Below, one piece after another: positions 1 through 64,000 of a stretch of DNA of 64,000 bases. The notes under the pieces were generated by a model, which ran no database searches, had not been told where the DNA came from, and was given only the letters and a program-made list of their open reading frames with translations. The stretch is taken from positions 1-64,000 of the IMG/VR virus record IMGVR_UViG_3300032322_001107. One strand, 5' to 3'. The first letter of the stretch is position 1; every line of letters begins with the position of its first letter. The DNA comes from a virus. A program made the position numbers and the translations under genes.

Positions 1-98
1 AGTTGGTTCTTCTTCCCAAGTGGGAAAAATCCAAGGGAGCCAGAGCGGAGGTCGCCGTGGCCCAATGGCTAGAAAAACCCTTGCGTCTCTACCCATCT

Positions 99-380
99 AT
101 GGTTAGATTAGACAAAGAAGATGTGTGCGACATTGCCAAGCGTCTTACTTCCTATGATCGCCAGACCGACTACGGAAGCCCGATTGAAGACTTTACCAAA
201 CAGGCCAAGATGTGGGGAGCCATCCTTGGAACCAATGTGACCCCGCAACAAATCGCCATGTGCATGATTGCGGTCAAGCTTTCCAGACTCACCAACTCAC
301 CCCGTCATCGCGACAGCGTGGCCGATATCTGTGGCTACGCACGGTGTTTAGATCTTTGCAACCAAGCAACCTCTTTATGA
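99..380 (+). CDS. DUF6378-like phage protein
   Basis: The 93-residue protein contains a segment typical of the phage DUF6378 family: a tyrosine-rich stretch (SYDRQTDYGSPIEDF), then a helical 'KMWGAIL' region and the conserved 'MCMIAVKLSRL' and 'RHRDSVADICGYA' blocks. The function of the family is unknown. The ATG at 99 is chosen because family similarity starts right after it. The frame stays open to the window edge, and the upstream part (KSKGARAEVAVAQWL) looks like the start of a resolvase-type nuclease, so a longer or fused protein reaching beyond the window is possible. The stop overlaps the next start by four bases (ATGA). Confidence 0.7.
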   Translation: MVRLDKEDVCDIAKRLTSYDRQTDYGSPIEDFTKQAKMWGAILGTNVTPQQIAMCMIAVKLSRLTNSPRHRDSVADICGYARCLDLCNQATSL

Positions 381-1162
381 AAAAAATAGCAGTCCTCTCG
401 GACTTCCACTGTGGCCACAAAGTAGGGTTAACCCCAAAAGGCTACCTCCCAGAAGAACCAGCCGAAGAGCGGTCACGTTGGGTTAATGCCAATAAAGCCT
501 ACTACAACTGGTATAGCCAGAATATCCGCAAAAACGGCCCCTACGATATCATCTTTATCAACGGGGATCTTGTGGACGGCACAGGCAAGAAGTCGGGGGG
601 AACAGAGCAGATCACTACCGATATGGAGGAGCAGTGTGATATGGCGGTAAAAATCATCCGCGAAATCCCGAAATCCAAAAACTGCAAAATTGTTATCACT
701 AGGGGAACTCCCTACCATACAGGGGATTCGGAAGACTGGGAGAACATTATTGCAGAACGTGTAGACGCCGCAATTGGAGAGCATGAGTGGGTGGATGTGG
801 AAGGAGTTGTCTTTGATCTTAAGCACCATCCAGCGGGCTCCAGCGGCATTCCCCATGGTCGGCATAGCGGAGTGGCTAGAGATCGCCTCTGGAACCTCAT
901 ATGGTCTGAAAAAGAGCTACAGCCCAAGGGGGATGTCTTTATCCGCTCCCATGTCCATTACCACAACTTTGCAGGAGGCCCAGACTGGCTGGCCATCACC
1001 ACACCAGCCCTACAGGGGTTTGGTTCCCGTTTCGGGGCTAGACGATGCACTGGTATCGTGGACTTTGGATTCTTGATTTTTACAGTCAACAAAGGAACAT
1101 ACACATGGCAACCCATTATAGCAAAACTAGAGGAGCAAAAAGCTCCAATGATAAAATTGTAG
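377..1162 (+). CDS. calcineurin-like metallophosphoesterase
   Basis: This 261-residue protein has the metallophosphoesterase signature in order: an N-terminal beta strand with D9-x-H11 (LSDFH), a GD-x-VDG block (FINGDLVDG), a histidine-containing central part, and a C-terminal H-x-H block (SHVHYHNFAG). These residues normally bind two metal ions and hydrolyse phosphodiesters or phosphomonoesters. The usual GNH(D/E) block is degenerate (RGTPYH), so activity is likely but not certain. The start at 377 gives an ATGA overlap with the preceding gene. Substrate unknown; phage homologues are usually assigned to nucleic-acid metabolism. Confidence 0.8.
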   Translation: MKKIAVLSDFHCGHKVGLTPKGYLPEEPAEERSRWVNANKAYYNWYSQNIRKNGPYDIIFINGDLVDGTGKKSGGTEQITTDMEEQCDMAVKIIREIPKSKNCKIVITRGTPYHTGDSEDWENIIAERVDAAIGEHEWVDVEGVVFDLKHHPAGSSGIPHGRHSGVARDRLWNLIWSEKELQPKGDVFIRSHVHYHNFAGGPDWLAITTPALQGFGSRFGARRCTGIVDFGFLIFTVNKGTYTWQPIIAKLEEQKAPMIKL

Positions 1163-1395
1163 TCCCGTCTTGGGATAGCATGTGGGAGTCGTTTGACAAC
1201 CACAATCAGAAGACCACCGTTGAGGCAATGAACGCCGAAGGATGGAGAACAATCGATCAGGTCACACAAAAGACAGGTCTATCAAGCCCACGAATCTACA
1301 ACATGGTTCGCGAGGGAAAGTTTGAGACCGTTAAGAAGAAGGTTTTTTACGGAGGAAAAACCAGAGATATTAAGTTTGTTAGGCCCAAATGTTAG
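1105..1395 (+). CDS. small helix-turn-helix DNA-binding protein
   Basis: A 96-residue basic protein. The C-terminal half (EGWRTIDQVTQKTGLSS, then RIYNMVREGKFETVK) reads like a MerR/excisionase-type winged helix: a helix-turn-helix followed by a 'wing' that ends in the basic KKVFYGGKTRDIKFVRP. The ATG at 1105 is preceded by AAAGGA with an eight-base spacer. The gene overlaps the end of the phosphoesterase gene by 58 bases and the next gene by seven, so it belongs to the same transcript. A role as regulator or accessory DNA-binding protein is inferred. Confidence 0.6.
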   Translation: MATHYSKTRGAKSSNDKIVVPSWDSMWESFDNHNQKTTVEAMNAEGWRTIDQVTQKTGLSSPRIYNMVREGKFETVKKKVFYGGKTRDIKFVRPKC

Positions 1396-1817
1396 CTCAA
1401 ATCAAACAACTTAAAGTTAACATCGATGACCGTGGATGCTTAACGGAAATATTCCGATTAACCGATGATTCTCACGGATTTGGTCAAGCCTATGTCACAA
1501 CCTGTACACAAGGAGTTATTAAGGCTTGGCACCGCCATAAAAAACAGGTGGATCGCTGGTATTGTGTAAGTGGAGCGGCAAGGCTTGGTCTATACAATAG
1601 TGAATCGGGAGTTAGTCAAACTATCATTCTGTCATCTTCTGTTCCCATGCTTGTGACAATTCCTGCTGGTATTTGGCATGGGTTTACTCCAGCTTGGGGA
1701 TATCGTGAAGCAGCCATAATTAATATGCCATCTACTCCATACAATATTAAGAATCCCGATGAAGACAGGGTCGGCCCATATGCGTTCAATTATAACTGGA
1801 GTCCCGAATCACGATGA
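1389..1817 (+). CDS. RmlC-like cupin (dTDP-4-keto-sugar epimerase family)
   Basis: The 142-residue protein follows the RmlC/WxcM-like cupin layout: 'DDRGCLTEIFR' near the N terminus, a metal-cupin-like stretch 'KAWHRHKKQVDRWYCVSG' at residues 45-62 with H48 and H50, a central 'GLYNSES' turn, and 'VTIPAGIWHGF' late in the chain. RmlC enzymes epimerise dTDP-4-keto-6-deoxy sugars. The canonical R-G-x-H-x-Q active-site block is altered to A-W-H-R-H, so this may be an isomerase-like relative. It sits directly before a glycosyltransferase, with an ATGA overlap, consistent with sugar modification. Confidence 0.75.
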   Translation: MLAQIKQLKVNIDDRGCLTEIFRLTDDSHGFGQAYVTTCTQGVIKAWHRHKKQVDRWYCVSGAARLGLYNSESGVSQTIILSSSVPMLVTIPAGIWHGFTPAWGYREAAIINMPSTPYNIKNPDEDRVGPYAFNYNWSPESR

Positions 1818-2848
1818 TTGCTATAGCTACATACGCCACTAAAAAGTATTTCTATTGTTGGAAACAGGTATTGCGCCACATCACCGCAGCAGCCTCCCAT
1901 CACAAAGAGGCGCACTTTATCTTGGCTACCGATACCAGCAAAGAGGCCAAAGAAGCCTTGGAAATAGCCCGCCATGAACTACCAGAAGGATGGAAGGTGG
2001 CATCCATCAATATGGAGGTTGATGACTCAGAAGGAGAAAAATACAAAGAGAAAAGCCAGATTCTAATTGCTGCTCTTCAGGGTGCTGCGTTCGGCCTTGC
2101 CCGTAAAATCAGGGCCACTTCTCTATGGAGCGTGGAAAGCGACATGCTGGTTAGCGCCGAAAGCCTGAGAGTGGCGGAGTGGGTGTTACAGATGCCACAG
2201 GCAGACGGAACTCCTTATTATGATGTGGCGGCGGTGACCTATCCCAATGGATTGTTCTTGGGGGGATTTGGAAGCCCGCAATCGGCCATTAATGAAGACT
2301 TTACCATGGAAGAGCGCAAGGTTCCCGAAAGATTAAAGAATGCATTCAAAGCCTGCGAAGCCCGACTCAAAGAATGCAAAGACAAAAAAGTGGCTGAGAA
2401 GGAAATGAAACGCATGGGCAGGCTGCGAGACCGAATCAAAAAATGTCCACCAGATGGTAATATATGGGAGATTACAGCAAAATATGGGTGGAGAAGGAGA
2501 GGGTGGATGGACTTTGCCTATCCAGCTATTGGAAGAGGATCGATTGTTCCATCTGATTGGTGCGGACTTGGATGCACTTTGCTGAGTCAGAAAGCTCTCT
2601 CTTTAGCCACATTTGAGGGCTATGATGGTCGGGGCACCCAAGACCTCTATCTCTGCTGGCATAGGTGGAATCCAGCAGGAATCCGCATTGCCTGTGTCCC
2701 CCATACAGTGTGCGACCATGTGAAGCGCAAACCGTCCGAAGCCCCAGAAGGCACTCCAGACATTATTCATTATAAGGCTCACCATGAGACACAAGGAGAA
2801 TTTAGGGGCCATTTGCGGTATGATTCCAAGCCTTGGATTAGTTGTTAA
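1814..2848 (+). CDS. GT-A-type glycosyltransferase-like protein
   Basis: A 344-residue protein with an N-terminal nucleotide-sugar-binding-like fold (IAIATYATKKYF, FILATD) and an acidic metal-binding-like triad E108-S-D110 within LWSVESDMLV. A late block (GYDGRGTQDLYLCW) resembles the catalytic-acid region of GT2/GT27-like enzymes. A Lys/Arg-rich insertion lies at about residues 165-205. Acceptor and donor are unknown. The gene starts with an ATGA overlap with the RmlC-like gene. Its stop codon overlaps the stop of the convergent minus-strand gene inside TTAA. Confidence 0.65.
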   Translation: MIAIATYATKKYFYCWKQVLRHITAAASHHKEAHFILATDTSKEAKEALEIARHELPEGWKVASINMEVDDSEGEKYKEKSQILIAALQGAAFGLARKIRATSLWSVESDMLVSAESLRVAEWVLQMPQADGTPYYDVAAVTYPNGLFLGGFGSPQSAINEDFTMEERKVPERLKNAFKACEARLKECKDKKVAEKEMKRMGRLRDRIKKCPPDGNIWEITAKYGWRRRGWMDFAYPAIGRGSIVPSDWCGLGCTLLSQKALSLATFEGYDGRGTQDLYLCWHRWNPAGIRIACVPHTVCDHVKRKPSEAPEGTPDIIHYKAHHETQGEFRGHLRYDSKPWISC

Positions 2849-4713
2849 TCATCTACAATATTTATAAAAGACAGCGGAATTGGCCAAGCTTCTGTGGAAG
2901 ATTCGCGTTGTTGATTAAGACGGGGGAATCCAATATTACCCCCGCCATGCCAATCTTCAAGAAATTTATACGCAGTAATTTCGGCTCCGTTGTTCCAAGA
3001 AATATTTTTCGGATGGCTTAAAAATTCTACTTCCTCTGATCCATGCTCATAATATTTTGTATAAAATCCATCAGCAAGTGTCGCTTCTCCTTTTTGCTTT
3101 CCCCCTAAAATATAATGTGATTCTGCAAATGTTTGCGGATTTGCTGATGATATTCTATAAAACGATGTTGACTGGCCAAATGTAGACAAAACTCCAGTTT
3201 CTATATTATTTCCAATGGTTGCGGTAAATCTTGATCCATAAAAGCTATATGTCGAATTACTAGATGACCTAGATCCAGTTAATGGTAACACAGCTTGATG
3301 TGTATGCTCCGCAAACCTTGGGGCGCGAATTGGCAAAGAATAGCTTCCACCCCCGTTGTCGGAGGAGTTTAATTTGCAGGCATATTCGACGCTATAATGT
3401 GTAGAAAGAAATTCAATAGGAAATCCTCTTATATAATCAAGACCCTTTCTTGTTATTTCTAAAAATTGTGGAAGCCTTTCTGTAAAAAGGCCAGATGCTG
3501 TTCCTATTGGGTGGTTTGGGTTTGAAAAAGATGAAGATGAAAGATAACCTCCAAATTCTATCAAATCTGTCCATTCTTGTGTTGTTAAAAAAGTTTTCGC
3601 AACTTTTGCTGGGTAAAAATTAATTGTTGTTATTTGTGTAACCCATCCTGTTGTTTCTAATGTTTCAAAAAAACCCTGATTAAATGGGGTGAATTCTCTT
3701 GTGAACGTCCTTGGAGCATTCGTTGTGTATCTTGTTTCTATCGAACCAGCATGGCTATTTCCACCAACAGAAACAACGGATGGAACAAATGGTGAATTTA
3801 CACCTCCAAAAGTAGTTGCCCCAGACGTTCCTGTTGTTGATGATATTTTTTCTGTAGATGGATTTGAGTTGGCCAAGTCCCACTGTGTTATTTCATTTTC
3901 AATAATAGTGCTTGACGTTTTTGTATAGCCAGTTAGGTTAACAAACGATAAAATATCATATGTTTCTTCAACATTAACGTAGGTTGAAGCGTTGCCAAAT
4001 GTAACTTCAGAAGTTGCTGGAGCTATGTTTCCGAATCTTGAGTACCTTCTTCTGGTTGTTTGTCCAAGAGTTAAAATTGTTTCAAAAGAAATCGTTTTCC
4101 ATGTTGGAACATTGACCCAAGAATCAGAAAAAACCGTTGTTGTTGCGGTTCCTTGAGACCACGTTGTTAGCGTTGTAATTGAATTTGCTGTTGTAACCCT
4201 GTAATTGGTGTTTGTTGTTGTGGTATTTTTTCCAAGAATTGTTTCCGTTGTTAGTTCATAAGAAAATAATTCATGCGTAGATCTTGACCAATCAGTGTCT
4301 ACTATTATATCAGAGCATGTTTCGTATCCAGCGGAATCAAAATCTCCGTCCACAATACCAGTATATTTTTCTCCACCAAAAGACACAGACTGTGTTCCGT
4401 TTGAATAATTTATAGTATGTGCAAAAGCTTGAATAAATGAAACGGTGTCTCCTATTGTTCCCTCACAGGCAAAACTAAAGTTTTCATCATCATATTTTGT
4501 GTGTCCTGAAAGAATTTCACTATTAAACCAATAGCTTTCTTTAAGATCATAAAAATTTCTTGTTATAGTTTCATAAAATGCCACCTCTGTTCCCGATGCC
4601 GTTGGAAACGCGCTGAATGTTGTTCTTGTTATTCCACCTTCGTTACTACCTCCAGCCTCTTGATATTCACCAAGAATGTCGCTTTTCTCAACAATCTCTT
4701 CCCAAGTTATCAT
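2845..4713 (-). CDS. Thr/Ser-rich probable virion surface protein, unknown
   Basis: This 622-residue protein is rich in Thr, Ser, Asn and aromatic residues with many short beta-like segments (for example TTTNTNYRVTTANSITTLTTW). It has no signal peptide or transmembrane segment and no enzyme motif that I can see. The composition resembles phage fibre or spike proteins. It is the last gene of a three-gene minus-strand cassette (5586-7961, 4717-5580, 2845-4713), with only three bases separating it from the gene before. The cassette is AT-rich compared with its neighbours. Function is inferred from composition only. Confidence 0.55.
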   Translation of the reverse strand: MITWEEIVEKSDILGEYQEAGGSNEGGITRTTFSAFPTASGTEVAFYETITRNFYDLKESYWFNSEILSGHTKYDDENFSFACEGTIGDTVSFIQAFAHTINYSNGTQSVSFGGEKYTGIVDGDFDSAGYETCSDIIVDTDWSRSTHELFSYELTTETILGKNTTTTNTNYRVTTANSITTLTTWSQGTATTTVFSDSWVNVPTWKTISFETILTLGQTTRRRYSRFGNIAPATSEVTFGNASTYVNVEETYDILSFVNLTGYTKTSSTIIENEITQWDLANSNPSTEKISSTTGTSGATTFGGVNSPFVPSVVSVGGNSHAGSIETRYTTNAPRTFTREFTPFNQGFFETLETTGWVTQITTINFYPAKVAKTFLTTQEWTDLIEFGGYLSSSSFSNPNHPIGTASGLFTERLPQFLEITRKGLDYIRGFPIEFLSTHYSVEYACKLNSSDNGGGSYSLPIRAPRFAEHTHQAVLPLTGSRSSSNSTYSFYGSRFTATIGNNIETGVLSTFGQSTSFYRISSANPQTFAESHYILGGKQKGEATLADGFYTKYYEHGSEEVEFLSHPKNISWNNGAEITAYKFLEDWHGGGNIGFPRLNQQRESSTEAWPIPLSFINIVDD

Positions 4714-4716
4714 TTG

Positions 4717-5580
4717 TTATCCGCTTATTTTTACCCAAGTATACCAATTATCATATGGCAAAAGACCAGCCTGTGGGTTGGCCCTATCTGTTGTTATTCT
4801 TTTGAGTGCGTTGTATGCCAAATTGTTAAAAACAATTTGAAATATGTTATTATTGATAACAATTCCAAGAAGCACCTTAAATTGGCTTGGTGTCCCCCAC
4901 TTTACGGGCGACTCTTCTCCAGCGGGTGGGGAATTTTGAACCCCAAGGACAGAAGAAACAATTCTATTAGAGACGGCATTGACTGTTAAAACTACATATA
5001 TCGTTTGAGAAAAGGAAAACAATTCATCCCAATTTCCAGCAACAACATTATTAATTGTACCCGCATTTACTGTGATCGCGTTCGGCGCGGTAAAGGAAAT
5101 TTTGAATGGATGGTTTTGTTCTGCTGCTGTTCCAGTTGATTCTTCGGCAACTTCTGGCTTTCTGTTAAGCCGTGCAACATATGGTGTGCTGGGCCAAAGA
5201 TTGACTGGAGAAAGTGGGGTTGATATAACATCGGTCACAGCCTGCCTAAATGCTGATTGTTGCGATGAGTATTGTGCGGCTTCTGCTTTTATTGTTTCAC
5301 CAGCAAGCCAGTTTGACACTCTTCCAGTTTGCTCAAATCTTTTTAATTCTCTTTCAAGCTTTCTTCCAAGAGATCCACCCTGATTGGCAATTTCTCTAAG
5401 ATTTGAATTGCCATATTGAAGCGCGTTTGTGGCAGTTTCTCTTTGTTGTTTTTTTTCTATATTGCGTAACGCTTCGGCTTCTGCCCTCTCCTTAATAGGT
5501 GTATTGCGTTCTTTTTCAGATTGTATGCGACCTTCTTCAACAATTCTCTTCCTTTCTCTAGCCGCATCTTCGTTTGTCAT
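4717..5580 (-). CDS. coiled-coil plus beta-domain probable virion protein
   Basis: The protein of about 287 residues has two parts. The first 115 residues are charged and helical (ERKRIVEEGRIQSEKERN, then ELKRFEQTGR), likely coiled coil. The C-terminal 150 residues are hydrophobic and beta-rich, with 'PFKISFTAPNAITVNAGTIN' and a series of I/V-N segments, like distal domains of spike proteins. The ATG at 5580 is used; a TTG at 5589 would give a four-base TTGA overlap with the upstream gene and is an alternative. A role as a connector between a long rod (5586-7961) and a tip (2845-4713) is a guess. Confidence 0.55.
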   Translation of the reverse strand: MTNEDAARERKRIVEEGRIQSEKERNTPIKERAEAEALRNIEKKQQRETATNALQYGNSNLREIANQGGSLGRKLERELKRFEQTGRVSNWLAGETIKAEAAQYSSQQSAFRQAVTDVISTPLSPVNLWPSTPYVARLNRKPEVAEESTGTAAEQNHPFKISFTAPNAITVNAGTINNVVAGNWDELFSFSQTIYVVLTVNAVSNRIVSSVLGVQNSPPAGEESPVKWGTPSQFKVLLGIVINNNIFQIVFNNLAYNALKRITTDRANPQAGLLPYDNWYTWVKISG

Positions 5581-5585
5581 GTGAG

Positions 5586-7961
5586 TCAAGAAAGTATAGA
5601 GGCGTCAAAACTAGTAGCGCGGACTAAAAACCATCCAAATTTATATGGCTCGGCAGAGGAACTAATAAGATATTTTCCACTTCTTGGTATATTATTTGGA
5701 CTTGTTCTTGGTATGCTAAAATTTACATTTACCTCTAATTCGTGTTCAAGCGGAATTTCTATATTTACTTCTGGATGAACAATGGTTGATCCGCCATCTG
5801 TTGTTGTGGTTATGGTCTCATAATTCAGTCTTATTGTTTCTGAATCGGCTTCAAGAGTTTCTGATGCGTTAACACTTATTCCCTCTGTCAAGCATGGAGG
5901 AATGTTTATTGATATTGGATTCAAAGACACGAGAGATTCTTCGGTGTTTCCTTTTGTCGGAAGATATCCATATCCAATTGGTGTATTATTTACCTGTAAT
6001 GCTCTTGAAATATATGCTCGTATTTCTTTTTTTTCTGTTTTACCAAAAACTGTGGTTATAAAACTTTTGGGTTTAAACACGGGCCAATTTGCTGATGCGC
6101 CGACCTTGCTTCTTATTGCAGATGATGTCAGGCTTTCCTTTTTTAGGAAAAATAAATGAAGTGTTGCTGGAAGATTTTTTCCCCAAATATCTTCAAATTC
6201 AACTTCTATTTTAGGAACAATAGAAAGCGTCGAAGAAACAGATCCATCATCTTGTTGTGTTAGTGATTTAAATCCACCACTACCACCAGTTGTATCAAGC
6301 TCGCTTACCAAGCTTGATTTTTGTGTTTCAAAAAGAACGCTAACATCTTTAAGAACTCTTGGCAGATCCAAGTCTATAGATGTTGGCATTGTTACGCTAA
6401 ATGCCGAAAGCGTTGCGTTAAGCTGTGACGAATCATACTCTCTAACAAGATGATGAATATCTCCAAGTCCCTCTCCTTCTACGGTAGATGAATTTGGGAT
6501 AGATGTGGAAATATATTCTCTAAACGGGATATTAATTCCCCAGTTTTCTTCCAGTCTTTGGCTTTGGACTTCGTTAAAAATATCTTCTCTTTCAACAACC
6601 GATTTTTGAACAGTAAAATTTGTCGTTCTTTGTTCCGTTTTTGAATATTCTGTTTCTGATAAAACTGGCTGTTGCGCTTCTTCTTGTTCTACGATCTCCT
6701 CTGTTCTGTTTATTGGGGCATTTACGCGAAATTTTTCTGGTATTGTATCTGGCTTTGTTACTGTAAGGGTTTTCGCGTCAAAAACGTCTGGAACCCTGAC
6801 TTCTGTCTTGATAGTTCTTCCGTCACCAAGCGCCTCAATAGATCCATCGATGAGCAGGGCGTCTGGCTGAATTGATTGGGTTTCGGCGGAAAGCCTAAGA
6901 GTGCGAATTGCTACTTGGCCTTGTGGCGTAATAACAGTTTCAGCAAGATCTGTAGATGCGCTAACATCTCTTGTGTTGGTGGAAACACGTTTAACAAATT
7001 GTGTAACCTGTTGTTCTGATTTGGAAAACTCTCCAGTGCCCAAGGCAATGTTAAGGTTGATGGCCCCAGCAATTGTTTCTTCAGTGGTTGTGTCCTCCTG
7101 TGCTGCGCGGAATTTTTCTGGAGTAAGATCAACCTTTGTTTTTTGAATGGATTTACCATTAAACACTTCTGGCGTATCAACAACACGCTCAACTAAAGAT
7201 TCGGCGTCATCGCGGGAAACCTCAACAGTCCTAGTTGCCGTAGGATTTGGAGGAACATAATTTAAAGCGGCCTTGCGTTGGGTGGTAACGGTGACTAGTT
7301 GGCCCTCGTTGTTGGTAGCTTTACCAACTAGTTGCGGGCCGTCCACTTTGTAGGTCTGAACAATCTTAACTGAAAGAAATTCGTTGTACGGCTCGTAGGA
7401 AGTCTGGGTGATGACTCCGTTGACGTTCTCCAGTGCCCCTTCCTCTTCGCCCGTAGGAACGAAGAGTTGGCGGCGTTCTTGAACGGCTCCGCGAGAAGCA
7501 TCATAAAAATCTCGATCTTTAATTGGGAAGAGGGAATTGCCGTCTTCATCCGTTTTAATCGACCAAGTTTCTTCAATCTCATTTGAAACAATGGCAGAAC
7601 CATCGCGTCCCTCGTATGAAATTTTCTTTTCTGTGGTCAGGTCGGCTTGTTGGCCCTCATTCTTAACTGCTCGCCGCCTTCCCTGAATTGGGCCCAGATC
7701 ATCATCATAGCGTGTAAACGGAACCCAAGGGGCAGGCAAGATTTCATAGATATGGGTAACAATCTGATCTCCACTTGCTGGCTGCGCCCCAGTGAATACA
7801 TGGTTGGGATAACGCTTGGAATCTGGATGCGGGCTAAGATCTTCAGGAACTCTATAGCCAGCGGTTCTTGGGTCACGCTTAATCCCAATTACAGGGTAGT
7901 CACGATCATTTGCCGCATAAGAAACAACATATGATCTATCGATAGGAGGATAATCGGCCAT
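5586..7961 (-). CDS. large probable virion protein with an internal duplication
   Basis: A 791-residue acidic protein. The first 130 residues read as a folded head (PPIDRSYVVSYAANDRDYP, ILPAPWVPFTRYDDDLG). Residues about 250-460 contain two related units, each with a 'P-(E/D)-VF-(N/D)-(G/A)-K' block, a 'PEKFR' block and a 'E-(F/Y)-SK-(S/T)-EQ' block. The C terminus is beta-rich. No enzyme motif is visible. Third-position AT content rises sharply below about position 7150, so the C-terminal two thirds may have a different origin from the N terminus. It leads the minus-strand cassette and has no clear Shine-Dalgarno sequence. Confidence 0.6.
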   Translation of the reverse strand: MADYPPIDRSYVVSYAANDRDYPVIGIKRDPRTAGYRVPEDLSPHPDSKRYPNHVFTGAQPASGDQIVTHIYEILPAPWVPFTRYDDDLGPIQGRRRAVKNEGQQADLTTEKKISYEGRDGSAIVSNEIEETWSIKTDEDGNSLFPIKDRDFYDASRGAVQERRQLFVPTGEEEGALENVNGVITQTSYEPYNEFLSVKIVQTYKVDGPQLVGKATNNEGQLVTVTTQRKAALNYVPPNPTATRTVEVSRDDAESLVERVVDTPEVFNGKSIQKTKVDLTPEKFRAAQEDTTTEETIAGAINLNIALGTGEFSKSEQQVTQFVKRVSTNTRDVSASTDLAETVITPQGQVAIRTLRLSAETQSIQPDALLIDGSIEALGDGRTIKTEVRVPDVFDAKTLTVTKPDTIPEKFRVNAPINRTEEIVEQEEAQQPVLSETEYSKTEQRTTNFTVQKSVVEREDIFNEVQSQRLEENWGINIPFREYISTSIPNSSTVEGEGLGDIHHLVREYDSSQLNATLSAFSVTMPTSIDLDLPRVLKDVSVLFETQKSSLVSELDTTGGSGGFKSLTQQDDGSVSSTLSIVPKIEVEFEDIWGKNLPATLHLFFLKKESLTSSAIRSKVGASANWPVFKPKSFITTVFGKTEKKEIRAYISRALQVNNTPIGYGYLPTKGNTEESLVSLNPISINIPPCLTEGISVNASETLEADSETIRLNYETITTTTDGGSTIVHPEVNIEIPLEHELEVNVNFSIPRTSPNNIPRSGKYLISSSAEPYKFGWFLVRATSFDASILS

Positions 7962-8100
7962 GGAATCCCGAAAACTTACTCTAAAAAAGGATGGGCGGCA
8001 AGATGATTTTCCGCTTGCAATGGTTAATGATCATGCTAGATTCCAGATTGGAAGGCATTCGTCTTCCTGTTTTCATGTGTGTGGGGCGGGGTCGAGCTAA
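7960..8100 (+). CDS. possible 46-residue ORF before a terminator
   Basis: A small frame starts at ATG 7960 after AGGAGG with a ten-base spacer and ends in the left arm of the terminator hairpin at 8086-8121. The product is basic with a C-terminal 'CFHVCGAGSS'. The AGGAGG and the first codons lie opposite the start of the minus-strand gene (it is antisense to the codons for YPP), so this may be coincidence. It is listed because it would explain why a plus-strand terminator stands here. Confidence 0.2.
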   Translation: MESRKLTLKKDGRQDDFPLAMVNDHARFQIGRHSSSCFHVCGAGSS

Positions 8101-8121
8101 AAACTCGGCCCCGCTTTTTTT
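8086..8121 (+). terminator. rho-independent terminator (plus strand)
   Basis: An 11-bp stem (GCGGGGTCGAG paired with CTCGGCCCCGC, one G-T wobble) with a seven-base loop is followed by seven T residues at 8115-8121. It ends plus-strand transcription coming from the left, although the flanking long genes diverge here. It could end a short transcript or insulate the promoter just downstream. Confidence 0.8.
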
Positions 8122-8127
8122 GAACGC

Positions 8128-8154
8128 TTGACAAGATTGGTTGTCGGATATAAC
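8128..8154 (+). promoter_or_regulatory. predicted promoter for the 8171 operon
   Basis: A perfect -35 box TTGACA (8128-8133) is followed after 15 bases by TATAAC (8149-8154); TAACGA at 17-bp spacing is an alternative -10. Transcription would start near 8161, leaving about ten bases before ATG 8171. It stands directly after a terminator, as expected for an operon-leading promoter. Confidence 0.55.
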
Positions 8155-8170
8155 GAACACATCTACCTAT

Positions 8171-8794
8171 ATGGCATATCAATCCAACCAACCCAAAGCA
8201 CCAGTCCTATCACATTTCACCTTGGCTAAAAACGGGCCGAAGCTCGTAGTCATTAAATCAGCCCCAAAGTGGGTCAAAAATAATTCATTGTGCGTTATCG
8301 AATTGATTGTTGATGGCGTGGCCCATGTGTATTTCACTGAAAACAAAGACATTGCGTCGAAGTTCCAGCAATATGTGGGTAAGTCCGTAGTGCTGATTGC
8401 CTCTGGCAACTCCAAGCAGAAGACCGATTCCATGGAGATTCAGCCCGCTGGGGTTCCTGCTTCCAGTCTGCCCGCAGTCCAAAGCGCCCCGCAACAAGCC
8501 CAGAAGCCCGTAGAACAGGTTATTACGGCCCCAGTCCACAGGGACAAAGAAGCTAAGCAATTCCTTTGTCAGGCGGCAAACCTGATGCGTCTGTGCGTCA
8601 AGAAGGCCAACGACATTGCGGTAGAACTAAACCTTCCCGAACAGCACCGTCAGGGAATTGCGACCACCCTTTTCATTCAGGCAGATCGCCAAGGCCATAT
8701 TTCAGCCATGCCAATTACAGCTTACACCCCCGAACAATTGGGCTTCGGGTCAAGCAAGGCCGAATCCCTGAATAGTCCACAAGCGAATGACTAA
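8171..8794 (+). CDS. possible OB-fold/ssDNA-binding-like recombination accessory
   Basis: The 207-residue protein has a beta-rich N-terminal domain (residues 1-85: LVVIKSAPKWV, LCVIELIVDGVAHVYF, SVVLIASG), a Pro/Gln-rich flexible linker (about 95-120), and a helical C-terminal domain (FLCQAANLMRLCVKKANDIA, then GIATTLFIQADRQG). This plan resembles phage ssDNA-binding or exonuclease-partner proteins, but I cannot name the family. The ATG at 8171 is preferred over an in-frame TTG at 8141 because the TTG lies within the promoter. It leads an operon with a SWIM protein and a RecB/Cas4-type nuclease, which supports a recombination role. Confidence 0.55.
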   Translation: MAYQSNQPKAPVLSHFTLAKNGPKLVVIKSAPKWVKNNSLCVIELIVDGVAHVYFTENKDIASKFQQYVGKSVVLIASGNSKQKTDSMEIQPAGVPASSLPAVQSAPQQAQKPVEQVITAPVHRDKEAKQFLCQAANLMRLCVKKANDIAVELNLPEQHRQGIATTLFIQADRQGHISAMPITAYTPEQLGFGSSKAESLNSPQAND

Positions 8795-9062
8795 CTATGG
8801 AGGATGCGGGGATTCCAGACGAAACCACGGCATCGAAATTCTGTCGCATGATAAGGGATCATTCCTCGTTCAAAGTCGGACGAATCGCGAAGACTACTAC
8901 ATGGTGGAATTCGCTACCGATGAAGTCGGGGATATCACAGGGTGTTCCTGCACTTGTCCAAGCTATCAATTCCGCAAAGGGTGCTTCCACATCCGATACC
9001 TCTGTAAACTCTTGGGCGTCGAAACGCCGAAACCAACAAACAACCAACTAATAGCAGCATAA
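8787..9062 (+). CDS. SWIM-type zinc-finger protein
   Basis: The 91-residue protein contains C55-x-C57-x8-C66-x-H68, the CxC...CxH pattern of SWIM domains, in the context 'CSCTCPSYQFRKGCFHIRYL'. SWIM domains bind DNA or proteins and occur in recombination and chromatin factors. The N-terminal half is a small beta structure. The start at 8787 overlaps the previous gene by eight bases. Its place between an OB-like protein and a nuclease points to DNA recombination or replication. Confidence 0.75.
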   Translation: MTNYGGCGDSRRNHGIEILSHDKGSFLVQSRTNREDYYMVEFATDEVGDITGCSCTCPSYQFRKGCFHIRYLCKLLGVETPKPTNNQLIAA

Positions 9063-9065
9063 TAT

Positions 9066-9227
9066 ATGAAGAAGTCAGCACAACAAAAGAAGGTCAACAA
9101 AGTCATGGGGGAATACGGTAAGGGCAAACTTAAAAGTGGCTCTGGCAAAAAGGTTACCAGCCAGAAGCAGGCCGTAGCTATCGCGATGAGCGAGGCTGGT
9201 ATGAGCAAGAAGAAAAAGAAACGCTAA
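9066..9227 (+). CDS. DUF6496-like small basic protein
   Basis: A 53-residue, lysine-rich protein with the characteristic 'KVMGEYGKGKLKSGSGKK' and 'TSQKQAVAIAMSEAG' blocks of DUF6496, common in phages and some bacteria and of unknown function. It ends in a poly-basic tail. It starts three bases after the SWIM gene ends and clearly belongs to the same transcript. Nucleic-acid binding is likely from charge alone. Confidence 0.75.
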   Translation: MKKSAQQKKVNKVMGEYGKGKLKSGSGKKVTSQKQAVAIAMSEAGMSKKKKKR

Positions 9228-9249
9228 GTCTACAATCACACTGGGGTAT

Positions 9250-10119
9250 ATGCCTACTATTACTAACATATTCGGACTACCCCAGCCCTTTGTGGATTTG
9301 GTGAGCGAGTCCAGCTATTCGGCTGGCGAGGCTGATATCACAACCACCAGCCTATTCCAGCCCCCAAAGATTCGGGAGTTGATGAAGCGCCATGGAGACA
9401 AGGTTACTGAGGATGCTTCAGATCGCGTATGGACAATGCTTGGAACAGCCAACCACTACGTTCTGGAACAGATTGCCAAGCGCAACCCCGAACGCTACGT
9501 CTGCGAGGAGAGGTTCTATATGGATGTTGAAGGGGTGAAGCTTGGTGGCCAGATCGATCTCTATGACAAGCAGGAGCAAGTCCTTTATGACTATAAGGTA
9601 AGCGGCGTATACAAGGCTATGAGCGATGATCGCTTTGAGTGGACGGCGCAGGCGGCAGTCAATCGACTCCTACTGGAACACAACGGATATCCAGTAAAAC
9701 GCGCAGCCATCATCTTAGTAATGAAAGATTGGAGGATGCGGGACTCCAAGATCAAGGCCGACTATCCGAAGTGTGCAATTGTGGAAATCAAGCTGGATGC
9801 ATGGAAGCCTGAAGAAACGTTTGCATATATCAAAAGCCGCATTACACTCCATCAGCAAGCAAAAGACCTTTCCGATGACCAGATCCCGATCTGCACACCT
9901 GAAGAGCGGTGGGAAAAACCCACCATCTACGCCGTCCTCCCGAAAGAAGGAGCGAAACGTGCCGTTAATGGAGGGCTGTACGAATCTGAATCTGAGGCTA
10001 AAGAACACGCAAAAAGAATTTCTGGTGCCGTCGAGAGACGGGATGGGAGTTGTGCGCGGTGTTTGGACTACTGTCGAGTGCGCCAGTTCTGCCAATTCGG
10101 AAGAAATCTAAAAGTATGA
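9250..10119 (+). CDS. PD-(D/E)XK nuclease of the RecB/Cas4 type
   Basis: The 289-residue protein has the RecB/Cas4-nuclease motifs in order: H69 in 'LGTANHYVLEQ', D103 in 'LGGQIDLYD', and D114-x-K116 in 'VLYDYKVSG', followed by a 'TAQAAVNRLL' helix equivalent to the Q-x-x-x-Y region. The C terminus has a cysteine cluster C268, C271, C275, C281 that could hold an iron-sulphur cluster or zinc, as in Cas4 and AddB. Such nucleases resect or trim DNA ends. It shares the operon with the OB-like and SWIM proteins. Confidence 0.85.
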   Translation: MPTITNIFGLPQPFVDLVSESSYSAGEADITTTSLFQPPKIRELMKRHGDKVTEDASDRVWTMLGTANHYVLEQIAKRNPERYVCEERFYMDVEGVKLGGQIDLYDKQEQVLYDYKVSGVYKAMSDDRFEWTAQAAVNRLLLEHNGYPVKRAAIILVMKDWRMRDSKIKADYPKCAIVEIKLDAWKPEETFAYIKSRITLHQQAKDLSDDQIPICTPEERWEKPTIYAVLPKEGAKRAVNGGLYESESEAKEHAKRISGAVERRDGSCARCLDYCRVRQFCQFGRNLKV

Positions 10120-10817
10120 ACAAAGAAATAGTAGTCGCAGCACATAACGAAATTATTAATTGGATCCCAGAACACTGGAAAAATATAACTACCATTTATA
10201 GGTGTGGAGCCCCAGAAAACAACATCACTAATAAAATTCAAAACCGAAACAGACACCACGATCAAAATGACTTTTATGGGAAAATTGATCAACTGAGAGA
10301 ATTGTATTATTTATTTAAAGAAGTTACTGAAATATTCCAAGAAAACCCAACTTCATACGCACCCAACATTTTAACAAAAACAAAAAACACTGAAAATTGT
10401 CCTAAACTAAGGGAATCTAATCAATGGTTAAATCATATTACTTCTCGTTACAATTGTTTGGCAGATATAACATTCTTTTTACAAGGATGTCCGTTCGATC
10501 ATTGCAAAGAAATCATTGATTTGGTTGATTCAATTCAAAATGTTTCATTTTCATGTTTGCCGTATAAGGATGCTGGAAAAAACAATGAATCAATGGTTAA
10601 TAATTTTTGGGAAAAAATAAACGATGGAGTTGTTCCAGAAAAAGTTTGTTGGGCTGCTGGCGCACAATTTGTAGCACATAAAAAAACTATACTTTCAAAA
10701 CCAATAGAATGGTATAAAAAGATTCAACAAGAAGGACTTAAAACTGATAGAAGTGGGGAAATCCTTGAAAGAACTTGGTGGAATGTTTTAGGAGAACCAG
10801 AAATAACTAAACTATGA
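10116..10817 (+). CDS. DUF3431-like (putative glycosyltransferase fold)
   Basis: The 233-residue protein matches the DUF3431 pattern: 'EIVVAAHNEIINWI' at the N terminus, 'NCLADITFFLQGCPFDH' in the middle, then 'CWAAGAQFVAHKKTI' and a closing 'ERTWWNVLGEPE'. DUF3431 proteins are thought to be GT-A-like glycosyltransferases, though none here is proven. The gene is much more AT-rich than its neighbours, with AAA/AAT-biased codons, which suggests recent acquisition. It is stitched into the operon by ATGA overlaps at both ends. Confidence 0.75.
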   Translation: MNKEIVVAAHNEIINWIPEHWKNITTIYRCGAPENNITNKIQNRNRHHDQNDFYGKIDQLRELYYLFKEVTEIFQENPTSYAPNILTKTKNTENCPKLRESNQWLNHITSRYNCLADITFFLQGCPFDHCKEIIDLVDSIQNVSFSCLPYKDAGKNNESMVNNFWEKINDGVVPEKVCWAAGAQFVAHKKTILSKPIEWYKKIQQEGLKTDRSGEILERTWWNVLGEPEITKL

Positions 10818-11050
10818 AAAAGAAATTCAGCAAAACAGTGACCAATCCCGATACGGGGCGTAAAAAAACTGTGAAATACGGAGAGAAGGGCAGCAAGATT
10901 GGCCCTATCGGTAGCCCCCGCGCCGATGCCTACTGCGCCCGTAGTAACAAAATCAAGGGTGATTGGCGAAGCGACCCAAACTCACCGAACAAACTTTCCC
11001 GCAAAAAATGGGGATGTAGCGGAAGCAAATCAGTTAAGAAAGGAAAATAA
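10814..11050 (+). CDS. small basic phage protein
   Basis: A 78-residue, Lys/Arg/Ser-rich protein with the segments 'NPDTGRKKTVKYGEKG' and 'RADAYCARSNKIKGDW', ending in KKWGC and a basic tail. Proteins of this kind, including the 'YCARS' block, are recurrent in phage genomes but have no known role. It overlaps the preceding gene by four bases. It forms a run of tiny basic proteins with 9066-9227 and 11055-11192. Confidence 0.65.
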   Translation: MKKKFSKTVTNPDTGRKKTVKYGEKGSKIGPIGSPRADAYCARSNKIKGDWRSDPNSPNKLSRKKWGCSGSKSVKKGK

Positions 11051-11054
11051 TACT

Positions 11055-11192
11055 ATGAAGAAAAAAGGACTATACGATAATATCAACGCAAGAAAGAAGT
11101 CTGGCACTAGCCGCCCGAAATCCAAATCTACTATTGACCCCAAGGTCTACAAGAAGATGAAGAGCAAAAAGGGTGGGTTCAAAGAGAAATGA
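11055..11192 (+). CDS. 45-residue lysine-rich phage protein
   Basis: The product begins 'MKKKGLYDNINARKKSG' and continues Lys/Ser-rich to the end. The 'KGLY-x-NI-x-A' opening is a recurrent feature of tiny phage proteins encoded near structural or nuclease genes. Its stop overlaps the next start (ATGA), which supports translation. No function is known. Confidence 0.65.
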   Translation: MKKKGLYDNINARKKSGTSRPKSKSTIDPKVYKKMKSKKGGFKEK

Positions 11193-11416
11193 AACCACAC
11201 CCAGACGATAGTATCTTCAAGGTCAAAGATTTTATCAACGAACTCTCAAGGGTTCAGGATTCTTACTTTGAGTCATTGTGCTTTGAGCTTGGTTTAGATG
11301 GAGAAGATAAACTCCGAGATTATCTATTCGACTATATCTATAACGAAACGGAGATGATAACCTTCGGAGAATATCTAGACGAACTTGGTCAGGGAGATCT
11401 TTGGGACGGGCTGTGA
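11189..11416 (+). CDS. small acidic protein, unknown
   Basis: A 75-residue, strongly acidic helical protein (FINELSRVQDSYFESLCFELGLDGEDKL; shown in parts FINELSRVQ and LGLDGEDKLRDYLF). No family recognised. It is linked by ATGA to the gene before and by GTGA to the gene after. Its acidity contrasts with the basic proteins directly upstream, and they could pair, but that is a guess. Confidence 0.6.
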   Translation: MKPHPDDSIFKVKDFINELSRVQDSYFESLCFELGLDGEDKLRDYLFDYIYNETEMITFGEYLDELGQGDLWDGL

Positions 11417-12198
11417 CCCTAAACATCTTTACTATTATCCTTGATGGTTCTCCGTGGATCGGGGCGCAGTTTGCCGAACTCTGCCGATTAAAGGATACCG
11501 ACTGGCATTGGTCGATTGTTGAGGGGGCGGCGATGCCGCAGAAGGATACGGCTTGGATGGGGAACCAGACAGGGAAGGTCTCCCATGATGGCACTTATCA
11601 GTTCCTGCAAGCCTTGGCCACTCATCCCCGAATCACTGTTAATTCCAAAGCGGAATGGGGTGGGAAGACGGAGATGATCAATGCAGCGTTGACCGCATTT
11701 AAGAAAGATGGGGTTTTGCTTCAAATGGATAGTGATGAGTTGTGGACTGAGGAACAAATGCGGAGATTAATCGAGCTATTCGTCGCAAACCCCGAAGCAA
11801 ATACCGCTCAGTTTGAAATGGATTACATGCTTGGGCCCAACGTAATATCCACATCCACAGATGGTTATGGGAATAGAGCCAATGAGTGGATTCGGGCTTG
11901 GCGCTACAGTGTTGGACTCTGGATGGAGCGGCATGAACCACCGATCTTTAATGGAAATAGGGGCAAGCCACTGGATCGCAAGGCAACATCCTCAACAGTT
12001 GGCAGCATTCTCCACATGGCATGGGTGACCCCTCAACAGGTGGCTCAGAAACAACGTATATACAAAGGTGGATACGAGAACGCCTGCGAAGACTGGGACA
12101 GGTTGCAGAAGAATAGCGAGTGGCCTGTTAAGGATCTTAAACAGTTTTTGCCATGGGTAGGAATCGGGGCTTCGGCAGATTTACTTTTCAAGGAATAA
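11413..12198 (+). CDS. GT2-like glycosyltransferase
   Basis: The 261-residue protein has the GT-A layout: N-terminal 'NIFTIILDGSPWIG', then 'KTEMINAALTAF' and the metal-binding triad D106-S-D108 in 'VLLQMDSDELWT'. Basic and aromatic residues follow (RANEWIRAWRY). The GTG at 11413 is preferred because it forms a GTGA overlap with the previous stop; a TTG at 11401 is in frame. The donor and acceptor are unknown. It closes the operon that starts at 8171. Confidence 0.7.
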   Translation: MTLNIFTIILDGSPWIGAQFAELCRLKDTDWHWSIVEGAAMPQKDTAWMGNQTGKVSHDGTYQFLQALATHPRITVNSKAEWGGKTEMINAALTAFKKDGVLLQMDSDELWTEEQMRRLIELFVANPEANTAQFEMDYMLGPNVISTSTDGYGNRANEWIRAWRYSVGLWMERHEPPIFNGNRGKPLDRKATSSTVGSILHMAWVTPQQVAQKQRIYKGGYENACEDWDRLQKNSEWPVKDLKQFLPWVGIGASADLLFKE

Positions 12199-12205
12199 TC
12201 TGCTA

Positions 12206-12234
12206 TTGACCTTCTAGAGAGAGCATGGTAACTT
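12206..12234 (+). promoter_or_regulatory. weak predicted promoter for the virion operon
   Basis: TTGACC (12206-12211) is followed after 17 bases by TAACTT (12229-12234). The -10 is poor, but the layout mirrors the 8128 promoter (TTGACA, 17 bases, TAAC). ATG 12245 lies ten bases after the -10, so the leader would be nearly absent. Confidence 0.35.
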
Positions 12235-12244
12235 CGCGGGCAAA

Positions 12245-13219
12245 ATGTCCTCATTAAGTCTAGGTCTCGCTTGCGAGAGAATCCCCACATCAGTAAAACC
12301 AGTTGCCGATCCTCCCGATCTGGCGGGTTTTGATGCAGAGGCAGAACTCCGCAACAACATCAACCGCTTCTGTGAGCGGGTGCATTCGGAAGGGAAATGG
12401 GTCGGCACCTTGGTTCAGGCCATGATCACGGCCTACGAGGACGCCAACGACAACAAGTTTATTACATTACCCCGTCATCTGGAGACCTGTATTCGGGCTG
12501 GTAAGGCGGGATATAAGACTTCAGCAGTCCAGAGTGAGTGGTACCAGTATCTTCCTCAAGGGCGCGGCATCCGTAAGGCGGATGAGAAATACTATGGCCC
12601 GATTCAAGACATGGGCGAGGGGTTTGTAACCTTTCGGGACATTGAGACGCCGTCCCAACTTACCCTATCAAGCAGCGAAACAGAGTGTGCAGGAAGCTAT
12701 ATCTGGATTCGCGGAAAGGACTCAAATGGGAATAAAATTTATTCTACGGTGGATGGAGAACGAGTGGAGGGAATTCGTCTTGACCTTGGAGACGGAACCC
12801 AAACCACAGCCCAGACATTTGCGGAGATCTATTCTGTCGAGAAAACCCCTACAACGGGCGTTGTCTCTCTATCGGCTGGGGCAACTACCTTGGCGAAGTA
12901 TGAGGCGGGTGAGCGGGTAATTAGCTACCGCCGCTATCTGGTAGATCGCAATTGGGACGCCGTCCAAGGCATCTTCAAGCGCAAGCATTGTTGGGCTATT
13001 AGCGACAATGATCCGCTTTATCCTGATTCTCTGGAAGCTATTAAGCTGGGCCTCATGGCCCTGAACGCCGAAGAGAAGGCTGATGTTGAGCGCGGACAAT
13101 ATTACATGGACAGAGCAATTTTGCTTCTCAACGCAGAACTAAAAGAGTATAACGCAGGGCAAGAAGGGGTTATGCAAATCGCTCCTTGGCTTACCCGCCG
13201 ACTCGTAAACATGACTTAA
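12245..13219 (+). CDS. probable head-tail adaptor / neck protein
   Basis: The 324-residue protein has an N-terminal helical part (ELRNNINRFCERVHSEGKW) typical of small phage connectors, a central beta insertion (about 130-215), then 'RRYLVDRNWDAVQGIFKRKH' and a long helical end ('PDSLEAIKLGLMALNAEEK', 'DRAILLLNAELKEYNAGQ'). This helix-beta-helix layout and the position directly before internal-virion-type genes resemble podoviral adaptor proteins such as T7 gp11. The assignment rests on architecture and gene order, not on a named family. Confidence 0.5.
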   Translation: MSSLSLGLACERIPTSVKPVADPPDLAGFDAEAELRNNINRFCERVHSEGKWVGTLVQAMITAYEDANDNKFITLPRHLETCIRAGKAGYKTSAVQSEWYQYLPQGRGIRKADEKYYGPIQDMGEGFVTFRDIETPSQLTLSSSETECAGSYIWIRGKDSNGNKIYSTVDGERVEGIRLDLGDGTQTTAQTFAEIYSVEKTPTTGVVSLSAGATTLAKYEAGERVISYRRYLVDRNWDAVQGIFKRKHCWAISDNDPLYPDSLEAIKLGLMALNAEEKADVERGQYYMDRAILLLNAELKEYNAGQEGVMQIAPWLTRRLVNMT

Positions 13220-13220
13220 T

Positions 13221-14066
13221 ATGACTGAAGAAGAACGCAGGAGAATGGCCTCTAGTGCCGTTCCTAAATTTCCAGAAGGACAGCCAACCGCATCTGTTCG
13301 CGATTGGTCTCAAAACCCCGCAGTTGCGGCAGCAATGAAAACTGGAAATGTTGCTGATATTGAAAAAGCCACAATGGCCGCAAGAGATGCGTTTCGCGCT
13401 GGAGGAACGTGGGCAGAGGGTGCAAGACAGGTTCCGCTAAATCCCACACCAGCATTGCAGCAAAGAACCCCAGAACAGCAACAAGATTTGTTGGCACAAA
13501 TGAGAGAACGTGGTGCGGCTATTGGCCAACGACTTGAACAAGAATCAATTCAACGTGGATATGCATTCCGTCAGGGATTGGCAGAGTCAGAAACACAGCG
13601 AGCTTTGACTCCTTCTTTTGGATCAACTGTTGGTCGCGAAGGAATTATGCGTGGAGCGCAAGCTACGGCTGAAGCCGAGCGATGGAGGTTGGCTCAAGCT
13701 GGTCGCGCCCCCATGAGTCAGGAACCAATTTCTGCTATGGGTCTTCAGTTTCGTCGCGGATCTATGGGGCAATATACTCCAGTTCGTGGACTTGGTGGCG
13801 GGCCGCAGCCACAACAAGGCATGGCAACAGCGCCTACAACACCATCTACTCCAACTGCAAGTCTTGCTCCAATAATTCCTGAAAGATCATTGGGATTGAC
13901 GGCTGAAAGCCCGCTTGCATTTACTCCGTTTGGAAGAACTATCGGTGAGTCGGCGTTCAGGACTCCAGAAATTCCCCCAGTTGTTAGATCTCCGCTTCCT
14001 AGAAATATTGCATCATCGATTAGATCTCCTCTTGGTGTTCCTAGATTTCCTTATTTGACGGCTTAA
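13221..14066 (+). CDS. low-complexity internal-virion-type protein
   Basis: The 281-residue protein is rich in Ala, Arg, Gln, Pro and Ser. The first 150 residues are probably helical (DIEKATMAARDAFRAGG, QQDLLAQMRERGAAIGQRLE), and the remainder is a flexible Pro/Thr/Ser tail with repeated 'RSPLP/RSPLG' ends. It has no enzyme motif. It starts one base after the adaptor gene and precedes the coiled-coil and giant genes, as podoviral internal core proteins do. Role inferred from context. Confidence 0.55.
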   Translation: MTEEERRRMASSAVPKFPEGQPTASVRDWSQNPAVAAAMKTGNVADIEKATMAARDAFRAGGTWAEGARQVPLNPTPALQQRTPEQQQDLLAQMRERGAAIGQRLEQESIQRGYAFRQGLAESETQRALTPSFGSTVGREGIMRGAQATAEAERWRLAQAGRAPMSQEPISAMGLQFRRGSMGQYTPVRGLGGGPQPQQGMATAPTTPSTPTASLAPIIPERSLGLTAESPLAFTPFGRTIGESAFRTPEIPPVVRSPLPRNIASSIRSPLGVPRFPYLTA

Positions 14067-14069
14067 TTT

Positions 14070-15032
14070 ATGGCTGAACCAATTCAATTTCCGCAGTCTG
14101 GACAAGGAGCCATATTAACTCCTTCAACCTTGGTTTCTCCCGATTTGCCAGAAGAGTGGGGTGGGCGACCCGCAGGAACATCCCGTAGAGCCATCCGAAT
14201 GCAAGAAGATTGGGATAAGCGCAGAGCCGCAATGCTAGAAGAGCAGCAAACCTCACAACAGATGGATGCACAGCGCAGGCAATTAGCTCTTCAAGAGCGG
14301 GATCAATTTATTCAAGATTCAGAATACAATCGCAAACTAAAAGAATACGAAGCGGAACAAGATATCAGGGGGCAGGCAGAAATGGAATCAAACAACATCC
14401 TTGATTGGCTAGGAGGCCGCGCTGTTGATAATCAAGGAAATCCCATTGCCAAACCAGACCCCAAAACTCCAGAATTTCAAACTGAATTTCTTCGCAGGCT
14501 TTCTGAAAATCCCCTTGGTGCAGAATTGAATAAGGGAATTGTAGATCAATACATGGGCGCTAACAAAACCTATTTGGACGCCCAGCAAACCAAGCAAAGA
14601 GAAGAAGCCGCACTTCTGCGTGAAGAGAGGATGCTTGGTCGCCAATTGGCAGCAGAAGAAAGGGCCAAGGGCAGACAAATTGAAGCAGAAGAGAGGGCGC
14701 AAACACGCGCAGAAAAAAAAGCGGAAGAGTCACAAATAATTGGAATAGATAAGGATATTCGCAGAGAAGAGCTTGCATTGGAAGATGTTGCGGCAAATCT
14801 TGGATTACAACGAGATCAGTCTGGAAGATTTAATATTGGCGGGCTTTCTGATACTCAGAAAAAAACATTTAGGGCGGCTGAGAATCGCGTTAGACTTTTG
14901 GAGCAAGACAGGGCACAATTGCAGGGATTTATGTTTGATACAGAGGCAGATGCCCAAGCGGCAATTGAGGCCAAAACAGTTCCCAAGGGAGCTATTATAT
15001 TTATTAATGGCAAAAAAGCTATCAACCGATAA
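14070..15032 (+). CDS. coiled-coil internal-virion-type protein
   Basis: A 320-residue charged protein dominated by a coiled coil: residues about 45-105 (RRAAMLEEQQTSQQMDAQRR) and 170-280 (EEAALLREERMLGRQLAAEE and onward). The C terminus holds a small folded end (GFMFDTEADAQAAIEAKTVP, GAIIFINGKKAI). Its stop shares one base with the start of the giant gene (TAATG), so the two are translationally coupled. A scaffold or ejectosome partner of the giant protein is plausible. Confidence 0.55.
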   Translation: MAEPIQFPQSGQGAILTPSTLVSPDLPEEWGGRPAGTSRRAIRMQEDWDKRRAAMLEEQQTSQQMDAQRRQLALQERDQFIQDSEYNRKLKEYEAEQDIRGQAEMESNNILDWLGGRAVDNQGNPIAKPDPKTPEFQTEFLRRLSENPLGAELNKGIVDQYMGANKTYLDAQQTKQREEAALLREERMLGRQLAAEERAKGRQIEAEERAQTRAEKKAEESQIIGIDKDIRREELALEDVAANLGLQRDQSGRFNIGGLSDTQKKTFRAAENRVRLLEQDRAQLQGFMFDTEADAQAAIEAKTVPKGAIIFINGKKAINR

Positions 15033-18000
15033 TGCCGATAGAATATCTAGATGATATCGAAGAGGATATTACAGAAGCGGCGGACACTACTCCTGTAGAG
15101 CAACCGCCCGTGGCTGGCATTTCTGAGCCAGTCGCACCAGAACCCTCTGGAGAGTTTGGCGGAAGGATTGAATACATCGAAGAAGAGCCTCTAGAAATAG
15201 AGCCTCCAAGAGATAATAGCTGGGACACACTCCGAGGTTTTGAGGTTTCGATGCGGCAAGTTCCGCAGTTGGCTTACGGGGTTGCGGGGTTGGTCGGTGA
15301 AACCGCAGAACAGCTTACAGGTTACGGAGAAAGTCTTCGGGATTTTGGATTCAAGGGATACCAAGATTGGGCGCAAAGCATGGAGCCAATCTCCAAGGAA
15401 ACTGACGATGTTACGGTGGCTTGGCAACGCGCAAAAGAAGGAGATGTTGGGGCTTTGGTGGATTGGGCACAATATGGAATTGGCTACGCTCTTGGACAGC
15501 TTGGAGAGACGGCGGCGGTTGCTGTATTGGGCGGGGTCGCTGGTGGTGCAGCGGGTGCGGCTGGTGGCCCAACAGCCGTTCCAGCGGCGGCGGGTGGCGC
15601 AGTAGCAGCGGCGGCTGGAAAACAAGGATTCAAGGCTCTTGCCCAAAATCTTGTTGAGAAGGCCATTGCCAATCAGGCAACCAAGATTGTCACCAAACAA
15701 GCCCAAAAAGAAGGCGTTGAACTAACCGCCGAGCAATTAGCCAAACGTGCATCCCAAGAAGCCGTTAAGCGTCAGGCTGGAAAAGAGATTGGATCAAATG
15801 CCGCCATTTTTGCCAATGCTGTCGGTATGCAACTTGGTTCTATTTACGGATCTGCCGAGGAACAGGCGCGAGCAGAGGGACGGGAACTTACGGGAGTTGA
15901 CTTGGCTCGCATATGGGGAACTGGCGTTGCCACTGGCGGTATAGAAGGCGTTGTTGATAAATTTGGTTTGGATCTTTTGAAGGGCAAGCTTTCGGACAAA
16001 CTTCCTGCTGGCAGGTTGGCTGGAGCAGCGGTGGCTGGCGGTATCGGAACTGTTGGTGAGGCGGCAACCGAAGCCGTTCAAACCGTTGGAGAGCGTTTTG
16101 GTGCAGGAAAAGATATCCTTAGTGATGAGGCTATCAATGAATACATCAATGCTTCCGCCTTGGGAGGTTTGGGTGGCGGGGCTATTGGTGGAGTTGGTGG
16201 ATTTATCTCTGGCAACCCCAAGGAAAACGCCGCAGCCAAAGCCAAAGTATCCTCTGAGGCAAATAAAGAGATTGCTCCCGCAAGCGCCGAAACCGTAGCC
16301 CGACAAGCCGATGCCGTCATTGCTGAGACAGTTCAAGAAACCCCCGAACAGCGAGTGGCCCGTCTCCAAGAAGAAGCTACCGCAGCAGCAGGAATAGAAC
16401 TAGAAGAAGAAGCTCCTGTTTCGGGGTTGCCCCCACAACCCGTCACCACGCCCGTAGAACCCACAGCAGAAGGCGAGGTAGCCCCTGTAGAGCCAGTAGT
16501 TGAGCCAGCAGTAGCAGAGCCGCAGCCTGTCGCAGAAGTCGCGCCAGCAGACCAGCCATCGCCAAATCTTGCGCCCCGCGCCGAAGCAGCAGTGGAGGCA
16601 CGGCCAGTCCGCCAAGAGGGCGAACCTATTGGAGACTTTCGCAATCGGAAGGATGCATGGGATGAACAATATGGCACAGATCGTCGCGGCGGGCGAACCC
16701 ACAATGATGATGGAACTCCGTATCAGCCAACCGTTTTTGACGAAACAATATCACAGGTAAATGCGTCTGGTGTCATTGGCACAGATGAGGATGCGATGTC
16801 TGCCGCTATTGGAACAAGATCCGAACTGGAGGCTGGCAATGCCGTCAAGGATCTTGTGAATGCTGGATGGGTGTGGGATGCGGCACAAAACCGCATGGTC
16901 AACCCACAAAATCCCGAACAAAGACCCAGCGATGGACTCGTAGAAGCTAGGCAGGCACCAGCCCCTGTAACGCCAACTGCCCCCGCAGTGACTCCTCCCG
17001 CCGAGGTGGCTCCTGTTCCACAATTAGCACCAATAGAAGTAGAACCGCAAGTTGCCGCACAAAAAGCTATCGATGCCTCTAGACTTTCTGGAAGCACATT
17101 AGGCATGGACAGGGCCAATCAAGGAGTCGAACAGGCAAGAGAGGTTGCTTATGATGCGAAGAGAGAAGCATCACTTCCAAAAACACCGATTGATATTGCA
17201 ATTCAAACATGGGAGGTGGCTGGTAATGAAACAAAATATGGAGAACCAAAATTTGCTTCTGGGGAGTTGGGCTTTGCTGTTTCAGGTGGGTACGATAAAT
17301 CCACAAATGAAGTAAAACTTAGTAACAACCCAAGAGAATTTAGCTCCACTTCTGGAGACTCAGCGTTGACCCCAAGATCTGTTGTGCGCCACGAACTTGG
17401 ACATTGGGCATTGTTTAATGCGGCAGACAACGACTTGGTTCGTCGCCTGTTTGAGTGGGCTGACACCGCTGACAAAACTGGAATACTTAATCCTTGGCAT
17501 GGAGGAAAAGCTGGAGTTGCTTATCCTAAAACAAAATTCGATTCACGCGATGAATTGGTTTCTGAAGCATATTCCATATGGAAATCTGGAGGGAGTGTTC
17601 CAAATAATGTTATCCCGCTCTTACAGGATCTGGACGCACTTATTCCAACCAATCTTCAAAATGAGGCATTGCAATTTGCAGATTCTCATTCAGAAAAACT
17701 TGGTGAACGCCCATCTGCTTCTCAGGTATTAAACGCGGATCGTCTACGCCGAGTAGTAAGAGCAGAACAAGCCCCAGAAGACGTTCCTTCCTTGGTGGAT
17801 GCGGGGTTGGTCGAGGTGTATAAAGATCAACCAGTGCTTACCGAGGCAGGGATTGCCCAGTTGCCCGAAGCAGAACGCCCAAGGCTGAACCCCGAAGCCC
17901 GAAAGATCCAGATCGACACAGGATCAAACGAAGTAGTAGCCGAAGCCATCGCGAAAAATCTTCGTATCGGGGTCGATCAGGTTGGAACTGGTGTGCGTAT

Positions 18001-21000
18001 GCCCGCAGGCTGGACTCTGGTAGAGGATATCTATGTGCCGCCAGCCCCGCAGGAAGTTGTCCCAGAAGCGCCTGTTGCGCCAAAAGTTGAGCCAGAAGCC
18101 ACTGAAGAAGAGCCAGCCAAAGTAGATCCTATCGACACGTTTAAGGGTGGTATTCGGGATTCGGGATTTAAATATCTAACATATTCAGATTTCAGAAGGG
18201 AAAACAAAACCCAAGACTGGGAAAAAGAAGGTGGGGTAACAATAGACGAAAGCTACTATCCTACGGCAGTTGTTGGCGATACCAGAGTAGCATTCGGAAC
18301 CAACGGACTCTATGTATTCAAAAATCAAGTAAAAGAGCTTTACGAGTCCGATGTTGATGAAAACGGAAACACAATATTTACCATCCAGAGAATCGTTACC
18401 CCTGAAGACAAGCGTGGACAGGGGAGTGCGAGTAAGGCGCTGACCCAGATCACAGATGCGGCGGACAAGGCTGGCCTAACACTCCAGCTTCAGCCCGCAG
18501 TAATCAGCACACTTGTCGGCAAAGGCGGCAAGGCTCTCAACGCAAAGCAACTTGTGGATTGGTATAAACGAAATGGATTTGTCCAGAAGTTTGATGGCAG
18601 CGATGCCGTCCTTATCAGAAAACCAGTGACTTCAGCGGTTCCAGAGGTGATTCCGCCAAGACCAGCAGATGTGGAGCCAGAACCCGCCGCAGAACAAGAG
18701 CTTCAATCCGTTGTCGATAAGTATCAAACATCCGAACCAACCGCTAGGATGATACTTGCCAACCTTAATTTTGAAGCCAAAGAGGCTGGAGTTATTCCAG
18801 ACGGGTGGGTTGTTGAAACAATAGGTGGTATAAAGACGGCACTTTCTCCCGTGTTTCAAAAAACAAGACGGGACATTCAAGTTGCAATTAGAAAATTTAC
18901 AATACGTGAAAGAGGTGCATTGAGTGCTAGATTTTTCAAGGAAGGATGGATTAATGAAGACCAAAGCAAGGAATATCTCCGTGAAGCAATTAGCCAAAGC
19001 TCTCAAGAGCGGGTCACAGCCGCCGAAGCCGAGGCGAACGAGAGATTCGACGCTCTTGTTGAAAGAATTGTCGGAGAAAACAGAGCAAACATTTCAAGTG
19101 TTGTCGGAGAAGTATCAAAGCCGACAATTGATCTTGAGGCAGAAGAACAAGCCAGAGCAGAAAAGCCATCAGTATCTCCATCAGAAGTATTAGATCCGAA
19201 TGAAATAGAGTTCATGTCGGCAAGACAGGCTTTGAAAAAGCTTGCCGAATCCAATGTGATTAGTTTCAGCGATAGTGGAGCCAGCGGAAAAGCGCGGTGG
19301 AGATATACTGGAAAAATGGTAAAGCCTCAATATGTGAGGCTTCAAGAAGCGGCCTCTGTTCTTGCAAAAACTAATCTTCGCACCCTTGATGCCGAAAGAA
19401 TAAACATCAGTGGAGATAAAAGCGGGAGAGCAAACAGAGCCTACGCTGGAGATATATTTATACCAAGAACAGAGGGCAGTGATAGACGCACTGCATATCT
19501 TGAACCATGGGTTTTGTTGCATGAGGTTGGGCACACCCTTACGTCTGATGCATTTCAGAAATATGTTCCAGATAAGGGATTGATTGGTGCTGATTATTAC
19601 AAACAGCTTAAAGACACACTAAAGAACAAGAAGGTTCCAAGAGAAGTAAGGCGGGCTATCACGCTTTACATAGACACAATCAAAGCACTTGGATTTGAAA
19701 AAGAATATTTCAAAAAGGGAGGACTTGCCAGCAACAACGCTGATCGCGGATTGAGGAACGCAGCAGCAAGAACGTCAAATAAATTAATCAATCCGTTTAC
19801 TGGAAATGAAATAACACGGGATGACATGTATGCGCTTGCCGACATGCATGAGTTTTACGCGCAAGCTTGGAATAGCGAGTCCTTCCAAGACATTCTCAAG
19901 CAGATCAAGGTTGAGCCACAAAGAAGTGCATTCCAAAAGTTTGTAGAGATCGTCAAAGACATTTTTGGATTTGAGTCGGACACAATGGCATATGCCGTGA
20001 TCGATACCTCTCTCAGACTTGCCTCGCTTGAAGCACCAACAGACACTGGAGCTACTATTGAAAGCAGGATTAAAACGCAAAAAGAATTTCGCGCCGTCAA
20101 GGAGTTGCCGCGAACAAAAATGCGTTGGACGAATTTTGGCAACGGAAAATACGGAGGAGACCGAGTCAAAATGTCCAGAAACAAGTTTGTAAAACTTGGA
20201 TATGATATGGCCCATTTTACAATCACCAAAGGATACAAGGGTGTTTTCGGCGGTGGTGGTAATCAATGGTCTGTGCGTGTTTCCATAGAAGAGTTTTACA
20301 GCAAGGGTAAAAAAGCTAACCAGCTTTTGCCGCAGACTGAAATTTTTGTAAGGACATTTGATAGCAAGGCCACAGCCGAAGAATTTGCTGAAAGGCTTGC
20401 GTCTGATGTCAATGGGATGGTTAATGAAAAATACGGAGCCTTGAAGAAAGGGGCACCACAACCACCGACTACTCGCGGAAAGCCCGCTCCAAGACCAAGA
20501 TTTGCCCCCGCCCCCGAAGTAAGAGAATCCCGCAGAGAAGACGCCATCCCCACCTTCTCCGAGGGAAGCCCCGAAGCCACAACCCTTTCTACTATGGCAG
20601 CAGCAATGGCCAAAGTGGATGGCGCATCCGAGGCCAAGCCAAACCCCGAAAACAAACCCACCTACAAGATCAGCGAGATAGCCTCCGTCTGGATGGATCA
20701 GGGTGGAGATGTTCGCCAACTCCAAGACCTTATCTCAGAGAATACCAATCTTACCCCAACCAATGCAGCGAAGGTGGCCAATGCCATTGCCAAGCAATAC
20801 GATATCCAGCAGTCCATTGCTACGGCCTTCATCGAAACCCAAACGGGATTGTCTGTTGAGGCACTACCCGAAGGTGTAACCCTTCCCAAGGAGGTTGACC
20901 CTGATCGTCCGCGCCCCGTCATGCAACGCCTTTTTGATGTATTTATGGGTGTGCGCGTTAAACCAGTTAAGATTACTGGTGATGAAAAGGCATTGCTTAA

Positions 21001-24000
21001 AAGTCAAATTCGTCTAAAGGCCGCAGCCAATCGTGCGGCAAAACAGGAGCAGCAACGCACCGCAGACGAGGTTGTTGAGATTATCAAATCCATGGAGCTT
21101 CGCGGCCCCGTTCGTCCGAAACAAGCCCAAGCCCTTGCCAAACGTGCAGCCAAAGTCATTTGGACTAGCGAGAAGTCCATGGAGAGCTTTGTCGAATACG
21201 CTGCCAAGGTGGTAGAGAACGCCAACTATGATGCCGATCTTCGCGAGGCCAAGGCAGCACAGAAACGCGCCAAGGAACTTTCCAAACAGAAGAGAGTCGC
21301 TATGAGTCCGCAGCGCCTGATCTTGCAACAAATCGGAAATGTCGCAGTTAACAAGCTGGATGATCCGCGCATGTTTGCCGAGATGATCAACTACTACTTG
21401 CGTGGATTCAAGGATGTGCGTTCTCCTGATTATGTAGTTGTTCCTGATGAAGAAATCACGGGCTACATTTCTCAACTTGAAACAGAGTCTGTTAAGGATC
21501 AAGCCGAGGTAGAGCGCGAGACCAACGAAAGGCTTGCCCGCAAATACGACCTTGATCCAAATACTATTCCAGAGTTGATGAGCCTTATCAACATCATTGA
21601 AGAGATTGAAGGCAGGGAGAATCGCGAAGCCTTGGAGTCCATCCTTACAGACAAAGCAATCGAAACCCAAGACGGGTTGCGCGGCTACGACACAACCGCG
21701 CTTACCAACACTCAAAAGAAATTGGTCGAGTCAATGCTTGGTGTGGATCTCAAATCCATCAATAACCAAGAGAAGCAAATGTTTATTCGTATTGCCAACA
21801 ATATGATTTACAACAATCAGACCAATGGCGCGGAATACTTTGTGGCTACAGCCAAGGGTCAGCAGAACGCTCGCAAGGCGGCACAGGATTCAAAAATGAT
21901 CCAACGCAACAAGGCTTGGATTCCTCTTATTCCTTCATTCGGATCTTTGAAACTTCAGGAAACCCTTCGCAACTTCTCTTTGGAATTGCAATCGGTAGCC
22001 GACACCTTCCGCAACGTCTTCGGAAAAGACTTCATGGCCAAGGCTTACGAGATGATGGGCATGTTGGATTTGAACGAGGGATTCACCAAGGCCAATAACA
22101 CCATTGATGAAATACAAGATCTGATGGCAGAGTTCCACCAAGGCAACGAAAAGACATACGGTGACGCAGCCCGCAATCAAGACGGCATTCTTTCTGAAGG
22201 TGTGGCTGGATTCTTGATCCAAGAATTTCCGTTCAAGGATGAAGCAACTTCAATTCAGCAACGCCGAAACCTGATCAATGAATATATCGCCAATGCCCGT
22301 GAGTCGCGCCAAAAAGACCGTGTGGCTATGGCAGATCGCGTTGAGGCAATCCTAAACAAAGTTGATGGGGCTTCTGTTCAAGAGATCTTGAACAACATGA
22401 AGCGCGAATACCGCCCGAACTATGATTCTCTCATGTGGTATAAGGATGTTCTGTTCCCGAAATACAAAGACTTCCTCAAGCAGTTTGACGAGAACTTCAA
22501 CGATCAGGCCAATAACTACGATAGCCCCAACTATCTTCCGATTGCCTTCACTTCGGCTGGCCCAGCCTTGGCACTTGGCCCCGAAGACGTAAGTATTGCC
22601 AACTCAATTTCTCTCCAGCCCAAACAGTCGGTCTATACGATCAAGCGTCAGGATTACACCACGCTTCCAAAAGACAAGGACGGCAACCCTAAAGAAATTG
22701 AATTCAATCTTCGTCGCACCGCATTCAATAGCCTGTCAGACCAGATCAATAAGGCTTACACCAACCCTGCTTGGCAGCAGATTTTTGCGTTTATGAAGAC
22801 GCCAGAATCCATTGAGTTCTTTGGGGACAAAGCTAATCGTGATTTCTTTGTAGATCGCCTCAATAGGTTGCGAGCTTCCAGAGCAAGGCGTGGATCGGTA
22901 AGTGGAGGAGCTTTGGAAAAAGCACTTGATTCTTTCAGTATTATCTCCAGAAAGCTTGGCACTGGCATCGCGCTTGGTGGTGTATTCCAATGGATTAAGC
23001 AGCCCCCAGACCAGCTTCTTACGGCACTTGGAAGCGGAGGACGAGCAGATCTTCTGGCTAAAAACATTGCTCCATCTACACAGAAAGCGGCTAGAGAACT
23101 ATTAAATCAGTTTTCGATTGGAAGGCGCGGCGACTCATCTGCTGGTTATAAATACATTAACCAGATGGAGGGCCATCAAAGCCGCATGGAGCGTTATTTC
23201 TCAGAAAGTAAATGGGAGCAGGCCAAGGAACAAGGCGGAAAGATTGCTGATGTTTGGATGGTGGCTCTGAAGAAATCCGATTTCATTTCGGCCTCTGCTG
23301 CATGGATGACTTACTACGAAGGAGAGTTAAACAAGAACGACATCAAGATTGATGATTGGGCCAAGGAAGCCGAGCTTGTCAAAACCGATCCTGTCAGACG
23401 TCAAGCGGCAGCGTATGCCGAGCAGATGACCGACATCTATCAGGGTTCTAGCGACCCGACATCCATGGCAACATTTGCCCAGAGCGGTAAAACTGGATGG
23501 GAGAACTTCACCAAGGCTTTGCTTGTTCCGTTCAACTCATTTGCCATCCAGCAACGCATGAGGCTTTACTCTGATGCCAGAGACGCACTTAATGGAACCA
23601 GTGGCGGCAAGGGAGGACTAGCTGGAACCATTGGTGGCCTTATCCTTTTCCATACCACAAAACGATTTGTTCTTCCTGTTATTTCTGGAGGAACCGCAGC
23701 CATTCTTTACGGAATGCTGGGAGTTGACATGGAAGAGCCAGACGAAGAGAAGCAGAAAGAGATGGCCGACAGGAACTGGCGTCAGTTCTTGGCCGACATT
23801 ACTGGCAACTTGCTGGTTGGCGGAACCCCGCAGCTTGTTGAAAATAGGACGATTGAAGCCTTTAACTATGCTTCTTACATGGTTGGTTTACAGCTTGAGA
23901 GCGAAACTGTCATGGATGAAAACGGAGAGATTATGTCATTTGACAAGTATTCCAAAGAGCGTTCTCCATTCTATCGCTACAAGTCTTACGATAACGCCAT

Positions 24001-24265
24001 GAGTCTTGGCATGTTTGATATCGGATTTGATCAAGCAAAAGAAACAGCCCTTCAAACCAAGATGCTGATGGATCGGGACGAGATGGAAATGTATACTCCA
24101 GAAGAACAGCGACTGCTTTACTTCTCCGCCCTTTCAGAATGGCTCTATCTCATGCGCCTCAATGACACAGACTTCGCTCGCATTGTGAAAAAGGCCCGCC
24201 GCGATATGATCAAAGCAGCCGAAGAACGCGAGAAGGAATTGGCCCGTATCCGCGCTGGACGCTAG
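15032..24265 (+). CDS. giant polyvalent protein with two zincin domains and a GNAT domain
   Basis: The 3077-residue protein is the largest product here. In order: an acidic N terminus; Ala/Gly-rich hydrophobic stretches (about 140-210 and 330-390); a Pro/Glu/Ala-rich linker (about 400-700); a zincin domain with HELGH at 787-791 and a following 'SRDELVSEA'; a GNAT-like acetyltransferase domain with RGQGSA at 1128-1133 and 'WYKRNGF' after it; a second zincin with HEVGH at 1497-1501 and, further on, 'MHEFYAQAW'; a long helical part; and a hydrophobic segment near 2865-2900. This is the make-up of phage large polyvalent proteins, which are packaged and ejected with the DNA. Substrates are unknown. 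It is the last gene of the 12245 operon; its TAG overlaps the stop of the convergent gene in CTAG. Confidence 0.8.
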   Translation: MPIEYLDDIEEDITEAADTTPVEQPPVAGISEPVAPEPSGEFGGRIEYIEEEPLEIEPPRDNSWDTLRGFEVSMRQVPQLAYGVAGLVGETAEQLTGYGESLRDFGFKGYQDWAQSMEPISKETDDVTVAWQRAKEGDVGALVDWAQYGIGYALGQLGETAAVAVLGGVAGGAAGAAGGPTAVPAAAGGAVAAAAGKQGFKALAQNLVEKAIANQATKIVTKQAQKEGVELTAEQLAKRASQEAVKRQAGKEIGSNAAIFANAVGMQLGSIYGSAEEQARAEGRELTGVDLARIWGTGVATGGIEGVVDKFGLDLLKGKLSDKLPAGRLAGAAVAGGIGTVGEAATEAVQTVGERFGAGKDILSDEAINEYINASALGGLGGGAIGGVGGFISGNPKENAAAKAKVSSEANKEIAPASAETVARQADAVIAETVQETPEQRVARLQEEATAAAGIELEEEAPVSGLPPQPVTTPVEPTAEGEVAPVEPVVEPAVAEPQPVAEVAPADQPSPNLAPRAEAAVEARPVRQEGEPIGDFRNRKDAWDEQYGTDRRGGRTHNDDGTPYQPTVFDETISQVNASGVIGTDEDAMSAAIGTRSELEAGNAVKDLVNAGWVWDAAQNRMVNPQNPEQRPSDGLVEARQAPAPVTPTAPAVTPPAEVAPVPQLAPIEVEPQVAAQKAIDASRLSGSTLGMDRANQGVEQAREVAYDAKREASLPKTPIDIAIQTWEVAGNETKYGEPKFASGELGFAVSGGYDKSTNEVKLSNNPREFSSTSGDSALTPRSVVRHELGHWALFNAADNDLVRRLFEWADTADKTGILNPWHGGKAGVAYPKTKFDSRDELVSEAYSIWKSGGSVPNNVIPLLQDLDALIPTNLQNEALQFADSHSEKLGERPSASQVLNADRLRRVVRAEQAPEDVPSLVDAGLVEVYKDQPVLTEAGIAQLPEAERPRLNPEARKIQIDTGSNEVVAEAIAKNLRIGVDQVGTGVRMPAGWTLVEDIYVPPAPQEVVPEAPVAPKVEPEATEEEPAKVDPIDTFKGGIRDSGFKYLTYSDFRRENKTQDWEKEGGVTIDESYYPTAVVGDTRVAFGTNGLYVFKNQVKELYESDVDENGNTIFTIQRIVTPEDKRGQGSASKALTQITDAADKAGLTLQLQPAVISTLVGKGGKALNAKQLVDWYKRNGFVQKFDGSDAVLIRKPVTSAVPEVIPPRPADVEPEPAAEQELQSVVDKYQTSEPTARMILANLNFEAKEAGVIPDGWVVETIGGIKTALSPVFQKTRRDIQVAIRKFTIRERGALSARFFKEGWINEDQSKEYLREAISQSSQERVTAAEAEANERFDALVERIVGENRANISSVVGEVSKPTIDLEAEEQARAEKPSVSPSEVLDPNEIEFMSARQALKKLAESNVISFSDSGASGKARWRYTGKMVKPQYVRLQEAASVLAKTNLRTLDAERINISGDKSGRANRAYAGDIFIPRTEGSDRRTAYLEPWVLLHEVGHTLTSDAFQKYVPDKGLIGADYYKQLKDTLKNKKVPREVRRAITLYIDTIKALGFEKEYFKKGGLASNNADRGLRNAAARTSNKLINPFTGNEITRDDMYALADMHEFYAQAWNSESFQDILKQIKVEPQRSAFQKFVEIVKDIFGFESDTMAYAVIDTSLRLASLEAPTDTGATIESRIKTQKEFRAVKELPRTKMRWTNFGNGKYGGDRVKMSRNKFVKLGYDMAHFTITKGYKGVFGGGGNQWSVRVSIEEFYSKGKKANQLLPQTEIFVRTFDSKATAEEFAERLASDVNGMVNEKYGALKKGAPQPPTTRGKPAPRPRFAPAPEVRESRREDAIPTFSEGSPEATTLSTMAAAMAKVDGASEAKPNPENKPTYKISEIASVWMDQGGDVRQLQDLISENTNLTPTNAAKVANAIAKQYDIQQSIATAFIETQTGLSVEALPEGVTLPKEVDPDRPRPVMQRLFDVFMGVRVKPVKITGDEKALLKSQIRLKAAANRAAKQEQQRTADEVVEIIKSMELRGPVRPKQAQALAKRAAKVIWTSEKSMESFVEYAAKVVENANYDADLREAKAAQKRAKELSKQKRVAMSPQRLILQQIGNVAVNKLDDPRMFAEMINYYLRGFKDVRSPDYVVVPDEEITGYISQLETESVKDQAEVERETNERLARKYDLDPNTIPELMSLINIIEEIEGRENREALESILTDKAIETQDGLRGYDTTALTNTQKKLVESMLGVDLKSINNQEKQMFIRIANNMIYNNQTNGAEYFVATAKGQQNARKAAQDSKMIQRNKAWIPLIPSFGSLKLQETLRNFSLELQSVADTFRNVFGKDFMAKAYEMMGMLDLNEGFTKANNTIDEIQDLMAEFHQGNEKTYGDAARNQDGILSEGVAGFLIQEFPFKDEATSIQQRRNLINEYIANARESRQKDRVAMADRVEAILNKVDGASVQEILNNMKREYRPNYDSLMWYKDVLFPKYKDFLKQFDENFNDQANNYDSPNYLPIAFTSAGPALALGPEDVSIANSISLQPKQSVYTIKRQDYTTLPKDKDGNPKEIEFNLRRTAFNSLSDQINKAYTNPAWQQIFAFMKTPESIEFFGDKANRDFFVDRLNRLRASRARRGSVSGGALEKALDSFSIISRKLGTGIALGGVFQWIKQPPDQLLTALGSGGRADLLAKNIAPSTQKAARELLNQFSIGRRGDSSAGYKYINQMEGHQSRMERYFSESKWEQAKEQGGKIADVWMVALKKSDFISASAAWMTYYEGELNKNDIKIDDWAKEAELVKTDPVRRQAAAYAEQMTDIYQGSSDPTSMATFAQSGKTGWENFTKALLVPFNSFAIQQRMRLYSDARDALNGTSGGKGGLAGTIGGLILFHTTKRFVLPVISGGTAAILYGMLGVDMEEPDEEKQKEMADRNWRQFLADITGNLLVGGTPQLVENRTIEAFNYASYMVGLQLESETVMDENGEIMSFDKYSKERSPFYRYKSYDNAMSLGMFDIGFDQAKETALQTKMLMDRDEMEMYTPEEQRLLYFSALSEWLYLMRLNDTDFARIVKKARRDMIKAAEEREKELARIRAGR

Positions 24266-24906
24266 ATCAGTCCGCGCTTCTTAGCCTCGTCCAATTCTTC
24301 CTGAGTCCATTGCTGGGCATACCAGACTTGGCTATCCCAAGGTAGCGGTCTCATGCGGTCAACTCCGAAAGAAAGCCTTCCGTAGTTGTTGGGGCTATTC
24401 TCTTCTAGCTTCACAAACTTGTCCTCTGGTAACATATCCTTATCATGGGGGAGGAATAAGTAGCCCCGCAAGAAATCCAGAATGAAACTATGGCGGATTA
24501 GGAAGGTTGATTGGGCGCAATTCATCCAAGGCGCGGCATCCATCTTTGCCCCAAAGACCATGCCCTTGTCACCAAGATCCTCGTACATCTTTTCAGGAAC
24601 CCACCCGAACCACAGGCAATCAGCTTCTTTGTAAATGAAATCTCTACCACAGTTGTAGGCAATCATAGCCAGCGCACAGACAGAGGCCGACCAGCCACAC
24701 AACCCTTCGCGATCTTCTTTGATTAGGTCTCCGACATGGCCCACGTTATTATCCAAAAAGATATCCCCCTCCAATCCACTACTGTAGTCCGTGGACATGA
24801 TATAGTAGTTGTTGGAATACCCTTCGGTGTTAGCTTTCCAAACCCCAAGCATCATCTCGTCCCAATCGCAGCGACGATGGTAGCCCGAACCAATGATGTA
24901 ATTCAT
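24262..24906 (-). CDS. GT-A-like glycosyltransferase, small
   Basis: The 214-residue protein shows 'YIIGSGYHRRCDW' at the N terminus, a central Rossmann-like part, and the acidic triad E94-A-D96 in 'FIYKEADCLWFG', like the metal site of GT-A enzymes. A related E-x-D-C block occurs in the 46702 protein (WEPDCVP). ATG 24906 is chosen because it gives an ATGA overlap with the methyltransferase stop; the frame is open further upstream but would overlap that gene by 100 bases. Family not named; moderate confidence. Confidence 0.55.
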   Translation of the reverse strand: MNYIIGSGYHRRCDWDEMMLGVWKANTEGYSNNYYIMSTDYSSGLEGDIFLDNNVGHVGDLIKEDREGLCGWSASVCALAMIAYNCGRDFIYKEADCLWFGWVPEKMYEDLGDKGMVFGAKMDAAPWMNCAQSTFLIRHSFILDFLRGYLFLPHDKDMLPEDKFVKLEENSPNNYGRLSFGVDRMRPLPWDSQVWYAQQWTQEELDEAKKRGLI

Positions 24907-25466
24907 TTCTTGCGGTAGATAGATAGGGTGGGCTTTATCCAACGTGCCGTAGCAATAGACCTCAAATCCCGCGAGAAGTCTTCCATCCACTGGTATCCCC
25001 AAAACTCAAAGATATCATTCCAGTAGGATTGTGGCTGGCAGTTGACATGGTGGTGACCGCCCGTAGACCATTGCGGTTCCGAGTAGGTCATGGCCACGAT
25101 CTGGGCTGAGTTAAACGTAGCCATATAGTTGTTAACATACTGCTGTTCAACGTGTTCGACAAACTCGCAAGACCAAGCCAGATCAAAAGATCTATTTGGT
25201 TTGTATGGGCCTTGGGTGTAATCATGGATCATTATCTTGTCTTTGACTGGGCTATGCTCAAGAGCCTTGTAAGATCCCTCAATCCCGATGGCATCCACTC
25301 CGTTGTCCATAAACCACTTGATTGCGTGACCTTCTCCGCATCCAATATCAATCAAGTTTTTTGGTTGGAAGATATCGATTAGCTTCTGCCACACGATTGG
25401 ATCGTAAGTATCTGGGTCTCCGCCCTGAACAAACCCTCCGAGATGGCCGTCTTGCACTAAAATCAT
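24903..25466 (-). CDS. SAM-dependent methyltransferase
   Basis: The 187-residue protein has a class I methyltransferase core: motif I 'NLIDIGCGEGHA' (D40-x-G-x-G-x-G), an acidic residue at the end of beta 2 (AIGIEGS), and 'FDLAWSCEFVEHV' as motif IV with the H typical of methyltransferase type 11/23 enzymes. Substrate unknown. It lies in a cluster with another methyltransferase and two glycosyltransferase-like genes, coupled by ATGA overlaps, so methylation of a sugar or glycan is more likely than DNA methylation. Confidence 0.8.
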   Translation of the reverse strand: MILVQDGHLGGFVQGGDPDTYDPIVWQKLIDIFQPKNLIDIGCGEGHAIKWFMDNGVDAIGIEGSYKALEHSPVKDKIMIHDYTQGPYKPNRSFDLAWSCEFVEHVEQQYVNNYMATFNSAQIVAMTYSEPQWSTGGHHHVNCQPQSYWNDIFEFWGYQWMEDFSRDLRSIATARWIKPTLSIYRKK

Positions 25467-25972
25467 TTTATTGCCTCCATAATAATGGTTTCGATTTCGT
25501 TATTGTGATCACCAATTACTTTTCCATGGCCTTCCAACTCACTAAATCCGCAGCCACAAATCTTATCTGGATCAAATCCAGCAGCAAAGAAACAAGCTTC
25601 AAGAATCGAATGATTCCAAGCCGAGAGATGGCCGTGATCCAATAGGATAGACTGAACAGCTTTTCGTTTCGATCCATCCCCGAATCCAGATTGCCCGTGC
25701 CATTTGAGATACGGCCCGTCTGCCAAATCGTAGATCTTATCTACGCTAGGAACTGCAATCCGTAGTATCCCATCTGGTTTTAGGATTCGGTAGGATTCAG
25801 TGAAAAACCTCACGGCATCAGGGGTTGTGGTATGCTCGACTACATGCTCCGCAAAGATAAAATCAATTGAATTGTCTTTATATGGAAGGGGTTTGGTAAT
25901 GTCCAGATCCGCATCATGGTTCTCCCAGCCATTCAGAATGTTTCCGCCACATCCAAGGTTTAGTTTAATCAT
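25463..25972 (-). CDS. SAM-dependent methyltransferase, second copy
   Basis: The 169-residue protein starts directly with the SAM-binding strand (IKLNLGCGGNILNGW), followed by 'DADLDITKPLPYKDNSIDFI' and 'FAEHVVEH', the layout of compact class I methyltransferases seen in surface-glycan gene clusters. The late 'LDHGHLSAWNH' block is also typical. It is coupled by ATGA overlaps to both neighbours. Substrate unknown. Confidence 0.8.
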   Translation of the reverse strand: MIKLNLGCGGNILNGWENHDADLDITKPLPYKDNSIDFIFAEHVVEHTTTPDAVRFFTESYRILKPDGILRIAVPSVDKIYDLADGPYLKWHGQSGFGDGSKRKAVQSILLDHGHLSAWNHSILEACFFAAGFDPDKICGCGFSELEGHGKVIGDHNNEIETIIMEAIK

Positions 25973-27282
25973 GTTAGTAGCATCTTGAATATTCTTTCAT
26001 TCCATTTTGAGGCGGGACGATCCATGGAATCTGTCCAGCTTGATGGGTGGTCTTTATGGTAAAGTATTTTTTCATTCGGGATTTCGGCAGGATAGCGGTC
26101 TTCGATCAGGTTGTCCATCGTGGAAACCCATCCAAATTGACGCCTAATCCAAGCGGCTACGGCCAAGTCAAACCAAGGAGAAGCCACGGCACAGTCAGGG
26201 AAGTTATAGATTCGGTCTGCCAACCAGTCCCAACGGAAGGCGAATAGCTCCCTGCCTATGTGGGCGGGATCTCGCCTCACCCCGACAGCCCCGAACCTAC
26301 GGCAATGCTCGACTACTTTATGGAGGTTAATTATCTGCACATCGTCATTAGTCCAGACAATGATGTCCCGACCCTTGGTAAACTTGAGAGCCTTGGCCAG
26401 CATCTCCTTCAGCATGGGCAAGGGGCGTCGATCCCCGATATTATTGGCTGTCCTATGGATATTTTCTGCTGTGAGCATATGGTCGAAGTGCGCTTTTTGG
26501 CTCTTAAAAGCCTCTCTATGGCGTTTTTCCTGCCCGAATCTATCCACAATCGCCCAGACTTCACCCACTGGAAGCAGGGTTTTCTCCACCTCATCACAGA
26601 TCTGGTCTATGTTATAGTCCCGATATCGGAAGGTGGAGGTAGCGGTAACTGGCGGAGGACTGCCTCGCCATCCATCATTGATCAAAGCAATTGTCGGACA
26701 CTTGGCAGCATTGGCCAGCCAGAGGTGGAGGGTATCGATAGTGACCAGACATGACGCCGCATCCAAAACCCCCAATAAATCAAATGGCTTTTCTGCTTGG
26801 ATGGTGGAGAGGTCTACGATTTTGTATTCGGGGAACCTTGCCTTGAGGCCGCGCACCAAATGTTCGCTATTCGCGAATGGCGAACTCACTCCATGGGTAG
26901 CCACGGCAATGAATGGGCCTTCTGGGATTAGCTTTTGTTCCCGTCTTGGGTCACGCCGATCAAAAACGTAGGGATGCTTGCGCCACTGATCCCGAAACCC
27001 ACCCAAGCGATAGCTCTCCAAGGCATAATTCTTTTCCTGTTTGGTTTCTTTCGGATGCATGAAGACCTGTGCAACTCGTAGGTCTGGCAATCCTTGGCAC
27101 AAATTTATACAGTGCTGTAACTCTACGGGATCTCCGCTATACTTCTTTGTCTGGCAGTAGCCTGTCCCCTCAAAGATCGAATAGTATTTCTCCGATGTTA
27201 CAAAGGTGGTTCCCTTGTTGGCATAGGCCACGGGCAAGAGGTTGATATTATCTCCGAGTCTCCCAAGATTCAGGATGGTCAT
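25969..27282 (-). CDS. two-domain glycosyltransferase (GT9-like plus GT-A-like)
   Basis: The 437-residue protein has an N-terminal GT-B part like heptosyltransferases of family GT9: 'LNLGRLGDNINLLP' opening, 'FIAVATHGVSSPF' and 'SCLVTIDTLHLWLANAA' near residue 190, the usual donor-binding region. The C-terminal 190 residues carry 'DIIVWTNDDVQIIN' and 'GAVGVRRDP', resembling a GT-A domain with a D-D-x metal site. A fusion of two transferases is inferred. It sits between the primase and the methyltransferases. Confidence 0.65.
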   Translation of the reverse strand: MTILNLGRLGDNINLLPVAYANKGTTFVTSEKYYSIFEGTGYCQTKKYSGDPVELQHCINLCQGLPDLRVAQVFMHPKETKQEKNYALESYRLGGFRDQWRKHPYVFDRRDPRREQKLIPEGPFIAVATHGVSSPFANSEHLVRGLKARFPEYKIVDLSTIQAEKPFDLLGVLDAASCLVTIDTLHLWLANAAKCPTIALINDGWRGSPPPVTATSTFRYRDYNIDQICDEVEKTLLPVGEVWAIVDRFGQEKRHREAFKSQKAHFDHMLTAENIHRTANNIGDRRPLPMLKEMLAKALKFTKGRDIIVWTNDDVQIINLHKVVEHCRRFGAVGVRRDPAHIGRELFAFRWDWLADRIYNFPDCAVASPWFDLAVAAWIRRQFGWVSTMDNLIEDRYPAEIPNEKILYHKDHPSSWTDSMDRPASKWNERIFKMLLT

Positions 27283-28871
27283 AGCTTCTTGAGCGTATCC
27301 AAAAGAGGGAGGAGGTCAACCATGGAGGTACGGCGTTTGACCTCCGCTTCCAGCATGGACTTGTATATACCATGTATATCCAGATCTGCTATATCCTGAT
27401 GGGATATACCTTGGATTGCCGCTTCCGCATTGTTGTCCAGTTGAGATATGATCTTGGCTATAGATGACGGATTCCCTGCCTCGTAGTCCGAGGCCATGAT
27501 GGTCTGAATGTCGCTGTCCGACAATAAATTCCAATTATAATTTGATGCGATGTCCTTGCCGCATAGTAGAAGGTGGGCAACCAACTGCTTCCAAGCCTCT
27601 CCCTTCTGCTCTCCATAGCGGGTTTCGGTGGGCAGGGCTATATGTCCCCCACCCATAGCCATCTTTTTTTTGAGTTGGGCAGACTTAATGCCAAGCAACT
27701 TCGCACACCGATTGGCCAACTCATCCCGCTCAATCCCGTCTTCCAAGACCGAGAGGGCTTGCCCGACTTTGCCCATGGCAATCTGTTTATCCTCAATTGA
27801 GTTTTTATCCAGCGATTCTGCCAATGCTTCAGGATAGATCTTGGCATTTGAGATCAGACTCGCAAGGTCTCCGCCCGAAACCAAGAAGGAATCGGGATCT
27901 CCATCTGGCAGCATAACGGCCCTAACCCTAACACCGAGGCTTGCCAGCCCCGCAAATGCCTTAAATGACGCCTCTCGCCCCGCTTTATCTCCGTCGAATA
28001 CCAAGACAGCCTCTTCGCATAGACGGCGAATGGTGGCCCCGTGGATGGCGGTGAACCCTGTTCCGAGTGGAGCAACAGCATTGTTGATCCCGTTCAAGTG
28101 GCATCTGATAGTATCAATCTGTCCTTCAACAATGACCGCTTGACCCGAATCAATGATAGATCGTTTGGCTTTATCTAGCCCGTAGAGAAGCTTTCCCTTG
28201 TGGAAGATGGAGGATTCGGGGGAGTTGAGATACTTGGCAGGGTGGTTGTCGGTGGTTCTGCCACTAAATCCGACCAGAGTCCCTGCTTCATCCGCTATCC
28301 CGAACATAATCCGATTGGTAAAACGTAGCGTCCCGTTGTCGTAAGTTAGACCCGATAGGGTATGATGATCTGCTGATCTCTCTGTATTACCAAAAAGGCT
28401 ATACCTGTTCGGGGCGAATCCAATCTTCCAATCCTCGCAGATCTCCTTATTGAATCCTCGTTCCTTGAGAATCCTTCGGGCCTCGACCCCCTCCTTACTT
28501 AAAAGCAAACTGAAAAATTGTTGGTGGGCCTTATAGACTACCGATACCAAGCCCCTTCGCAGCTTGTCCGCTTCAGATTCCTGCTCCTCAATAGCTATGC
28601 CAGCCTTGGCCCCAAGCTTTCTTACAGCTTCGGGGAAGTTGATCTTGTCCATCTCCATGACAAAGCGGAAGACCGACCCCCCCGCCCCGCATCCAAAGCA
28701 ATGGTAGGTGTTCTTCTCATCATTAATAAAGAAGGATGGACTCTTCTCCCGATGGAAGGGACACAAGGCAGAGAATCGCCCGCCCCTCTGTTTCACAGGG
28801 AAGTAATCCCCTGCTACTTCAGAGAGACGGACGTTCGCCGCTATCGAAGCAATGGTTGTATCAGAGATCAA
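27279..28871 (-). CDS. dnaG: DNA primase, DnaG type
   Basis: The 530-residue protein has a CHC2 zinc finger (C37, H40, C58, C61), a RNA-polymerase domain with 'GFSGRTTDNHPAKYLNSPES', and a TOPRIM domain with 'VEGQID' (E249) and 'DGDKAG' (D293, D295). It makes RNA primers at the replication fork. The helicase-binding end is shorter than in cellular DnaG. The start is a TTG at 28871 that overlaps the stop of the tiny membrane-protein gene upstream. It works with the DnaB-type helicase at 47721. Confidence 0.95.
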   Translation of the reverse strand: MISDTTIASIAANVRLSEVAGDYFPVKQRGGRFSALCPFHREKSPSFFINDEKNTYHCFGCGAGGSVFRFVMEMDKINFPEAVRKLGAKAGIAIEEQESEADKLRRGLVSVVYKAHQQFFSLLLSKEGVEARRILKERGFNKEICEDWKIGFAPNRYSLFGNTERSADHHTLSGLTYDNGTLRFTNRIMFGIADEAGTLVGFSGRTTDNHPAKYLNSPESSIFHKGKLLYGLDKAKRSIIDSGQAVIVEGQIDTIRCHLNGINNAVAPLGTGFTAIHGATIRRLCEEAVLVFDGDKAGREASFKAFAGLASLGVRVRAVMLPDGDPDSFLVSGGDLASLISNAKIYPEALAESLDKNSIEDKQIAMGKVGQALSVLEDGIERDELANRCAKLLGIKSAQLKKKMAMGGGHIALPTETRYGEQKGEAWKQLVAHLLLCGKDIASNYNWNLLSDSDIQTIMASDYEAGNPSSIAKIISQLDNNAEAAIQGISHQDIADLDIHGIYKSMLEAEVKRRTSMVDLLPLLDTLKKL

Positions 28872-29026
28872 AAACTAAGCGGATTAGGATTTGTTTCCAT
28901 CTCTTCAACGCGAGGCAAGACATAGATCTTGTCCTTGGTTGGTTTGCGCGGAGCCTCTACTGCCGAGATGATGGCAACAAAAACCGATAGCGAAACCATC
29001 ATTGCTATGTATTTATTCCAGTTCAT
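28868..29026 (-). CDS. 52-residue single-pass membrane protein
   Basis: The product begins 'MNWNKYIAMMVSLSVFVAII', a single transmembrane segment at about residues 6-22, followed by a short charged tail rich in Pro, Lys and Glu. No family recognised. It is linked to the 29023 gene by ATGA and to the primase by TTGA, so it is expressed with replication genes. Confidence 0.6.
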   Translation of the reverse strand: MNWNKYIAMMVSLSVFVAIISAVEAPRKPTKDKIYVLPRVEEMETNPNPLSF

Positions 29027-29118
29027 TTCTTTCTGTATTTGGTTATTTGATCGATGTTGTAGTAGATGATGTATCCGAAAACGAATACAAACATGGTAAT
29101 AAAGAATGCGTCAATCAT
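29023..29118 (-). CDS. 31-residue membrane peptide
   Basis: The product is one hydrophobic helix (FFITMFVFVFGYIIYY) with a basic end (KYRKK). The ATGA overlaps at both ends, with 29115 and 29026, support translation. Function unknown; tiny helices like this can act on host membranes. Confidence 0.55.
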   Translation of the reverse strand: MIDAFFITMFVFVFGYIIYYNIDQITKYRKK

Positions 29119-29360
29119 ACGAGGCAGAGATCTTCCTGATCGTAGAGTTGACCGAGATCGCGAAAATTCTCCAAGATTTTACCCATCAAATCATTGGATA
29201 CGATATCTTCAATGTCGATAAAGTGTTGACGTTCCAGCTTTCTGCATTCTACCACACTCATGGTTAGCTCAATGTTACTTGAGTCGTTCCAGATTGTGAC
29301 CCTTCCCCTGCAACGCTTTTCGGCGTTGAGGCCAGCCTTAGTTATGTGATGATGTGTCAT
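29115..29360 (-). CDS. small protein, unknown
   Basis: An 81-residue protein, basic at the N terminus (THHHITKAGLNAEKRCRG) and acidic at the C terminus (IEDIVSNDLMGKILENF). ATG 29360 overlaps the stop of the gene before (ATGA); six upstream codons in the same frame are unlikely to be used. No family recognised. Confidence 0.6.
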   Translation of the reverse strand: MTHHHITKAGLNAEKRCRGRVTIWNDSSNIELTMSVVECRKLERQHFIDIEDIVSNDLMGKILENFRDLGQLYDQEDLCLV

Positions 29361-29551
29361 TGGTCTCTCCCGTGCCATTGAAGCGGGGCAAGTTCATCGA
29401 CTGCCATGCTGTAAATTAGTTCCCTCTGACTGTCACTCAATGGATTTCCAACATTGACTGAGTTTCTCAGTATAGTGATGGCACTCCTGACATTGGCGAT
29501 GAGGATGTTGTTTCTTCCGAAGTCTTCACTGTGTGGATTTTTAGTTTTCAT
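29357..29551 (-). CDS. small helical protein, unknown
   Basis: A 64-residue protein that begins MKTKNPHSEDFG and has a helical core (NNILIANVRSAITILR) and an acidic end (MAVDELAPLQW). The start is set at 29551 because of the ATG and because it overlaps the previous gene by 11 bases, as other genes of this run do. Function unknown. Confidence 0.6.
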   Translation of the reverse strand: MKTKNPHSEDFGRNNILIANVRSAITILRNSVNVGNPLSDSQRELIYSMAVDELAPLQWHGRDQ

Positions 29552-29735
29552 GGTTTGTGTGTTTGATGGAGATCCAATCCTCCGTTTGTTGGTATGCGTC
29601 CAGACGGGGAACCCAAGGAACATTGCTGCACCATGAGATTCCTTCCGCCAGAAGCGAAGGTTGTTTAGGTTTGCGGACAAGCAGCATGAGGTCATGCCAC
29701 AGATCACAAACAAATCTTACTTGATTTTTAGACAT
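29541..29735 (-). CDS. small protein, unknown
   Basis: A 64-residue protein (MSKNQVRFVCDLWHDLMLLV...). The start is strongly supported by AGGAGG six bases upstream of the ATG at 29735. A hydrophobic stretch, WHDLMLLV, and several tryptophans are present. No family recognised. It overlaps the stop of the small gene at 29728 by eight bases. Confidence 0.6.
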   Translation of the reverse strand: MSKNQVRFVCDLWHDLMLLVRKPKQPSLLAEGISWCSNVPWVPRLDAYQQTEDWISIKHTNHEN

Positions 29736-29823
29736 AGGAATCCTCCTGACGTTGGCATTCCGCTTTAATGTCCTCCAAACTTGATGCCCTCCCAAAACTC
29801 AAAGTGGGTCTTCCCGCAGGCAT
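29728..29823 (-). CDS. 31-residue peptide, unknown
   Basis: The product MPAGRPTLSFGRASSLEDIK... is 31 residues. The start ATG shares one base with the stop of the upstream gene (TGATG), and the stop overlaps the next start by eight bases. This coupling is the main evidence. It carries the AGGAGG of the next gene within its own end. Confidence 0.45.
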   Translation of the reverse strand: MPAGRPTLSFGRASSLEDIKAECQRQEDSYV

Positions 29824-30053
29824 CAGTCCACATTGGAAACCTCCGTGTTTTTAACCATGCGATAGACCTTGATTGTGTCCCGCAAGTCATCCCTGTTCCA
29901 CTTGTTGAAGGTGGGCAAGATTGATCGATTGCGGATTCTATATCCGTTGCGGATTGCGTTGCGTAGAACGCTGTCCATCAGGATCATGTTGGGCAACGTT
30001 GGTTTGAATGATTGGATTTTAGTTTTCATGGGTGTGCTTGTTATGTTAGACAT
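29823..30053 (-). CDS. small basic protein, unknown
   Basis: A 76-residue basic protein (IRNGYRIRNRSILPTFNKWN...). The ATG at 30053 overlaps the preceding stop by eight bases (ATGTCTAA), the same junction as at 29735, which supports this start over an internal ATG at 30029. No known domain. Confidence 0.55.
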   Translation of the reverse strand: MSNITSTPMKTKIQSFKPTLPNMILMDSVLRNAIRNGYRIRNRSILPTFNKWNRDDLRDTIKVYRMVKNTEVSNVD

Positions 30054-30291
30054 TGTCCGTCACCTGACGTTCAATGAAAAGTAGCTGGTCAATCCACGAT
30101 TTCCCGCCCGAAGAAGGCGAGGCTCCCGCCCCAGTGGTAGAGAAACCCTTTGTCCCTCCACCCTTGACCAGTAAAGAGAAGGAGGCAATCCGCTTTGCGG
30201 CCTTGCGGAATCGACCCGATAGAAAGGGAAGGGGAGCCAGACGGCGAGCGGGGGAAAAGAAGTGGGCAACAAAAGGCAAATAGGTGTTCAT
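30046..30291 (-). CDS. small basic Pro/Arg-rich protein, unknown
   Basis: An 81-residue basic protein (FFSPARRLAPLPFLSGRFRK, then a Gly/Ser-rich stretch). ATG 30291 overlaps the preceding stop (ATGA). Unusual GC-rich composition; no domain recognised. Confidence 0.5.
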   Translation of the reverse strand: MNTYLPFVAHFFSPARRLAPLPFLSGRFRKAAKRIASFSLLVKGGGTKGFSTTGAGASPSSGGKSWIDQLLFIERQVTDNV

Positions 30292-30557
30292 GCGGTTCTC
30301 CAGAATCGTAGCTTCTTCTTTCCGCCCTCTGTCACCATGCGCGTAGGGTAGCACTTTCCGTTGCGGCGTCCCTGTTTTGAGGCGAGCGAGCGCAGAAAAT
30401 TCCAATCAGTTTCTAATCCAGTATCAGGCCAAGCAAAGGATTGGCCCACCTCTAGTTTTGAAAGCATAAAGGGAAGGGGATGGACGAGCGGCCCTCTCTC
30501 CCCCTTGCGGGGGAGGAGGACTTTGTCATCTATCGTGATGGTATAGGTGCGCTTCAT
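30288..30557 (-). CDS. DUF7303-like small phage protein
   Basis: The 89-residue protein has 'LEVGQSFAWPD', then 'LRSLASKQGRRNGKCYPTR' and ends in 'KKLRFWRTA'. The pattern 'A-x(2)-G-x(3)-GKK(f/y)-x-TR... RVWR' is that of small phage proteins of the DUF7303 kind, role unknown. The ATG at 30557 starts 'MKRTYTITIDD'. It is coupled to the next gene by ATGA. Confidence 0.6.
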   Translation of the reverse strand: MKRTYTITIDDKVLLPRKGERGPLVHPLPFMLSKLEVGQSFAWPDTGLETDWNFLRSLASKQGRRNGKCYPTRMVTEGGKKKLRFWRTA

Positions 30558-30576
30558 AGATCGGTGTGGAGTTGTT

Positions 30577-30774
30577 TCATTCTTCGTCCTCCGTCTGGCG
30601 AGGCTCTGGATCAACGTTTAGCGAAGCCTCATGGTTAATGATCTCGCGTTCTGTCCATCCGTAGTAGGGATTGGTGTTGAGGCCGCGACGATGCTCGTCA
30701 TCCATTGTCCTATACAGGTCGCGGCGGAAGTCATCCCGCAATTCCCGAAGGAATTCTCTGTCGAATTCAGTCAT
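30577..30774 (-). CDS. small charged protein, unknown
   Basis: A 65-residue acidic, Arg-rich protein (TEFDREFLRELRDDFRRDLY). The ATG at 30774 has AAAGGAG seven bases upstream. The start overlaps the preceding stop by eight bases. The tail is strongly acidic (ETEDEE type). No family recognised. Confidence 0.6.
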   Translation of the reverse strand: MTEFDREFLRELRDDFRRDLYRTMDDEHRRGLNTNPYYGWTEREIINHEASLNVDPEPRQTEDEE

Positions 30775-30934
30775 TGTGTTTTTCTCCTTTTGTTTTTGTT
30801 CCAGCATCGTGTCCATTCCAGTAGTCAGAATGGCGCTTTCCTAGTGGGTAGGGGTTGTTTTTTGGGAGATTGGCTTTGCCATCCCGAAATCCCTCCATCC
30901 ATGCCTTGGGAAGTTTTGGTTTTAGGCTTGTCAC
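30767..30934 (-). CDS. RMF-like small protein
   Basis: A 55-residue protein with 'AWMEGFRDGKANLPKNNPYP' and 'SDYWNGHDAG'. The spacing of 'G-x-x-DG', 'NPY' and 'YWNGHDAG' resembles ribosome-modulation-factor-like peptides found in phages. The GTG at 30934 overlaps the upstream stop (GTGA) and is taken as the start. A role in translation is inferred from resemblance only. Confidence 0.5.
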   Translation of the reverse strand: MTSLKPKLPKAWMEGFRDGKANLPKNNPYPLGKRHSDYWNGHDAGTKTKGEKHND

Positions 30935-31110
30935 AGTGTCTTTCCTTTCGATGGGGCTTGGGTCACGATAGCTTTGCAAGCAGAACGTGCCGCCGCTTCG
31001 ACTCTGTCGATAGTTTCTTGTGACACTCTGGAAAACTTGTGGGCGCGATTTGCCTCTGCGAATTCCAGAATGTATTTTTTGACTTTGGATTTATTGATTA
31101 GACTGTTCAT
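30931..31110 (-). CDS. small basic helical protein, unknown
   Basis: A 59-residue, Lys/Arg/Ala-rich helical protein (KKYILEFAEANRAHKFSR, then DRVEAAARSACKAIV). ATG 31110; an in-frame extension upstream runs into the intergenic hairpin and is unlikely. No family recognised. Confidence 0.55.
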   Translation of the reverse strand: MNSLINKSKVKKYILEFAEANRAHKFSRVSQETIDRVEAAARSACKAIVTQAPSKGKTL

Positions 31111-31150
31111 GGTGTATTTTGTGTGGTTTATTCGGGGAAGGTTCCCCCTG

Positions 31151-31182
31151 CTATCCTCCCGCCCGAATTGACGGGAGGATAG
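31151..31182. other. perfect 11-bp hairpin downstream of the DUF932 gene
   Basis: CTATCCTCCCG (31151-31161) pairs perfectly with CGGGAGGATAG (31172-31182) across a ten-base loop. It lies directly after the DUF932 gene. No T-run follows on either strand, so it may be an mRNA-stabilising or processing hairpin rather than a terminator. Confidence 0.65.
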
Positions 31183-31193
31183 ACGGGACAACC

Positions 31194-32231
31194 CTAGTTG
31201 GCTAGGACTGCTTGTCTGACTGCCTCGCGGCCCCGCGAGAGCATCTTGTCACGATCTCCCGCGAGCATACCGATGAAGTTGCGCTTATGCTCTGCTGCTG
31301 AACCGAGTTGCGAGCGATAAACACGCGAGGCAAGGTTAGCTTTACGCCCCGTGCCGTTACCGCTTGTCCAGTATTCCGTTGCACCATTGGCGAGGTCATA
31401 CAGGTTGCGACCATTGTTCCCGATGCCATTAGCAAACAAATCAGCAATTTCCCGTGCCGCATTCATCGAACGGGTAGCGAGTTTGTTTTCCTTGGCATCT
31501 GTGGTCATGCAGAAATATCCCGCAGCCATTGCAAGCGCATCATTAGCGTCACACGCATGGTTTGCAAGGTATTCCATGACTTTGACAAGCTCAACACGCC
31601 CCTTGAGGATAGCGTTCAGGAGGTCACCGAGACCTTCCAAGGCAAACTCTGCATTTTTGGTATGGTAAACCTTCAAGACGTTTTCTGCCGCATCCCGTGA
31701 CCATTGGAACGTATTCATGCAGACAATACGGATTGCGGAATCGAAAGATTCCATAGCAATCGTGCCATCATGCGAGGTTACGAAATTCAAATTAGCTTTG
31801 AATTTGTCCCCATTGATGACCATGTCGGAATTCCCGATATCGCAGGAAATGGAAAACTTTTTTCCACGCTCCAACGTGCAGACCGATGTCACCTTGCAAT
31901 CAAGATCCCGAAGGGATTTTTGCATGACGTTCCAGATTTCGCGGTTGCTGATCACTTTATATCCCGCTTTGGGAATGTGCAAAGGAACCAAGGCATCCCG
32001 CCCTGAGAGATCAGGGCGAACTTTGCGATGGTCTGCAACGAGAACTTTGTAGTCTTCAAGCGTTGCCTGTTCCCCGTCCACCTGAACGTAAGCGGGGGAC
32101 TCGATGATATCGAACAGCAAAGGAGAAACTTCCTGATCTCCAATTGCTGAAACGTGTTGCGCGAGCCCGTGCCATTCGGTTCCTTGAACGGAAAGAACGA
32201 TGTCATGCGGTTGTTCGATTTTGTGACTCAT
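31194..32231 (-). CDS. DUF932 / phage-plasmid-like protein
   Basis: The 345-residue protein fits DUF932 (phage/plasmid-like protein TIGR03299 relatives): 'GTEWHGLAQHV' at the N terminus, 'YKVISNREIWNVMQKSLRD', a central 'FSISCDIG' and 'NFVTSHDGTIAMESFDSAIRIVCMNT', and a helical C terminus. Function is not established; these proteins are widespread in phages and plasmids and often accompany early genes. The ATG at 32231 follows an 80-base leader that starts from the promoter at 32321-32348 and contains a palindrome. Confidence 0.8.
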   Translation of the reverse strand: MSHKIEQPHDIVLSVQGTEWHGLAQHVSAIGDQEVSPLLFDIIESPAYVQVDGEQATLEDYKVLVADHRKVRPDLSGRDALVPLHIPKAGYKVISNREIWNVMQKSLRDLDCKVTSVCTLERGKKFSISCDIGNSDMVINGDKFKANLNFVTSHDGTIAMESFDSAIRIVCMNTFQWSRDAAENVLKVYHTKNAEFALEGLGDLLNAILKGRVELVKVMEYLANHACDANDALAMAAGYFCMTTDAKENKLATRSMNAAREIADLFANGIGNNGRNLYDLANGATEYWTSGNGTGRKANLASRVYRSQLGSAAEHKRNFIGMLAGDRDKMLSRGREAVRQAVLAN

Positions 32232-32283
32232 ATGTGTGGTTTTTTCTATGTGTGGTTTTGTTTTTGTTCGCCGCCCTTTGTCA

Positions 32284-32297
32284 CCCTCAATTGAGGG
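32284..32297. promoter_or_regulatory. 14-bp perfect palindrome, candidate operator
   Basis: CCCTCAATTGAGGG is a perfect palindrome. It lies 24-37 bases downstream of the -10 box of the DUF932 promoter and about 55 bases upstream of its start codon, within the predicted leader. It is also adjacent to one copy of the GTGACAAGG motif. Either an operator or an mRNA hairpin could be formed. Confidence 0.45.
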
Positions 32298-32320
32298 GCA
32301 GAGTTTGTCGAACGAAATTG

Positions 32321-32348
32321 AATCTATTCGGGAAAGCTTTGTTGTCAA
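32321..32348 (-). promoter_or_regulatory. predicted minus-strand promoter for DUF932 gene
   Basis: On the minus strand TTGACA (32348-32343) is followed after 16 bases by TAGATT (32326-32321). The leader to ATG 32231 is about 85 bases, longer than at other operons in the window. Confidence 0.5.
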
Positions 32349-32513
32349 ATGTTTTTTTTGACATGGAAAGAAAAAAGATTTTGCCCCTTGTCACCTTGTT
32401 TTTCGGGAGTGTCATCATAGCGGGGCGGGAAAGAAAATCGTTTTGCGGGGCATTTAAAGCGCGAAAATCGGGCGGGACGGGGCGGAGGATCGGACTCCGC
32501 GCACCCTGTCACC

Positions 32514-32759
32514 CTATCCGCCGAAAAGGGCAACGTTCAGGTCTCGCGCCTTTGTCTGTTGTCCCGCATGCTCTACGGCTTGCCAAGTGTCCCCGATTAG
32601 GGCGGAAACAATATCGTGCGCGTAAACGCTCCCCGTTTCGGTGTAGTCTCCCTCTACTGTCGCGAGGCGGATGTTTCCCTTGCGATTATCTGCCATAGTC
32701 GCGAACCATCCGTTACGGAGGCGGAATCGCGTCCCTTTCTTTATATCATTTGTTTTCAT
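32514..32759 (-). CDS. small phage protein with conserved DNA-mod/early-type fold, unknown
   Basis: An 81-residue protein beginning 'MKTNDIKKGTRFRLRNGW', then 'ADNRKGNIRLATVEGDYTE' and 'GSVYAHDI'. This 'K(K/R)GT-x-(F/V)-x-LRNGW... GSVY-x-HDI' pattern recurs in phages without a known function. The start at 32759 is ATG; a GTGACAAGAG block stands about 30 bases upstream. Confidence 0.65.
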   Translation of the reverse strand: MKTNDIKKGTRFRLRNGWFATMADNRKGNIRLATVEGDYTETGSVYAHDIVSALIGDTWQAVEHAGQQTKARDLNVALFGG

Positions 32760-32801
32760 TTGTATTTTTTTGCTCTGTTTTTCTCTTGTCACCTTCAGGA
32801 A

Positions 32802-33053
32802 TCAAAGCGAATCCCCAGCCCGTGCAACCTTCGCTCTGACAATGGCGTTGTGCATTGCGTTTCGTTTATCAATCGCAACGTCAAATTTCAGGTTTAATTT
32901 ATCGTATTCTTTCGCGAGGTGTTGCGCTGTTTCGGACTCTCCGCCCGAATAATCGTCTGCAAGAGCAATTGCGGCCCCTGCAATCTTCATTGCTTCAAAG
33001 AATAGATCTTGCAAGGCGGAATCCCCTTGCCCGTTTTCATGGTCTTTTTTCAT
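32802..33053 (-). CDS. small helical protein, unknown
   Basis: An 83-residue protein, helical throughout (LQDLFFEAMKIAGAAIALAD, then ETAQHLAKEYDKLNLKF). ATG 33053 starts 'MKKDHENGQGDS'; the longer frame upstream would include the GTGACAAGG element and is rejected. No family recognised. Confidence 0.55.
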   Translation of the reverse strand: MKKDHENGQGDSALQDLFFEAMKIAGAAIALADDYSGGESETAQHLAKEYDKLNLKFDVAIDKRNAMHNAIVRAKVARAGDSL

Positions 33054-33131
33054 TTTGGTTTTTAGTTGGGGATTTTCCCCGTGTTGCCCCCTTGTCACAC
33101 TCAAAGGGGCAAAGGCGGGAAAGACAGCCCG

Positions 33132-33992
33132 TCAGTGAACACCGATAGCAATCGGGACGCCCCGAAACTTTTCAGAGCCACAGGCATGACCTGACGGGGT
33201 GCAATCGCCACACTTGCCAGAGCAAACAAAAACCCGTTTGCCAGCCTGTTCCCTAACGTCCCGCGCATAATCCGCGAAACCCTCATTCCGCTTTGATTGA
33301 TAGGCTCGCCCGTGATCCTTGGCGGTATTCACCGCGATGAATTCTCCCCGTGCAATGGGAAGTTTCGCCACCGCTTCTTTCTCAGCGTCTGAACCATTGC
33401 CACCGCTGGAAAGGTTCAACAGGTAGTTAGAAGGCCAGCGTCCGCCCGTTGCCTGATCATAAGACAGAAGCAAGCGCCAGCTTTTAGAGTAGCCGTAAAC
33501 CTGAAGATCAGGACGGGCGAAACAAAGGCGCATCCAGAACGCGAGGATTTCGGGGGACGCGAAGTCTCCATCAACATACAAGCGGACAATGGCATTTTGT
33601 GGAAGCTTCATCCAAGCCGCGACTATTTCATCCCGCCCCTCTTTAGTTCGGAGGCGAATACTGTTGACCAGTTGGCGCATGAAAGCCGCAGGATAGCGCC
33701 ATGCCTTGAAACTGTAGCAGAATCCCCCCATTAGCTCACCATTTGCCCCGTAAAGGCATTTACCAGCTTGGGGGCAATCAATCCCCGCGAGACTGGAGAA
33801 CGCATAGAATGGAAGCTTGGAATTTCCACCCTCCGCAAAAACGGCGGGAAGCTTCCCCGAATCGATGCGTTTAAAGCAGGATTGCCAACCGATCCCGCGA
33901 GACATAAAGAGATCGCGCAAAGGTTCAACGGATTGCGCTTCCACGCATTGCAGAGCCCCCGAATAGAGGGAAAGAGTGAATTGTTTTTTCAT
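33132..33992 (-). CDS. GP88-like cysteine-rich protein
   Basis: The 286-residue protein follows the GP88 family (mycobacteriophage Gp88 type): 'CPQAGKCLYGANGELMGGFC' early, 'YPAAFMRQLVNSI', the 'IVRLYVDGDFASPEIL-x-FW' block and 'VYGYSKSW'. The C terminus adds a cysteine cluster 'CSGKCGDCTPSGHACG'. The conserved cysteines may bind a metal or iron-sulphur cluster. The family occurs in phages and its activity is unknown. It stands first in its transcript. Confidence 0.75.
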   Translation of the reverse strand: MKKQFTLSLYSGALQCVEAQSVEPLRDLFMSRGIGWQSCFKRIDSGKLPAVFAEGGNSKLPFYAFSSLAGIDCPQAGKCLYGANGELMGGFCYSFKAWRYPAAFMRQLVNSIRLRTKEGRDEIVAAWMKLPQNAIVRLYVDGDFASPEILAFWMRLCFARPDLQVYGYSKSWRLLLSYDQATGGRWPSNYLLNLSSGGNGSDAEKEAVAKLPIARGEFIAVNTAKDHGRAYQSKRNEGFADYARDVREQAGKRVFVCSGKCGDCTPSGHACGSEKFRGVPIAIGVH

Positions 33993-34004
33993 TAGGTGTT
34001 GGTG

Positions 34005-34208
34005 TTAGTGTTGAAAGAAACTATTGACAAGGGAAACCCCGAAAACAAACAAGACACTCCCCCCCACGCATAGCGCAAAGAAAGAAGCCTGCTTGAATTC
34101 TCGCATGATCCCGTGAACGTAGAATGACGCACGGGACGGATTTTTAATGATGGCGCGAACGTGCAAGGCGCATCGTCCGCCCGATGATGATGGATTAGTT
34201 TTTTTCAT
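34005..34208 (-). CDS. small membrane protein
   Basis: A 67-residue protein whose C-terminal 25 residues form one hydrophobic segment (FFALCVGGSVLFVFGVSLV); the N-terminal half is basic and Ser-rich. ATG 34208; a longer upstream frame lacks a start signal. No family recognised. Confidence 0.5.
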   Translation of the reverse strand: MKKTNPSSSGGRCALHVRAIIKNPSRASFYVHGIMREFKQASFFALCVGGSVLFVFGVSLVNSFFQH

Positions 34209-34272
34209 GGTGTTGCGGGATTGTCTCCCCTGCTCCCCGCGAGACAGAGCCCACGGGGAGACGGGGAAGCAA

Positions 34273-34644
34273 TTAATCCATCCCCGATTCGGGTTGCAAG
34301 TAGGGAGCCGAACCGATGCCATAAGCCGCCGCTAGGCGAGCAAAGGCAAAATCCAGATCCCCGCTTTGTGCGCGATTCCTGCGCAATGCATAGACCTTCG
34401 CCGCATTAGTCCGATCAGGATGACGGCAAAGCTCATAGAAAGCTTCGCGAAGGCAATCTTGAACCTCCACGCCCCGCGCCCGAACCCGAACCACATTGCC
34501 AAAAACTTCCTTCGTAGCCTCGCCCCCGAACAAGGCAAAGTCCAAGGCATAGATGGCCGACCATCTACGCTCGCTAGTGGATTCCTGATCATTACGCACG
34601 GCGGAAAGGTTCCCCGTGCCCGTTGTGGTGCATGTGTTTTCCAT
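34273..34644 (-). CDS. helical protein, unknown
   Basis: A 123-residue protein with a helical core (SERRWSAIYALDFALFGGEA, VRARGVEVQDCLREAFYELC) and a 'RTNAAKVYALRR' motif. Its start lies next to the divergent control region at 34645-34864. No family recognised; an early regulator or replication accessory is possible but unsupported. Confidence 0.55.
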   Translation of the reverse strand: MENTCTTTGTGNLSAVRNDQESTSERRWSAIYALDFALFGGEATKEVFGNVVRVRARGVEVQDCLREAFYELCRHPDRTNAAKVYALRRNRAQSGDLDFAFARLAAAYGIGSAPYLQPESGMD

Positions 34645-34864
34645 ACGGGGACAATATCGGGCGGGACTAACTAAAACGCAACTAGTTTTTTCAAACGAAT
34701 TGATAGAGCCTAATTAGAATTATTACAAATAATACTTGGCAATGTGCGGGAGGGGGGTAGGACACGAATGTCCGAGGGGGTAAGACATCGATGTCCTATG
34801 CCCCAGAAAATCAATTGAAAATAAAACTTGCCTGCGGATTGATCCCGCTCTATTTTTGCCCCTG
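34645..34864. promoter_or_regulatory. divergent control region with tandem operator-like repeats
   Basis: The spacer between the minus-strand gene start (34644) and the plus-strand gene start (34865) holds: an AT dyad ATTATT-ACA-AATAAT (34719-34733); two 21-base direct repeats at 34753-34773 and 34776-34796, each beginning GGGGGTA and containing GACA...TGTC, matching at 17 of 21 positions and spaced 23 bases apart; and a promoter for the 34865 gene (TTGCCT at 34828, 17 bases, TATTTT at 34851). For the minus strand TTGTAA/TATCAA with 17-bp spacing is possible. It has the look of an operator-controlled divergent promoter. Confidence 0.6.
34828..34856 (+). promoter_or_regulatory. predicted promoter for 34865 gene
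   Basis: TTGCCT (34828-34833), a 17-base spacer, and TATTTT (34851-34856). The ATG at 34865 is eight bases beyond the -10, so the transcript would be nearly leaderless, and there is no Shine-Dalgarno sequence. Confidence 0.45.
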
Positions 34865-35218
34865 ATGAACGCATCACCTACACACACACAAACGGGCGCG
34901 GGGGCAACTGCCGCGCAGACAGAGGCTAACTTTAAGGCCACGCTCGCGGGTCTTTTAGCGACTGGTAAAACCGAATCAGAGGCTTATGATATCCTCGCGG
35001 CAGACGGGACAGGGGTTTATTTTTATGACATCCTGCCCCCGAAAACTGTTTCTGTTTCGGAAGCGGAATTCCGCTCTATTGCCAGCACGAAGAACGCCCC
35101 CGCTGTTCGCATGCTCCAAAAGGCTGGGGGAACGGAGGATTCGTTTTCTGTAGTTTATAGGGCATGGGGGCGCGGCCCCGTCATTGACCTGATCCATGAC
35201 TTTGTCCCTATCTTCTAG
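34865..35218 (+). CDS. monocistronic small protein, unknown, possible regulator
   Basis: A 117-residue protein with an Ala/Thr-rich N terminus (HTQTGAGATAAQTEANFK), a helical 'TLAGLLATGKTESEAYDIL' that could be part of a helix-turn-helix, and a C-terminal part ending 'GRGPVIDLIHDFVPIF'. It is the only plus-strand gene between two minus-strand blocks and has its own promoter and terminator. Tandem dyads lie just upstream of it. A transcriptional regulator or a stand-alone accessory gene would fit; sequence alone does not decide. Confidence 0.55.
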   Translation: MNASPTHTQTGAGATAAQTEANFKATLAGLLATGKTESEAYDILAADGTGVYFYDILPPKTVSVSEAEFRSIASTKNAPAVRMLQKAGGTEDSFSVVYRAWGRGPVIDLIHDFVPIF

Positions 35219-35241
35219 GCGCGACCCAGTCTAGTCTTAAG

Positions 35242-35275
35242 ACCCCGTCAGGCGAAAGCTTGGCGGGGTTTTTCT
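35242..35275 (+). terminator. rho-independent terminator
   Basis: ACCCCGTCA pairs with TGGCGGGGT (one wobble) across a ten-base loop, followed by a run of T residues ending near 35273. It lies 23 bases after the 34865 gene and ends its transcript. Confidence 0.85.
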
Positions 35276-35278
35276 TTT

Positions 35279-35883
35279 CGGGTTTCCCCCCTAGCTTCTC
35301 CCGCTGTTCCCCCCTGCATGGTGCGCGTTCGCGTTGCCTTGCATTGTGCGCTTATTCTGTAAGCTTCCGAGGGTCATCATAGCGGACGCCTAATCAAAGC
35401 GTCTCATATGGCCGTATAAGCGGAGACTCATCTATCAGGTCAGGTGCATGGGGCAGGATGGTGCGACAACAGCGAACCAGCTATCAGTGCGGACGGGTGG
35501 ACGGGACGCGCAGGACAGCCAGCCGATAGACGCGAACCCACTCGCAGATCACAGACCCCACCACACCCGTCTCACCCCCGACCTTCTCTTGGCGCGGGCA
35601 CTGCGACTGGGAAAATACCCCCTCTCGAAAATTTTCTGTGCAAAAGTAACCCGTCAAGTAATAATTTATTAGGAACGCTACTACGCTATGGGACGCTATT
35701 TGAGCGTGGTATAGCGTGGACGCTATCGCGCTATCCGCCCTTATAGAGGGGCGGTAAAGCGTAGCGTTGCTTTAATAGGGAATCGTCTTATTAAATCTTG
35801 CGCCCACTTTCTTTAATAGCCCCCACCCCCGTCTTTTCTCTTTATGGAGAACCCCCTACCACCTTGTTTGAATGAACCCCGCT
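35279..35883. other. non-coding stretch of 605 bases
   Basis: No convincing gene is seen here. It holds the 13-mer GTCATCATAGCGG at 35373-35385 (also at 32411-32423), an iteron-like cluster at 35674-35768, and AT-rich blocks on both sides of that cluster (35659-35672, 35770-35795). This is the largest non-coding region in the window and the best place for a replication origin. Confidence 0.6.
35674..35768. repeat. iteron-like ACGCTAT repeats, candidate replication origin
   Basis: Within 95 bases, ACGCTA or ACGCTAT occurs at about 35675, 35683, 35693 and 35720, with a variant GCGCTAT at 35728, and in inverted form (AGCGT, ATAGCGT, AGCGTAGCGT) at 35703, 35711 and 35757-35767. A six-base stem CCGCCC/GGGCGG (35735-35754) follows the copies. 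AT-rich tracts flank the cluster. The arrangement resembles iterons with an adjacent unwinding element, bound by an initiator; the winged-helix protein at 42712-43233 is a candidate binder. Confidence 0.5.
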
Positions 35884-36225
35884 TTAAATATTTTTCTCTG
35901 AAATGTTTTCGGAGATCTTTATGTTATGGGATGTTCCGTTGGAGAACTGGATGCATACCCGTTTTTTGACGGTGGTTGTTTCGGTGATTGAGGTGATTCC
36001 CAGCCAGTTTAGGAGTAGATTGTGTCGGCGTTTGCCCCAGATTTTGCCATTGTTGATCGCTATTTCTCCCTTTGCTAGTCCATCCAGAACACGGGCTTTG
36101 GTGATTATCCCCATTCTTCGGTGGAGGCTGACTCTACAGGTGGGAGCCAGTCCTTCTAGTTCGGGTGTAGCGTCTATTGATTCTTGTTCCCAAGGTTCTG
36201 GTTTGCGGGATTTGGTCGTGGTCAT
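35884..36225 (-). CDS. small basic protein, unknown
   Basis: A 113-residue protein; residues 30-75 (VSLHRRMGIITKARVLDGLA, then GKIWGKRRHNLLLNWLG) look like a DNA-binding domain, and the end is beta-like (KKRVCIQFSNGTSHNIKI). No named family. It is the last gene of the minus-strand block, next to the candidate origin. Confidence 0.5.
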   Translation of the reverse strand: MTTTKSRKPEPWEQESIDATPELEGLAPTCRVSLHRRMGIITKARVLDGLAKGEIAINNGKIWGKRRHNLLLNWLGITSITETTTVKKRVCIQFSNGTSHNIKISENISEKNI

Positions 36226-36251
36226 GTGAGTGGATGGGGCGTAATTGCGTT

Positions 36252-36533
36252 CTATAGCTCTTCTGGGGCGTTTTCTGTCCAGAGACCTATCAAGTCATCG
36301 TAATGGACTACAACGTCTCCTAGGGCTTTCTGGCGCTCTATGTAGTCTGTGGCTTTGGAAAGGACGTAGAAGTAGACTGGGTTTGCCCCGCCTGACCTTC
36401 CTCTGACTGGAACCTTGAAGTTGTGCCATTGCTCTCCTGTCTCTTCGTCTTGGTATTGGGGGATGAAGATAGGGACTTCGGGGTCTTCGGTCTTTTTGAC
36501 TATCCTGTATGCTGTTCTGATGGATACTTTCAT
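36252..36533 (-). CDS. small protein, unknown
   Basis: A 93-residue protein with beta-like N terminus (MKVSIRTAYRIVKKTEDPEV) and 'QDEETGEQWHNFKVPVRGRS'. It ends acidic. No family recognised; the start is the first ATG after the upstream stop with 50 bases between. Confidence 0.5.
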   Translation of the reverse strand: MKVSIRTAYRIVKKTEDPEVPIFIPQYQDEETGEQWHNFKVPVRGRSGGANPVYFYVLSKATDYIERQKALGDVVVHYDDLIGLWTENAPEEL

Positions 36534-36585
36534 GGATTCGGGGTTTGACTGTTAACTACAGGGGTTTATTCAAACCAAAATTGAA

Positions 36586-36882
36586 CTATTGTTCATTTGG
36601 TATGCAATTGTCATCTTCCAAGAAGATTGGGGTAGCGTCTCCGACATTGGCTCCAGCCACGTTGTAGTCGAAGTATTCTAGGGCTTGTTCTTCGTCCATG
36701 CCTTGGTCTATGAAGCATTGGATGGCTTTGGATTTGGAGTAGATGGCCACTGGGGAGTAGTTTAGGTAGCCTATTCCCATAAAGGCTTCTTCTAGGCCGT
36801 CTGCGAATAAGGCGCTCTCTCCCCTTTCTTTTAGGAGCTTGTCTGCTTCTACTGTGGTCATGATTTGCGGGATTAAGGACAT
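36586..36882 (-). CDS. conserved small phage protein, unknown
   Basis: A 98-residue acidic protein with 'FADGLEEAFMGIGY', 'VAIYSKSKAIQCFIDQGM' and 'EQALEYFDYNVAGANVGDAT'. This pattern (an ALFADGxEEA... YD-x(3)-CI... EEA-x-EYF(D/E)-x-NV) recurs in many phages, role unknown. ATG 36882 overlaps the upstream stop by ten bases; an ATG at 36861 is an alternative. Confidence 0.65.
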   Translation of the reverse strand: MSLIPQIMTTVEADKLLKERGESALFADGLEEAFMGIGYLNYSPVAIYSKSKAIQCFIDQGMDEEQALEYFDYNVAGANVGDATPIFLEDDNCIPNEQ

Positions 36883-37064
36883 GATTCGGGGTTTTGGGTA
36901 GCCGCTATGGCCAATTGGCGGAAGTCTTTGAGGAGGCGGTCTAGCTCTTCCAGTATCTTACTATCAGAGGAGGTTATCTGTAGGGGCCAGTCGGCGGTTT
37001 CCCCGCTGTTGCTTCGTATGAAGTCGTGGAGGGCTATTGCTGCTTCTAGTGCTTTGTGGTTCAT
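36873..37064 (-). CDS. small acidic helical protein, unknown
   Basis: A 63-residue helical protein (HKALEAAIALHDFIRSNSG, then KILEELDRLLKDFRQL). ATG 37064 overlaps the preceding stop by four bases. No family recognised. Confidence 0.55.
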   Translation of the reverse strand: MNHKALEAAIALHDFIRSNSGETADWPLQITSSDSKILEELDRLLKDFRQLAIAATQNPESCP

Positions 37065-37249
37065 TCTGATTCGGGGTTGGTCTCAATCGGGCCCAAGGAT
37101 ACAGGTTGTTTGAGCATAAAAGGCCTCTGGTGGGACTTTCTGCTGCTTGGCTTGCGACGATAGCCAACGAGGCACAAAGTCTCTCCTATGGCGTTGTAGA
37201 TGGGAAGTAGCCTACCGTCTTTGAGCAGCTTATTGATCTTTGGGTTCAC
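37061..37249 (-). CDS. small basic protein, unknown
   Basis: A 62-residue basic protein. The start is placed at GTG 37249, which overlaps the end of the 37230 gene by 20 bases; longer frames (ATG 37318, 37408) would overlap that gene by about 90-180 bases. It contains 'KDGRLLPIYNAIGETLCLVG' and a Lys/Arg/Ser-rich patch. No family recognised. Confidence 0.5.
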   Translation of the reverse strand: MNPKINKLLKDGRLLPIYNAIGETLCLVGYRRKPSSRKSHQRPFMLKQPVSLGPIETNPESE

Positions 37250-37388
37250 GTTTCGGGGTTTTGGGGTATGGATTGCTGGGTTGCGGTCTTGCTTGACACC
37301 TATTTGTTTTGCTCGCATAAATAAAATCGTAGTTGTCCCGATACTTCGGCCCATCCACTTTCCTTGGTTTATCTCCCTTACCAGCCAT
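37230..37388 (-). CDS. MAGKGDKPRK-type small phage protein
   Basis: A 52-residue protein opening MAGKGDKPRKVDGPKYRDNY, the signature of a widely distributed family of tiny phage proteins of unknown role. The rest is basic and Pro-rich. ATG 37388 follows directly after the stop of the upstream gene (TAGATG). The family resemblance is strong even though the frame is short. Confidence 0.7.
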   Translation of the reverse strand: MAGKGDKPRKVDGPKYRDNYDFIYASKTNRCQARPQPSNPYPKTPKREPKDQ

Positions 37389-37586
37389 CTAAAACTCCAG
37401 TGGGTCAATAACCCAGCCTAGTTGGGGATGGCGGTCTATGATTCGGCGTTGTAGCCCCTTAACGAAGTCTTCTCCTGACTCCTTGATGTCGCTATCCAGC
37501 CAGTCGCGAGTGGATTCCAACAGTGTTCTTAACGTGGATTCGGCGTGGGCTAGATCGTCGTTAAGCTGTGTAATTGTATTATTCAT
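37389..37586 (-). CDS. small acidic helical protein, unknown
   Basis: A 65-residue protein, acidic and helical (QLNDDLAHAESTLRTLLEST), with a 'RRIIDRHPQLGWV' end. Its stop abuts the start of the 37230 gene. No family recognised. Confidence 0.55.
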   Translation of the reverse strand: MNNTITQLNDDLAHAESTLRTLLESTRDWLDSDIKESGEDFVKGLQRRIIDRHPQLGWVIDPLEF

Positions 37587-37657
37587 GTGAGAGGTTGGGG
37601 CGGGAGATAGGTCGAATTACCCCCCACCCCGTTGTCGGCGCAAACCAAACGACAAAT

Positions 37658-37870
37658 TTAGAATGCCTCGTCTACTTCCTCTTCCTTCTTGTAAGGAGGA
37701 GAGAACTTAAGGCTGACGTAGTCCACTCCCTTTTGGGACTTCTGTTTCCAGCCCGCAACGTCGAGGAGGACTCCATTGACCATCACCTTACCCTTGTGGG
37801 TCGGGGCTTTGGGGTTATCACTTTTGTTCGGGAACAATGCTCCCGAATTATCTTTTTGTTGGTTATTCAT
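37658..37870 (-). CDS. DUF736-like small protein
   Basis: A 70-residue protein with 'NSGALFPNKSDNPKAPTHKG', then 'VLLDVAGWKQKSQKGVDYV' and 'SLKFSPPYKK'. This order, N-(T/S)-GALF-N ... G-x(6)-AW-K ... G-x-x-Y-(L/V)-SL-F, is that of DUF736, thought to be a small single-domain beta protein often carried with replication or mobile modules. ATG 37870 is used. Confidence 0.65.
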   Translation of the reverse strand: MNNQQKDNSGALFPNKSDNPKAPTHKGKVMVNGVLLDVAGWKQKSQKGVDYVSLKFSPPYKKEEEVDEAF

Positions 37871-37877
37871 AGTTATT

Positions 37878-38375
37878 TTATTTCTTTATTATCTCTTCAC
37901 TAATGGCCAGTAGGTCTACTGTAGGTACTACGGTCATCAGATCTTGTCTACCAGTTCTCTGGTAAAGTTTATAGACCTCTGGTTCGGCGCTGCGTTCATC
38001 TTTTTCTGTCAGCCCTTCGATGTAGGGCATGAGGGAACGTCTGTTAACGACGATCCAGTAGCGTCTGGTTTCAAAGACGATATAGTCGGCCTCTCCATAG
38101 AGCCATCCCAGTTCTCCGTGGACGTTGCGGAGTTCGACGTAATGCATGCGGTCTGTGGGTTCGGGATTTTCCCGCTTCCACTTCTTCATCGCCTTAACAT
38201 CGTAACGCTTACCGTCTGACTCCACATCCCAATGTTCTTTCATGTCCTGTTCAGGAGTTGAGAATGTAGGATTGTTTAGCAGTTCGGCAAAGCGTTGTTC
38301 GGCTTTTTGCCCGATTTCATAGCATGATTGGGTTGTTTCATAGCATGACGGGGTTGTTTCGCAGTATGTATTCAT
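37878..38375 (-). CDS. PD-(D/E)XK-type endonuclease-like protein
   Basis: A 165-residue protein with a Cys/Thr repeat at the N terminus (TYCETTPSCYETTQSCYE), a helix with E26 (QKAEQRFAELL), the nuclease-like block 'HWDVESDGKRYDVKAMKKW' containing D50 and D59-x-K61, and a late 'WLYGEADYIVF' / 'YWIVVNRRSL'. This fits a compact PD-(D/E)XK nuclease. ATG 38375; an in-frame ATG 36 bases upstream overlaps the previous gene more. Target unknown. Confidence 0.6.
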   Translation of the reverse strand: MNTYCETTPSCYETTQSCYEIGQKAEQRFAELLNNPTFSTPEQDMKEHWDVESDGKRYDVKAMKKWKRENPEPTDRMHYVELRNVHGELGWLYGEADYIVFETRRYWIVVNRRSLMPYIEGLTEKDERSAEPEVYKLYQRTGRQDLMTVVPTVDLLAISEEIIKK

Positions 38376-38382
38376 AGAAGGT

Positions 38383-38580
38383 TTAGACGCTGTAGTTTTG
38401 GAAACGTTCAAAGTTTATTGCCATACACCGCATGGCCTTTCCATCATTCCCCACATCCTTGGCCCAGACAGCATTATCGCTCACCACCCCGTATTCTTGG
38501 AGGAAGTTCATTACTTTAACTTCGTCCTCAGATCGGGTTTTGATCCACCTCTCTAGCTTATTCCCAGTATAGGAGGGCAT
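38383..38580 (-). CDS. small protein, unknown
   Basis: A 65-residue protein (WIKTRSEDEVKVMNFLQEYG...CMAINFERFQNYSV) with a helical first half. The ATG at 38580 gives 'MPSYTGNK'; a further ATG three codons upstream is in frame. It overlaps the membrane peptide gene before it by 23 bases. No family recognised. Confidence 0.5.
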   Translation of the reverse strand: MPSYTGNKLERWIKTRSEDEVKVMNFLQEYGVVSDNAVWAKDVGNDGKAMRCMAINFERFQNYSV

Positions 38581-38653
38581 AGATACCATAGGAGAATGTT
38601 CCCCAAAAGATAATGGCTAGGACGGATGCTGCGACTATTGTGGTTAGCTTCAT
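38558..38653 (-). CDS. 31-residue membrane peptide
   Basis: One hydrophobic helix (LTTIVAASVLAIIFWGTFSY) with a short tail. ATG 38653 overlaps the preceding stop (ATGA). One of a series of tiny membrane proteins between 38558 and 39255. Confidence 0.55.
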   Translation of the reverse strand: MKLTTIVAASVLAIIFWGTFSYGIYALLYWE

Positions 38654-38739
38654 TGTGGTTTGATTCGGTCTTTGATGACCTTGAGGGCTACAATAAGCAT
38701 AGCCCCCCAGAAAACAATAGCTACAAATGAGTCAACCAT
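38650..38739 (-). CDS. 29-residue membrane peptide
   Basis: One hydrophobic helix (SFVAIVFWGAMLIVALKV) and a basic end (KDRIKPQ). Coupled to the next gene by ATGA. Function unknown. Confidence 0.55.
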   Translation of the reverse strand: MVDSFVAIVFWGAMLIVALKVIKDRIKPQ

Positions 38740-38758
38740 TGAGATAATTAGTCAACCA

Positions 38759-38842
38759 TCAGTCAAGATGCTTGCCTGTGATTTTCCACCAGCCGATAAA
38801 CAAACAGGCCAGCATTGCGTAGATAGATCCTATAGCTTCCAT
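38759..38842 (-). CDS. 27-residue membrane peptide
   Basis: One hydrophobic helix (AIGSIYAMLACLFIGWW) with a basic end (KITGKHLD). It ends in TGATGG before the next small gene. Its start lies directly after the hairpin at 38852-38878. Confidence 0.45.
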   Translation of the reverse strand: MEAIGSIYAMLACLFIGWWKITGKHLD

Positions 38843-38851
38843 AAAATAAAT

Positions 38852-38878
38852 AGGGAGGAGGCTAATTGCCCCCTCCCT
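38852..38878 (-). terminator. possible minus-strand terminator or attenuator
   Basis: AGGGAGGAGGC pairs with GCCCCCTCCCT (one mismatch in 11 bp) across a five-base loop. On the minus strand the stem is followed by a T-rich stretch (TATTTATTTTA) that runs into the start of the 38759-38842 gene, so it may attenuate rather than end transcription. Confidence 0.5.
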
Positions 38879-38881
38879 TTG

Positions 38882-38913
38882 TTTCTGTAGTTTGAACCCG
38901 TTGTCTACAGAAA
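38882..38913. other. 9-bp inverted repeat at the end of the 38905 gene
   Basis: TTTCTGTAG (38882-38890) and CTACAGAAA (38905-38913) are perfect inverted repeats 14 bases apart. The right arm includes the stop codon of the 38905-39045 gene. Confidence 0.5.
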
Positions 38914-39045
38914 GAGATACGCAAACCAGCGGCACAACCCGAAACAGTTGGGTTTATCCTGCTTCGTTTTGAGTCGCGGGGCGTAGCCAATCCCCCCATA
39001 AGGGCCGTAGACAATACCGAATTCATTAGTGTAGTAGTTATTCAA
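38905..39045 (-). CDS. 46-residue protein, TTG start
   Basis: The product reads NNYYTNEFGIVYGPYGG near the start and ends in an aromatic helix (CRWFAYLFL). The TTG at 39045 is preceded by AAAGGAGG nine bases away, an excellent ribosome site that is the main evidence. No family recognised. It may be Gly/Tyr-rich and membrane-associated. Confidence 0.5.
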   Translation of the reverse strand: MNNYYTNEFGIVYGPYGGIGYAPRLKTKQDKPNCFGLCRWFAYLFL

Positions 39046-39096
39046 TTCCTTTCCACCTCCTTTCTGTAAAAGAACGAAGCTGGAATTATGCCAGAA

Positions 39097-39255
39097 TTAC
39101 TTGGTTCCGTAAAGCGTTACCCAAAGCAATCCCCATTGGGAGAAACAATATCCTCCCCAGACAACTGACAGGGCGTAGTTTCCGCGCACAGCTTGCTCTA
39201 GAGAGACAATACCATAGCAGATACCTACCGCCCCAATCAGCCAGATGCTAGTCAT
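39097..39255 (-). CDS. 52-residue membrane protein
   Basis: Two hydrophobic segments (SIWLIGAVGICYGIVSL and LSVVWGGYCFSQWGLLW) separated by a short polar turn, so probably a two-helix membrane protein. ATG 39255 overlaps the upstream stop (ATGA). Function unknown; a holin-like role cannot be excluded but is not supported by position. Confidence 0.55.
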   Translation of the reverse strand: MTSIWLIGAVGICYGIVSLEQAVRGNYALSVVWGGYCFSQWGLLWVTLYGTK

Positions 39256-39503
39256 TCAGAAGACTCTTCTTTGACTTCTTCTTGTTTCGTCGTGGTGGAT
39301 TCCTTGAGAGACTTGAGGACTTCTTCCATGCCATCATAGGTAAGAAGAACGTCCACAGGATCAGAGTCTTTGCGCTCTCCTTGGATCATCACGATGTTAT
39401 CGGTGCCGCCGTTAAGCAGTGTGTAGTCCTTGGCCACATAGGCGCTGTTCACGCGATTAGTAAGCACTTCGGACGGGTCTTGTTGTTTGGTTTCTTCACT
39501 CAT
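39252..39503 (-). CDS. small acidic protein, unknown
   Basis: An 83-residue acidic protein (TNRVNSAYVAKDYTLLNGG, then 'LLTYDGMEEVLKSLKEST' and a Glu-rich tail). Linked by ATGA on both sides. No family recognised. Confidence 0.55.
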   Translation of the reverse strand: MSEETKQQDPSEVLTNRVNSAYVAKDYTLLNGGTDNIVMIQGERKDSDPVDVLLTYDGMEEVLKSLKESTTTKQEEVKEESSE

Positions 39504-39721
39504 AGATTTATTTGGTAGTCTTCGCTGAATCGGACGAATAGATTTCCGTCCATGTACATATGGTCGAGGTGGACTGGCTCTTTGTCAACCCGCCAAAGAA
39601 ACATTGCCTTTCCTTCTCCGACTCGTTCGGTTGTGATGTAGCCTTCGTAGTCATGTTCAAACTGCGAACACTCTTTCCAGCCACTGACCATTTCAAAGAC
39701 TTTGGATAGTCCTTCGCTCAT
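39500..39721 (-). CDS. small protein, unknown
   Basis: A 73-residue protein (SEGLSKVFEMVSGWKECSQF) ending in 'DGNLFVRFSEDYQINL'. ATG 39721 is chosen; the open frame further upstream runs into the deaminase region and lacks a start. No family recognised. Confidence 0.5.
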   Translation of the reverse strand: MSEGLSKVFEMVSGWKECSQFEHDYEGYITTERVGEGKAMFLWRVDKEPVHLDHMYMDGNLFVRFSEDYQINL

Positions 39722-39755
39722 AATTTGGTTAATAGAGACGAGGATTCGGGGGATG

Positions 39756-40205
39756 TCAAGAGAAAATAACGCGAACCTCAGCTTCGTCAAACATCTGGAG
39801 AGCGGCTTTGAAGGAGTCGGCCCAACGCTCGTAGCTATCAAGATGGGCGTTGAATGGGCAATACACATCTTTAATTCCAGACTGAATAATAGACGCCGCA
39901 CAATGGGCACATGGCTGGAATGGCCAGACAAAGAGAGAGTAGCCTTTAAGTGGTTCTTTAGCAGACAAGATGGCGTTCATCTCGGCGTGGATTGTGTAGA
40001 GAAGTTTGATGTCCCGATTTACAATCCGCTCATGGCAATCCTCTACTCCTCTAGGAAATCCATTGAATCCCACAGATGCTATGGTTCGGTCTGGTCGGAC
40101 GATGACCGCGCCCACTCTGCTGCTGGAATCTTTGCTCCATGTGGAGACTTCTTCAGCTAACTTGATAAACCGCGCAACCCACTTGTCTTCAATTGTTTTC
40201 ATCAA
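39756..40205 (-). CDS. dCMP deaminase
   Basis: The 149-residue protein is a deoxycytidylate deaminase: 'HAEMNAI' supplies H73 and the proton-shuttling E75, and 'PCAHCA' supplies C99 and C102, the zinc ligands. It converts dCMP to dUMP for dTMP synthesis. A flanking 'VGAVIVRPDR' and 'GFNGFPRG' are typical of the ComEB-type family. No thymidylate synthase or dUTPase is visible in this window. Confidence 0.9.
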   Translation of the reverse strand: MMKTIEDKWVARFIKLAEEVSTWSKDSSSRVGAVIVRPDRTIASVGFNGFPRGVEDCHERIVNRDIKLLYTIHAEMNAILSAKEPLKGYSLFVWPFQPCAHCAASIIQSGIKDVYCPFNAHLDSYERWADSFKAALQMFDEAEVRVIFS

Positions 40206-40452
40206 CTTGGAATCCTTTGCTTTCTAGCTTCTTAACCATAGAAGAAATCATAGTGGACTTGAGCTTGCGTTCGTAAGCTTCTTTACTTCTCCACATCTTA
40301 ACTTCCGAAATTAGTAGATCAATTGAGATAATCGGGCTTTCTCCCTCAAAGGTCTGATATTCAGCAAGTAGTTGCTTGATTTCATCAATCTGCGAGCAGG
40401 AAGGGCACGGTATGTAGTCTTTTCCATTACTTCCGTTGAGTAGGTCAATCAT
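40189..40452 (-). CDS. small helical protein, unknown
   Basis: An 87-residue protein with a CPSC pair at the N terminus (YIPCPSCSQIDEIKQLL) and a helical remainder (KLKSTMISSMVKKLESKG). ATG 40452 overlaps the zincin gene stop by eight bases. The CxxC could bind a metal. No family recognised. Confidence 0.55.
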   Translation of the reverse strand: MIDLLNGSNGKDYIPCPSCSQIDEIKQLLAEYQTFEGESPIISIDLLISEVKMWRSKEAYERKLKSTMISSMVKKLESKGFQVDENN

Positions 40453-41023
40453 AGTATGGATCTGTTAATTTGGCTGGGGGGAACAGCGCAGTCTTTAGGG
40501 GGATGATTTTTTCGGGCATCAGGCTCCAGATGCGGGTGGTTTCGTAGCTCTTCTTGCACCACTTGCGATTGTTGAACATCCAGTGATAGCCCAAGATGTA
40601 GGCGTTAGCCATCTGGGCATAGCGTTTAAGATCTACGGGTAGTTTATTGCGGGCAAGCTTCCGCACAGACCTTTTCTCGCAATCCCACTCCAGTTCAACA
40701 ACGAGTCGGATATACTTATCCACATATTCTACTTTTTTGCCAGCAAGCCATTCATCCAACTTTCCAAGGGCGTCCTCCCTGACATCGTGCCACTTGGGTC
40801 TTTGGAGTTGCTGGTCTAGGTGACAGGTCTCATGGACAAAGACATCAAGCCATGTAGATAGCGGGCGTTTGGTGGCTATGCGTAACTCTTTGTCATCCGC
40901 CCACCCTACAGAGGTGGCTTTGCCCGTGATGAGGTATTTCTGGGGAACAAACGAAAGTTTGAACTGGCGGTATTTAAGGATGGCCCGCCCTAGAAAGTTG
41001 ATTGTCGCCTGATCCATCGTCAC
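40445..41023 (-). CDS. putative zincin metallopeptidase-like protein
   Basis: The 192-residue protein has 'WLDVFVHETCHLDQQL': HETCH at 64-68 is a zinc-binding HExxH motif, followed by D70. A later acidic block (VELEWDCEKRSVR) could give the third ligand. Phage proteins with this layout are common but uncharacterised. The substrate is unknown. It is coupled to both neighbours by short overlaps. Confidence 0.65.
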   Translation of the reverse strand: MTMDQATINFLGRAILKYRQFKLSFVPQKYLITGKATSVGWADDKELRIATKRPLSTWLDVFVHETCHLDQQLQRPKWHDVREDALGKLDEWLAGKKVEYVDKYIRLVVELEWDCEKRSVRKLARNKLPVDLKRYAQMANAYILGYHWMFNNRKWCKKSYETTRIWSLMPEKIIPLKTALFPPAKLTDPYYD

Positions 41024-41172
41024 TCTTCTTCGACATCGGTTTCATCAATTTGTTCAAATAGCTTTCTGATAGGATTGTCGCAAAAGCCTTCTTCTTGTTC
41101 TGGAAATGGCATCAGAACCCCCGTGTCATCGTAGGCGACTTTTAGATCAGCATCGAATTGGCTCTGGTTCAT
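41020..41172 (-). CDS. small acidic protein, unknown
   Basis: A 50-residue acidic protein (NQSQFDADLKVAYDDTGVLM ... EQIDETDVEEE). ATG 41172 is used; an upstream frame reaches 41208 but would overlap the previous gene by 26 bases. No family recognised. Confidence 0.45.
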   Translation of the reverse strand: MNQSQFDADLKVAYDDTGVLMPFPEQEEGFCDNPIRKLFEQIDETDVEEE

Positions 41173-41182
41173 TTGCCCTATA

Positions 41183-41575
41183 CTACTGGCTTCTGTCCCA
41201 AACTTCAATTATGGTTTTCTCTTCTTCGCCTTTTTTCGCTTTCCTTTGCGTGACTTTGAGTTCGATCTGGTCTTCTGTATCGTCAGGGATTGCCCCGCAG
41301 TAGCGTAAAAAATCGCAATAAAATTTCGCACCACCATAGAGATTGTCGGTGTCGAGGAGTCGATTTTTTCGGACGCTTTCAATGCAGACAAGCAGGCGGC
41401 TTGGATCTCCTTCTTTTCCCTCAACCTCTGAAAGTGGTTCATCGAAAAGAGGCGGTTGAGTGACGGCAGGCGGTGCCTTACGTTTAGTCTTAGCACTAGC
41501 CTTTTGTTTGATGATGTCTCTTCGTTCATAGACTCCTTTACTTACTTCCACATAGCCCGCTGGTAGTTCCTTCAT
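41183..41575 (-). CDS. RusA-like / small conserved phage protein
   Basis: A 130-residue protein with a Lys-rich N-terminal third and a C-terminal domain 'LLDTDNLYGGAKFYCDFLRY' and 'GAIPDDTEDQIELKVTQRK'. The D-x-DN-x(2)-GGAK and 'IPDD' blocks are similar to the last part of RusA-type Holliday-junction resolvases and of a common uncharacterised phage family. Resolvase activity is possible but the N-terminal RusA region is not recognisable. Confidence 0.5.
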   Translation of the reverse strand: MKELPAGYVEVSKGVYERRDIIKQKASAKTKRKAPPAVTQPPLFDEPLSEVEGKEGDPSRLLVCIESVRKNRLLDTDNLYGGAKFYCDFLRYCGAIPDDTEDQIELKVTQRKAKKGEEEKTIIEVWDRSQ

Positions 41576-41751
41576 TGCTCAAGCAATACTTCCTCTTTAA
41601 GCTTTTCGGCTTCGGGGTCGGGGGCGATGCACATCATCAGTGCTTGGCGGGCTTTTTCCAGTTGTCTTTCTTTTAGTTCCAGTAACGCCTCCATAGTCAT
41701 CATTGGAGCCTCTTGTTTGAGATAGGCTGGATAAATTCGTCCCACTGTCAT
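41572..41751 (-). CDS. small helical protein, unknown
   Basis: A 59-residue protein (MTVGRIYPAYLKQEAPMMTM, then a Lys/Glu/Arg-rich helix). It is joined by ATGA overlaps to the 41748 gene before it and the 41183 gene after it, which supports it despite its size. No family recognised. Confidence 0.6.
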   Translation of the reverse strand: MTVGRIYPAYLKQEAPMMTMEALLELKERQLEKARQALMMCIAPDPEAEKLKEEVLLEQ

Positions 41752-42059
41752 TTGATGATTCCTTCTTCACGGGCAATGGCCTCAATCTGACTCACATACT
41801 CGCGGGTACAATTGAATTGTTCGGCAACGGCAGTAAAGTTCATTTCGGGATTGGCCATGAGATGGCCCAACACCTTGAACGCCCTTCCCCCGTTGGACAG
41901 ACGCCTCTTGGTGGTTTTCTTCCGCCTCGCCCGAATGCCAGTCCGCTTCAACGCCGAAGCCATGGCATGGTAGCTTGATCCGTGTTTTACGGCCAGTTCG
42001 CCAATGGTGATTTCGGGGTTTTCTTGAATTTCAGTAGGTAGAATGGTTGTATCGATCAT
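41748..42059 (-). CDS. helix-turn-helix DNA-binding protein
   Basis: The 103-residue basic protein has two helix-turn-helix-like segments: 'TIGELAVKHGSSYHAMASAL' and 'FTAVAEQFNCTREYVSQI', linked by a basic stretch (RARRKKTTKRR). ATG 42059 is preferred. It is a plausible regulator. It stands next to the inverted TTGAC/GTCAA elements at 42071-42109. Confidence 0.65.
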   Translation of the reverse strand: MIDTTILPTEIQENPEITIGELAVKHGSSYHAMASALKRTGIRARRKKTTKRRLSNGGRAFKVLGHLMANPEMNFTAVAEQFNCTREYVSQIEAIAREEGIIK

Positions 42060-42070
42060 ATGATTATATA

Positions 42071-42109
42071 TTGACACTTAAACCTAGCTGTTGTTCAATA
42101 TACGTCAAA
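42071..42109. promoter_or_regulatory. inverted TTGAC / GTCAA elements upstream of HTH gene
   Basis: The short spacer between the HTH gene start (42059) and the HNH gene end (42112) contains TTGACA on the plus strand and a GTCAA further right, with an ATTATA (TATAAT on the minus strand) at 42063-42068. Both a minus-strand promoter for the HTH gene and an operator-like inverted repeat are possible. Confidence 0.3.
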
Positions 42110-42111
42110 TA

Positions 42112-42642
42112 TTATCGGCGCTTCTTTTGGGCGCGGATATTCTTTCCAGCCAAGGCTTGCTGGTAAGCTTCTTCGGTAATGACTCGGCCTCGGAGCTTAA
42201 ATACCCAATTACGTTGGCGCGTAAAACTCCAACTTAGTCCCAAGGCTTTGAGGGTTGCCGCTGTCATTCCACCTTTAATTTTGAGGCTTTCAATAATCTT
42301 GGAGTCAATAACTCTGGTAGATGTAAGCTTGTCCCGCCTGTTTGGCTCCACGGGATCAACCATGGGTTCGGGCTTTGGTCTGGAAATCTTCCGTTGAAAC
42401 TTGCGGGACTCCTCGCGTTCCACAGCGTGGAAGTTCTTGTGGCACTTTTTACAGAGACAAATCAAGTCATCAAGGTGGTTTAGCTCATCTCCCTTATGCT
42501 CGTAAGTTCGATGGTGTGCCTGCAAATCTAGGGGGCTGTTACAGAGTTGACAGCGGAATCCTGCTCGCTTTTTGACGGCCCTACTCACCTCTCGCCAGTA
42601 AGGAGTTGTAAGGTAGGCTTGGTATTGAAATTTCGTTATCAT
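42112..42642 (-). CDS. HNH endonuclease
   Basis: The 176-residue protein has the phage HNH layout: 'CQLCNSPLDLQAHHRTYEHK' with a zinc pair and catalytic histidine, then 'LICLCKKCHKNFHAVERE'. A C-terminal helical part (about 115-176) looks DNA-binding. These nucleases nick or cut DNA; roles include packaging partner or homing. It lies alone in the minus-strand block. Confidence 0.85.
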   Translation of the reverse strand: MITKFQYQAYLTTPYWREVSRAVKKRAGFRCQLCNSPLDLQAHHRTYEHKGDELNHLDDLICLCKKCHKNFHAVEREESRKFQRKISRPKPEPMVDPVEPNRRDKLTSTRVIDSKIIESLKIKGGMTAATLKALGLSWSFTRQRNWVFKLRGRVITEEAYQQALAGKNIRAQKKRR

Positions 42643-42711
42643 CGCGGAACCCTTGCGCTGCGCGGCTTATCGGTTCGGTCAGTAACTGGATTATTTCGAG
42701 ATTTCATCCGA

Positions 42712-43233
42712 TTACCACAATCCCCGAATTTCTCCCTGATACTCTTCCTCGTCCCCATAACCTGATACAATATTCTCATCATATATTGTATTCTGTATAT
42801 TGGTATTCTCTGATATTGGTGTTATAATGTGGTCGAAGTTTCCCGTGGACGGAATTTCCCGTGCGCTAGAAACCTTGACCACGGAAAGAGGGGAACGCCA
42901 ATTTGTGCGATTGCTACGCTGATCTTCCGCAACTGGTGCATCATAAAATGTCCAAGTATTGCAGAATCCTCCCTTACCCCCGCCAGAAAGCTCATACTTT
43001 ACATAGCCAAGACTTTCCAATTCCCGAAAGTAGGTCTTGACCCTGTTGGCCCCGTCTGTGGTGTTGTTTACAAAGTAAGCCCGATTTGCCACCCACTCAT
43101 CGGCGTTGGATAGCACCATAGCCAGCAAACCTCTCGCCCCAAATGACAACTTCTTATCTCTTACGAGATCGTTTGATAGCTGGACAAATCCGCCCCTAGT
43201 TACCCGCTTATAGACTGTTTGATTCTTTTTCAT
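42712..43233 (-). CDS. winged-helix replication-initiator-like protein
   Basis: The 173-residue protein opens 'MKKNQTVYKRVTRGGFVQLS' and has a winged-helix core 'DKKLSFGARGLLAMVLSNAD', 'NNTTDGANRVKTYFRELESLGYV'. This is the fold of phage O/DnaD-type replication organisers and related regulators. The C terminus is disordered and acidic. It is the first gene of the minus-strand block, next to a control region with bipartite inverted repeats. A role in binding the candidate origin at 35.7 kb is an inference. Confidence 0.6.
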   Translation of the reverse strand: MKKNQTVYKRVTRGGFVQLSNDLVRDKKLSFGARGLLAMVLSNADEWVANRAYFVNNTTDGANRVKTYFRELESLGYVKYELSGGGKGGFCNTWTFYDAPVAEDQRSNRTNWRSPLSVVKVSSAREIPSTGNFDHIITPISENTNIQNTIYDENIVSGYGDEEEYQGEIRGLW

Positions 43234-43588
43234 AGCAATAAATAAAATTGCCACTCAAATGACGGGGCGTGGGATGATTGAGAACCCGACAATGAAACAA
43301 GCAAGTTACTCCCTCACCCCGCCACTTGAATGGCAGATTAATATTTATTGTTATTTCTTGTTTCATACTCAATCGTCTGGGTTCTCACGTCAGACTGTTG
43401 TAACTTCTCACAAAGGGTCAGACATGGCAAGTTCAAAAACGCTCAAAAAAACATTGAACGCCCCGAAGGGGCCATGGTCTATGTCTATATGAATACTTTT
43501 GGAGGCGGGGAGACTCGGCATGAAAATGCGAAGGCTTCAAAGATCGGGGGGTCAATGAAGTTGCGCCACCCCGTTTCCAATCTCTTTT
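43234..43588. promoter_or_regulatory. divergent control region with nested inverted repeats
   Basis: A 10-bp perfect inverted repeat ATGAAACAAG (43292-43301) / CTTGTTTCAT (43357-43366) lies inside a 9-bp one TGAGAACCC (43279-43287) / GGGTTCTCA (43379-43387). Together they form two facing copies of a bipartite block TGAGAACCC...ATGAAACAAG, with different inner spacing. The region separates minus-strand (43233) and plus-strand (43589) genes. A GC-rich hairpin (GCCCC-GAA-GGGGC) stands at 43460-43472. No confident promoter boxes could be fixed. Confidence 0.6.
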
Positions 43589-43626
43589 ATGAACAGACAA
43601 GAAGCAATACAACTACAGATCGATGA
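43474..43626 (+). CDS. possible 50-residue leader ORF
   Basis: A frame starts at ATG 43474 after AAGGGG and overlaps the first 38 bases of the next gene. The product is basic and Gly/Thr-rich. A second short frame (43424-43492) overlaps it. Neither has family support, so both are uncertain. Confidence 0.2.
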   Translation: MVYVYMNTFGGGETRHENAKASKIGGSMKLRHPVSNLFYEQTRSNTTTDR

Positions 43627-43942
43627 AATCATGGATAGTTTTGACTTCCAATCAGCCATGAGGGTATTGGAGGTCTACAAGTCCATGGAGCGGGGTTATC
43701 CCAAAGACTGGTTCCTAGACGATGAGCCGTTTGAGCCTGCTATTCGGGCAGCAGCCCGCGAGTGCATGAAGGCGGCGGTCAAGCATAGTTATGCTGGTCA
43801 TAGCTATTTTGAGTCCCGCTTTGAAGAGGGAGAAGACGATGACGGCCCATGGGTCAGGATTTTCTTCAACTTCGGAGATCATAGCCACAATGACGGAGTA
43901 TCTTATGAAAAAACTGCTACTACTACCACTGTTACTGAGTAA
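43589..43942 (+). CDS. small conserved phage protein, unknown
   Basis: A 117-residue acidic protein with a helical N terminus (IQLQIDEIMDSFDFQSAMRV) and a C-terminal beta part (GPWVRIFFNFGDHSHNDGV). Proteins with this 'EIMDxFDF' opening occur in many phages. No function known. It leads the plus-strand operon from the control region. Confidence 0.6.
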   Translation: MNRQEAIQLQIDEIMDSFDFQSAMRVLEVYKSMERGYPKDWFLDDEPFEPAIRAAARECMKAAVKHSYAGHSYFESRFEEGEDDDGPWVRIFFNFGDHSHNDGVSYEKTATTTTVTE

Positions 43943-44186
43943 TACCCTTGCCCAAGATGGATCGTTTAATGGAACGGTTTATGACTTGGATTCGGGGCGG
44001 ATACAGGTCATTAGTGGGTCTGTGGATATCAAGCCAAAGGAGGATACATATCTTTCTACCCTTCGTCGCATCAATGCGGAGTTGGCGGAATCAAACGCTC
44101 GTATGAGTGCGGAGATTACAGCCAACAATCAACTTTATGAACTGCGCGAGCAGACAAGGCTCCTGCGTAAAATTGCCGACCAATGA
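43905..44186 (+). CDS. secreted coiled-coil protein
   Basis: The 93-residue protein starts MKKLLLLPLLLSNTLAQ, a Sec signal peptide with cleavage likely after LAQ or TLA. The mature part has a short beta segment (NGTVYDLDSGRIQVISGS) and a helical/coiled-coil tail (RRINAELAESNARMSAEITA). Overlaps the previous gene by 38 bases and the next by four. A periplasmic role, possibly in lysis or envelope contact, is inferred. Confidence 0.6.
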   Translation: MKKLLLLPLLLSNTLAQDGSFNGTVYDLDSGRIQVISGSVDIKPKEDTYLSTLRRINAELAESNARMSAEITANNQLYELREQTRLLRKIADQ

Positions 44187-44830
44187 GTAACTATCTCAAC
44201 GTCAATATCCCCACCTTCTTTGCTTTTGTAGATGAGGGATTCTTTTACGATCTTGAACCATGTGTCAGCAGGGAGAGACAACTAGTCGAGGTATTTGCCT
44301 TCACCTCCATCCCCCAACGGTGTGGGTTGTTTAGCGTGATGACAGAATACGGAAGCCAGCATGCCCGTGTCCCGATCCATTACCTTCATACTGATGAGAC
44401 TGGAGGCACATCTTACCCCTTGGACTGGATACAACTCTGGGACTCCATGAGCTACTATTGTAGTGTTACGATGCATGATTATTGCAAAAACCGTGCAGCA
44501 AACATCATGTTGAAGAACAAAATCTTTGAAAAAGGGAAATACATGTTCACGCTGGACTGGTGTTTCGGCCCCCACTATACCTCTGGCTACGGCGAGATGG
44601 CGGCTGGGCATAAGTGCGGTCATGTGTTTGCGGGCGATGGGCAATACTTTATCCAGCCCAACAATCGTGTGCTGTGGATGGACGGGGGATCGTTCATTGC
44701 CAAGAAGTTTCCACAAAAGCCCGATTGGAAGGTATTTAGCCAAGAATTTAGCTGCGAAAGCACAGGAAGCCGCTGGGTTAGCGAAAGCGAGGAGGAGCTA
44801 TGGTTTTACGACTTCAAAGAGCAGGGATAG
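44183..44830 (+). CDS. conserved phage protein, unknown
   Basis: A 215-residue protein with 'YLHTDETGGTSYPLDWIQLW' and 'HDYCKNRAANIML'; the phage family with the 'YPLDWIQLWD-x(2)-SY' block recurs in large phages but has no assigned role. Later come two Gly/His/Trp-rich stretches (CFGPHYTSGYGEMAAGHKCG). Joined to the signal-peptide gene by ATGA. Confidence 0.65.
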   Translation: MSNYLNVNIPTFFAFVDEGFFYDLEPCVSRERQLVEVFAFTSIPQRCGLFSVMTEYGSQHARVPIHYLHTDETGGTSYPLDWIQLWDSMSYYCSVTMHDYCKNRAANIMLKNKIFEKGKYMFTLDWCFGPHYTSGYGEMAAGHKCGHVFAGDGQYFIQPNNRVLWMDGGSFIAKKFPQKPDWKVFSQEFSCESTGSRWVSESEEELWFYDFKEQG

Positions 44831-45090
44831 TAATTGCACTACTTATTACAAGTGGTTGTGTTTCCTATCCACCCCGCCCCTATCCTTGGAACTTCCCCCC
44901 AGAGCATGAGTGGAACGCTCCCTTGGAGACTAGCTGGGTTAATGCCATTGATACCTTCCGCAACTGGACGGCACCGAAAGGTAAGATTTGGAACCCGCTT
45001 ATTCGGGAGTATGAGCCTGACTTTGGCTATGAGATTGAGCTTCTGAAGGCTTTTCCGCCAGATACTGAGGAACATGAACTGTATCAATAA
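44800..45090 (+). CDS. lipoprotein
   Basis: A 96-residue protein whose N terminus (RAGIVIALLITSGCVS) has a hydrophobic core followed by a lipobox-like L-I-T-S-G-C, so the cysteine at residue 20 is likely lipidated. The mature part is rich in Pro, Trp and Glu. It overlaps the previous gene by 31 bases. Next to a signal-peptide coiled-coil protein, a spanin-like pair for outer-membrane lysis is possible but unproven. Confidence 0.55.
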   Translation: MVLRLQRAGIVIALLITSGCVSYPPRPYPWNFPPEHEWNAPLETSWVNAIDTFRNWTAPKGKIWNPLIREYEPDFGYEIELLKAFPPDTEEHELYQ

Positions 45091-45099
45091 TCCAACCTT

Positions 45100-45124
45100 G
45101 CTAACGGGCTTCGCGCCCGTTAGC
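45100..45124 (+). terminator. hairpin after the lipoprotein gene
   Basis: GCTAACGGGC pairs perfectly with GCCCGTTAGC around a TTCGC loop, ten bases after the lipoprotein stop. No T-run follows, so termination is likely weak or factor-assisted; it may also mark the border of the inserted minus-strand nuclease genes. Confidence 0.5.
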
Positions 45125-45147
45125 GTGGCAAAAATCATGGCAGGCTA

Positions 45148-45726
45148 TTATGCGTATTTCCAAATTCTTCCCTTTGCCGTATTGCACCTTCCAGCAAGAA
45201 CATTAGATACGCCCTTTCCGTATTTTTTAATTGCAAAACTGGTTGATTCAAATTTTTCAATATTTCCATTTTCATCAATTCCAATTACTGGTTTCTTCGT
45301 TTTTTGATTTCTAGATTTTTCGATGAACAATCTTTTGACTTCTGCTGGATCTTTGGGGCGTGAATATCCATTCCGTCTAAAATATTCATTACAAGCATGG
45401 CAAATTCCCCTTCTTGATTGTCCGCGACACGGAGCGCCACAATTTTTACAATGAGTATTAACTGGTCTCAATTTTGTTTCGCTTTGTTGCTTTGGAGTTG
45501 CCCAGCGGCAATTTTTCTTTTCGTAGTTTCCGTTTGGGTCAATTCTGTCCAAAGATGTTCCAAATGGTCTTGGCCCCATATCCTTGTCAAAATTTTTAAA
45601 AATCCTCCATCGATCACAAACCTTAATGCCTCTTGCGCCATACCATTTCCAAGATTCTCTTTTTGGGTTTGTGCAGCGTTGTATCATTGCTGCCCAACAT
45701 GAATATGAAGATATTGTTTTAATCAT
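45148..45726 (-). CDS. homing-type endonuclease with C-terminal NUMOD-like domain
   Basis: A protein of about 192 residues: 'CWAAMIQRCTNPKRESWKWY' opening, then 'TSLDRIDPNGNYEKKNCRWA', the hallmark of phage homing HNH-type enzymes, a zinc-like 'CKNCGAPCRG...GICHAC' part, and a C-terminal DNA-recognition domain 'VIGIDENGNIEKFESTSFAI' of NUMOD1 type. It lies on the minus strand within a plus-strand operon and is AT-rich, typical of mobile homing genes. ATG 45726 used; no intron is evident. Confidence 0.75.
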   Translation of the reverse strand: MIKTISSYSCWAAMIQRCTNPKRESWKWYGARGIKVCDRWRIFKNFDKDMGPRPFGTSLDRIDPNGNYEKKNCRWATPKQQSETKLRPVNTHCKNCGAPCRGQSRRGICHACNEYFRRNGYSRPKDPAEVKRLFIEKSRNQKTKKPVIGIDENGNIEKFESTSFAIKKYGKGVSNVLAGRCNTAKGRIWKYA

Positions 45727-45764
45727 GTTGCCACAATACATCCTATTATGGCAGAAATCAAGAA

Positions 45765-46115
45765 CTATTTAATATTGTCTTCGTTTTCCTCTCCAAAAGT
45801 TATTTTATGAGAATCTATTATCCATCCACTTCTTCTAGCTTCTTTTGCATTTTTATGAATTTCGTTATGACACAATCGACAAAGCGCGGCAAAAAGACTG
45901 TAGTCACAAAGATAGCGACCAACCCTGCCCGCCTTATGATGGATATCTTGACTCTTCGCCTTCTTACATTTCTCGCATATGGGATGCAGTGCCAAGTAGG
46001 CTTTTTTTACCTTTGTATACTCATTGTATTCACGCTGGCGTTTGGGGGATGCGCTCCGCAACCTTCCGCTGCGCTTAAGTGGGGTTTTTGAACGAAGTGG
46101 AGTTTTTCTTGTCAT
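45765..46115 (-). CDS. HNH endonuclease
   Basis: A 116-residue protein with a basic N terminus (TRKTPLRSKTPLKRSGRL) and an HNH core 'CEKCKKAKSQDIHHKAGRVG', 'FAALCRLCHNEIHKNAKEAR'. These are the two zinc CxxC pairs and the catalytic histidines. ATG 46115 is preferred; an earlier start reaches 46130 and overlaps the divergent gene at 46123. It belongs to the inserted minus-strand pair. Confidence 0.8.
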   Translation of the reverse strand: MTRKTPLRSKTPLKRSGRLRSASPKRQREYNEYTKVKKAYLALHPICEKCKKAKSQDIHHKAGRVGRYLCDYSLFAALCRLCHNEIHKNAKEARRSGWIIDSHKITFGEENEDNIK

Positions 46116-46122
46116 ACCTACT

Positions 46123-46311
46123 ATGATCACTTGGAACGATTACAATAATACAAAGCCCGATGCAGAGGGAATCTACCTCATCAAAAACGATGAGTCAAAC
46201 CCTCCATTAAAGTGGGCCTGCCACTATCACCCCCACCATGGATGGAGCGGGATTGGACATATCCTTGAACGTGTGATTAAGTATTGGAGTCCATGGCCCG
46301 ATTCAAAGTAG
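46123..46311 (+). CDS. small Trp-rich protein, unknown
   Basis: A 62-residue protein (ITWNDYNNTKPDAEGIYLIK, then CHYHPHHGWSGIG) with the look of small phage 'PEG-x-YL' proteins of unknown role. ATG 46123. It overlaps the next gene. Confidence 0.55.
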   Translation: MITWNDYNNTKPDAEGIYLIKNDESNPPLKWACHYHPHHGWSGIGHILERVIKYWSPWPDSK

Positions 46312-46520
46312 TCTTAACCGTTATCAATGAGGACTCCGTTTCTCCATTCGTTGTCGGCCCAAGATTTCGTAGGGGGAGGCCCATGCCGATGGAAGCACTC
46401 CACACTGAACGTGGCGGTTACTTCTTCGACCCAGAATCAGAAATCGAGATGGCCAGAGATTGCGCTGAACAGTTTACCAAATACCTCAATCAAACAGAAA
46501 CCAAGAAAAAGAAAAAATGA
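46284..46520 (+). CDS. small protein, unknown
   Basis: A 78-residue protein (ARFKVVLTVINEDSVSPFVV, then GRPMPMEALHTERGGYFF) with a Lys-rich tail. An internal ATG at 46293 is also possible. No family recognised. Confidence 0.55.
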   Translation: MESMARFKVVLTVINEDSVSPFVVGPRFRRGRPMPMEALHTERGGYFFDPESEIEMARDCAEQFTKYLNQTETKKKKK

Positions 46521-46705
46521 CTAAAGACAAAACATTCATTGTGTGCTACGGGGATAAAGTTGTGGAACTCCATGCCTCTGGACTAAGCAAGGAAGAAGCA
46601 ACCATTGAGTCTGAAAGGCTAACAGGCAAAGGATATAACAACGTTCGTATTCGCTTGGAAGATCCCGTCCACCCGACTTGGCCGCTCAACTTTGACGCAC
46701 AGTGA
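46517..46705 (+). CDS. small protein, unknown
   Basis: A 62-residue protein (KTFIVCYGDKVVELHASGLS...) with an alpha-beta look. Coupled to both neighbours by ATGA/GTGA overlaps. No family recognised. Confidence 0.55.
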   Translation: MTKDKTFIVCYGDKVVELHASGLSKEEATIESERLTGKGYNNVRIRLEDPVHPTWPLNFDAQ

Positions 46706-47712
46706 ATATTGCTTTTGCTTATCACAACGGGGACGCCGAATTAGCCATGGAGTCGGCCAAGGCGATTACGGCTTTTGGCATCAACATGCGACATAAGGCG
46801 ACTTTGTGCTGTACGAAAGATACATTTGGAGCTTCTGATATCATCCATGAACTAAAGAAAAGCTTTCCCGAAGTAGACCAGCTGTTTGTTCAAGACGGAT
46901 TTGACGGCTGGCCTCTTGGCCCAAACCAGATGTTTGCCGATGTGGCTGCTGCCATGTACTCAACCAATACCCCATTCTACTTCTGGGAGCCAGATTGTGT
47001 TCCCATGAAAGAAGGATGGGCTGACGATCTCGACGCCGAATATCACAAACAGGTTGGTATCCTTGGTCATCTCTACGAAGGCGGAATGGCTTCCAATGGA
47101 AAAAACATCTACAAAATGATTGTGGGCAGTGCGGTCTACCCTCCTAATTTCTTAGACTTTTGTCCTTCAGCCCAATCTTTATCAACTTACAATTTGGCAT
47201 ATAGGGAATCGGGAAACGTTCCAGAGCCTTGGGATGTTCGTTGCCGATGGAACTTTATGGAGATTGGCCGCGACACGCCGCTCATCCGAACCTACTGGAA
47301 AAGCGTTAACTACCAATGGAAGGATGGAAAGATCGTTTTTTACGCCGAAGATCCCGAAGCCCAAGCAGTTCAAGGGGTTACTTGCCCAGATAGAATCATC
47401 TCTAGCCAAGCTGTAGTCATCCACGGATGTAAAGACGGGTCTCTCCACAAAATGGCACAAGAGGGGTTTCCAATGCCGTCAGATTCCATGGGATTAAATA
47501 CCCCATCGAATTCGATGGGATTAGAGCAAAGCGTCAAAAATGATACACAAGTGGGGACATTTTGCGATAAAGCCACAGAAGTGGTGCGAAAACCGCCCAA
47601 AAAAGCCAAGAAAAAGCGGGTAATCTCGGAAGTAGAGCGCGAACGCCGTAGGCAGTCCATGATGGAAATTTTGCAAAGAAAGCGTGAACGAAAGGCCCAA
47701 GGGGTTGTCTAA
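46702..47712 (+). CDS. GT-A-like glycosyltransferase with basic tail
   Basis: The 336-residue protein starts at GTG (GTGA overlap). N-terminal 'NIAFAYHNGDAELAMESAKA' and the acidic triad E96-P-D98 in 'FYFWEPDCVP' are GT-A-like; 'FDGWPLGPNQMFADVAAAMY' is a typical donor-site region. The last 70 residues are a flexible basic tail (KKAKKKRVISEVERERRRQS). An 18-bp palindrome and a small internal repeat (SMGL-x-TPSNSMGL) lie at its linker. Target unknown. Confidence 0.6.
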   Translation: MNIAFAYHNGDAELAMESAKAITAFGINMRHKATLCCTKDTFGASDIIHELKKSFPEVDQLFVQDGFDGWPLGPNQMFADVAAAMYSTNTPFYFWEPDCVPMKEGWADDLDAEYHKQVGILGHLYEGGMASNGKNIYKMIVGSAVYPPNFLDFCPSAQSLSTYNLAYRESGNVPEPWDVRCRWNFMEIGRDTPLIRTYWKSVNYQWKDGKIVFYAEDPEAQAVQGVTCPDRIISSQAVVIHGCKDGSLHKMAQEGFPMPSDSMGLNTPSNSMGLEQSVKNDTQVGTFCDKATEVVRKPPKKAKKKRVISEVERERRRQSMMEILQRKRERKAQGVV

Positions 47713-47720
47713 CGCTTCCT

Positions 47721-49025
47721 ATGCAAGAAGTCATCTTTGAACCATCCGCCGAAACCGCCATCCTTTCCTGCCTCTGTCATGCCCCGTCAGAGGATCAGCG
47801 CGAGATCCTTTTATCTATAAAGGAAGATCATTTCTACCTTCAGGAGAACAAGATCATCTTTCGGGCGGTCATGCGCTGTATCGCCAAGGGGATGCAGGCT
47901 GACATCATCAATGTTAAAGGAGAGATCGAAGCTGCCAACGAATACGATATCGTTGGGGGTGAACAAAAGATTACAGAAGTTGCAACTTCATGTGTAGCCC
48001 ATAACAACTGGAAGCGTTACTATCCCAAGCTGGAGGAAGCCCGCTACAGAAGGTCTCTGGAATACTTAGCCAATGACATGGTTCACAAAGCCAGAGATCG
48101 CGAGCTAAAGATTGAAGAACTCAAGAACTGGTCAGAGACCACCGTCATGCGGGCTGACTACGAGATGGATGATGGTAGTAAGCTTTCCATCAACAACGCC
48201 TTGGATCGCGCTGCCCAGAACATCGAATCCACGATTGCTGGAAAACCCTGTATCGGCATTCGCACTGGCATCACTCCATTGGATGACCTTCTCATGTTTG
48301 GCTTGCGCGGCGGGGACATGGTTGTATTGGCCGCAAGACCAGCGGTTGGTAAGACGGCAAGCGCCCTTCAGATTGCAGAAAACGTGGCACTTAACCAAAA
48401 GAAGCGGGTCTTGATCTTCTCTTTGGAGATGACCAGCGTTGCCCTCATGGAGCGCATGATCCGCTCGCGGGCGAGGGTGGGTGCTGCTGATATCCTTTCT
48501 GGTCGGGTGACTCCGCATCAGAAACAGTCTCTCGGACGGGCCGTGCAGGAAATCCAAGCATCCGAAATCATCTGCGATGACAGTTCGGCCAAATCCATTG
48601 GCTATCTCAAGGCGGTAGCTCGCCGCGCCCACCAGCGCACTCCGCTAGACCTCATCATCATTGACTACCTCCAGTTGGTTAAGGGCGATAGTAAGCGCGG
48701 AAAAGACAATCGCGTGTGCGAGGTGGAAGAGATTAGCGGTGGCATCAAGGATCTAGCCAAGACCCTTAAGGTTCCAGTTTTAGTGCTGGCCCAACTCAAC
48801 CGCGACCCAGACAAGCGCGGAGGACGCCCAAGCCTTTCAGACCTTAAAGGATCTGGAGCCATCGAACAGGACTCAGATATCGTCATTTTAATTCACAACG
48901 AAGAGGCGCAGGATCATACACAGATGCCGAATATAGAATTTATTGTAGCGAAACATCGTGACGGTGGAACAGGAGTTGCTAATATGGCATTTAACAAAGC
49001 AATAACTAGATTTGAATTGCCGTGA
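47721..49025 (+). CDS. dnaB: DnaB-type replicative helicase
   Basis: The 434-residue protein has a helical N-terminal domain (SAETAILSCLCHAPSEDQRE, then 'ENKIIFRAV') and a RecA-like core: Walker A 'ARPAVGKTA' at 205-213, 'FSLEM' at 233-237, Walker B 'LIIIDYLQL' around 311-319, and a late 'LKGSGAIEQDSDIV' block. It unwinds DNA at the fork and partners the DnaG primase. The last 40 codons are AT-richer than the rest and lead into a homing nuclease whose start overlaps its stop. Confidence 0.95.
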   Translation: MQEVIFEPSAETAILSCLCHAPSEDQREILLSIKEDHFYLQENKIIFRAVMRCIAKGMQADIINVKGEIEAANEYDIVGGEQKITEVATSCVAHNNWKRYYPKLEEARYRRSLEYLANDMVHKARDRELKIEELKNWSETTVMRADYEMDDGSKLSINNALDRAAQNIESTIAGKPCIGIRTGITPLDDLLMFGLRGGDMVVLAARPAVGKTASALQIAENVALNQKKRVLIFSLEMTSVALMERMIRSRARVGAADILSGRVTPHQKQSLGRAVQEIQASEIICDDSSAKSIGYLKAVARRAHQRTPLDLIIIDYLQLVKGDSKRGKDNRVCEVEEISGGIKDLAKTLKVPVLVLAQLNRDPDKRGGRPSLSDLKGSGAIEQDSDIVILIHNEEAQDHTQMPNIEFIVAKHRDGGTGVANMAFNKAITRFELP

Positions 49026-49519
49026 TAAAAAAGCATACATATCAAGAAGTTTCAAAAATATTAGATTACAACCCAAGCACTGGTCGATTTTATAGAAAAA
49101 TTAATACATCGGCCAATGGAAGAACTGGACTTGTAAAAGGATATATCAATAACGCTGGATACAGAAAAACCAGCGTTTTGGATTATCAATATTACGATCA
49201 TCATTTGGCTTGGTTGCTACATTATGGCGAATGGCCGCAAAAACAAATTGACCACATCAACAATAAAAAGTCGGATAACAGAATAAAAAATCTTCGACTT
49301 GCTACCGTTAGCCAAAACGGAATGAATCGGTCTTTTCAAAAAAATAGCATATCAAAAGAAAAGTGTATTCATTGGAAAAAAGAAAAGAAAAGGTATTTGG
49401 TCAGAATTGGCGTTAATAGAAAATATCGACATTTTGGATATTTTAAAACAGTTGAAGAAGCAATTGTGGCTAGAGACAAAGCCATCAAAAAACTTCATGG
49501 CGAATTCGCCAAAGTTTAA
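49022..49519 (+). CDS. HNH homing endonuclease with AP2-like domain
   Basis: A 165-residue protein, GTG start, overlapping the helicase stop by four bases. It has 'YNPSTGRFYRKI', the HNH core 'DHHLAWLLHYGEWPQKQIDH' and 'NNKKSDNRIKNLRLATVSQN', then an AP2-like DNA-binding part (HWKKEKKRYLVRIGVNRKYR). It is strongly AT-rich compared with the helicase. Free-standing homing endonucleases commonly sit beside conserved replication genes and spread by cutting the uninvaded allele. Confidence 0.85.
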   Translation: MIKKHTYQEVSKILDYNPSTGRFYRKINTSANGRTGLVKGYINNAGYRKTSVLDYQYYDHHLAWLLHYGEWPQKQIDHINNKKSDNRIKNLRLATVSQNGMNRSFQKNSISKEKCIHWKKEKKRYLVRIGVNRKYRHFGYFKTVEEAIVARDKAIKKLHGEFAKV

Positions 49520-50122
49520 TTACTCGCTTTGAGCCTGCGTAGCCTTCCAGCAAAAGGCGGGGAAGCTCAAGCCTTCTCCACCCTGTGTGTCAACTGGAAG
49601 ATGGACTGAGACCGCATTGTAGCATCCACAAATTCCACAGGCTTTAAGCTGCTGGTCATAAGATGTTGTTTTTGCTCCCGCAATATGGGGTAGCATTCCA
49701 GCAATTCCCTTGCATCCCCAACAGCCAGAAGTGGCAATTTGATTTGGACAGGCCGCGCAAATCTTGGCCCTGCGCTCCGCCTCCTCTTGATCGACTAGCT
49801 GGAACTTGTTGTCTTTGGCAAAGTGATACATTGCCTTGACCCAACGGACAATTTGAGAAAATCCCAAAGTTTGTTTTTCTTGGGTGCATGGCACACAGTT
49901 TTCATTGCCAGCCATTCTGTCACAAAGATTGTGTTCTATTTGTGATACAAGATCCACGGGCGGGGTAATGTTTTTGGAGATCAAAAGCTTCTCGCAATTC
50001 GCAACCATATCATGCCAATCGCCTCCGCGAACGGGATCGCCAACAATCGGACAATTCACCCACCATCCTTGTGGTGGAACATTCGATTTTCTCTCGTAGC
50101 AAAATTTCGGAGCCTCACTCAT
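49520..50122 (-). CDS. cysteine-rich zinc-ribbon-like protein
   Basis: The 200-residue protein is cysteine-rich throughout: 'CEKLLISKN', 'NLCDRMAGNENCVPC', then a cluster with 'RRAKICAACPNQ', 'SGCWGCKGIAG' and 'ACGICGCYNAVSVHLP'. Several CxxC pairs suggest two zinc ribbons. No family recognised. ATG 50122 overlaps the probable small terminase stop by eight bases. It lies between the homing nuclease and the terminase genes. Confidence 0.6.
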   Translation of the reverse strand: MSEAPKFCYERKSNVPPQGWWVNCPIVGDPVRGGDWHDMVANCEKLLISKNITPPVDLVSQIEHNLCDRMAGNENCVPCTQEKQTLGFSQIVRWVKAMYHFAKDNKFQLVDQEEAERRAKICAACPNQIATSGCWGCKGIAGMLPHIAGAKTTSYDQQLKACGICGCYNAVSVHLPVDTQGGEGLSFPAFCWKATQAQSE

Positions 50123-50885
50123 TGACAACTAACTCCGCTTCATAAGTGTTGTTTTCGGGAATTTTCATGGATTCCAGCTTGGTGGCAATGTTAATCTGAA
50201 TTGCATTCTGCTGATTATTGCCCTCAGAAAAGTTGATGGCAGCAGCTTCTGCCAACTGCTTGATGTTCCGCATCATGCCAAGAGCTTCCATGCCATCTAG
50301 GTCTTGCGCGGCATCCGCAGCCTTCACCAGAACCTTTCCAGTCAAAAATTTAATCGATTTCTTCATGGTTTCCAGCGATGCCGTGATTTCCGACATAACA
50401 GAAGGAACTCCGTCATCTTCCCAAGGGGCGGGAGATTGCTCGTTGACCAGACGTTCGCGGCATTGAATCCAGCGTTGGGTGTCCCGCCACAAACAAACAG
50501 TAGATTCGCTTACCTTCAGTTCCTCGGCAATATCCCGCAGGGTGCGTCCCGAACAATACATGGAGAATCCCTTAATACACTCAAGCCTACGTTTTTTATC
50601 CATCTCCTCCATTCTGGCGGGAGGAGCAACTAGAGCCACGGGACGCTCTTTATCCCAAGGGTAGAGGTTTTCTGCTTCGGGATTTTCCTGCCAGATCTTG
50701 GCATAGTCATCCCATTTCTCGCTATAGATCATCTTTTCAAGAGTGGGTTTGTGCTTAGTGTCCAAAGCCTTCATCACCTCTGGCAAATCCCTACCAGCAG
50801 CATAGAGCCGAAATGCATTCTGTTTTTTAATACGGTTTTCGGGCGCGTCCCAATCCCGCTCTCCGCTCTTGCGCTTTTTCTCCAT
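50115..50885 (-). CDS. probable terminase small subunit
   Basis: The 256-residue protein has a basic N-terminal region with one helix-turn-helix-like part and a second, clear one: 'CSGRTLRDIAEELKVSESTV' at about residues 111-130, followed by 'CLWRDTQRWIQCRERL', then a helical oligomerisation region and an acidic tail. This is the layout of small terminases that bind packaging sites. It is divergent from the large subunit with only 28 bases between the starts, which is unusual. Assignment rests on HTH plus position. Confidence 0.65.
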   Translation of the reverse strand: MEKKRKSGERDWDAPENRIKKQNAFRLYAAGRDLPEVMKALDTKHKPTLEKMIYSEKWDDYAKIWQENPEAENLYPWDKERPVALVAPPARMEEMDKKRRLECIKGFSMYCSGRTLRDIAEELKVSESTVCLWRDTQRWIQCRERLVNEQSPAPWEDDGVPSVMSEITASLETMKKSIKFLTGKVLVKAADAAQDLDGMEALGMMRNIKQLAEAAAINFSEGNNQQNAIQINIATKLESMKIPENNTYEAELVVNE

Positions 50886-50899
50886 CCAGATTAGTTTAG

Positions 50900-50905
50900 T
50901 ATAAA
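50900..50905 (+). promoter_or_regulatory. -10-like box before large terminase
   Basis: TATAAA (50900-50905) lies eight bases before ATG 50914, as for other operon-leading genes here. A -35 box could not be placed confidently in the 3' direction of the divergent gene's 5' end. Confidence 0.25.
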
Positions 50906-50913
50906 TTTCATAA

Positions 50914-52755
50914 ATGGCAACAGTTGATCAAGGAATAGAGAAATACGGGAGGTTGTGGTTACCCAAAGACGGACAGGCGATTACGCCAATCCGCATCGAG
51001 ATGGATGCCTTCTTGCAGGGACTTACTCCCGAAGAGGGAGGACTCGGAAAGGCTCGCCATTATCGTAATATTGTCTCTGCTATATGGCCCACATTCCAGT
51101 GGCACAGGTGGGCAGAACTCAGCGCACAAGCATTCTGCAACCAAATTTACGAGGTAGATGAGGCTACGGGCAATCGATTCGTCCGAAGCGTGACAGGTCT
51201 CGCTGGCGGAACAGACTCTGGCAAATCCTACGGGATGGCGGCGTTTGCGCTGGTCAATTGGTTCTGCGACCCCATCAATACGATGACAATTGTTGTCTCT
51301 ACGTCCAAGATTGACGCCAAACAGCGTATCTGGGCGGCACTGGTCAAGATGTATCGTGAAGCCCGAAACATGGGGTTGGCATCTGGCAGGCTCATTGAGT
51401 CCATGGATATCATCAAGCTCTCAGACGAAGAGGGGGCCGTGATCGATCCCGAAACAGGAGTTAGTGATGCCTCATCTATTATGCTTTTGGCGGCGGGTGA
51501 TGAATATAAAGATGACGCCCAGAAACGACTTCAGGGTAAGAAGAATCGTCGCATCGTGTTAATCGTGGATGAGCTTCAGGATTGCGCGAATTCTGTAATT
51601 ACCCAAGCTATTTGGGGATTTAAGGGCGCACAGGAGCTTTACATTGTAGGCGCGGGAAACCCTGCCTCCATCTTCGATCCCCACGGGAAGTTTTGCGAAC
51701 CCATCAAGGGATGGATGAGCGTGGATGAGGAAACTCCGAACTGGAAGATACGGGTAGCGGGAATTGAAGGTGTTTGTATTCGATTTGACTCTGAAAAAGA
51801 CAACCCAAACCAGCAGTCCTTCGATGCTGGTAAGGGACTGCGCTATCCGTTTCTTCCAAAACCCAATGATGTGGCGTTGGCCCGAAAAGAACTCGGAGAA
51901 CTTAATCCCCAGTATTGGAGAAAGTTTCGGGGCTTCTGGCCTCCTGCTGATGCTGATGACTCCACGATTGTCTCTGATATCCTATTGGCTCGCCATGGTG
52001 CGCTAGACAAACCGATCTGGGATGGAACCCCGAAAGATATTGCTGGCATTGACCCAAGCTATACTGAGGGCGGTGATAGATTTGTGTTTACCCACCTTAA
52101 GTATGGAAAATTAATCAGTGGAAAATGGGCGATAGCTGTTGAGAAACAGTATGTCCTCAACCGAAGGGCGGGGTCTCAAGAAGACTTCCAATACGAAATG
52201 ATCCAACAAATCCACGATCTCTCTCTTAAGTTGGGAATTCCAAATCAATGGATGGGCGTAGACGCCTCGGCTGGTGGTATCTTTTGGTCGATTGGAGAAA
52301 GGGAACTGCTAAAGGGTTGGCACGCAGTAAGTTTTGCAGGAGCGGCTTCAGATCTTCCAGTAAGCGCCCAATACGCCATGAGGAACGAAGCCACGGGAAA
52401 ACCCCAAGTAGGCAAGGAATTGTTCCACAACATGGCGTCAGAACTTTGTTTCGCCGCCCGATACTTCTTGGAGTGTGAACAACTCAAGGGAATCACCCCA
52501 GATCTGGCATGGGAGATGACCCAGAGAAAGTATGTGCGCCGAACCCGCAAGATTATCATTGAATCCAAGACCGACATGAAAAAACGGATTGGAAAGTCTC
52601 CCGACTTATTTGACTCATTTGCAGTCGGATTGTTTGTCGCCCGCAAGGTATTTGGAGCCATGGCTGGTAGTGAGGCGATTGAGGAAAAGAAACGGCTCAA
52701 TAAAGAAACGTTCAAGAAGCTTAAACAAGCCTTGACTATAAGGAAGAATTGGTAG
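50914..52755 (+). CDS. terL: terminase large subunit
   Basis: The 613-residue protein has an ATPase domain with Walker A 'GGTDSGKS' (98-105) and Walker B 'IVLIVDE' (214-220) followed by 'LQD', and a nuclease domain with acidic residues in 'AGIDPSYTEGGDRF' (D380) and 'MGVDASAGG'. It cuts and pumps DNA into the prohead. The C-terminal basic stretch is as usual. It starts a plus-strand late operon. Confidence 0.9.
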   Translation: MATVDQGIEKYGRLWLPKDGQAITPIRIEMDAFLQGLTPEEGGLGKARHYRNIVSAIWPTFQWHRWAELSAQAFCNQIYEVDEATGNRFVRSVTGLAGGTDSGKSYGMAAFALVNWFCDPINTMTIVVSTSKIDAKQRIWAALVKMYREARNMGLASGRLIESMDIIKLSDEEGAVIDPETGVSDASSIMLLAAGDEYKDDAQKRLQGKKNRRIVLIVDELQDCANSVITQAIWGFKGAQELYIVGAGNPASIFDPHGKFCEPIKGWMSVDEETPNWKIRVAGIEGVCIRFDSEKDNPNQQSFDAGKGLRYPFLPKPNDVALARKELGELNPQYWRKFRGFWPPADADDSTIVSDILLARHGALDKPIWDGTPKDIAGIDPSYTEGGDRFVFTHLKYGKLISGKWAIAVEKQYVLNRRAGSQEDFQYEMIQQIHDLSLKLGIPNQWMGVDASAGGIFWSIGERELLKGWHAVSFAGAASDLPVSAQYAMRNEATGKPQVGKELFHNMASELCFAARYFLECEQLKGITPDLAWEMTQRKYVRRTRKIIIESKTDMKKRIGKSPDLFDSFAVGLFVARKVFGAMAGSEAIEEKKRLNKETFKKLKQALTIRKNW

Positions 52756-52771
52756 ATTCTATTTGCCATTT

Positions 52772-53134
52772 ATGGCTCAACTACCGATTGCCGAAGCTGA
52801 TATCTGCATATTTCAGGGGGCAACTTTCAATCAAACATTGTTTTATGAGACGGGCGAACCCTCGGCTCCAGTTAATCTTGCGGGGTTTACGGCTAAGATG
52901 CACATTCGGTCAAAGCCCGAATCCAAAGCACTAATTCTTGAATTGTCCACAAGTAATGGTAGAATCGTATTGAATGAAGCTACGGGATCTATTAGACTGT
53001 TTATTTCGGCATCTGACACGGCATCGCTCTCGGTCTGTGATAAAGCCGTATATGACCTTGAGCTATACAACGGGGCCGTCACAACCCGAATCCTGCAAGG
53101 CAATGTTATCATTTCACCAGAGGTTACACGATAA
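52772..53134 (+). CDS. small phage structural beta-domain protein
   Basis: A 120-residue protein with the layout 'FQGATFNQTLFYETGEPSAP', 'NLAGFTAKMHIRSKP', 'GSIRLFISASDTASLSV', 'AVYDLELYNGAVTTRIL', 'GNVIISPEVTR'. This is the recurrent phage structural domain ('G-x-x-YDLEL ... V-x-x-G-x-V-x-(V/I)-x-PEVT') found before fibres and in baseplate proteins of BppU type. A second copy lies at 55898-56266. ATG 52772 is used. Confidence 0.7.
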   Translation: MAQLPIAEADICIFQGATFNQTLFYETGEPSAPVNLAGFTAKMHIRSKPESKALILELSTSNGRIVLNEATGSIRLFISASDTASLSVCDKAVYDLELYNGAVTTRILQGNVIISPEVTR

Positions 53135-53458
53135 ATGAGCAAGATTTGTATCCCCATTCCTTCTTCAAGTGTTATAGGTGTATCCTCAACCCCGATTTCC
53201 ACACCAAGTGTTAATATCCTTCGTGTCGAACCATCAATTACAGGACTTGATGGCGGAGGAACAACCAATCTAGACAGCCTTAATACAGTCAGTGGAACCT
53301 ATGCGGTTGGTATTGTTATTTTTCTTATTCTCGATGGGCTTCCTGCCATCTATCAACTGACCAATGGCACCGATGCCCAAAATCTTCCTTTTGTAGTCCG
53401 ACCCAACGACTATGATAGCCAAACAGGAACCAAGCGGGTTTGGAAGCGACTAATGTAA
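53135..53458 (+). CDS. small structural protein, unknown
   Basis: A 107-residue Ser/Thr/Ile-rich beta-like protein (SSSVIGVSSTPISTPSVNIL), then 'GTYAVGIVIFLILDGLPAIY' and 'PFVVRPNDYDSQTGTKRVWK'. The last part resembles a domain that often precedes phage tail-fibre repeats. It starts directly after the previous stop. Confidence 0.6.
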   Translation: MSKICIPIPSSSVIGVSSTPISTPSVNILRVEPSITGLDGGGTTNLDSLNTVSGTYAVGIVIFLILDGLPAIYQLTNGTDAQNLPFVVRPNDYDSQTGTKRVWKRLM

Positions 53459-53460
53459 CA

Positions 53461-55884
53461 ATGAAATATATTCTCTCACTTATTATCAGTGGAGCCTTGG
53501 TTGTTTCGGGCTTCGGGCAAACTCGGAACGTTCTTGTCGGCACCAATAATGCCGTAGTCCAACCGACTAATTTTTGGAGCGCGGACGCTTCCAACGCTCG
53601 CACGGGACTAGGATTGGGAACCTCCGCTACCAATCCCGCATCCGCATTTCAACCTTCTTCTGCCACGCTTTCCAACTTGGCTGCGAGTAATGGCGGAAAC
53701 TTAACAAATCTTCAGTCCGCAAATTTAGTTGGCATTATTCCAGCGTCCAACATTCCGTCAACCACGTTAACCAATATTTCTGGAACTCTTTCGATTGCTT
53801 CTGGCGGAACGGGAGCCACCAACGCGGGTGGGGCAAGGACGAATTTGGGGTTGGGGTGGACGGCTCTTGCCAATACCAATAGTGCAACATCGCTTATGGG
53901 GCTTGTTGTTGATACTGGAGCAACAAACATTTTTTATGTAACTGGGGCTGGGAGTCCATCAAATTCTATTATTTTTACCAATCCCGTTGAATTGTCTGGA
54001 GGGGCACATGGATTGAGAATTGCTGATGGAACAAATGAAGCTTGGGATTTTCCAAATGACGCAGCGGCTGAGTTTTATTATTCGTTTGGGTTTTATGGGG
54101 CCAATGCTTCAAATAACGCAGCAACAGCAAGAACAAACCTTGGATTGGGAGCCACATGGCTCACAAACACTAATGCTCCAGTATTTGTGAATACCAATGG
54201 AGAAGTGGTGAGTCCGACCAACTTTTGGCAGGTAGCCCCGATATCCACAACTGTCCAATACCAAACAAATGTTACTGGAACATCAACAAATGCTGCAACA
54301 AACAGTCGCAATCTATTTCTGTTCAGTCTTTCTCCTTCGGTGTCGGGAATTACCAATACGGTGACATTGCCCACAAATCCCGCAACCACATTTGAAGGAG
54401 ATAGAGCTACTGTTACCCATCTTGCCCAGACAACCAACGCAGTGACGGCTATCAGGCAATTGGGCGCAGCAACCAATATTATTACGCTCAACCAGCTTGA
54501 TGAAACGGTTCTATTGATGTATCGCAGCGGAGCATGGATATTGGCCGACAACATTTCCTACATTGAGCCTATCTATTTTTCTGGCACTAACGCAGCAGCC
54601 AATGCGGCGGCAAGCAGAACCAATTTGGGGCTAGGAGCGACTTGGCTCACGAACACCAACGTCACAAATTTCCGCACGGCGATTGGGTTGGGGGAAGAGG
54701 ACTCTCCGCAATTTGATGATATAAGCTCATCTTCGGCAAATATTTCGCAAATTTCTGCCAATGCTATAGGCATGAATGGTGCAATTTCTTGGACTGGAAC
54801 AAACGCAACAGCAAACGCCGCCACAACCCGCACCAATTTGGGATTGGGATCAACAAATAATGTTATTTTTTTATCTTTGATAACGGCAAATACCAATGGA
54901 TCACTCATTAATTTGGATCCATCTGAAACGCTTGGGCAGTCCTTGACTGGTATTGGAAGGACTTCAAATTCAATTTATTTTACTTATGCAGCATTTACAT
55001 ATCTAGAAGCCAACACCAATGGGTGGACAGTTCATAGGCCGTTTTCATTTTCGTCAGACGGGATAAGGCTTGGAACATTAACAAACTTGCAACTTGCTTC
55101 TACTAATATTGTTACATTCGCTGGCATCACCAACAACGGCGACATCACAATCAACAGCACCACGGCCAGCAACGGCCTGCTTTACATCCGCCGCACCAAC
55201 AACGAACCCTTCCTCGGCCTTGCCAACCTCATCGCGTCGAACAATACGACGATCAGCAACGAAACTTTATTTCGCGTAGGCGTTTCAGAGGCGACCAACA
55301 AAGCCGCGCAATTCGGCTTCCGTAGCACCAACACCAACGGCAACGGCGTGGCGGTGTTCAGCGTGTTTGGTTACAACGCGCTGATGATGATCGGCCCCTC
55401 CGATCCCGAAGCAGGAACTAACCCCATCGAAGCAACGGTGTATTCCGTTAATCCAACAAACAAGGTGATGACTCTTATTAGAACCAACACTGGAGCTACG
55501 ATGTTCCATCGTCCTATTGAGTTTGAAAATACCACCAACCAAGCTGTGACTCGCACCAACCTTGGCCTTGGCCAAACCAATAGCGTCACATTTTCTTCGC
55601 TAACTCTTTCAAGTGATCTAACTTTTGGCAGTGGAGATAACATTGTTCTGTCCACAACAAATGGGACGAAGATTGGAACAGCAACAAACCAGCTTCTTGG
55701 CTTTTATAATCAAACTCCTATTGTGCAACCATCCACAACAGGAGTTACCACCAACGGATTTACTCAGGGAAGCGGAAACAATGTCCACCCAAATAGCACA
55801 TTTACTGGTGGCATAGGAACAAATGCATACACAATTTCGGATATTGTAGCGCATTTGAAATCGCTTGGGCTGATCGCTCCTTAA
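53461..55884 (+). CDS. fibre-like repeat protein with a signal peptide
   Basis: An 807-residue protein. It starts 'MKYILSLIISGALVVSGFGQ', a Sec signal peptide, which is odd for a phage fibre. The mature part is Asn/Thr/Ala-rich with about six copies of 'R-T-(N/G)-LGLG' (near 53597, 53836, 54129, 54616, 54829, 55552), each followed by a 'T-x-S/T... N' segment. Such NLGLG repeats are typical of tail fibres. A stretch at about 55125-55400 is clearly GC-richer than its flanks. It ends in a small C-terminal domain. Location in the envelope or virion is open. Confidence 0.7.
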   Translation: MKYILSLIISGALVVSGFGQTRNVLVGTNNAVVQPTNFWSADASNARTGLGLGTSATNPASAFQPSSATLSNLAASNGGNLTNLQSANLVGIIPASNIPSTTLTNISGTLSIASGGTGATNAGGARTNLGLGWTALANTNSATSLMGLVVDTGATNIFYVTGAGSPSNSIIFTNPVELSGGAHGLRIADGTNEAWDFPNDAAAEFYYSFGFYGANASNNAATARTNLGLGATWLTNTNAPVFVNTNGEVVSPTNFWQVAPISTTVQYQTNVTGTSTNAATNSRNLFLFSLSPSVSGITNTVTLPTNPATTFEGDRATVTHLAQTTNAVTAIRQLGAATNIITLNQLDETVLLMYRSGAWILADNISYIEPIYFSGTNAAANAAASRTNLGLGATWLTNTNVTNFRTAIGLGEEDSPQFDDISSSSANISQISANAIGMNGAISWTGTNATANAATTRTNLGLGSTNNVIFLSLITANTNGSLINLDPSETLGQSLTGIGRTSNSIYFTYAAFTYLEANTNGWTVHRPFSFSSDGIRLGTLTNLQLASTNIVTFAGITNNGDITINSTTASNGLLYIRRTNNEPFLGLANLIASNNTTISNETLFRVGVSEATNKAAQFGFRSTNTNGNGVAVFSVFGYNALMMIGPSDPEAGTNPIEATVYSVNPTNKVMTLIRTNTGATMFHRPIEFENTTNQAVTRTNLGLGQTNSVTFSSLTLSSDLTFGSGDNIVLSTTNGTKIGTATNQLLGFYNQTPIVQPSTTGVTTNGFTQGSGNNVHPNSTFTGGIGTNAYTISDIVAHLKSLGLIAP
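53590..55575 (+). repeat. NLGLG-type repeats inside the fibre-like gene
   Basis: Six diverged units encode R-T-(N/G)-LGLG at about 53597, 53836, 54129, 54616, 54829 and 55552. Spacing varies from about 210 to 720 bases, so they are domain repeats, not simple tandem copies. Confidence 0.65.
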
Positions 55885-55897
55885 ACACATTTTATAA

Positions 55898-56266
55898 ATG
55901 ACCAACTACTGGAGACTTGAGAGGGATATTGATATCGTCCAAGGAAAAACTTGGACGGCGAAGTTTCGTTATCTGACAAAATCCTGCAAGGGCAAGTCAA
56001 ATGTCCCAGTCAATCTTTCGGGCTACGGGGCGAACATGGTCATTCGGGAGTGCGCCAAGGATAGTGCTACTTTGCTCACATTGACCGCAGGAAGCGGGAT
56101 TACGCTAGGATCTGATGGGACTATCGAAATAGTAATGACGGCCACGCAGGCGTCAAATCTGACGGCGGGAGACAATGTCTACGAAATCGAACTAAGCCAA
56201 GGCTACACCTATATCGCATTTGCCACAGGTAAAGCCAAAGTCTACGAGGAGATTGCCCGAAGCTAA
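55898..56266 (+). CDS. small phage structural beta-domain protein, second copy
   Basis: A 122-residue protein related in layout to the 52772 product: '[20 protein letters not shown]', '[17 protein letters not shown]', '[20 protein letters not shown]', '[15 protein letters not shown]', '[11 protein letters not shown]'. It probably shares its fold and may be a baseplate or fibre-base subunit. The next fibre gene starts two bases after its stop. Confidence 0.7.
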
Positions 56267-56267
56267 A

Positions 56268-59200
56268 ATGGAAGTCATCGAAGTAGTAGAGAGGGAAGTT
56301 GAGGTCATTGAGTTGATCGAACGTGGCCCCGCTGGCCCTACAGGCCCGCAGCCCGACATCAATTACACTGTAGTCTCGTCAGCCCGCACCCTAGAGGCAG
56401 CAGATTTAATCGCAGCAGACACCTCTGGAGGGGCGTTTACTCTTACTCTTCCACTTAATCCTAGTAATGGAGATGCGGTAGACATCTTTGATTTCTCGGA
56501 AACCTTTGATACGAACAATCTGACCATCGCCCGAAACGGACAAAGAATCGAATCTATCGAAGAAGATCTTATCTGTAACGTCGAAGGAGCCTACTTCACC
56601 TTAATCTACACTGGAGCAACAAGAGGCTGGCAAGTATTACCACGATATGGAACTTCGGGCGGTGGAGGCGGGGAATCTGTTCTTACAAATACAGGAGATA
56701 TGCTTTATCGGGGTGTCGGTGTCAACGCCCGCCTCCCTATCGGAACCGCAGGACAGGTTCTGAAAGTAAACAGCGGAGCCACGGCCCCCGAATGGGGAAC
56801 CATCTCCACAGCACCCAGTGGCCCCGCAGGAGGAGACCTCACTGGAACTTACCCCAATCCCACTTTAACCACTTCAGGGGTAAGCGCGGGAACCTATACC
56901 AAGGTCACCGTTGATGCCAAGGGGCGGGCGACTGTCGGAGCTTCCGCCACAAAGTCTGATGTTGGACTCGGTAATGTCGATGACACAAGTGATGCCTCAA
57001 AACCCGTCTCAACAGCTACCCAGACTGCGCTAAATCTAAAGGCTAATCTAGACTCCCCCGCGCTCACTGGAACCCCGACAGCACCTACCGCTGCTGCTGG
57101 AACTGACACCACACAAGTCGCCACTACGGCATTTACGCTGGCAAATCGCGGAGACCGATACCTCACAACCAGCACATCTTCTCATTCGCTTACTACAGGT
57201 TCCAAAACATTTACTGTACAGTCGGGACTTAGTTATACTCCAACACAGGACGTTACCATTGTATACGATGCAGCCCGTCATATGCATGCTATTGTTACCA
57301 GCTATTCTGGAACATCATTGGTAGTTAATGTCGATACCGTAGAAGGTAGTGGCGGGCCATTTACAGCTTGGACAATCAATGTGGGTGGGCTTTTGACAGC
57401 ACAGGGGGCACTACTTGAGGTTAACAATCTCAGTGATGTCAGCAACCCCGCAACCGCATTAACCAATATCGGTGGTGTACCAACAAGCCGATCTATCAGC
57501 GCGGGAACGGGGCTTACTGGCGGTGGAGATCTTACGGCTAATAGAACGCTCACAGTTAGCTATGGATCTACAGCAGGAACTGCCTGCCAAGGCAATGATG
57601 CGCGGTTGAGTGATGCGAGGACGCCTGCGGCTCACGCCGCCAGTCACAGAGCGGCGAAGCCCGCCGTTGCCGCCAGATACACAGGCATTGGCGATAACGA
57701 AACCTTTTCCGAAGAAGTAGTAATTATAGCAAACACCGCAGGGACGGCGGGCAATAGCATCACGCTGACCTTTGATGGCGTGGATGATGTGGATACCGTG
57801 TTGGCCGCTTGGAACGCAGCCAATCCGTCAAACCAAGCCACATTAGACAGTGGCGATGGCGAACAAGTCCCCGCCGATGGCGACTTTCTTACGCTTTCGG
57901 GCGGAGTTGCGGCGATTGTTGGCGGCAGTGATCCGTTTGCCAACATCAACCAAGACCTTGGCACGACCGACCAAGTAAATTTTTCCACACTTACCCTAAC
58001 CGCTCCCCTCAATGGCGAAGTCATTCGTATCAATGGGGTTGATCCATTGGGCAGTGACACAGGCTTCGCCGTCTACAACACCACAGGCAACCAATCCAAC
58101 TCGTTCTATTTTAACAAAAACAACTCCTTTATCGGCATTGGCGTAGGAGCGAGCCGAAATTACATTCAGTCCTCGCAGCCAGTGGATGTTGGCGCGGAGC
58201 TTGCTGTGGCGGGGCCAATAAACATCACGGGGGCGAGCGCATCTACTCACAAGGCAACCACTCGCACCAACCTTGGCGCAGCCGCCTCTGGCTCCATCAC
58301 CTCCAGCGGCCTCACGCAATCCACCGCAAGAATTTTAGGCCGCACGACAGCCAGCACAGGCTCCATCGAGGAGATCCAAATCGGCTCGGGCCTTTCGCTT
58401 TCGGCGGGGGAGTTGTCTTCCACAGTCAGCGCGGGCATCCCTGCAACCCTCCTCGACGCCAAAGGCGATCTCATCGTGGCCTCGGCGGCGGATACGGCGG
58501 CGCGGCTGGCGGTGGGCGGGACGAATGGTCATGTGCTGACGGTGGACTCGACGGAGACGCTGGGGGTGAAGTGGGCGGCGGCGGCAGGAGGCGTCTCTGG
58601 CGTCGATAGCACCACCGACGATGTCTTCAGCGTATCGGGCAGCAACCTCGTTGCCGACGATGGCGGGCTAATCGACTCGGCCAATCCTTTCGTTCAGTGG
58701 AACGACACATCGGGCAAGCTCGTCTACGCCAACCCGCTCAGTCGGCCATCTGGCGCTTTCTATGTCGGGCTGGCTCCGACTACCACGGCGCTCGGAACGC
58801 GGGCGATCAACATTCAAAGCAACAGGGCGGGCGCGACAAGCGTTGCCGCCAACACTGACGCCATTGTCATTGGAGACGCCGCCACCACAGGCTCAAGCTC
58901 GGTTGCCATCGGCCTCCGCGCATCGGCGGGAGGAAGTAGTGTGGCAATCGGACTTGATGCCACCACTTTTAGCAATCCCAGTGGTGCAATCGCCATCGGT
59001 CGCTCTGCAAGCGCAAGTGGAACAAGTTGGCCTATAGCCCTTAACGGAACCGCTTCCGAATCTGACGCTATTGCCATCAACGGCACGGCCTCAAATCTTA
59101 ACAGCGTAGCCATCGGGCGCGGAATTACAGCGAACTTGATGGGCCAATTTTTCACGCGCTCCTTTGGCGTGAATTATTGGGGCGGGCAAACAACCAACAA

Positions 59201-59546
59201 CACGGCGACCATATTAAATCTGGATGCAGGCGCAGGAGGAACCGCTCGCTTCACCATCGCCGCCAACACCGCCTTGGCCGTGGACATCACCCTTGTAGCG
59301 CGGCGATCTGGAACACAAGACAAGTGGCTGGTTGCCCGCCGTTTTTTGGGCATCCGTCGAGACGCAACGAACACCGCGCTGATCGGGTCAGTTGGAAACT
59401 ACGGACTTGATCAAAGCGCAGGATCTCCGACTTGGACATTTGCGTTGACCGCCGACACGACCAACAATGCGCTTCAGTTGCAAGTTACGGGGGAGACAGG
59501 CGAGACCGTAGAATGGAGAGCAACTGCATTTTATAGAGTTGTCTAA
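56268..59546 (+). CDS. large tail fibre / adhesin-like protein
   Basis: A 1092-residue protein. The N terminus carries '[20 protein letters not shown]', a short collagen-like triplet, then beta domains and several fibre-type repeats ('[20 protein letters not shown]' and a related '[20 protein letters not shown]' later; '[20 protein letters not shown]'). Residues about 870-965 have YadA-head-like 'SVAIG' units. The last 150 residues are a C-terminal domain. Most of the gene is GC-richer near 58240-58600 than elsewhere, a sign of mosaic exchange. Likely the receptor-binding fibre. Confidence 0.8.
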
Positions 59547-59548
59547 TT

Positions 59549-60082
59549 ATGAACCCCAAAGAAATCTACAACGTATTACTTACCGAGCCGAAAGTTATCG
59601 ACGGCAAAACGTGGCACAACCTCTCTTACCAGATAACCCGCGACGAAGCGGGCAAGATCGAAGTCACCGAGTTTGGCTGGCCGACTAAGCTGACGATTTA
59701 CGAGCAGGACGGCCCCGAACTGGATGCGCTGGACGAGGCAACGGTGAAAGCCGCCGTTGAAGCCGCGCTGCCTGTGGATGAGGGTTATGTGATTCCGCCG
59801 CCGCCGACTCCGTATGTTGAGGCTTTCACGCCCGAAGCATGGGTGACGCGGCACCTTACATCCCTGCAAATTCTTTCCCTGCAACGTCTGGAAATGGCCC
59901 TGCTTCAAGCGAGCTTGCCGCTCGGCACGAACATGGCCGCGCTCAAGGGTTGGCTGGAGGCCATGATGTTGGCGAGCGTTGACCCGACTCCACGCACATT
60001 TCCTGCCCCGCCGTGTTCCTACGAGGTTGCGTCAGCGGAGGCGGTGGCTGGGTTGCAATCAGGTCAAAATCCCGAAACATAA
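59549..60082 (+). CDS. small protein after the fibre, unknown
   Basis: A 177-residue protein with 'NPKEIYNVLLTEPKVIDGKT', 'DEGYVIPPPPTPYVEAFTPE' and a helical end. Its place between two receptor-binding genes suggests a fibre-assembly or baseplate factor. No family recognised. Starts two bases after the fibre stop. Confidence 0.55.
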   Translation: MNPKEIYNVLLTEPKVIDGKTWHNLSYQITRDEAGKIEVTEFGWPTKLTIYEQDGPELDALDEATVKAAVEAALPVDEGYVIPPPPTPYVEAFTPEAWVTRHLTSLQILSLQRLEMALLQASLPLGTNMAALKGWLEAMMLASVDPTPRTFPAPPCSYEVASAEAVAGLQSGQNPET

Positions 60083-60086
60083 TCTT

Positions 60087-62330
60087 ATGGCAAACCTCTC
60101 TTCATTCTATCCCCAGCCAGTAGTACCCAATGCTATAGAAGTTACTGCTTCTGGGTCTACAACTGCAAGAACTCTATCAACGAGGTTTGCCGACATAGTA
60201 AATGTTAAAGATTTTGGTGCGGTGGGTGACGGGGTTTCCGATGATTGGTTAGCTATTCAGAGGGCAATTGCCGCAGCGGCAGATGTACCAAACGCCGCAA
60301 CATTAACAATGCCAGCAGCACTGGGTGTTTCAGATCCAATGTCTGTCAACGCCTTTGGCATATGGATTCCTAAACTTTTTTATTTTGGTGTTTCTAGACG
60401 TATTGTCTATTTCCCTTCTGGCCAATACGCAATTTCTAGGCCACTTGTTGCCAGCGGAGAACAAATTCATTTATTGGGATACAGTGGACGCATGTCTCGC
60501 ATTAATGTGAGTAAAAACGCAGCAACATCCGCTGGTCTTGCAACAATGTTTAATGGTGTTGAACCGCTTAACGAATGGGTTTATAGAGAATTAGTTGCCG
60601 TTGATGGCACAGAGCCAGTTGGATTTTGGTCTCTGTGGCCAGATTACGGTCATGGAAATCGCATTGAAGGTCTTGGAGTTGGTTTAACAGAACTTGATGA
60701 AAACAATCAAACGACAATCCGACCATTTGATACAGTGTCAGATGTTCTGGCATATTTGCCGTTTACAGAAGGCCCTCCGCCATTTGCAAAAGTTTCTGGA
60801 ACACAGGGAACAAACACTCTAACTATTAATACAGAAATTCGGTGCTGGGTTGGAATGAAAATAAAACCCAGAAATCATGCCACAACTTACACTGTTGCAT
60901 CTTTTTCTGTTGGTTCAAATAGCGTAACAATAACAACAGTCGAAACAGTTACTAGCAATATCGTTAATGAAATGGCGCTTCGTGGAAAATCGGCAGCAAA
61001 TGGAATTCTTTTAAATGGCGGAGAAAATATGGCAATTATTAGGTGCTTTGCCGATGGATTTTATTATGGTTCTGGAATTTCGCTATTAGGAGGTTCCCCA
61101 GCAGCAATTATTGATAATTGCATGGTTAATTCTAATAAAGTTGGTTACGAAATAGAATCTGGGCCATCCATACTTATAAAACCTTCTGGTGATAACAATC
61201 AAACATTTGTTCGCGCTGGATTTAAATCTCTAGCCACACTTTATATTGAAGGAATAAAAATGGAGAATTTTGGATCACCTCCATTTTTTGGTTTTGAAAC
61301 TGGAATAAAAGAGATTTTTCAACTTGGAAGTTATGGTGGTCAAGGGCGACCATCCAGCATGAAAATTGTTGGAGGATCTATCAATATTAATGTAAGCCCC
61401 AATCTTGAAGACTCCGTTATTTATGCTGAATACGCTACGGTTTACCCAGCAAATATACAAACCAGCGGACTAAACATGCAAAACCAATGCTCGATTATTC
61501 ATCAAAGGCGCAACCTTTTGAATAATGATATTTTGAAACGCATTGGAAGGTCTGATTGGCAAAGCACACAGCATGCAGAACGTTATGGTGGTAAATCTGA
61601 ACGAATGAGCGATGGATTGGTAGATTGGTATGTTTATGGAGATAGGCGCAATGCTGTTTTTGACTTGATAGATAATCGCGGAGGAATAGTGGCAGATTCT
61701 GGATCTGGAAGACCTTCAGGTAATGCAACATTTGAAAGAGACGGACAAACAGTAACGTTTACTCAGGCAAATCACGGACTACAAGTTGGAAATCAAATTT
61801 TTGTGGCACAGTATATTTCTACCGACCCACCAAATACATTTTTTACAGCAACGGGAAGCGCATCTGATGGAAGCTTTACTGGATCGTTATTTGTTAAATC
61901 TGTAAACGGAAACGATTTTACATGCACCGTAGCCAATAGCGGTCCAGATGAAGGAACCGTAAAGCTTATTTATGGAAAATATTGGGATTTTCACAGTTTT
62001 TACGACAATAGGCATATTGTTCAAATACCAAGCGATTTGGGTTCTCCGAACATTAATAGGGAAGTTTTTGTTTTTAAAGATTTACAAAATAGAAATCTGT
62101 CTGGATTGCGAGTTGCTACAGCTACTGAAGGTGATTGGTGGGCAAGTAAATCTCTAAACATAGGCGGAACCATCGATAGCCCCTCATCCCGAATCTTGAC
62201 TGGCACAGGCGCACCTAGTGCGCCCGCACCCAATGGATCTATCTATCTCAGAACAGATGGAGATGCTTCCAGCACAGTATATGTGAGAGCGGGAGATCAA
62301 TGGAGGCCACTTGGAGCTTATGAACCTTAA
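60087..62330 (+). CDS. tailspike with pectate-lyase-like beta helix
   Basis: A 747-residue protein. Residues about 25-55 (FADIVNVKDFGAVGDGVSDD, then WLAIQRAI) are the start signature of phage pectate-lyase-3 beta-helix tailspikes, which bind and often cut host polysaccharides. The rest is long and Asn/Gly/Ile-rich with beta-helix rungs and a final 'SSTVYVRAGDQWRPLG'-like end. The gene is AT-richer than its neighbours. No catalytic residues can be assigned from sequence alone. Confidence 0.8.
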   Translation: MANLSSFYPQPVVPNAIEVTASGSTTARTLSTRFADIVNVKDFGAVGDGVSDDWLAIQRAIAAAADVPNAATLTMPAALGVSDPMSVNAFGIWIPKLFYFGVSRRIVYFPSGQYAISRPLVASGEQIHLLGYSGRMSRINVSKNAATSAGLATMFNGVEPLNEWVYRELVAVDGTEPVGFWSLWPDYGHGNRIEGLGVGLTELDENNQTTIRPFDTVSDVLAYLPFTEGPPPFAKVSGTQGTNTLTINTEIRCWVGMKIKPRNHATTYTVASFSVGSNSVTITTVETVTSNIVNEMALRGKSAANGILLNGGENMAIIRCFADGFYYGSGISLLGGSPAAIIDNCMVNSNKVGYEIESGPSILIKPSGDNNQTFVRAGFKSLATLYIEGIKMENFGSPPFFGFETGIKEIFQLGSYGGQGRPSSMKIVGGSININVSPNLEDSVIYAEYATVYPANIQTSGLNMQNQCSIIHQRRNLLNNDILKRIGRSDWQSTQHAERYGGKSERMSDGLVDWYVYGDRRNAVFDLIDNRGGIVADSGSGRPSGNATFERDGQTVTFTQANHGLQVGNQIFVAQYISTDPPNTFFTATGSASDGSFTGSLFVKSVNGNDFTCTVANSGPDEGTVKLIYGKYWDFHSFYDNRHIVQIPSDLGSPNINREVFVFKDLQNRNLSGLRVATATEGDWWASKSLNIGGTIDSPSSRILTGTGAPSAPAPNGSIYLRTDGDASSTVYVRAGDQWRPLGAYEP

Positions 62331-62886
62331 AAATACACTTCTAGCATTGCTGGCGATGTCTTCCTCGCTCTGGGGACAGACGATCACCACAAATACTAAT
62401 GATCTAACCACCCCTTGGTCTAATTCGTTTTCGGGATTTCAAGGTATAACCAACACAGGTCGGGCGTTTCGCGTCACGGCATCCAATCTCACGACCAACA
62501 TCACAGTGGCTCTTTCCGACTCTACAAACTGGCAAGTATCGACGAACAACACCGCCTTCACCAATACCCTGTCAATGGCGAGTAATTCCTCCAACGCTCT
62601 CTTATGGGTAAGGATGAGCGGGTCAAATGTCGGAACATTCACTAATATCATCAGCCTGACCAGCACTGGAACGAACGGAACAAATACCAACAACGTAACA
62701 AACACTACCACAATTACGGGAACGGTGGTCGCTTCGTTGGCTTCGGTCATGTATGATAAGGCCACAGCACTCATTGTCCGTCCGACCAATTTGGGACTGA
62801 ATACCAACATTACTTTCGTTGACGCCGCAACCAACACCAATACAGTATCGATCTCCAATGGTATTATTACTGGCTGGACACAATAG
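62320..62886 (+). CDS. secreted Asn/Thr-rich beta protein
   Basis: A 188-residue protein starting 'MNLKNTLLALLAMSSSLWGQ', a Sec signal peptide, followed by Asn/Thr/Ser-rich beta strands. No family recognised. It overlaps the tailspike stop by 11 bases. Like the 53461 product it is an exported protein in a structural operon; a lectin-like or pilus-like domain is possible. Confidence 0.6.
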   Translation: MNLKNTLLALLAMSSSLWGQTITTNTNDLTTPWSNSFSGFQGITNTGRAFRVTASNLTTNITVALSDSTNWQVSTNNTAFTNTLSMASNSSNALLWVRMSGSNVGTFTNIISLTSTGTNGTNTNNVTNTTTITGTVVASLASVMYDKATALIVRPTNLGLNTNITFVDAATNTNTVSISNGIITGWTQ

Positions 62887-62913
62887 ACTTAACACCTTAC
62901 ACTTTCTACTTTA

Positions 62914-64000
62914 ATGGCAACAGGCAACGCAGAACTGGAAAATCTACCAGAGAGTGGTAGTCCACCGAAAAAACGCATCAAATCATCTGATAACCTTGTG
63001 GCAATCGCTAACAAGTATATCGAACAAGATGAGGATGCGGCGTATCTTAGGGCGCGGGCGCAAGCCCTAGTCAATGGCGAAGCCCCCTACGATGCCGAAG
63101 AATTGAAGAGCAAAGGACTAACCCATGTGGTCAATGCCAACTTCGGGGAGGCCAATGCCATCATGGAAGCAGCCTTGGCCCCGTATATTGAACTCCAAAA
63201 TGGGGTTCCCCGCATCGCCAACGTCATCATGGAATCTTATCAGGGGGACTCCAATGAAGACTCCGAAATCATCTCTGAGGAGTTTGATTGGATGCTTAAG
63301 GAGTGGAGTGATCATGCCTACAATATGCAACTCCTTTCCCGCGAGTTTGTGGGTGACGGGGTCGGGGTGGCTATGTGGCCCGATGAAAGGTCAATCTTCT
63401 GGGAGCCTTGCGGACTTAAAGATTTCAAAGTAGCCCGTGACACCAAAGTATCAGATGAGTCCATTGAAGTTGCTATCGTCCAACGCTCCATGAGCGTGAG
63501 TGAACTTTACCGCTATATCCGCAATCCCAAAGCCGCGAAAGAACTTGGCTGGAATCTCAACGCAGTTAAGCAGGCAATTTGGAAGGCTTCGACCAAGCGC
63601 GACCAGTGGAAGAACTATACCGCTCACTGGGAAGACTTTGAGCGCGAAATCAAGGAGAATGACCTCTACGCTGGGGAATCGGCCTACCACCGCGCCCAAC
63701 TAATCTACGGCTACAACCGCGAATTCGATGGTAAGTTTACACAGCTTATCGGATCTCGCGATTCTTCGGATTTCCTCTACGAGCGTTATAGCCGCTATGG
63801 AAATGTGAACCAATGCTTCGTCATCTTTACCTACGGAGTCGGACAGGGAACCTTCCATACGATTCGCGGACTCAAGCAGAAGATCTACAACCAAATCCAG
63901 ATTTCCAATAGGGTTCTTTGCCAGTCAGCCCAAGCCGCCATCACTTCTGGACTTATTCAGTTGCAGGGGGACGCCGAAGCCATCCAAGACTTTCAATATA
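62914..64000 (+). CDS. portal-like protein (partial, truncated at window edge)
   Basis: The frame runs from ATG 62914 to the window end (362 codons). Early residues include 'SSDNLVAIANKYIEQDEDAA', then an extended helix-rich region, 'SREFVGDGVGVAMWPDERSI', and 'VGQGTFHTIRGLKQKIYNQI'. The arrangement (alpha-rich N terminus, a 'FVGDGVGVAMW' core) fits podoviral or other portal proteins, but the C terminus is missing. The portal feeds DNA through the vertex during packaging. Confidence 0.65.
   Translation, partial: MATGNAELENLPESGSPPKKRIKSSDNLVAIANKYIEQDEDAAYLRARAQALVNGEAPYDAEELKSKGLTHVVNANFGEANAIMEAALAPYIELQNGVPRIANVIMESYQGDSNEDSEIISEEFDWMLKEWSDHAYNMQLLSREFVGDGVGVAMWPDERSIFWEPCGLKDFKVARDTKVSDESIEVAIVQRSMSVSELYRYIRNPKAAKELGWNLNAVKQAIWKASTKRDQWKNYTAHWEDFEREIKENDLYAGESAYHRAQLIYGYNREFDGKFTQLIGSRDSSDFLYERYSRYGNVNQCFVIFTYGVGQGTFHTIRGLKQKIYNQIQISNRVLCQSAQAAITSGLIQLQGDAEAIQDFQY

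Follow-up and report, generated by a model that had tools for sequence, protein, structure and literature searches.

A swappable accessory-gene cassette in a phage genome and a covarying hairpin, probably a shared expression signal, at the starts of unrelated genes

Single accessory genes that carry their own promoter and terminator, lie between conserved genes and are missing in relatives are known as phage morons, and to our knowledge classical morons share no common start module. In MS2, an RNA phage, the coat protein binds a translational operator that folds as a small, purine-bulged hairpin around the start codon. The nearest described system to the one analyzed here is that of the Start-Associated Sequences (SAS) of Cluster K mycobacteriophages, in which SAS and extended SAS (ESAS), short conserved elements at translation starts across gene families, are virtually absent from the host; their function is unproven and a role in translation is suspected (PMC3203893). 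A class of leaderless mRNAs has the AUG at or near the 5' end and CA-rich sequence after it, and CA repeats downstream of the AUG enhance leaderless translation (PMC9031893).

The DNA analyzed here, a window of 64,000 nt, is part of a viral record of 72,849 bases. Between blocks of minus-strand genes it contains a lone plus-strand gene of 117 codons (P0001, 34865-35218) that begins with ATG and encodes the N-terminus MNASPTHTQTGAGATAAQ followed by an orphan remainder. A predicted near-leaderless promoter (34828-34856, plus strand), composed of TTGCCT (34828-34833), a 17-nt spacer and TATTTT (34851-34856), ends 8 nt before the ATG; it is weak, agreeing with the consensus at 8 of 12 positions, and was missed by a generic promoter scanner because of this score. 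A predicted intrinsic terminator with a 15-pair stem and a subsequent T run (35239-35272, plus strand) follows the gene and is the strongest of the region. The first-pass annotation had pointed out the lone gene, the promoter eight bases before its ATG and the strong terminator, and all three were recovered, the gene from the open reading frame and its sequence, the promoter from its sequence and the same layout in relatives. It had overlooked a predicted divergent, leftward near-leaderless promoter (TTGCGT-N17-GATATT, 34653-34681, minus strand), which ends 8 nt before the ATG of N123, the first gene of the leftward operon; in relatives this operon promoter also faces away, with GATATT, 8-9 nt and then ATG. 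The P0001 protein had no match in Pfam, PHROG or PADLOC, and AlphaFold2 run on the single sequence gave no confident fold (pLDDT 46). A homologue search detected no homologue among INPHARED phages and in IMG/VR. Elsewhere in the window, a single open frame of 3077 codons occupies 15032-24265, with no family assigned.

Eight related viral contigs (L003-L010) were found by way of the neighboring gene N286 (33132-33992, GP88 family) and were aligned around the locus. The cassette, gene plus terminator, is present in four of the nine contigs (the window, L004, L005 and L009) and absent from L003, L006, L007, L008 and L010, in which the cassette terminator was not found either. The cassettes of L004, L005 and L009 begin with the same promoter architecture and have an identical terminator core, the terminator thus traveling with the cassette; the encoded proteins of the four contigs are wholly different beyond the first ~20 residues. 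From this comparison it is evident that P0001 is a swappable accessory cassette of the presence/absence type. The earlier suggestion of an accessory (moron) gene is supported by a promoter and a terminator of its own, as judged from sequence and conservation, and by the state of the same site in close relatives, where the gene is absent in five and replaced in L004, L005 and L009. The site is best read as a slot for accessory, moron-like genes, flanked on one side by the divergent promoter region with its operators and on the other by a non-coding block, both of them conserved. Each occupant of the slot would combine a cargo gene of any kind with a near-leaderless promoter and a standard start module in front and a terminator behind.

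The long non-coding block (35290-35900) separates the convergent ends of P0001 and of the gene at 35884-36225 and is conserved among the relatives, with 88% identity to L003 over 639 bp and near-invariant stretches such as CCGTATAAG; it is possibly an origin or another DNA site. Part of it (35290-35660) was considered as a structured RNA and rejected, as consensus folding did not exceed that of column-shuffled alignments on either strand (z of +0.6 and +1.1), and a search of 34640-35950 against Rfam at a relaxed threshold gave nothing plausible. In L004 (about 8280-8840), L005 (about 7830-8540) and L008 (about 4170-4670), predicted HNH-type endonuclease-like genes are inserted at approximately one point of this block, as expected of homing elements.

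The first ~20 codons of P0001 encode a weak pattern, G-x-G...A, that is common to many unrelated proteins. When the genome of the window and its relatives were searched with this peptide motif, P0001, N123, N83 and their counterparts were found to share it near the N-terminus. Folding of the starts and comparison of the arms revealed under the peptide pattern a hairpin in which ACGG precedes a stem of 6 bp and a G bulged out on the 3' side separates this stem from 2 bp and a short loop. The hairpin sits 23-32 nt past the A of the AUG, its distance to the start varying by 9 nt. In P0001 (34892-34916, plus strand) it has ACGG, the 5' arm GCGCGG, the loop GGGCAACTG and the 3' arm CCGCGC, and is covered by a match of covariance model R1 (34882-34920, E=4e-8). 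N123, the second tagged gene (MENTCTTTGTGNLSAVR; 34273-34644, minus strand), has a hairpin at 34592-34633 (minus strand; R1, E=3e-8) whose stem GCACGG/CCGTGC is compensated against that of P0001, and the operon-internal N83 (MKKDHENGQGDSALQ; 32802-33053, minus strand), with no promoter of its own in position, has one at 33007-33044 (minus strand; R1, E=4e-10) with the stem GCAAGG/CCTTGC. Further differing but pairing stems are CCAAGG/CCTTGG, GAACGG/CCGTTC, GCAGGG/CCTTGC and CCACGG/CCGTGG. In the minimum-energy fold of a longer stretch of P0001, from -8 onward, the hairpin region pairs instead with bases just before the ATG; these alternative partners would lie outside the mRNA if its leader spans only a few bases. 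Rfam at the gathering threshold had no curated covariance-model match in the window. A small hairpin, GGGGAAAATCCCC or GGGAAACCC, occurs about 15-30 nt before the starts of operon-internal tagged genes, in the window at 33068-33080 (minus strand) and also in L003, L009 and L024. A second exchange slot is seen after N286, where the tagged gene at 32802-33053 has counterparts in L003 (10931, plus strand) and L009 (10635, plus strand) with the start kept and different cargo.

Among the copies of this genome and its relatives, which had been picked by the peptide motif alone, all have a perfect 6-bp stem except that of L004, with one mismatch. In an alignment of 27 instances (A2), with loops shortened to eight bases so that it was free of gaps, 99.5% of the cells pair and five of the eight pairs change on both sides; there are 21 both-side cells as compared to 4.2 after shuffling, and controls slid along the sequence pair at 31-56%. 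G-U pairs occupy 8 cells, which fits RNA better than a DNA palindrome. Because the GCGCGG stem was part of the sequences by which many rows of A2 had been picked, the independent evidence consists of the peptide-selected set and of an open-arm scan of IMG/VR, prompted by the use of both arms in the pattern that had yielded some instances. The scan prescribed the class of the 5' arm and the end of the loop but let the four outer bases of the 3' arm vary, and a match was called start-linked when an A/C-rich start lay 15-33 nt upstream. Full complementarity was seen in 32 of the 33 start-linked matches, which belong to three arm classes, and three of four bases were complementary in the remaining one; most of the 13 other matches were not fully complementary. 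Compensatory changes are thus found across independent instances, as in a cis-acting structured RNA.

The hairpin could nevertheless be a by-product of codons if the N-terminal peptide itself were a tag by which unrelated phage proteins are targeted, processed or packaged. The internal proteins of T4 are a known example of unrelated cargo with N-terminal tags, G-x-G...A is nearly invariant in 35 proteins, and the spacing of the peptide is constant in both registers of the hairpin. However, the codons that form the stem change in concert (x = A, Q, T, N, H, R; y = A, L, V), the stem stays paired although different residues (Q, H, R, L, G, E, D) follow it, and the residues upstream are of low complexity (T/N/Q). 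The choice among synonymous codons is also constrained: when twelve genes were recoded synonymously with the protein held fixed, the full stem came up in just 2-10% of the variants of each gene, values that are not simply to be multiplied because the genes are partly related. A tag at the protein level is therefore regarded as unlikely.

No Shine-Dalgarno core was found between -16 and -4 of 40 tagged starts, a scan at whose edge a few tagged genes have GGGGGAG abutting the start. The 21 nt after the ATG of these starts are about 85% A or C, and the A/C content is 0.84 in tagged starts versus 0.60 in the other genes of this phage (p=6e-8). A promoter agreeing with the consensus at 8 or more of 12 positions, mostly ending 9 nt before the ATG, precedes 19 of the 40 tagged genes, as compared to 5.6% of shuffled upstream sequences. 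About 13 of the 40, including N83, lack a promoter at the expected place and presumably lie inside operons, suggesting that the element is tied to the start codon and not to the promoter. Taken together with the A/C-rich start lacking a Shine-Dalgarno sequence and with covariation that tolerates G-U pairs, this tie points to an mRNA element acting at the translation start; we infer that the active form is RNA rather than DNA and that its role is translational. On the sequence evidence we consider it reasonably likely that the locus combines a cassette slot with a shared start module whose covarying hairpin works on the mRNA at the start of translation, and the start hairpin is probably a shared signal that controls expression of the tagged genes. 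The module would comprise the A/C-rich start without Shine-Dalgarno sequence and then the hairpin, in which the ACGG 5' of the stem and the GG/CC pairs are conserved and a G is bulged out on the 3' side. The hairpin may either be bound by an RNA-binding factor of phage or host that co-regulates all tagged genes or act directly on the initiating ribosome. The conservation of the GG/CC pairs, the bulged G and the 5' ACGG in an otherwise variable stem would suit recognition by a factor, and no partner protein for the hairpin was found in this analysis. An insulator model, in which the hairpin keeps the start unfolded, was rejected as start accessibility in silico was 0.71 for both native and recoded sequences.

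The hairpin might alternatively be an antitermination site of the nut or put type, recognized by RNA polymerase during elongation near the beginning of each transcript. Its position in many tagged genes, about 30-60 nt past the presumed transcription start, resembles that of nutL and put sites. Yet the hairpin goes with the start codon and is present also in genes with no promoter in position, and the cassette has its own strong terminator directly after a single gene, and we give this explanation little credence. There is very little chance that the start module is instead a DNA site for recombination or exchange through which cargo genes move: at a single genomic position the cargo behind the tag does differ abruptly, for instance behind N286 (N83, L003b, L009b), but orientation and reading frame relative to the ATG are fixed, the compensatory changes include G-U pairs, and no recombinase was identified near the site.

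Upstream of the cassette, two operator-like dyads, GGACA-CGAA-TGTCC and AGACA-TCGA-TGTCC (34753-34796), lie within 21-bp direct repeats (34753-34773 and 34776-34796) that are 81% identical and 23 bp apart from start to start, with GACA-N4-TGTC in each; an AT-rich imperfect dyad (approximately 34710-34731) lies between the divergent promoters and is recognizable in relatives, for example as AATTGGAATAATTCCAATT in L003. Repeats and AT dyad agree with what the first-pass annotation had described; its interpretation of them as the operators of a regulator encoded by P0001 is not supported. With three mismatches allowed, 0.04 chance matches to the dyad pattern are expected per window, a figure that is indicative only because the pattern was derived from the sites themselves; stronger evidence is the presence of GACA-N4/5-TGTC at the same place in seven of the nine related phages. 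The pair of GGACA..TGTCC and AGACA..TGTCC is found in the window, L005 and L006, a single AGACA..TGTCC in L010, and TGACA..TGTCA in L004, L007 and L008; in L003 and L009 another repeat, ATATGATGATAT, takes this position. The exact tandem pattern had no match in IMG/VR. The dyads do not overlap the promoter of P0001 and are found about 73 and 96 bp upstream of the gene's presumed transcription start. As they are kept without the cassette in L006 and L010 and beside an unrelated protein in L005, they are not the operator of P0001, and the alignment of the relatives and the leftward operon's own promoter assign them to the divergent promoter region, where they probably bind some regulator of the divergent promoters. 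A helix-turn-helix (HTH) protein encoded nearby, at 41748-42077, was considered as their reader and rejected, as its identity follows phylogeny and not dyad class or alleles. That P0001 is a regulator which reads the tandem dyads and sets a decision is very unlikely, for although the dyads precede the gene and the protein is a small orphan, they are not its dedicated target, identical dyads occurring with other cargo or no such gene, and the protein has neither a DNA-binding family match nor a confident fold.

In IMG/VR the tag was found at the start of about 45 genes of uncultivated phages that are unrelated in their remaining sequence. Covariance model R1 detected one to three copies per viral record, three of them in the window's own genome, and no convincing copy in the record of L010. 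Among 37 tag-bearing or related records, many of which are fragments, a relative of this phage's terminase was present in only 7 and an N286 relative in 8; several records of about 40 kb (L011, L029, L055, L061, L063) also lack relatives of both, which suggests that the start module probably extends beyond one phage lineage. The GCGCGG variant of the tag was not found in 84,980 GTDB species genomes, and cultured phages yielded only weak chance matches, in GC-rich phages. Cargo families that could be named are an ArdC antirestriction protein (L015) and DUF6874, with one case each, and phrog_1273 with three; most cargo has no family. Primase, helicase and terminase were uninformative as clues to the host.

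Like SAS, the element described here is repeated at the starts of genes of different families in phage genomes. However, SAS is a 13-bp sequence forming an extended ribosome-binding site ahead of the start, whereas the hairpin lies inside the coding region, 23-32 nt downstream; moreover, the inverted repeats of ESAS do not support RNA pairing, in contrast to the covarying pairing found here at starts without Shine-Dalgarno sequences. The near-leaderless AUG and the A/C-rich sequence after it resemble leaderless mRNAs, in whose description a downstream hairpin is absent (PMC9031893). Compared to the MS2 operator, which is also a small hairpin with a bulged purine near a phage start codon, the present one belongs to a dsDNA phage, is placed 23-32 nt downstream, occurs in many genes and has no known binder. 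The locus resembles a moron in its layout and differs in that unrelated cargoes carry one common start module. No description of an in-ORF covarying hairpin of such kind was found in a word-based search of incomplete literature. It is possible, and suggested here only tentatively, that the start module, an A/C-rich near-leaderless start plus the covarying hairpin behind it, represents a novel type of cis-acting RNA in phages. Universal and placed within the ORF, it would let uncultivated phages bring accessory genes of any sort under one translational control circuit that has a dedicated trans-acting factor.

Accessory genes such as those for antirestriction proteins must work at once after being swapped between phage genomes, and equal control of expression for diverse cargo would be accounted for by a start module that the genes have in common and that contains a conserved RNA structure. 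Model R1 provides a sequence handle for unknown accessory genes, including possible anti-defense genes, in uncultivated phages, and the start module makes translation starts without Shine-Dalgarno sequences in phages directly testable. Upstream of tagged genes in L012, L013, L018, L023, L026, L027 and similar contigs, the promoter spacers hold differing palindromes, among them ATACGC..GCGTAT and AAGGCAA..TTGCCTT, which suggests lineage-specific operators over the same near-leaderless promoter.
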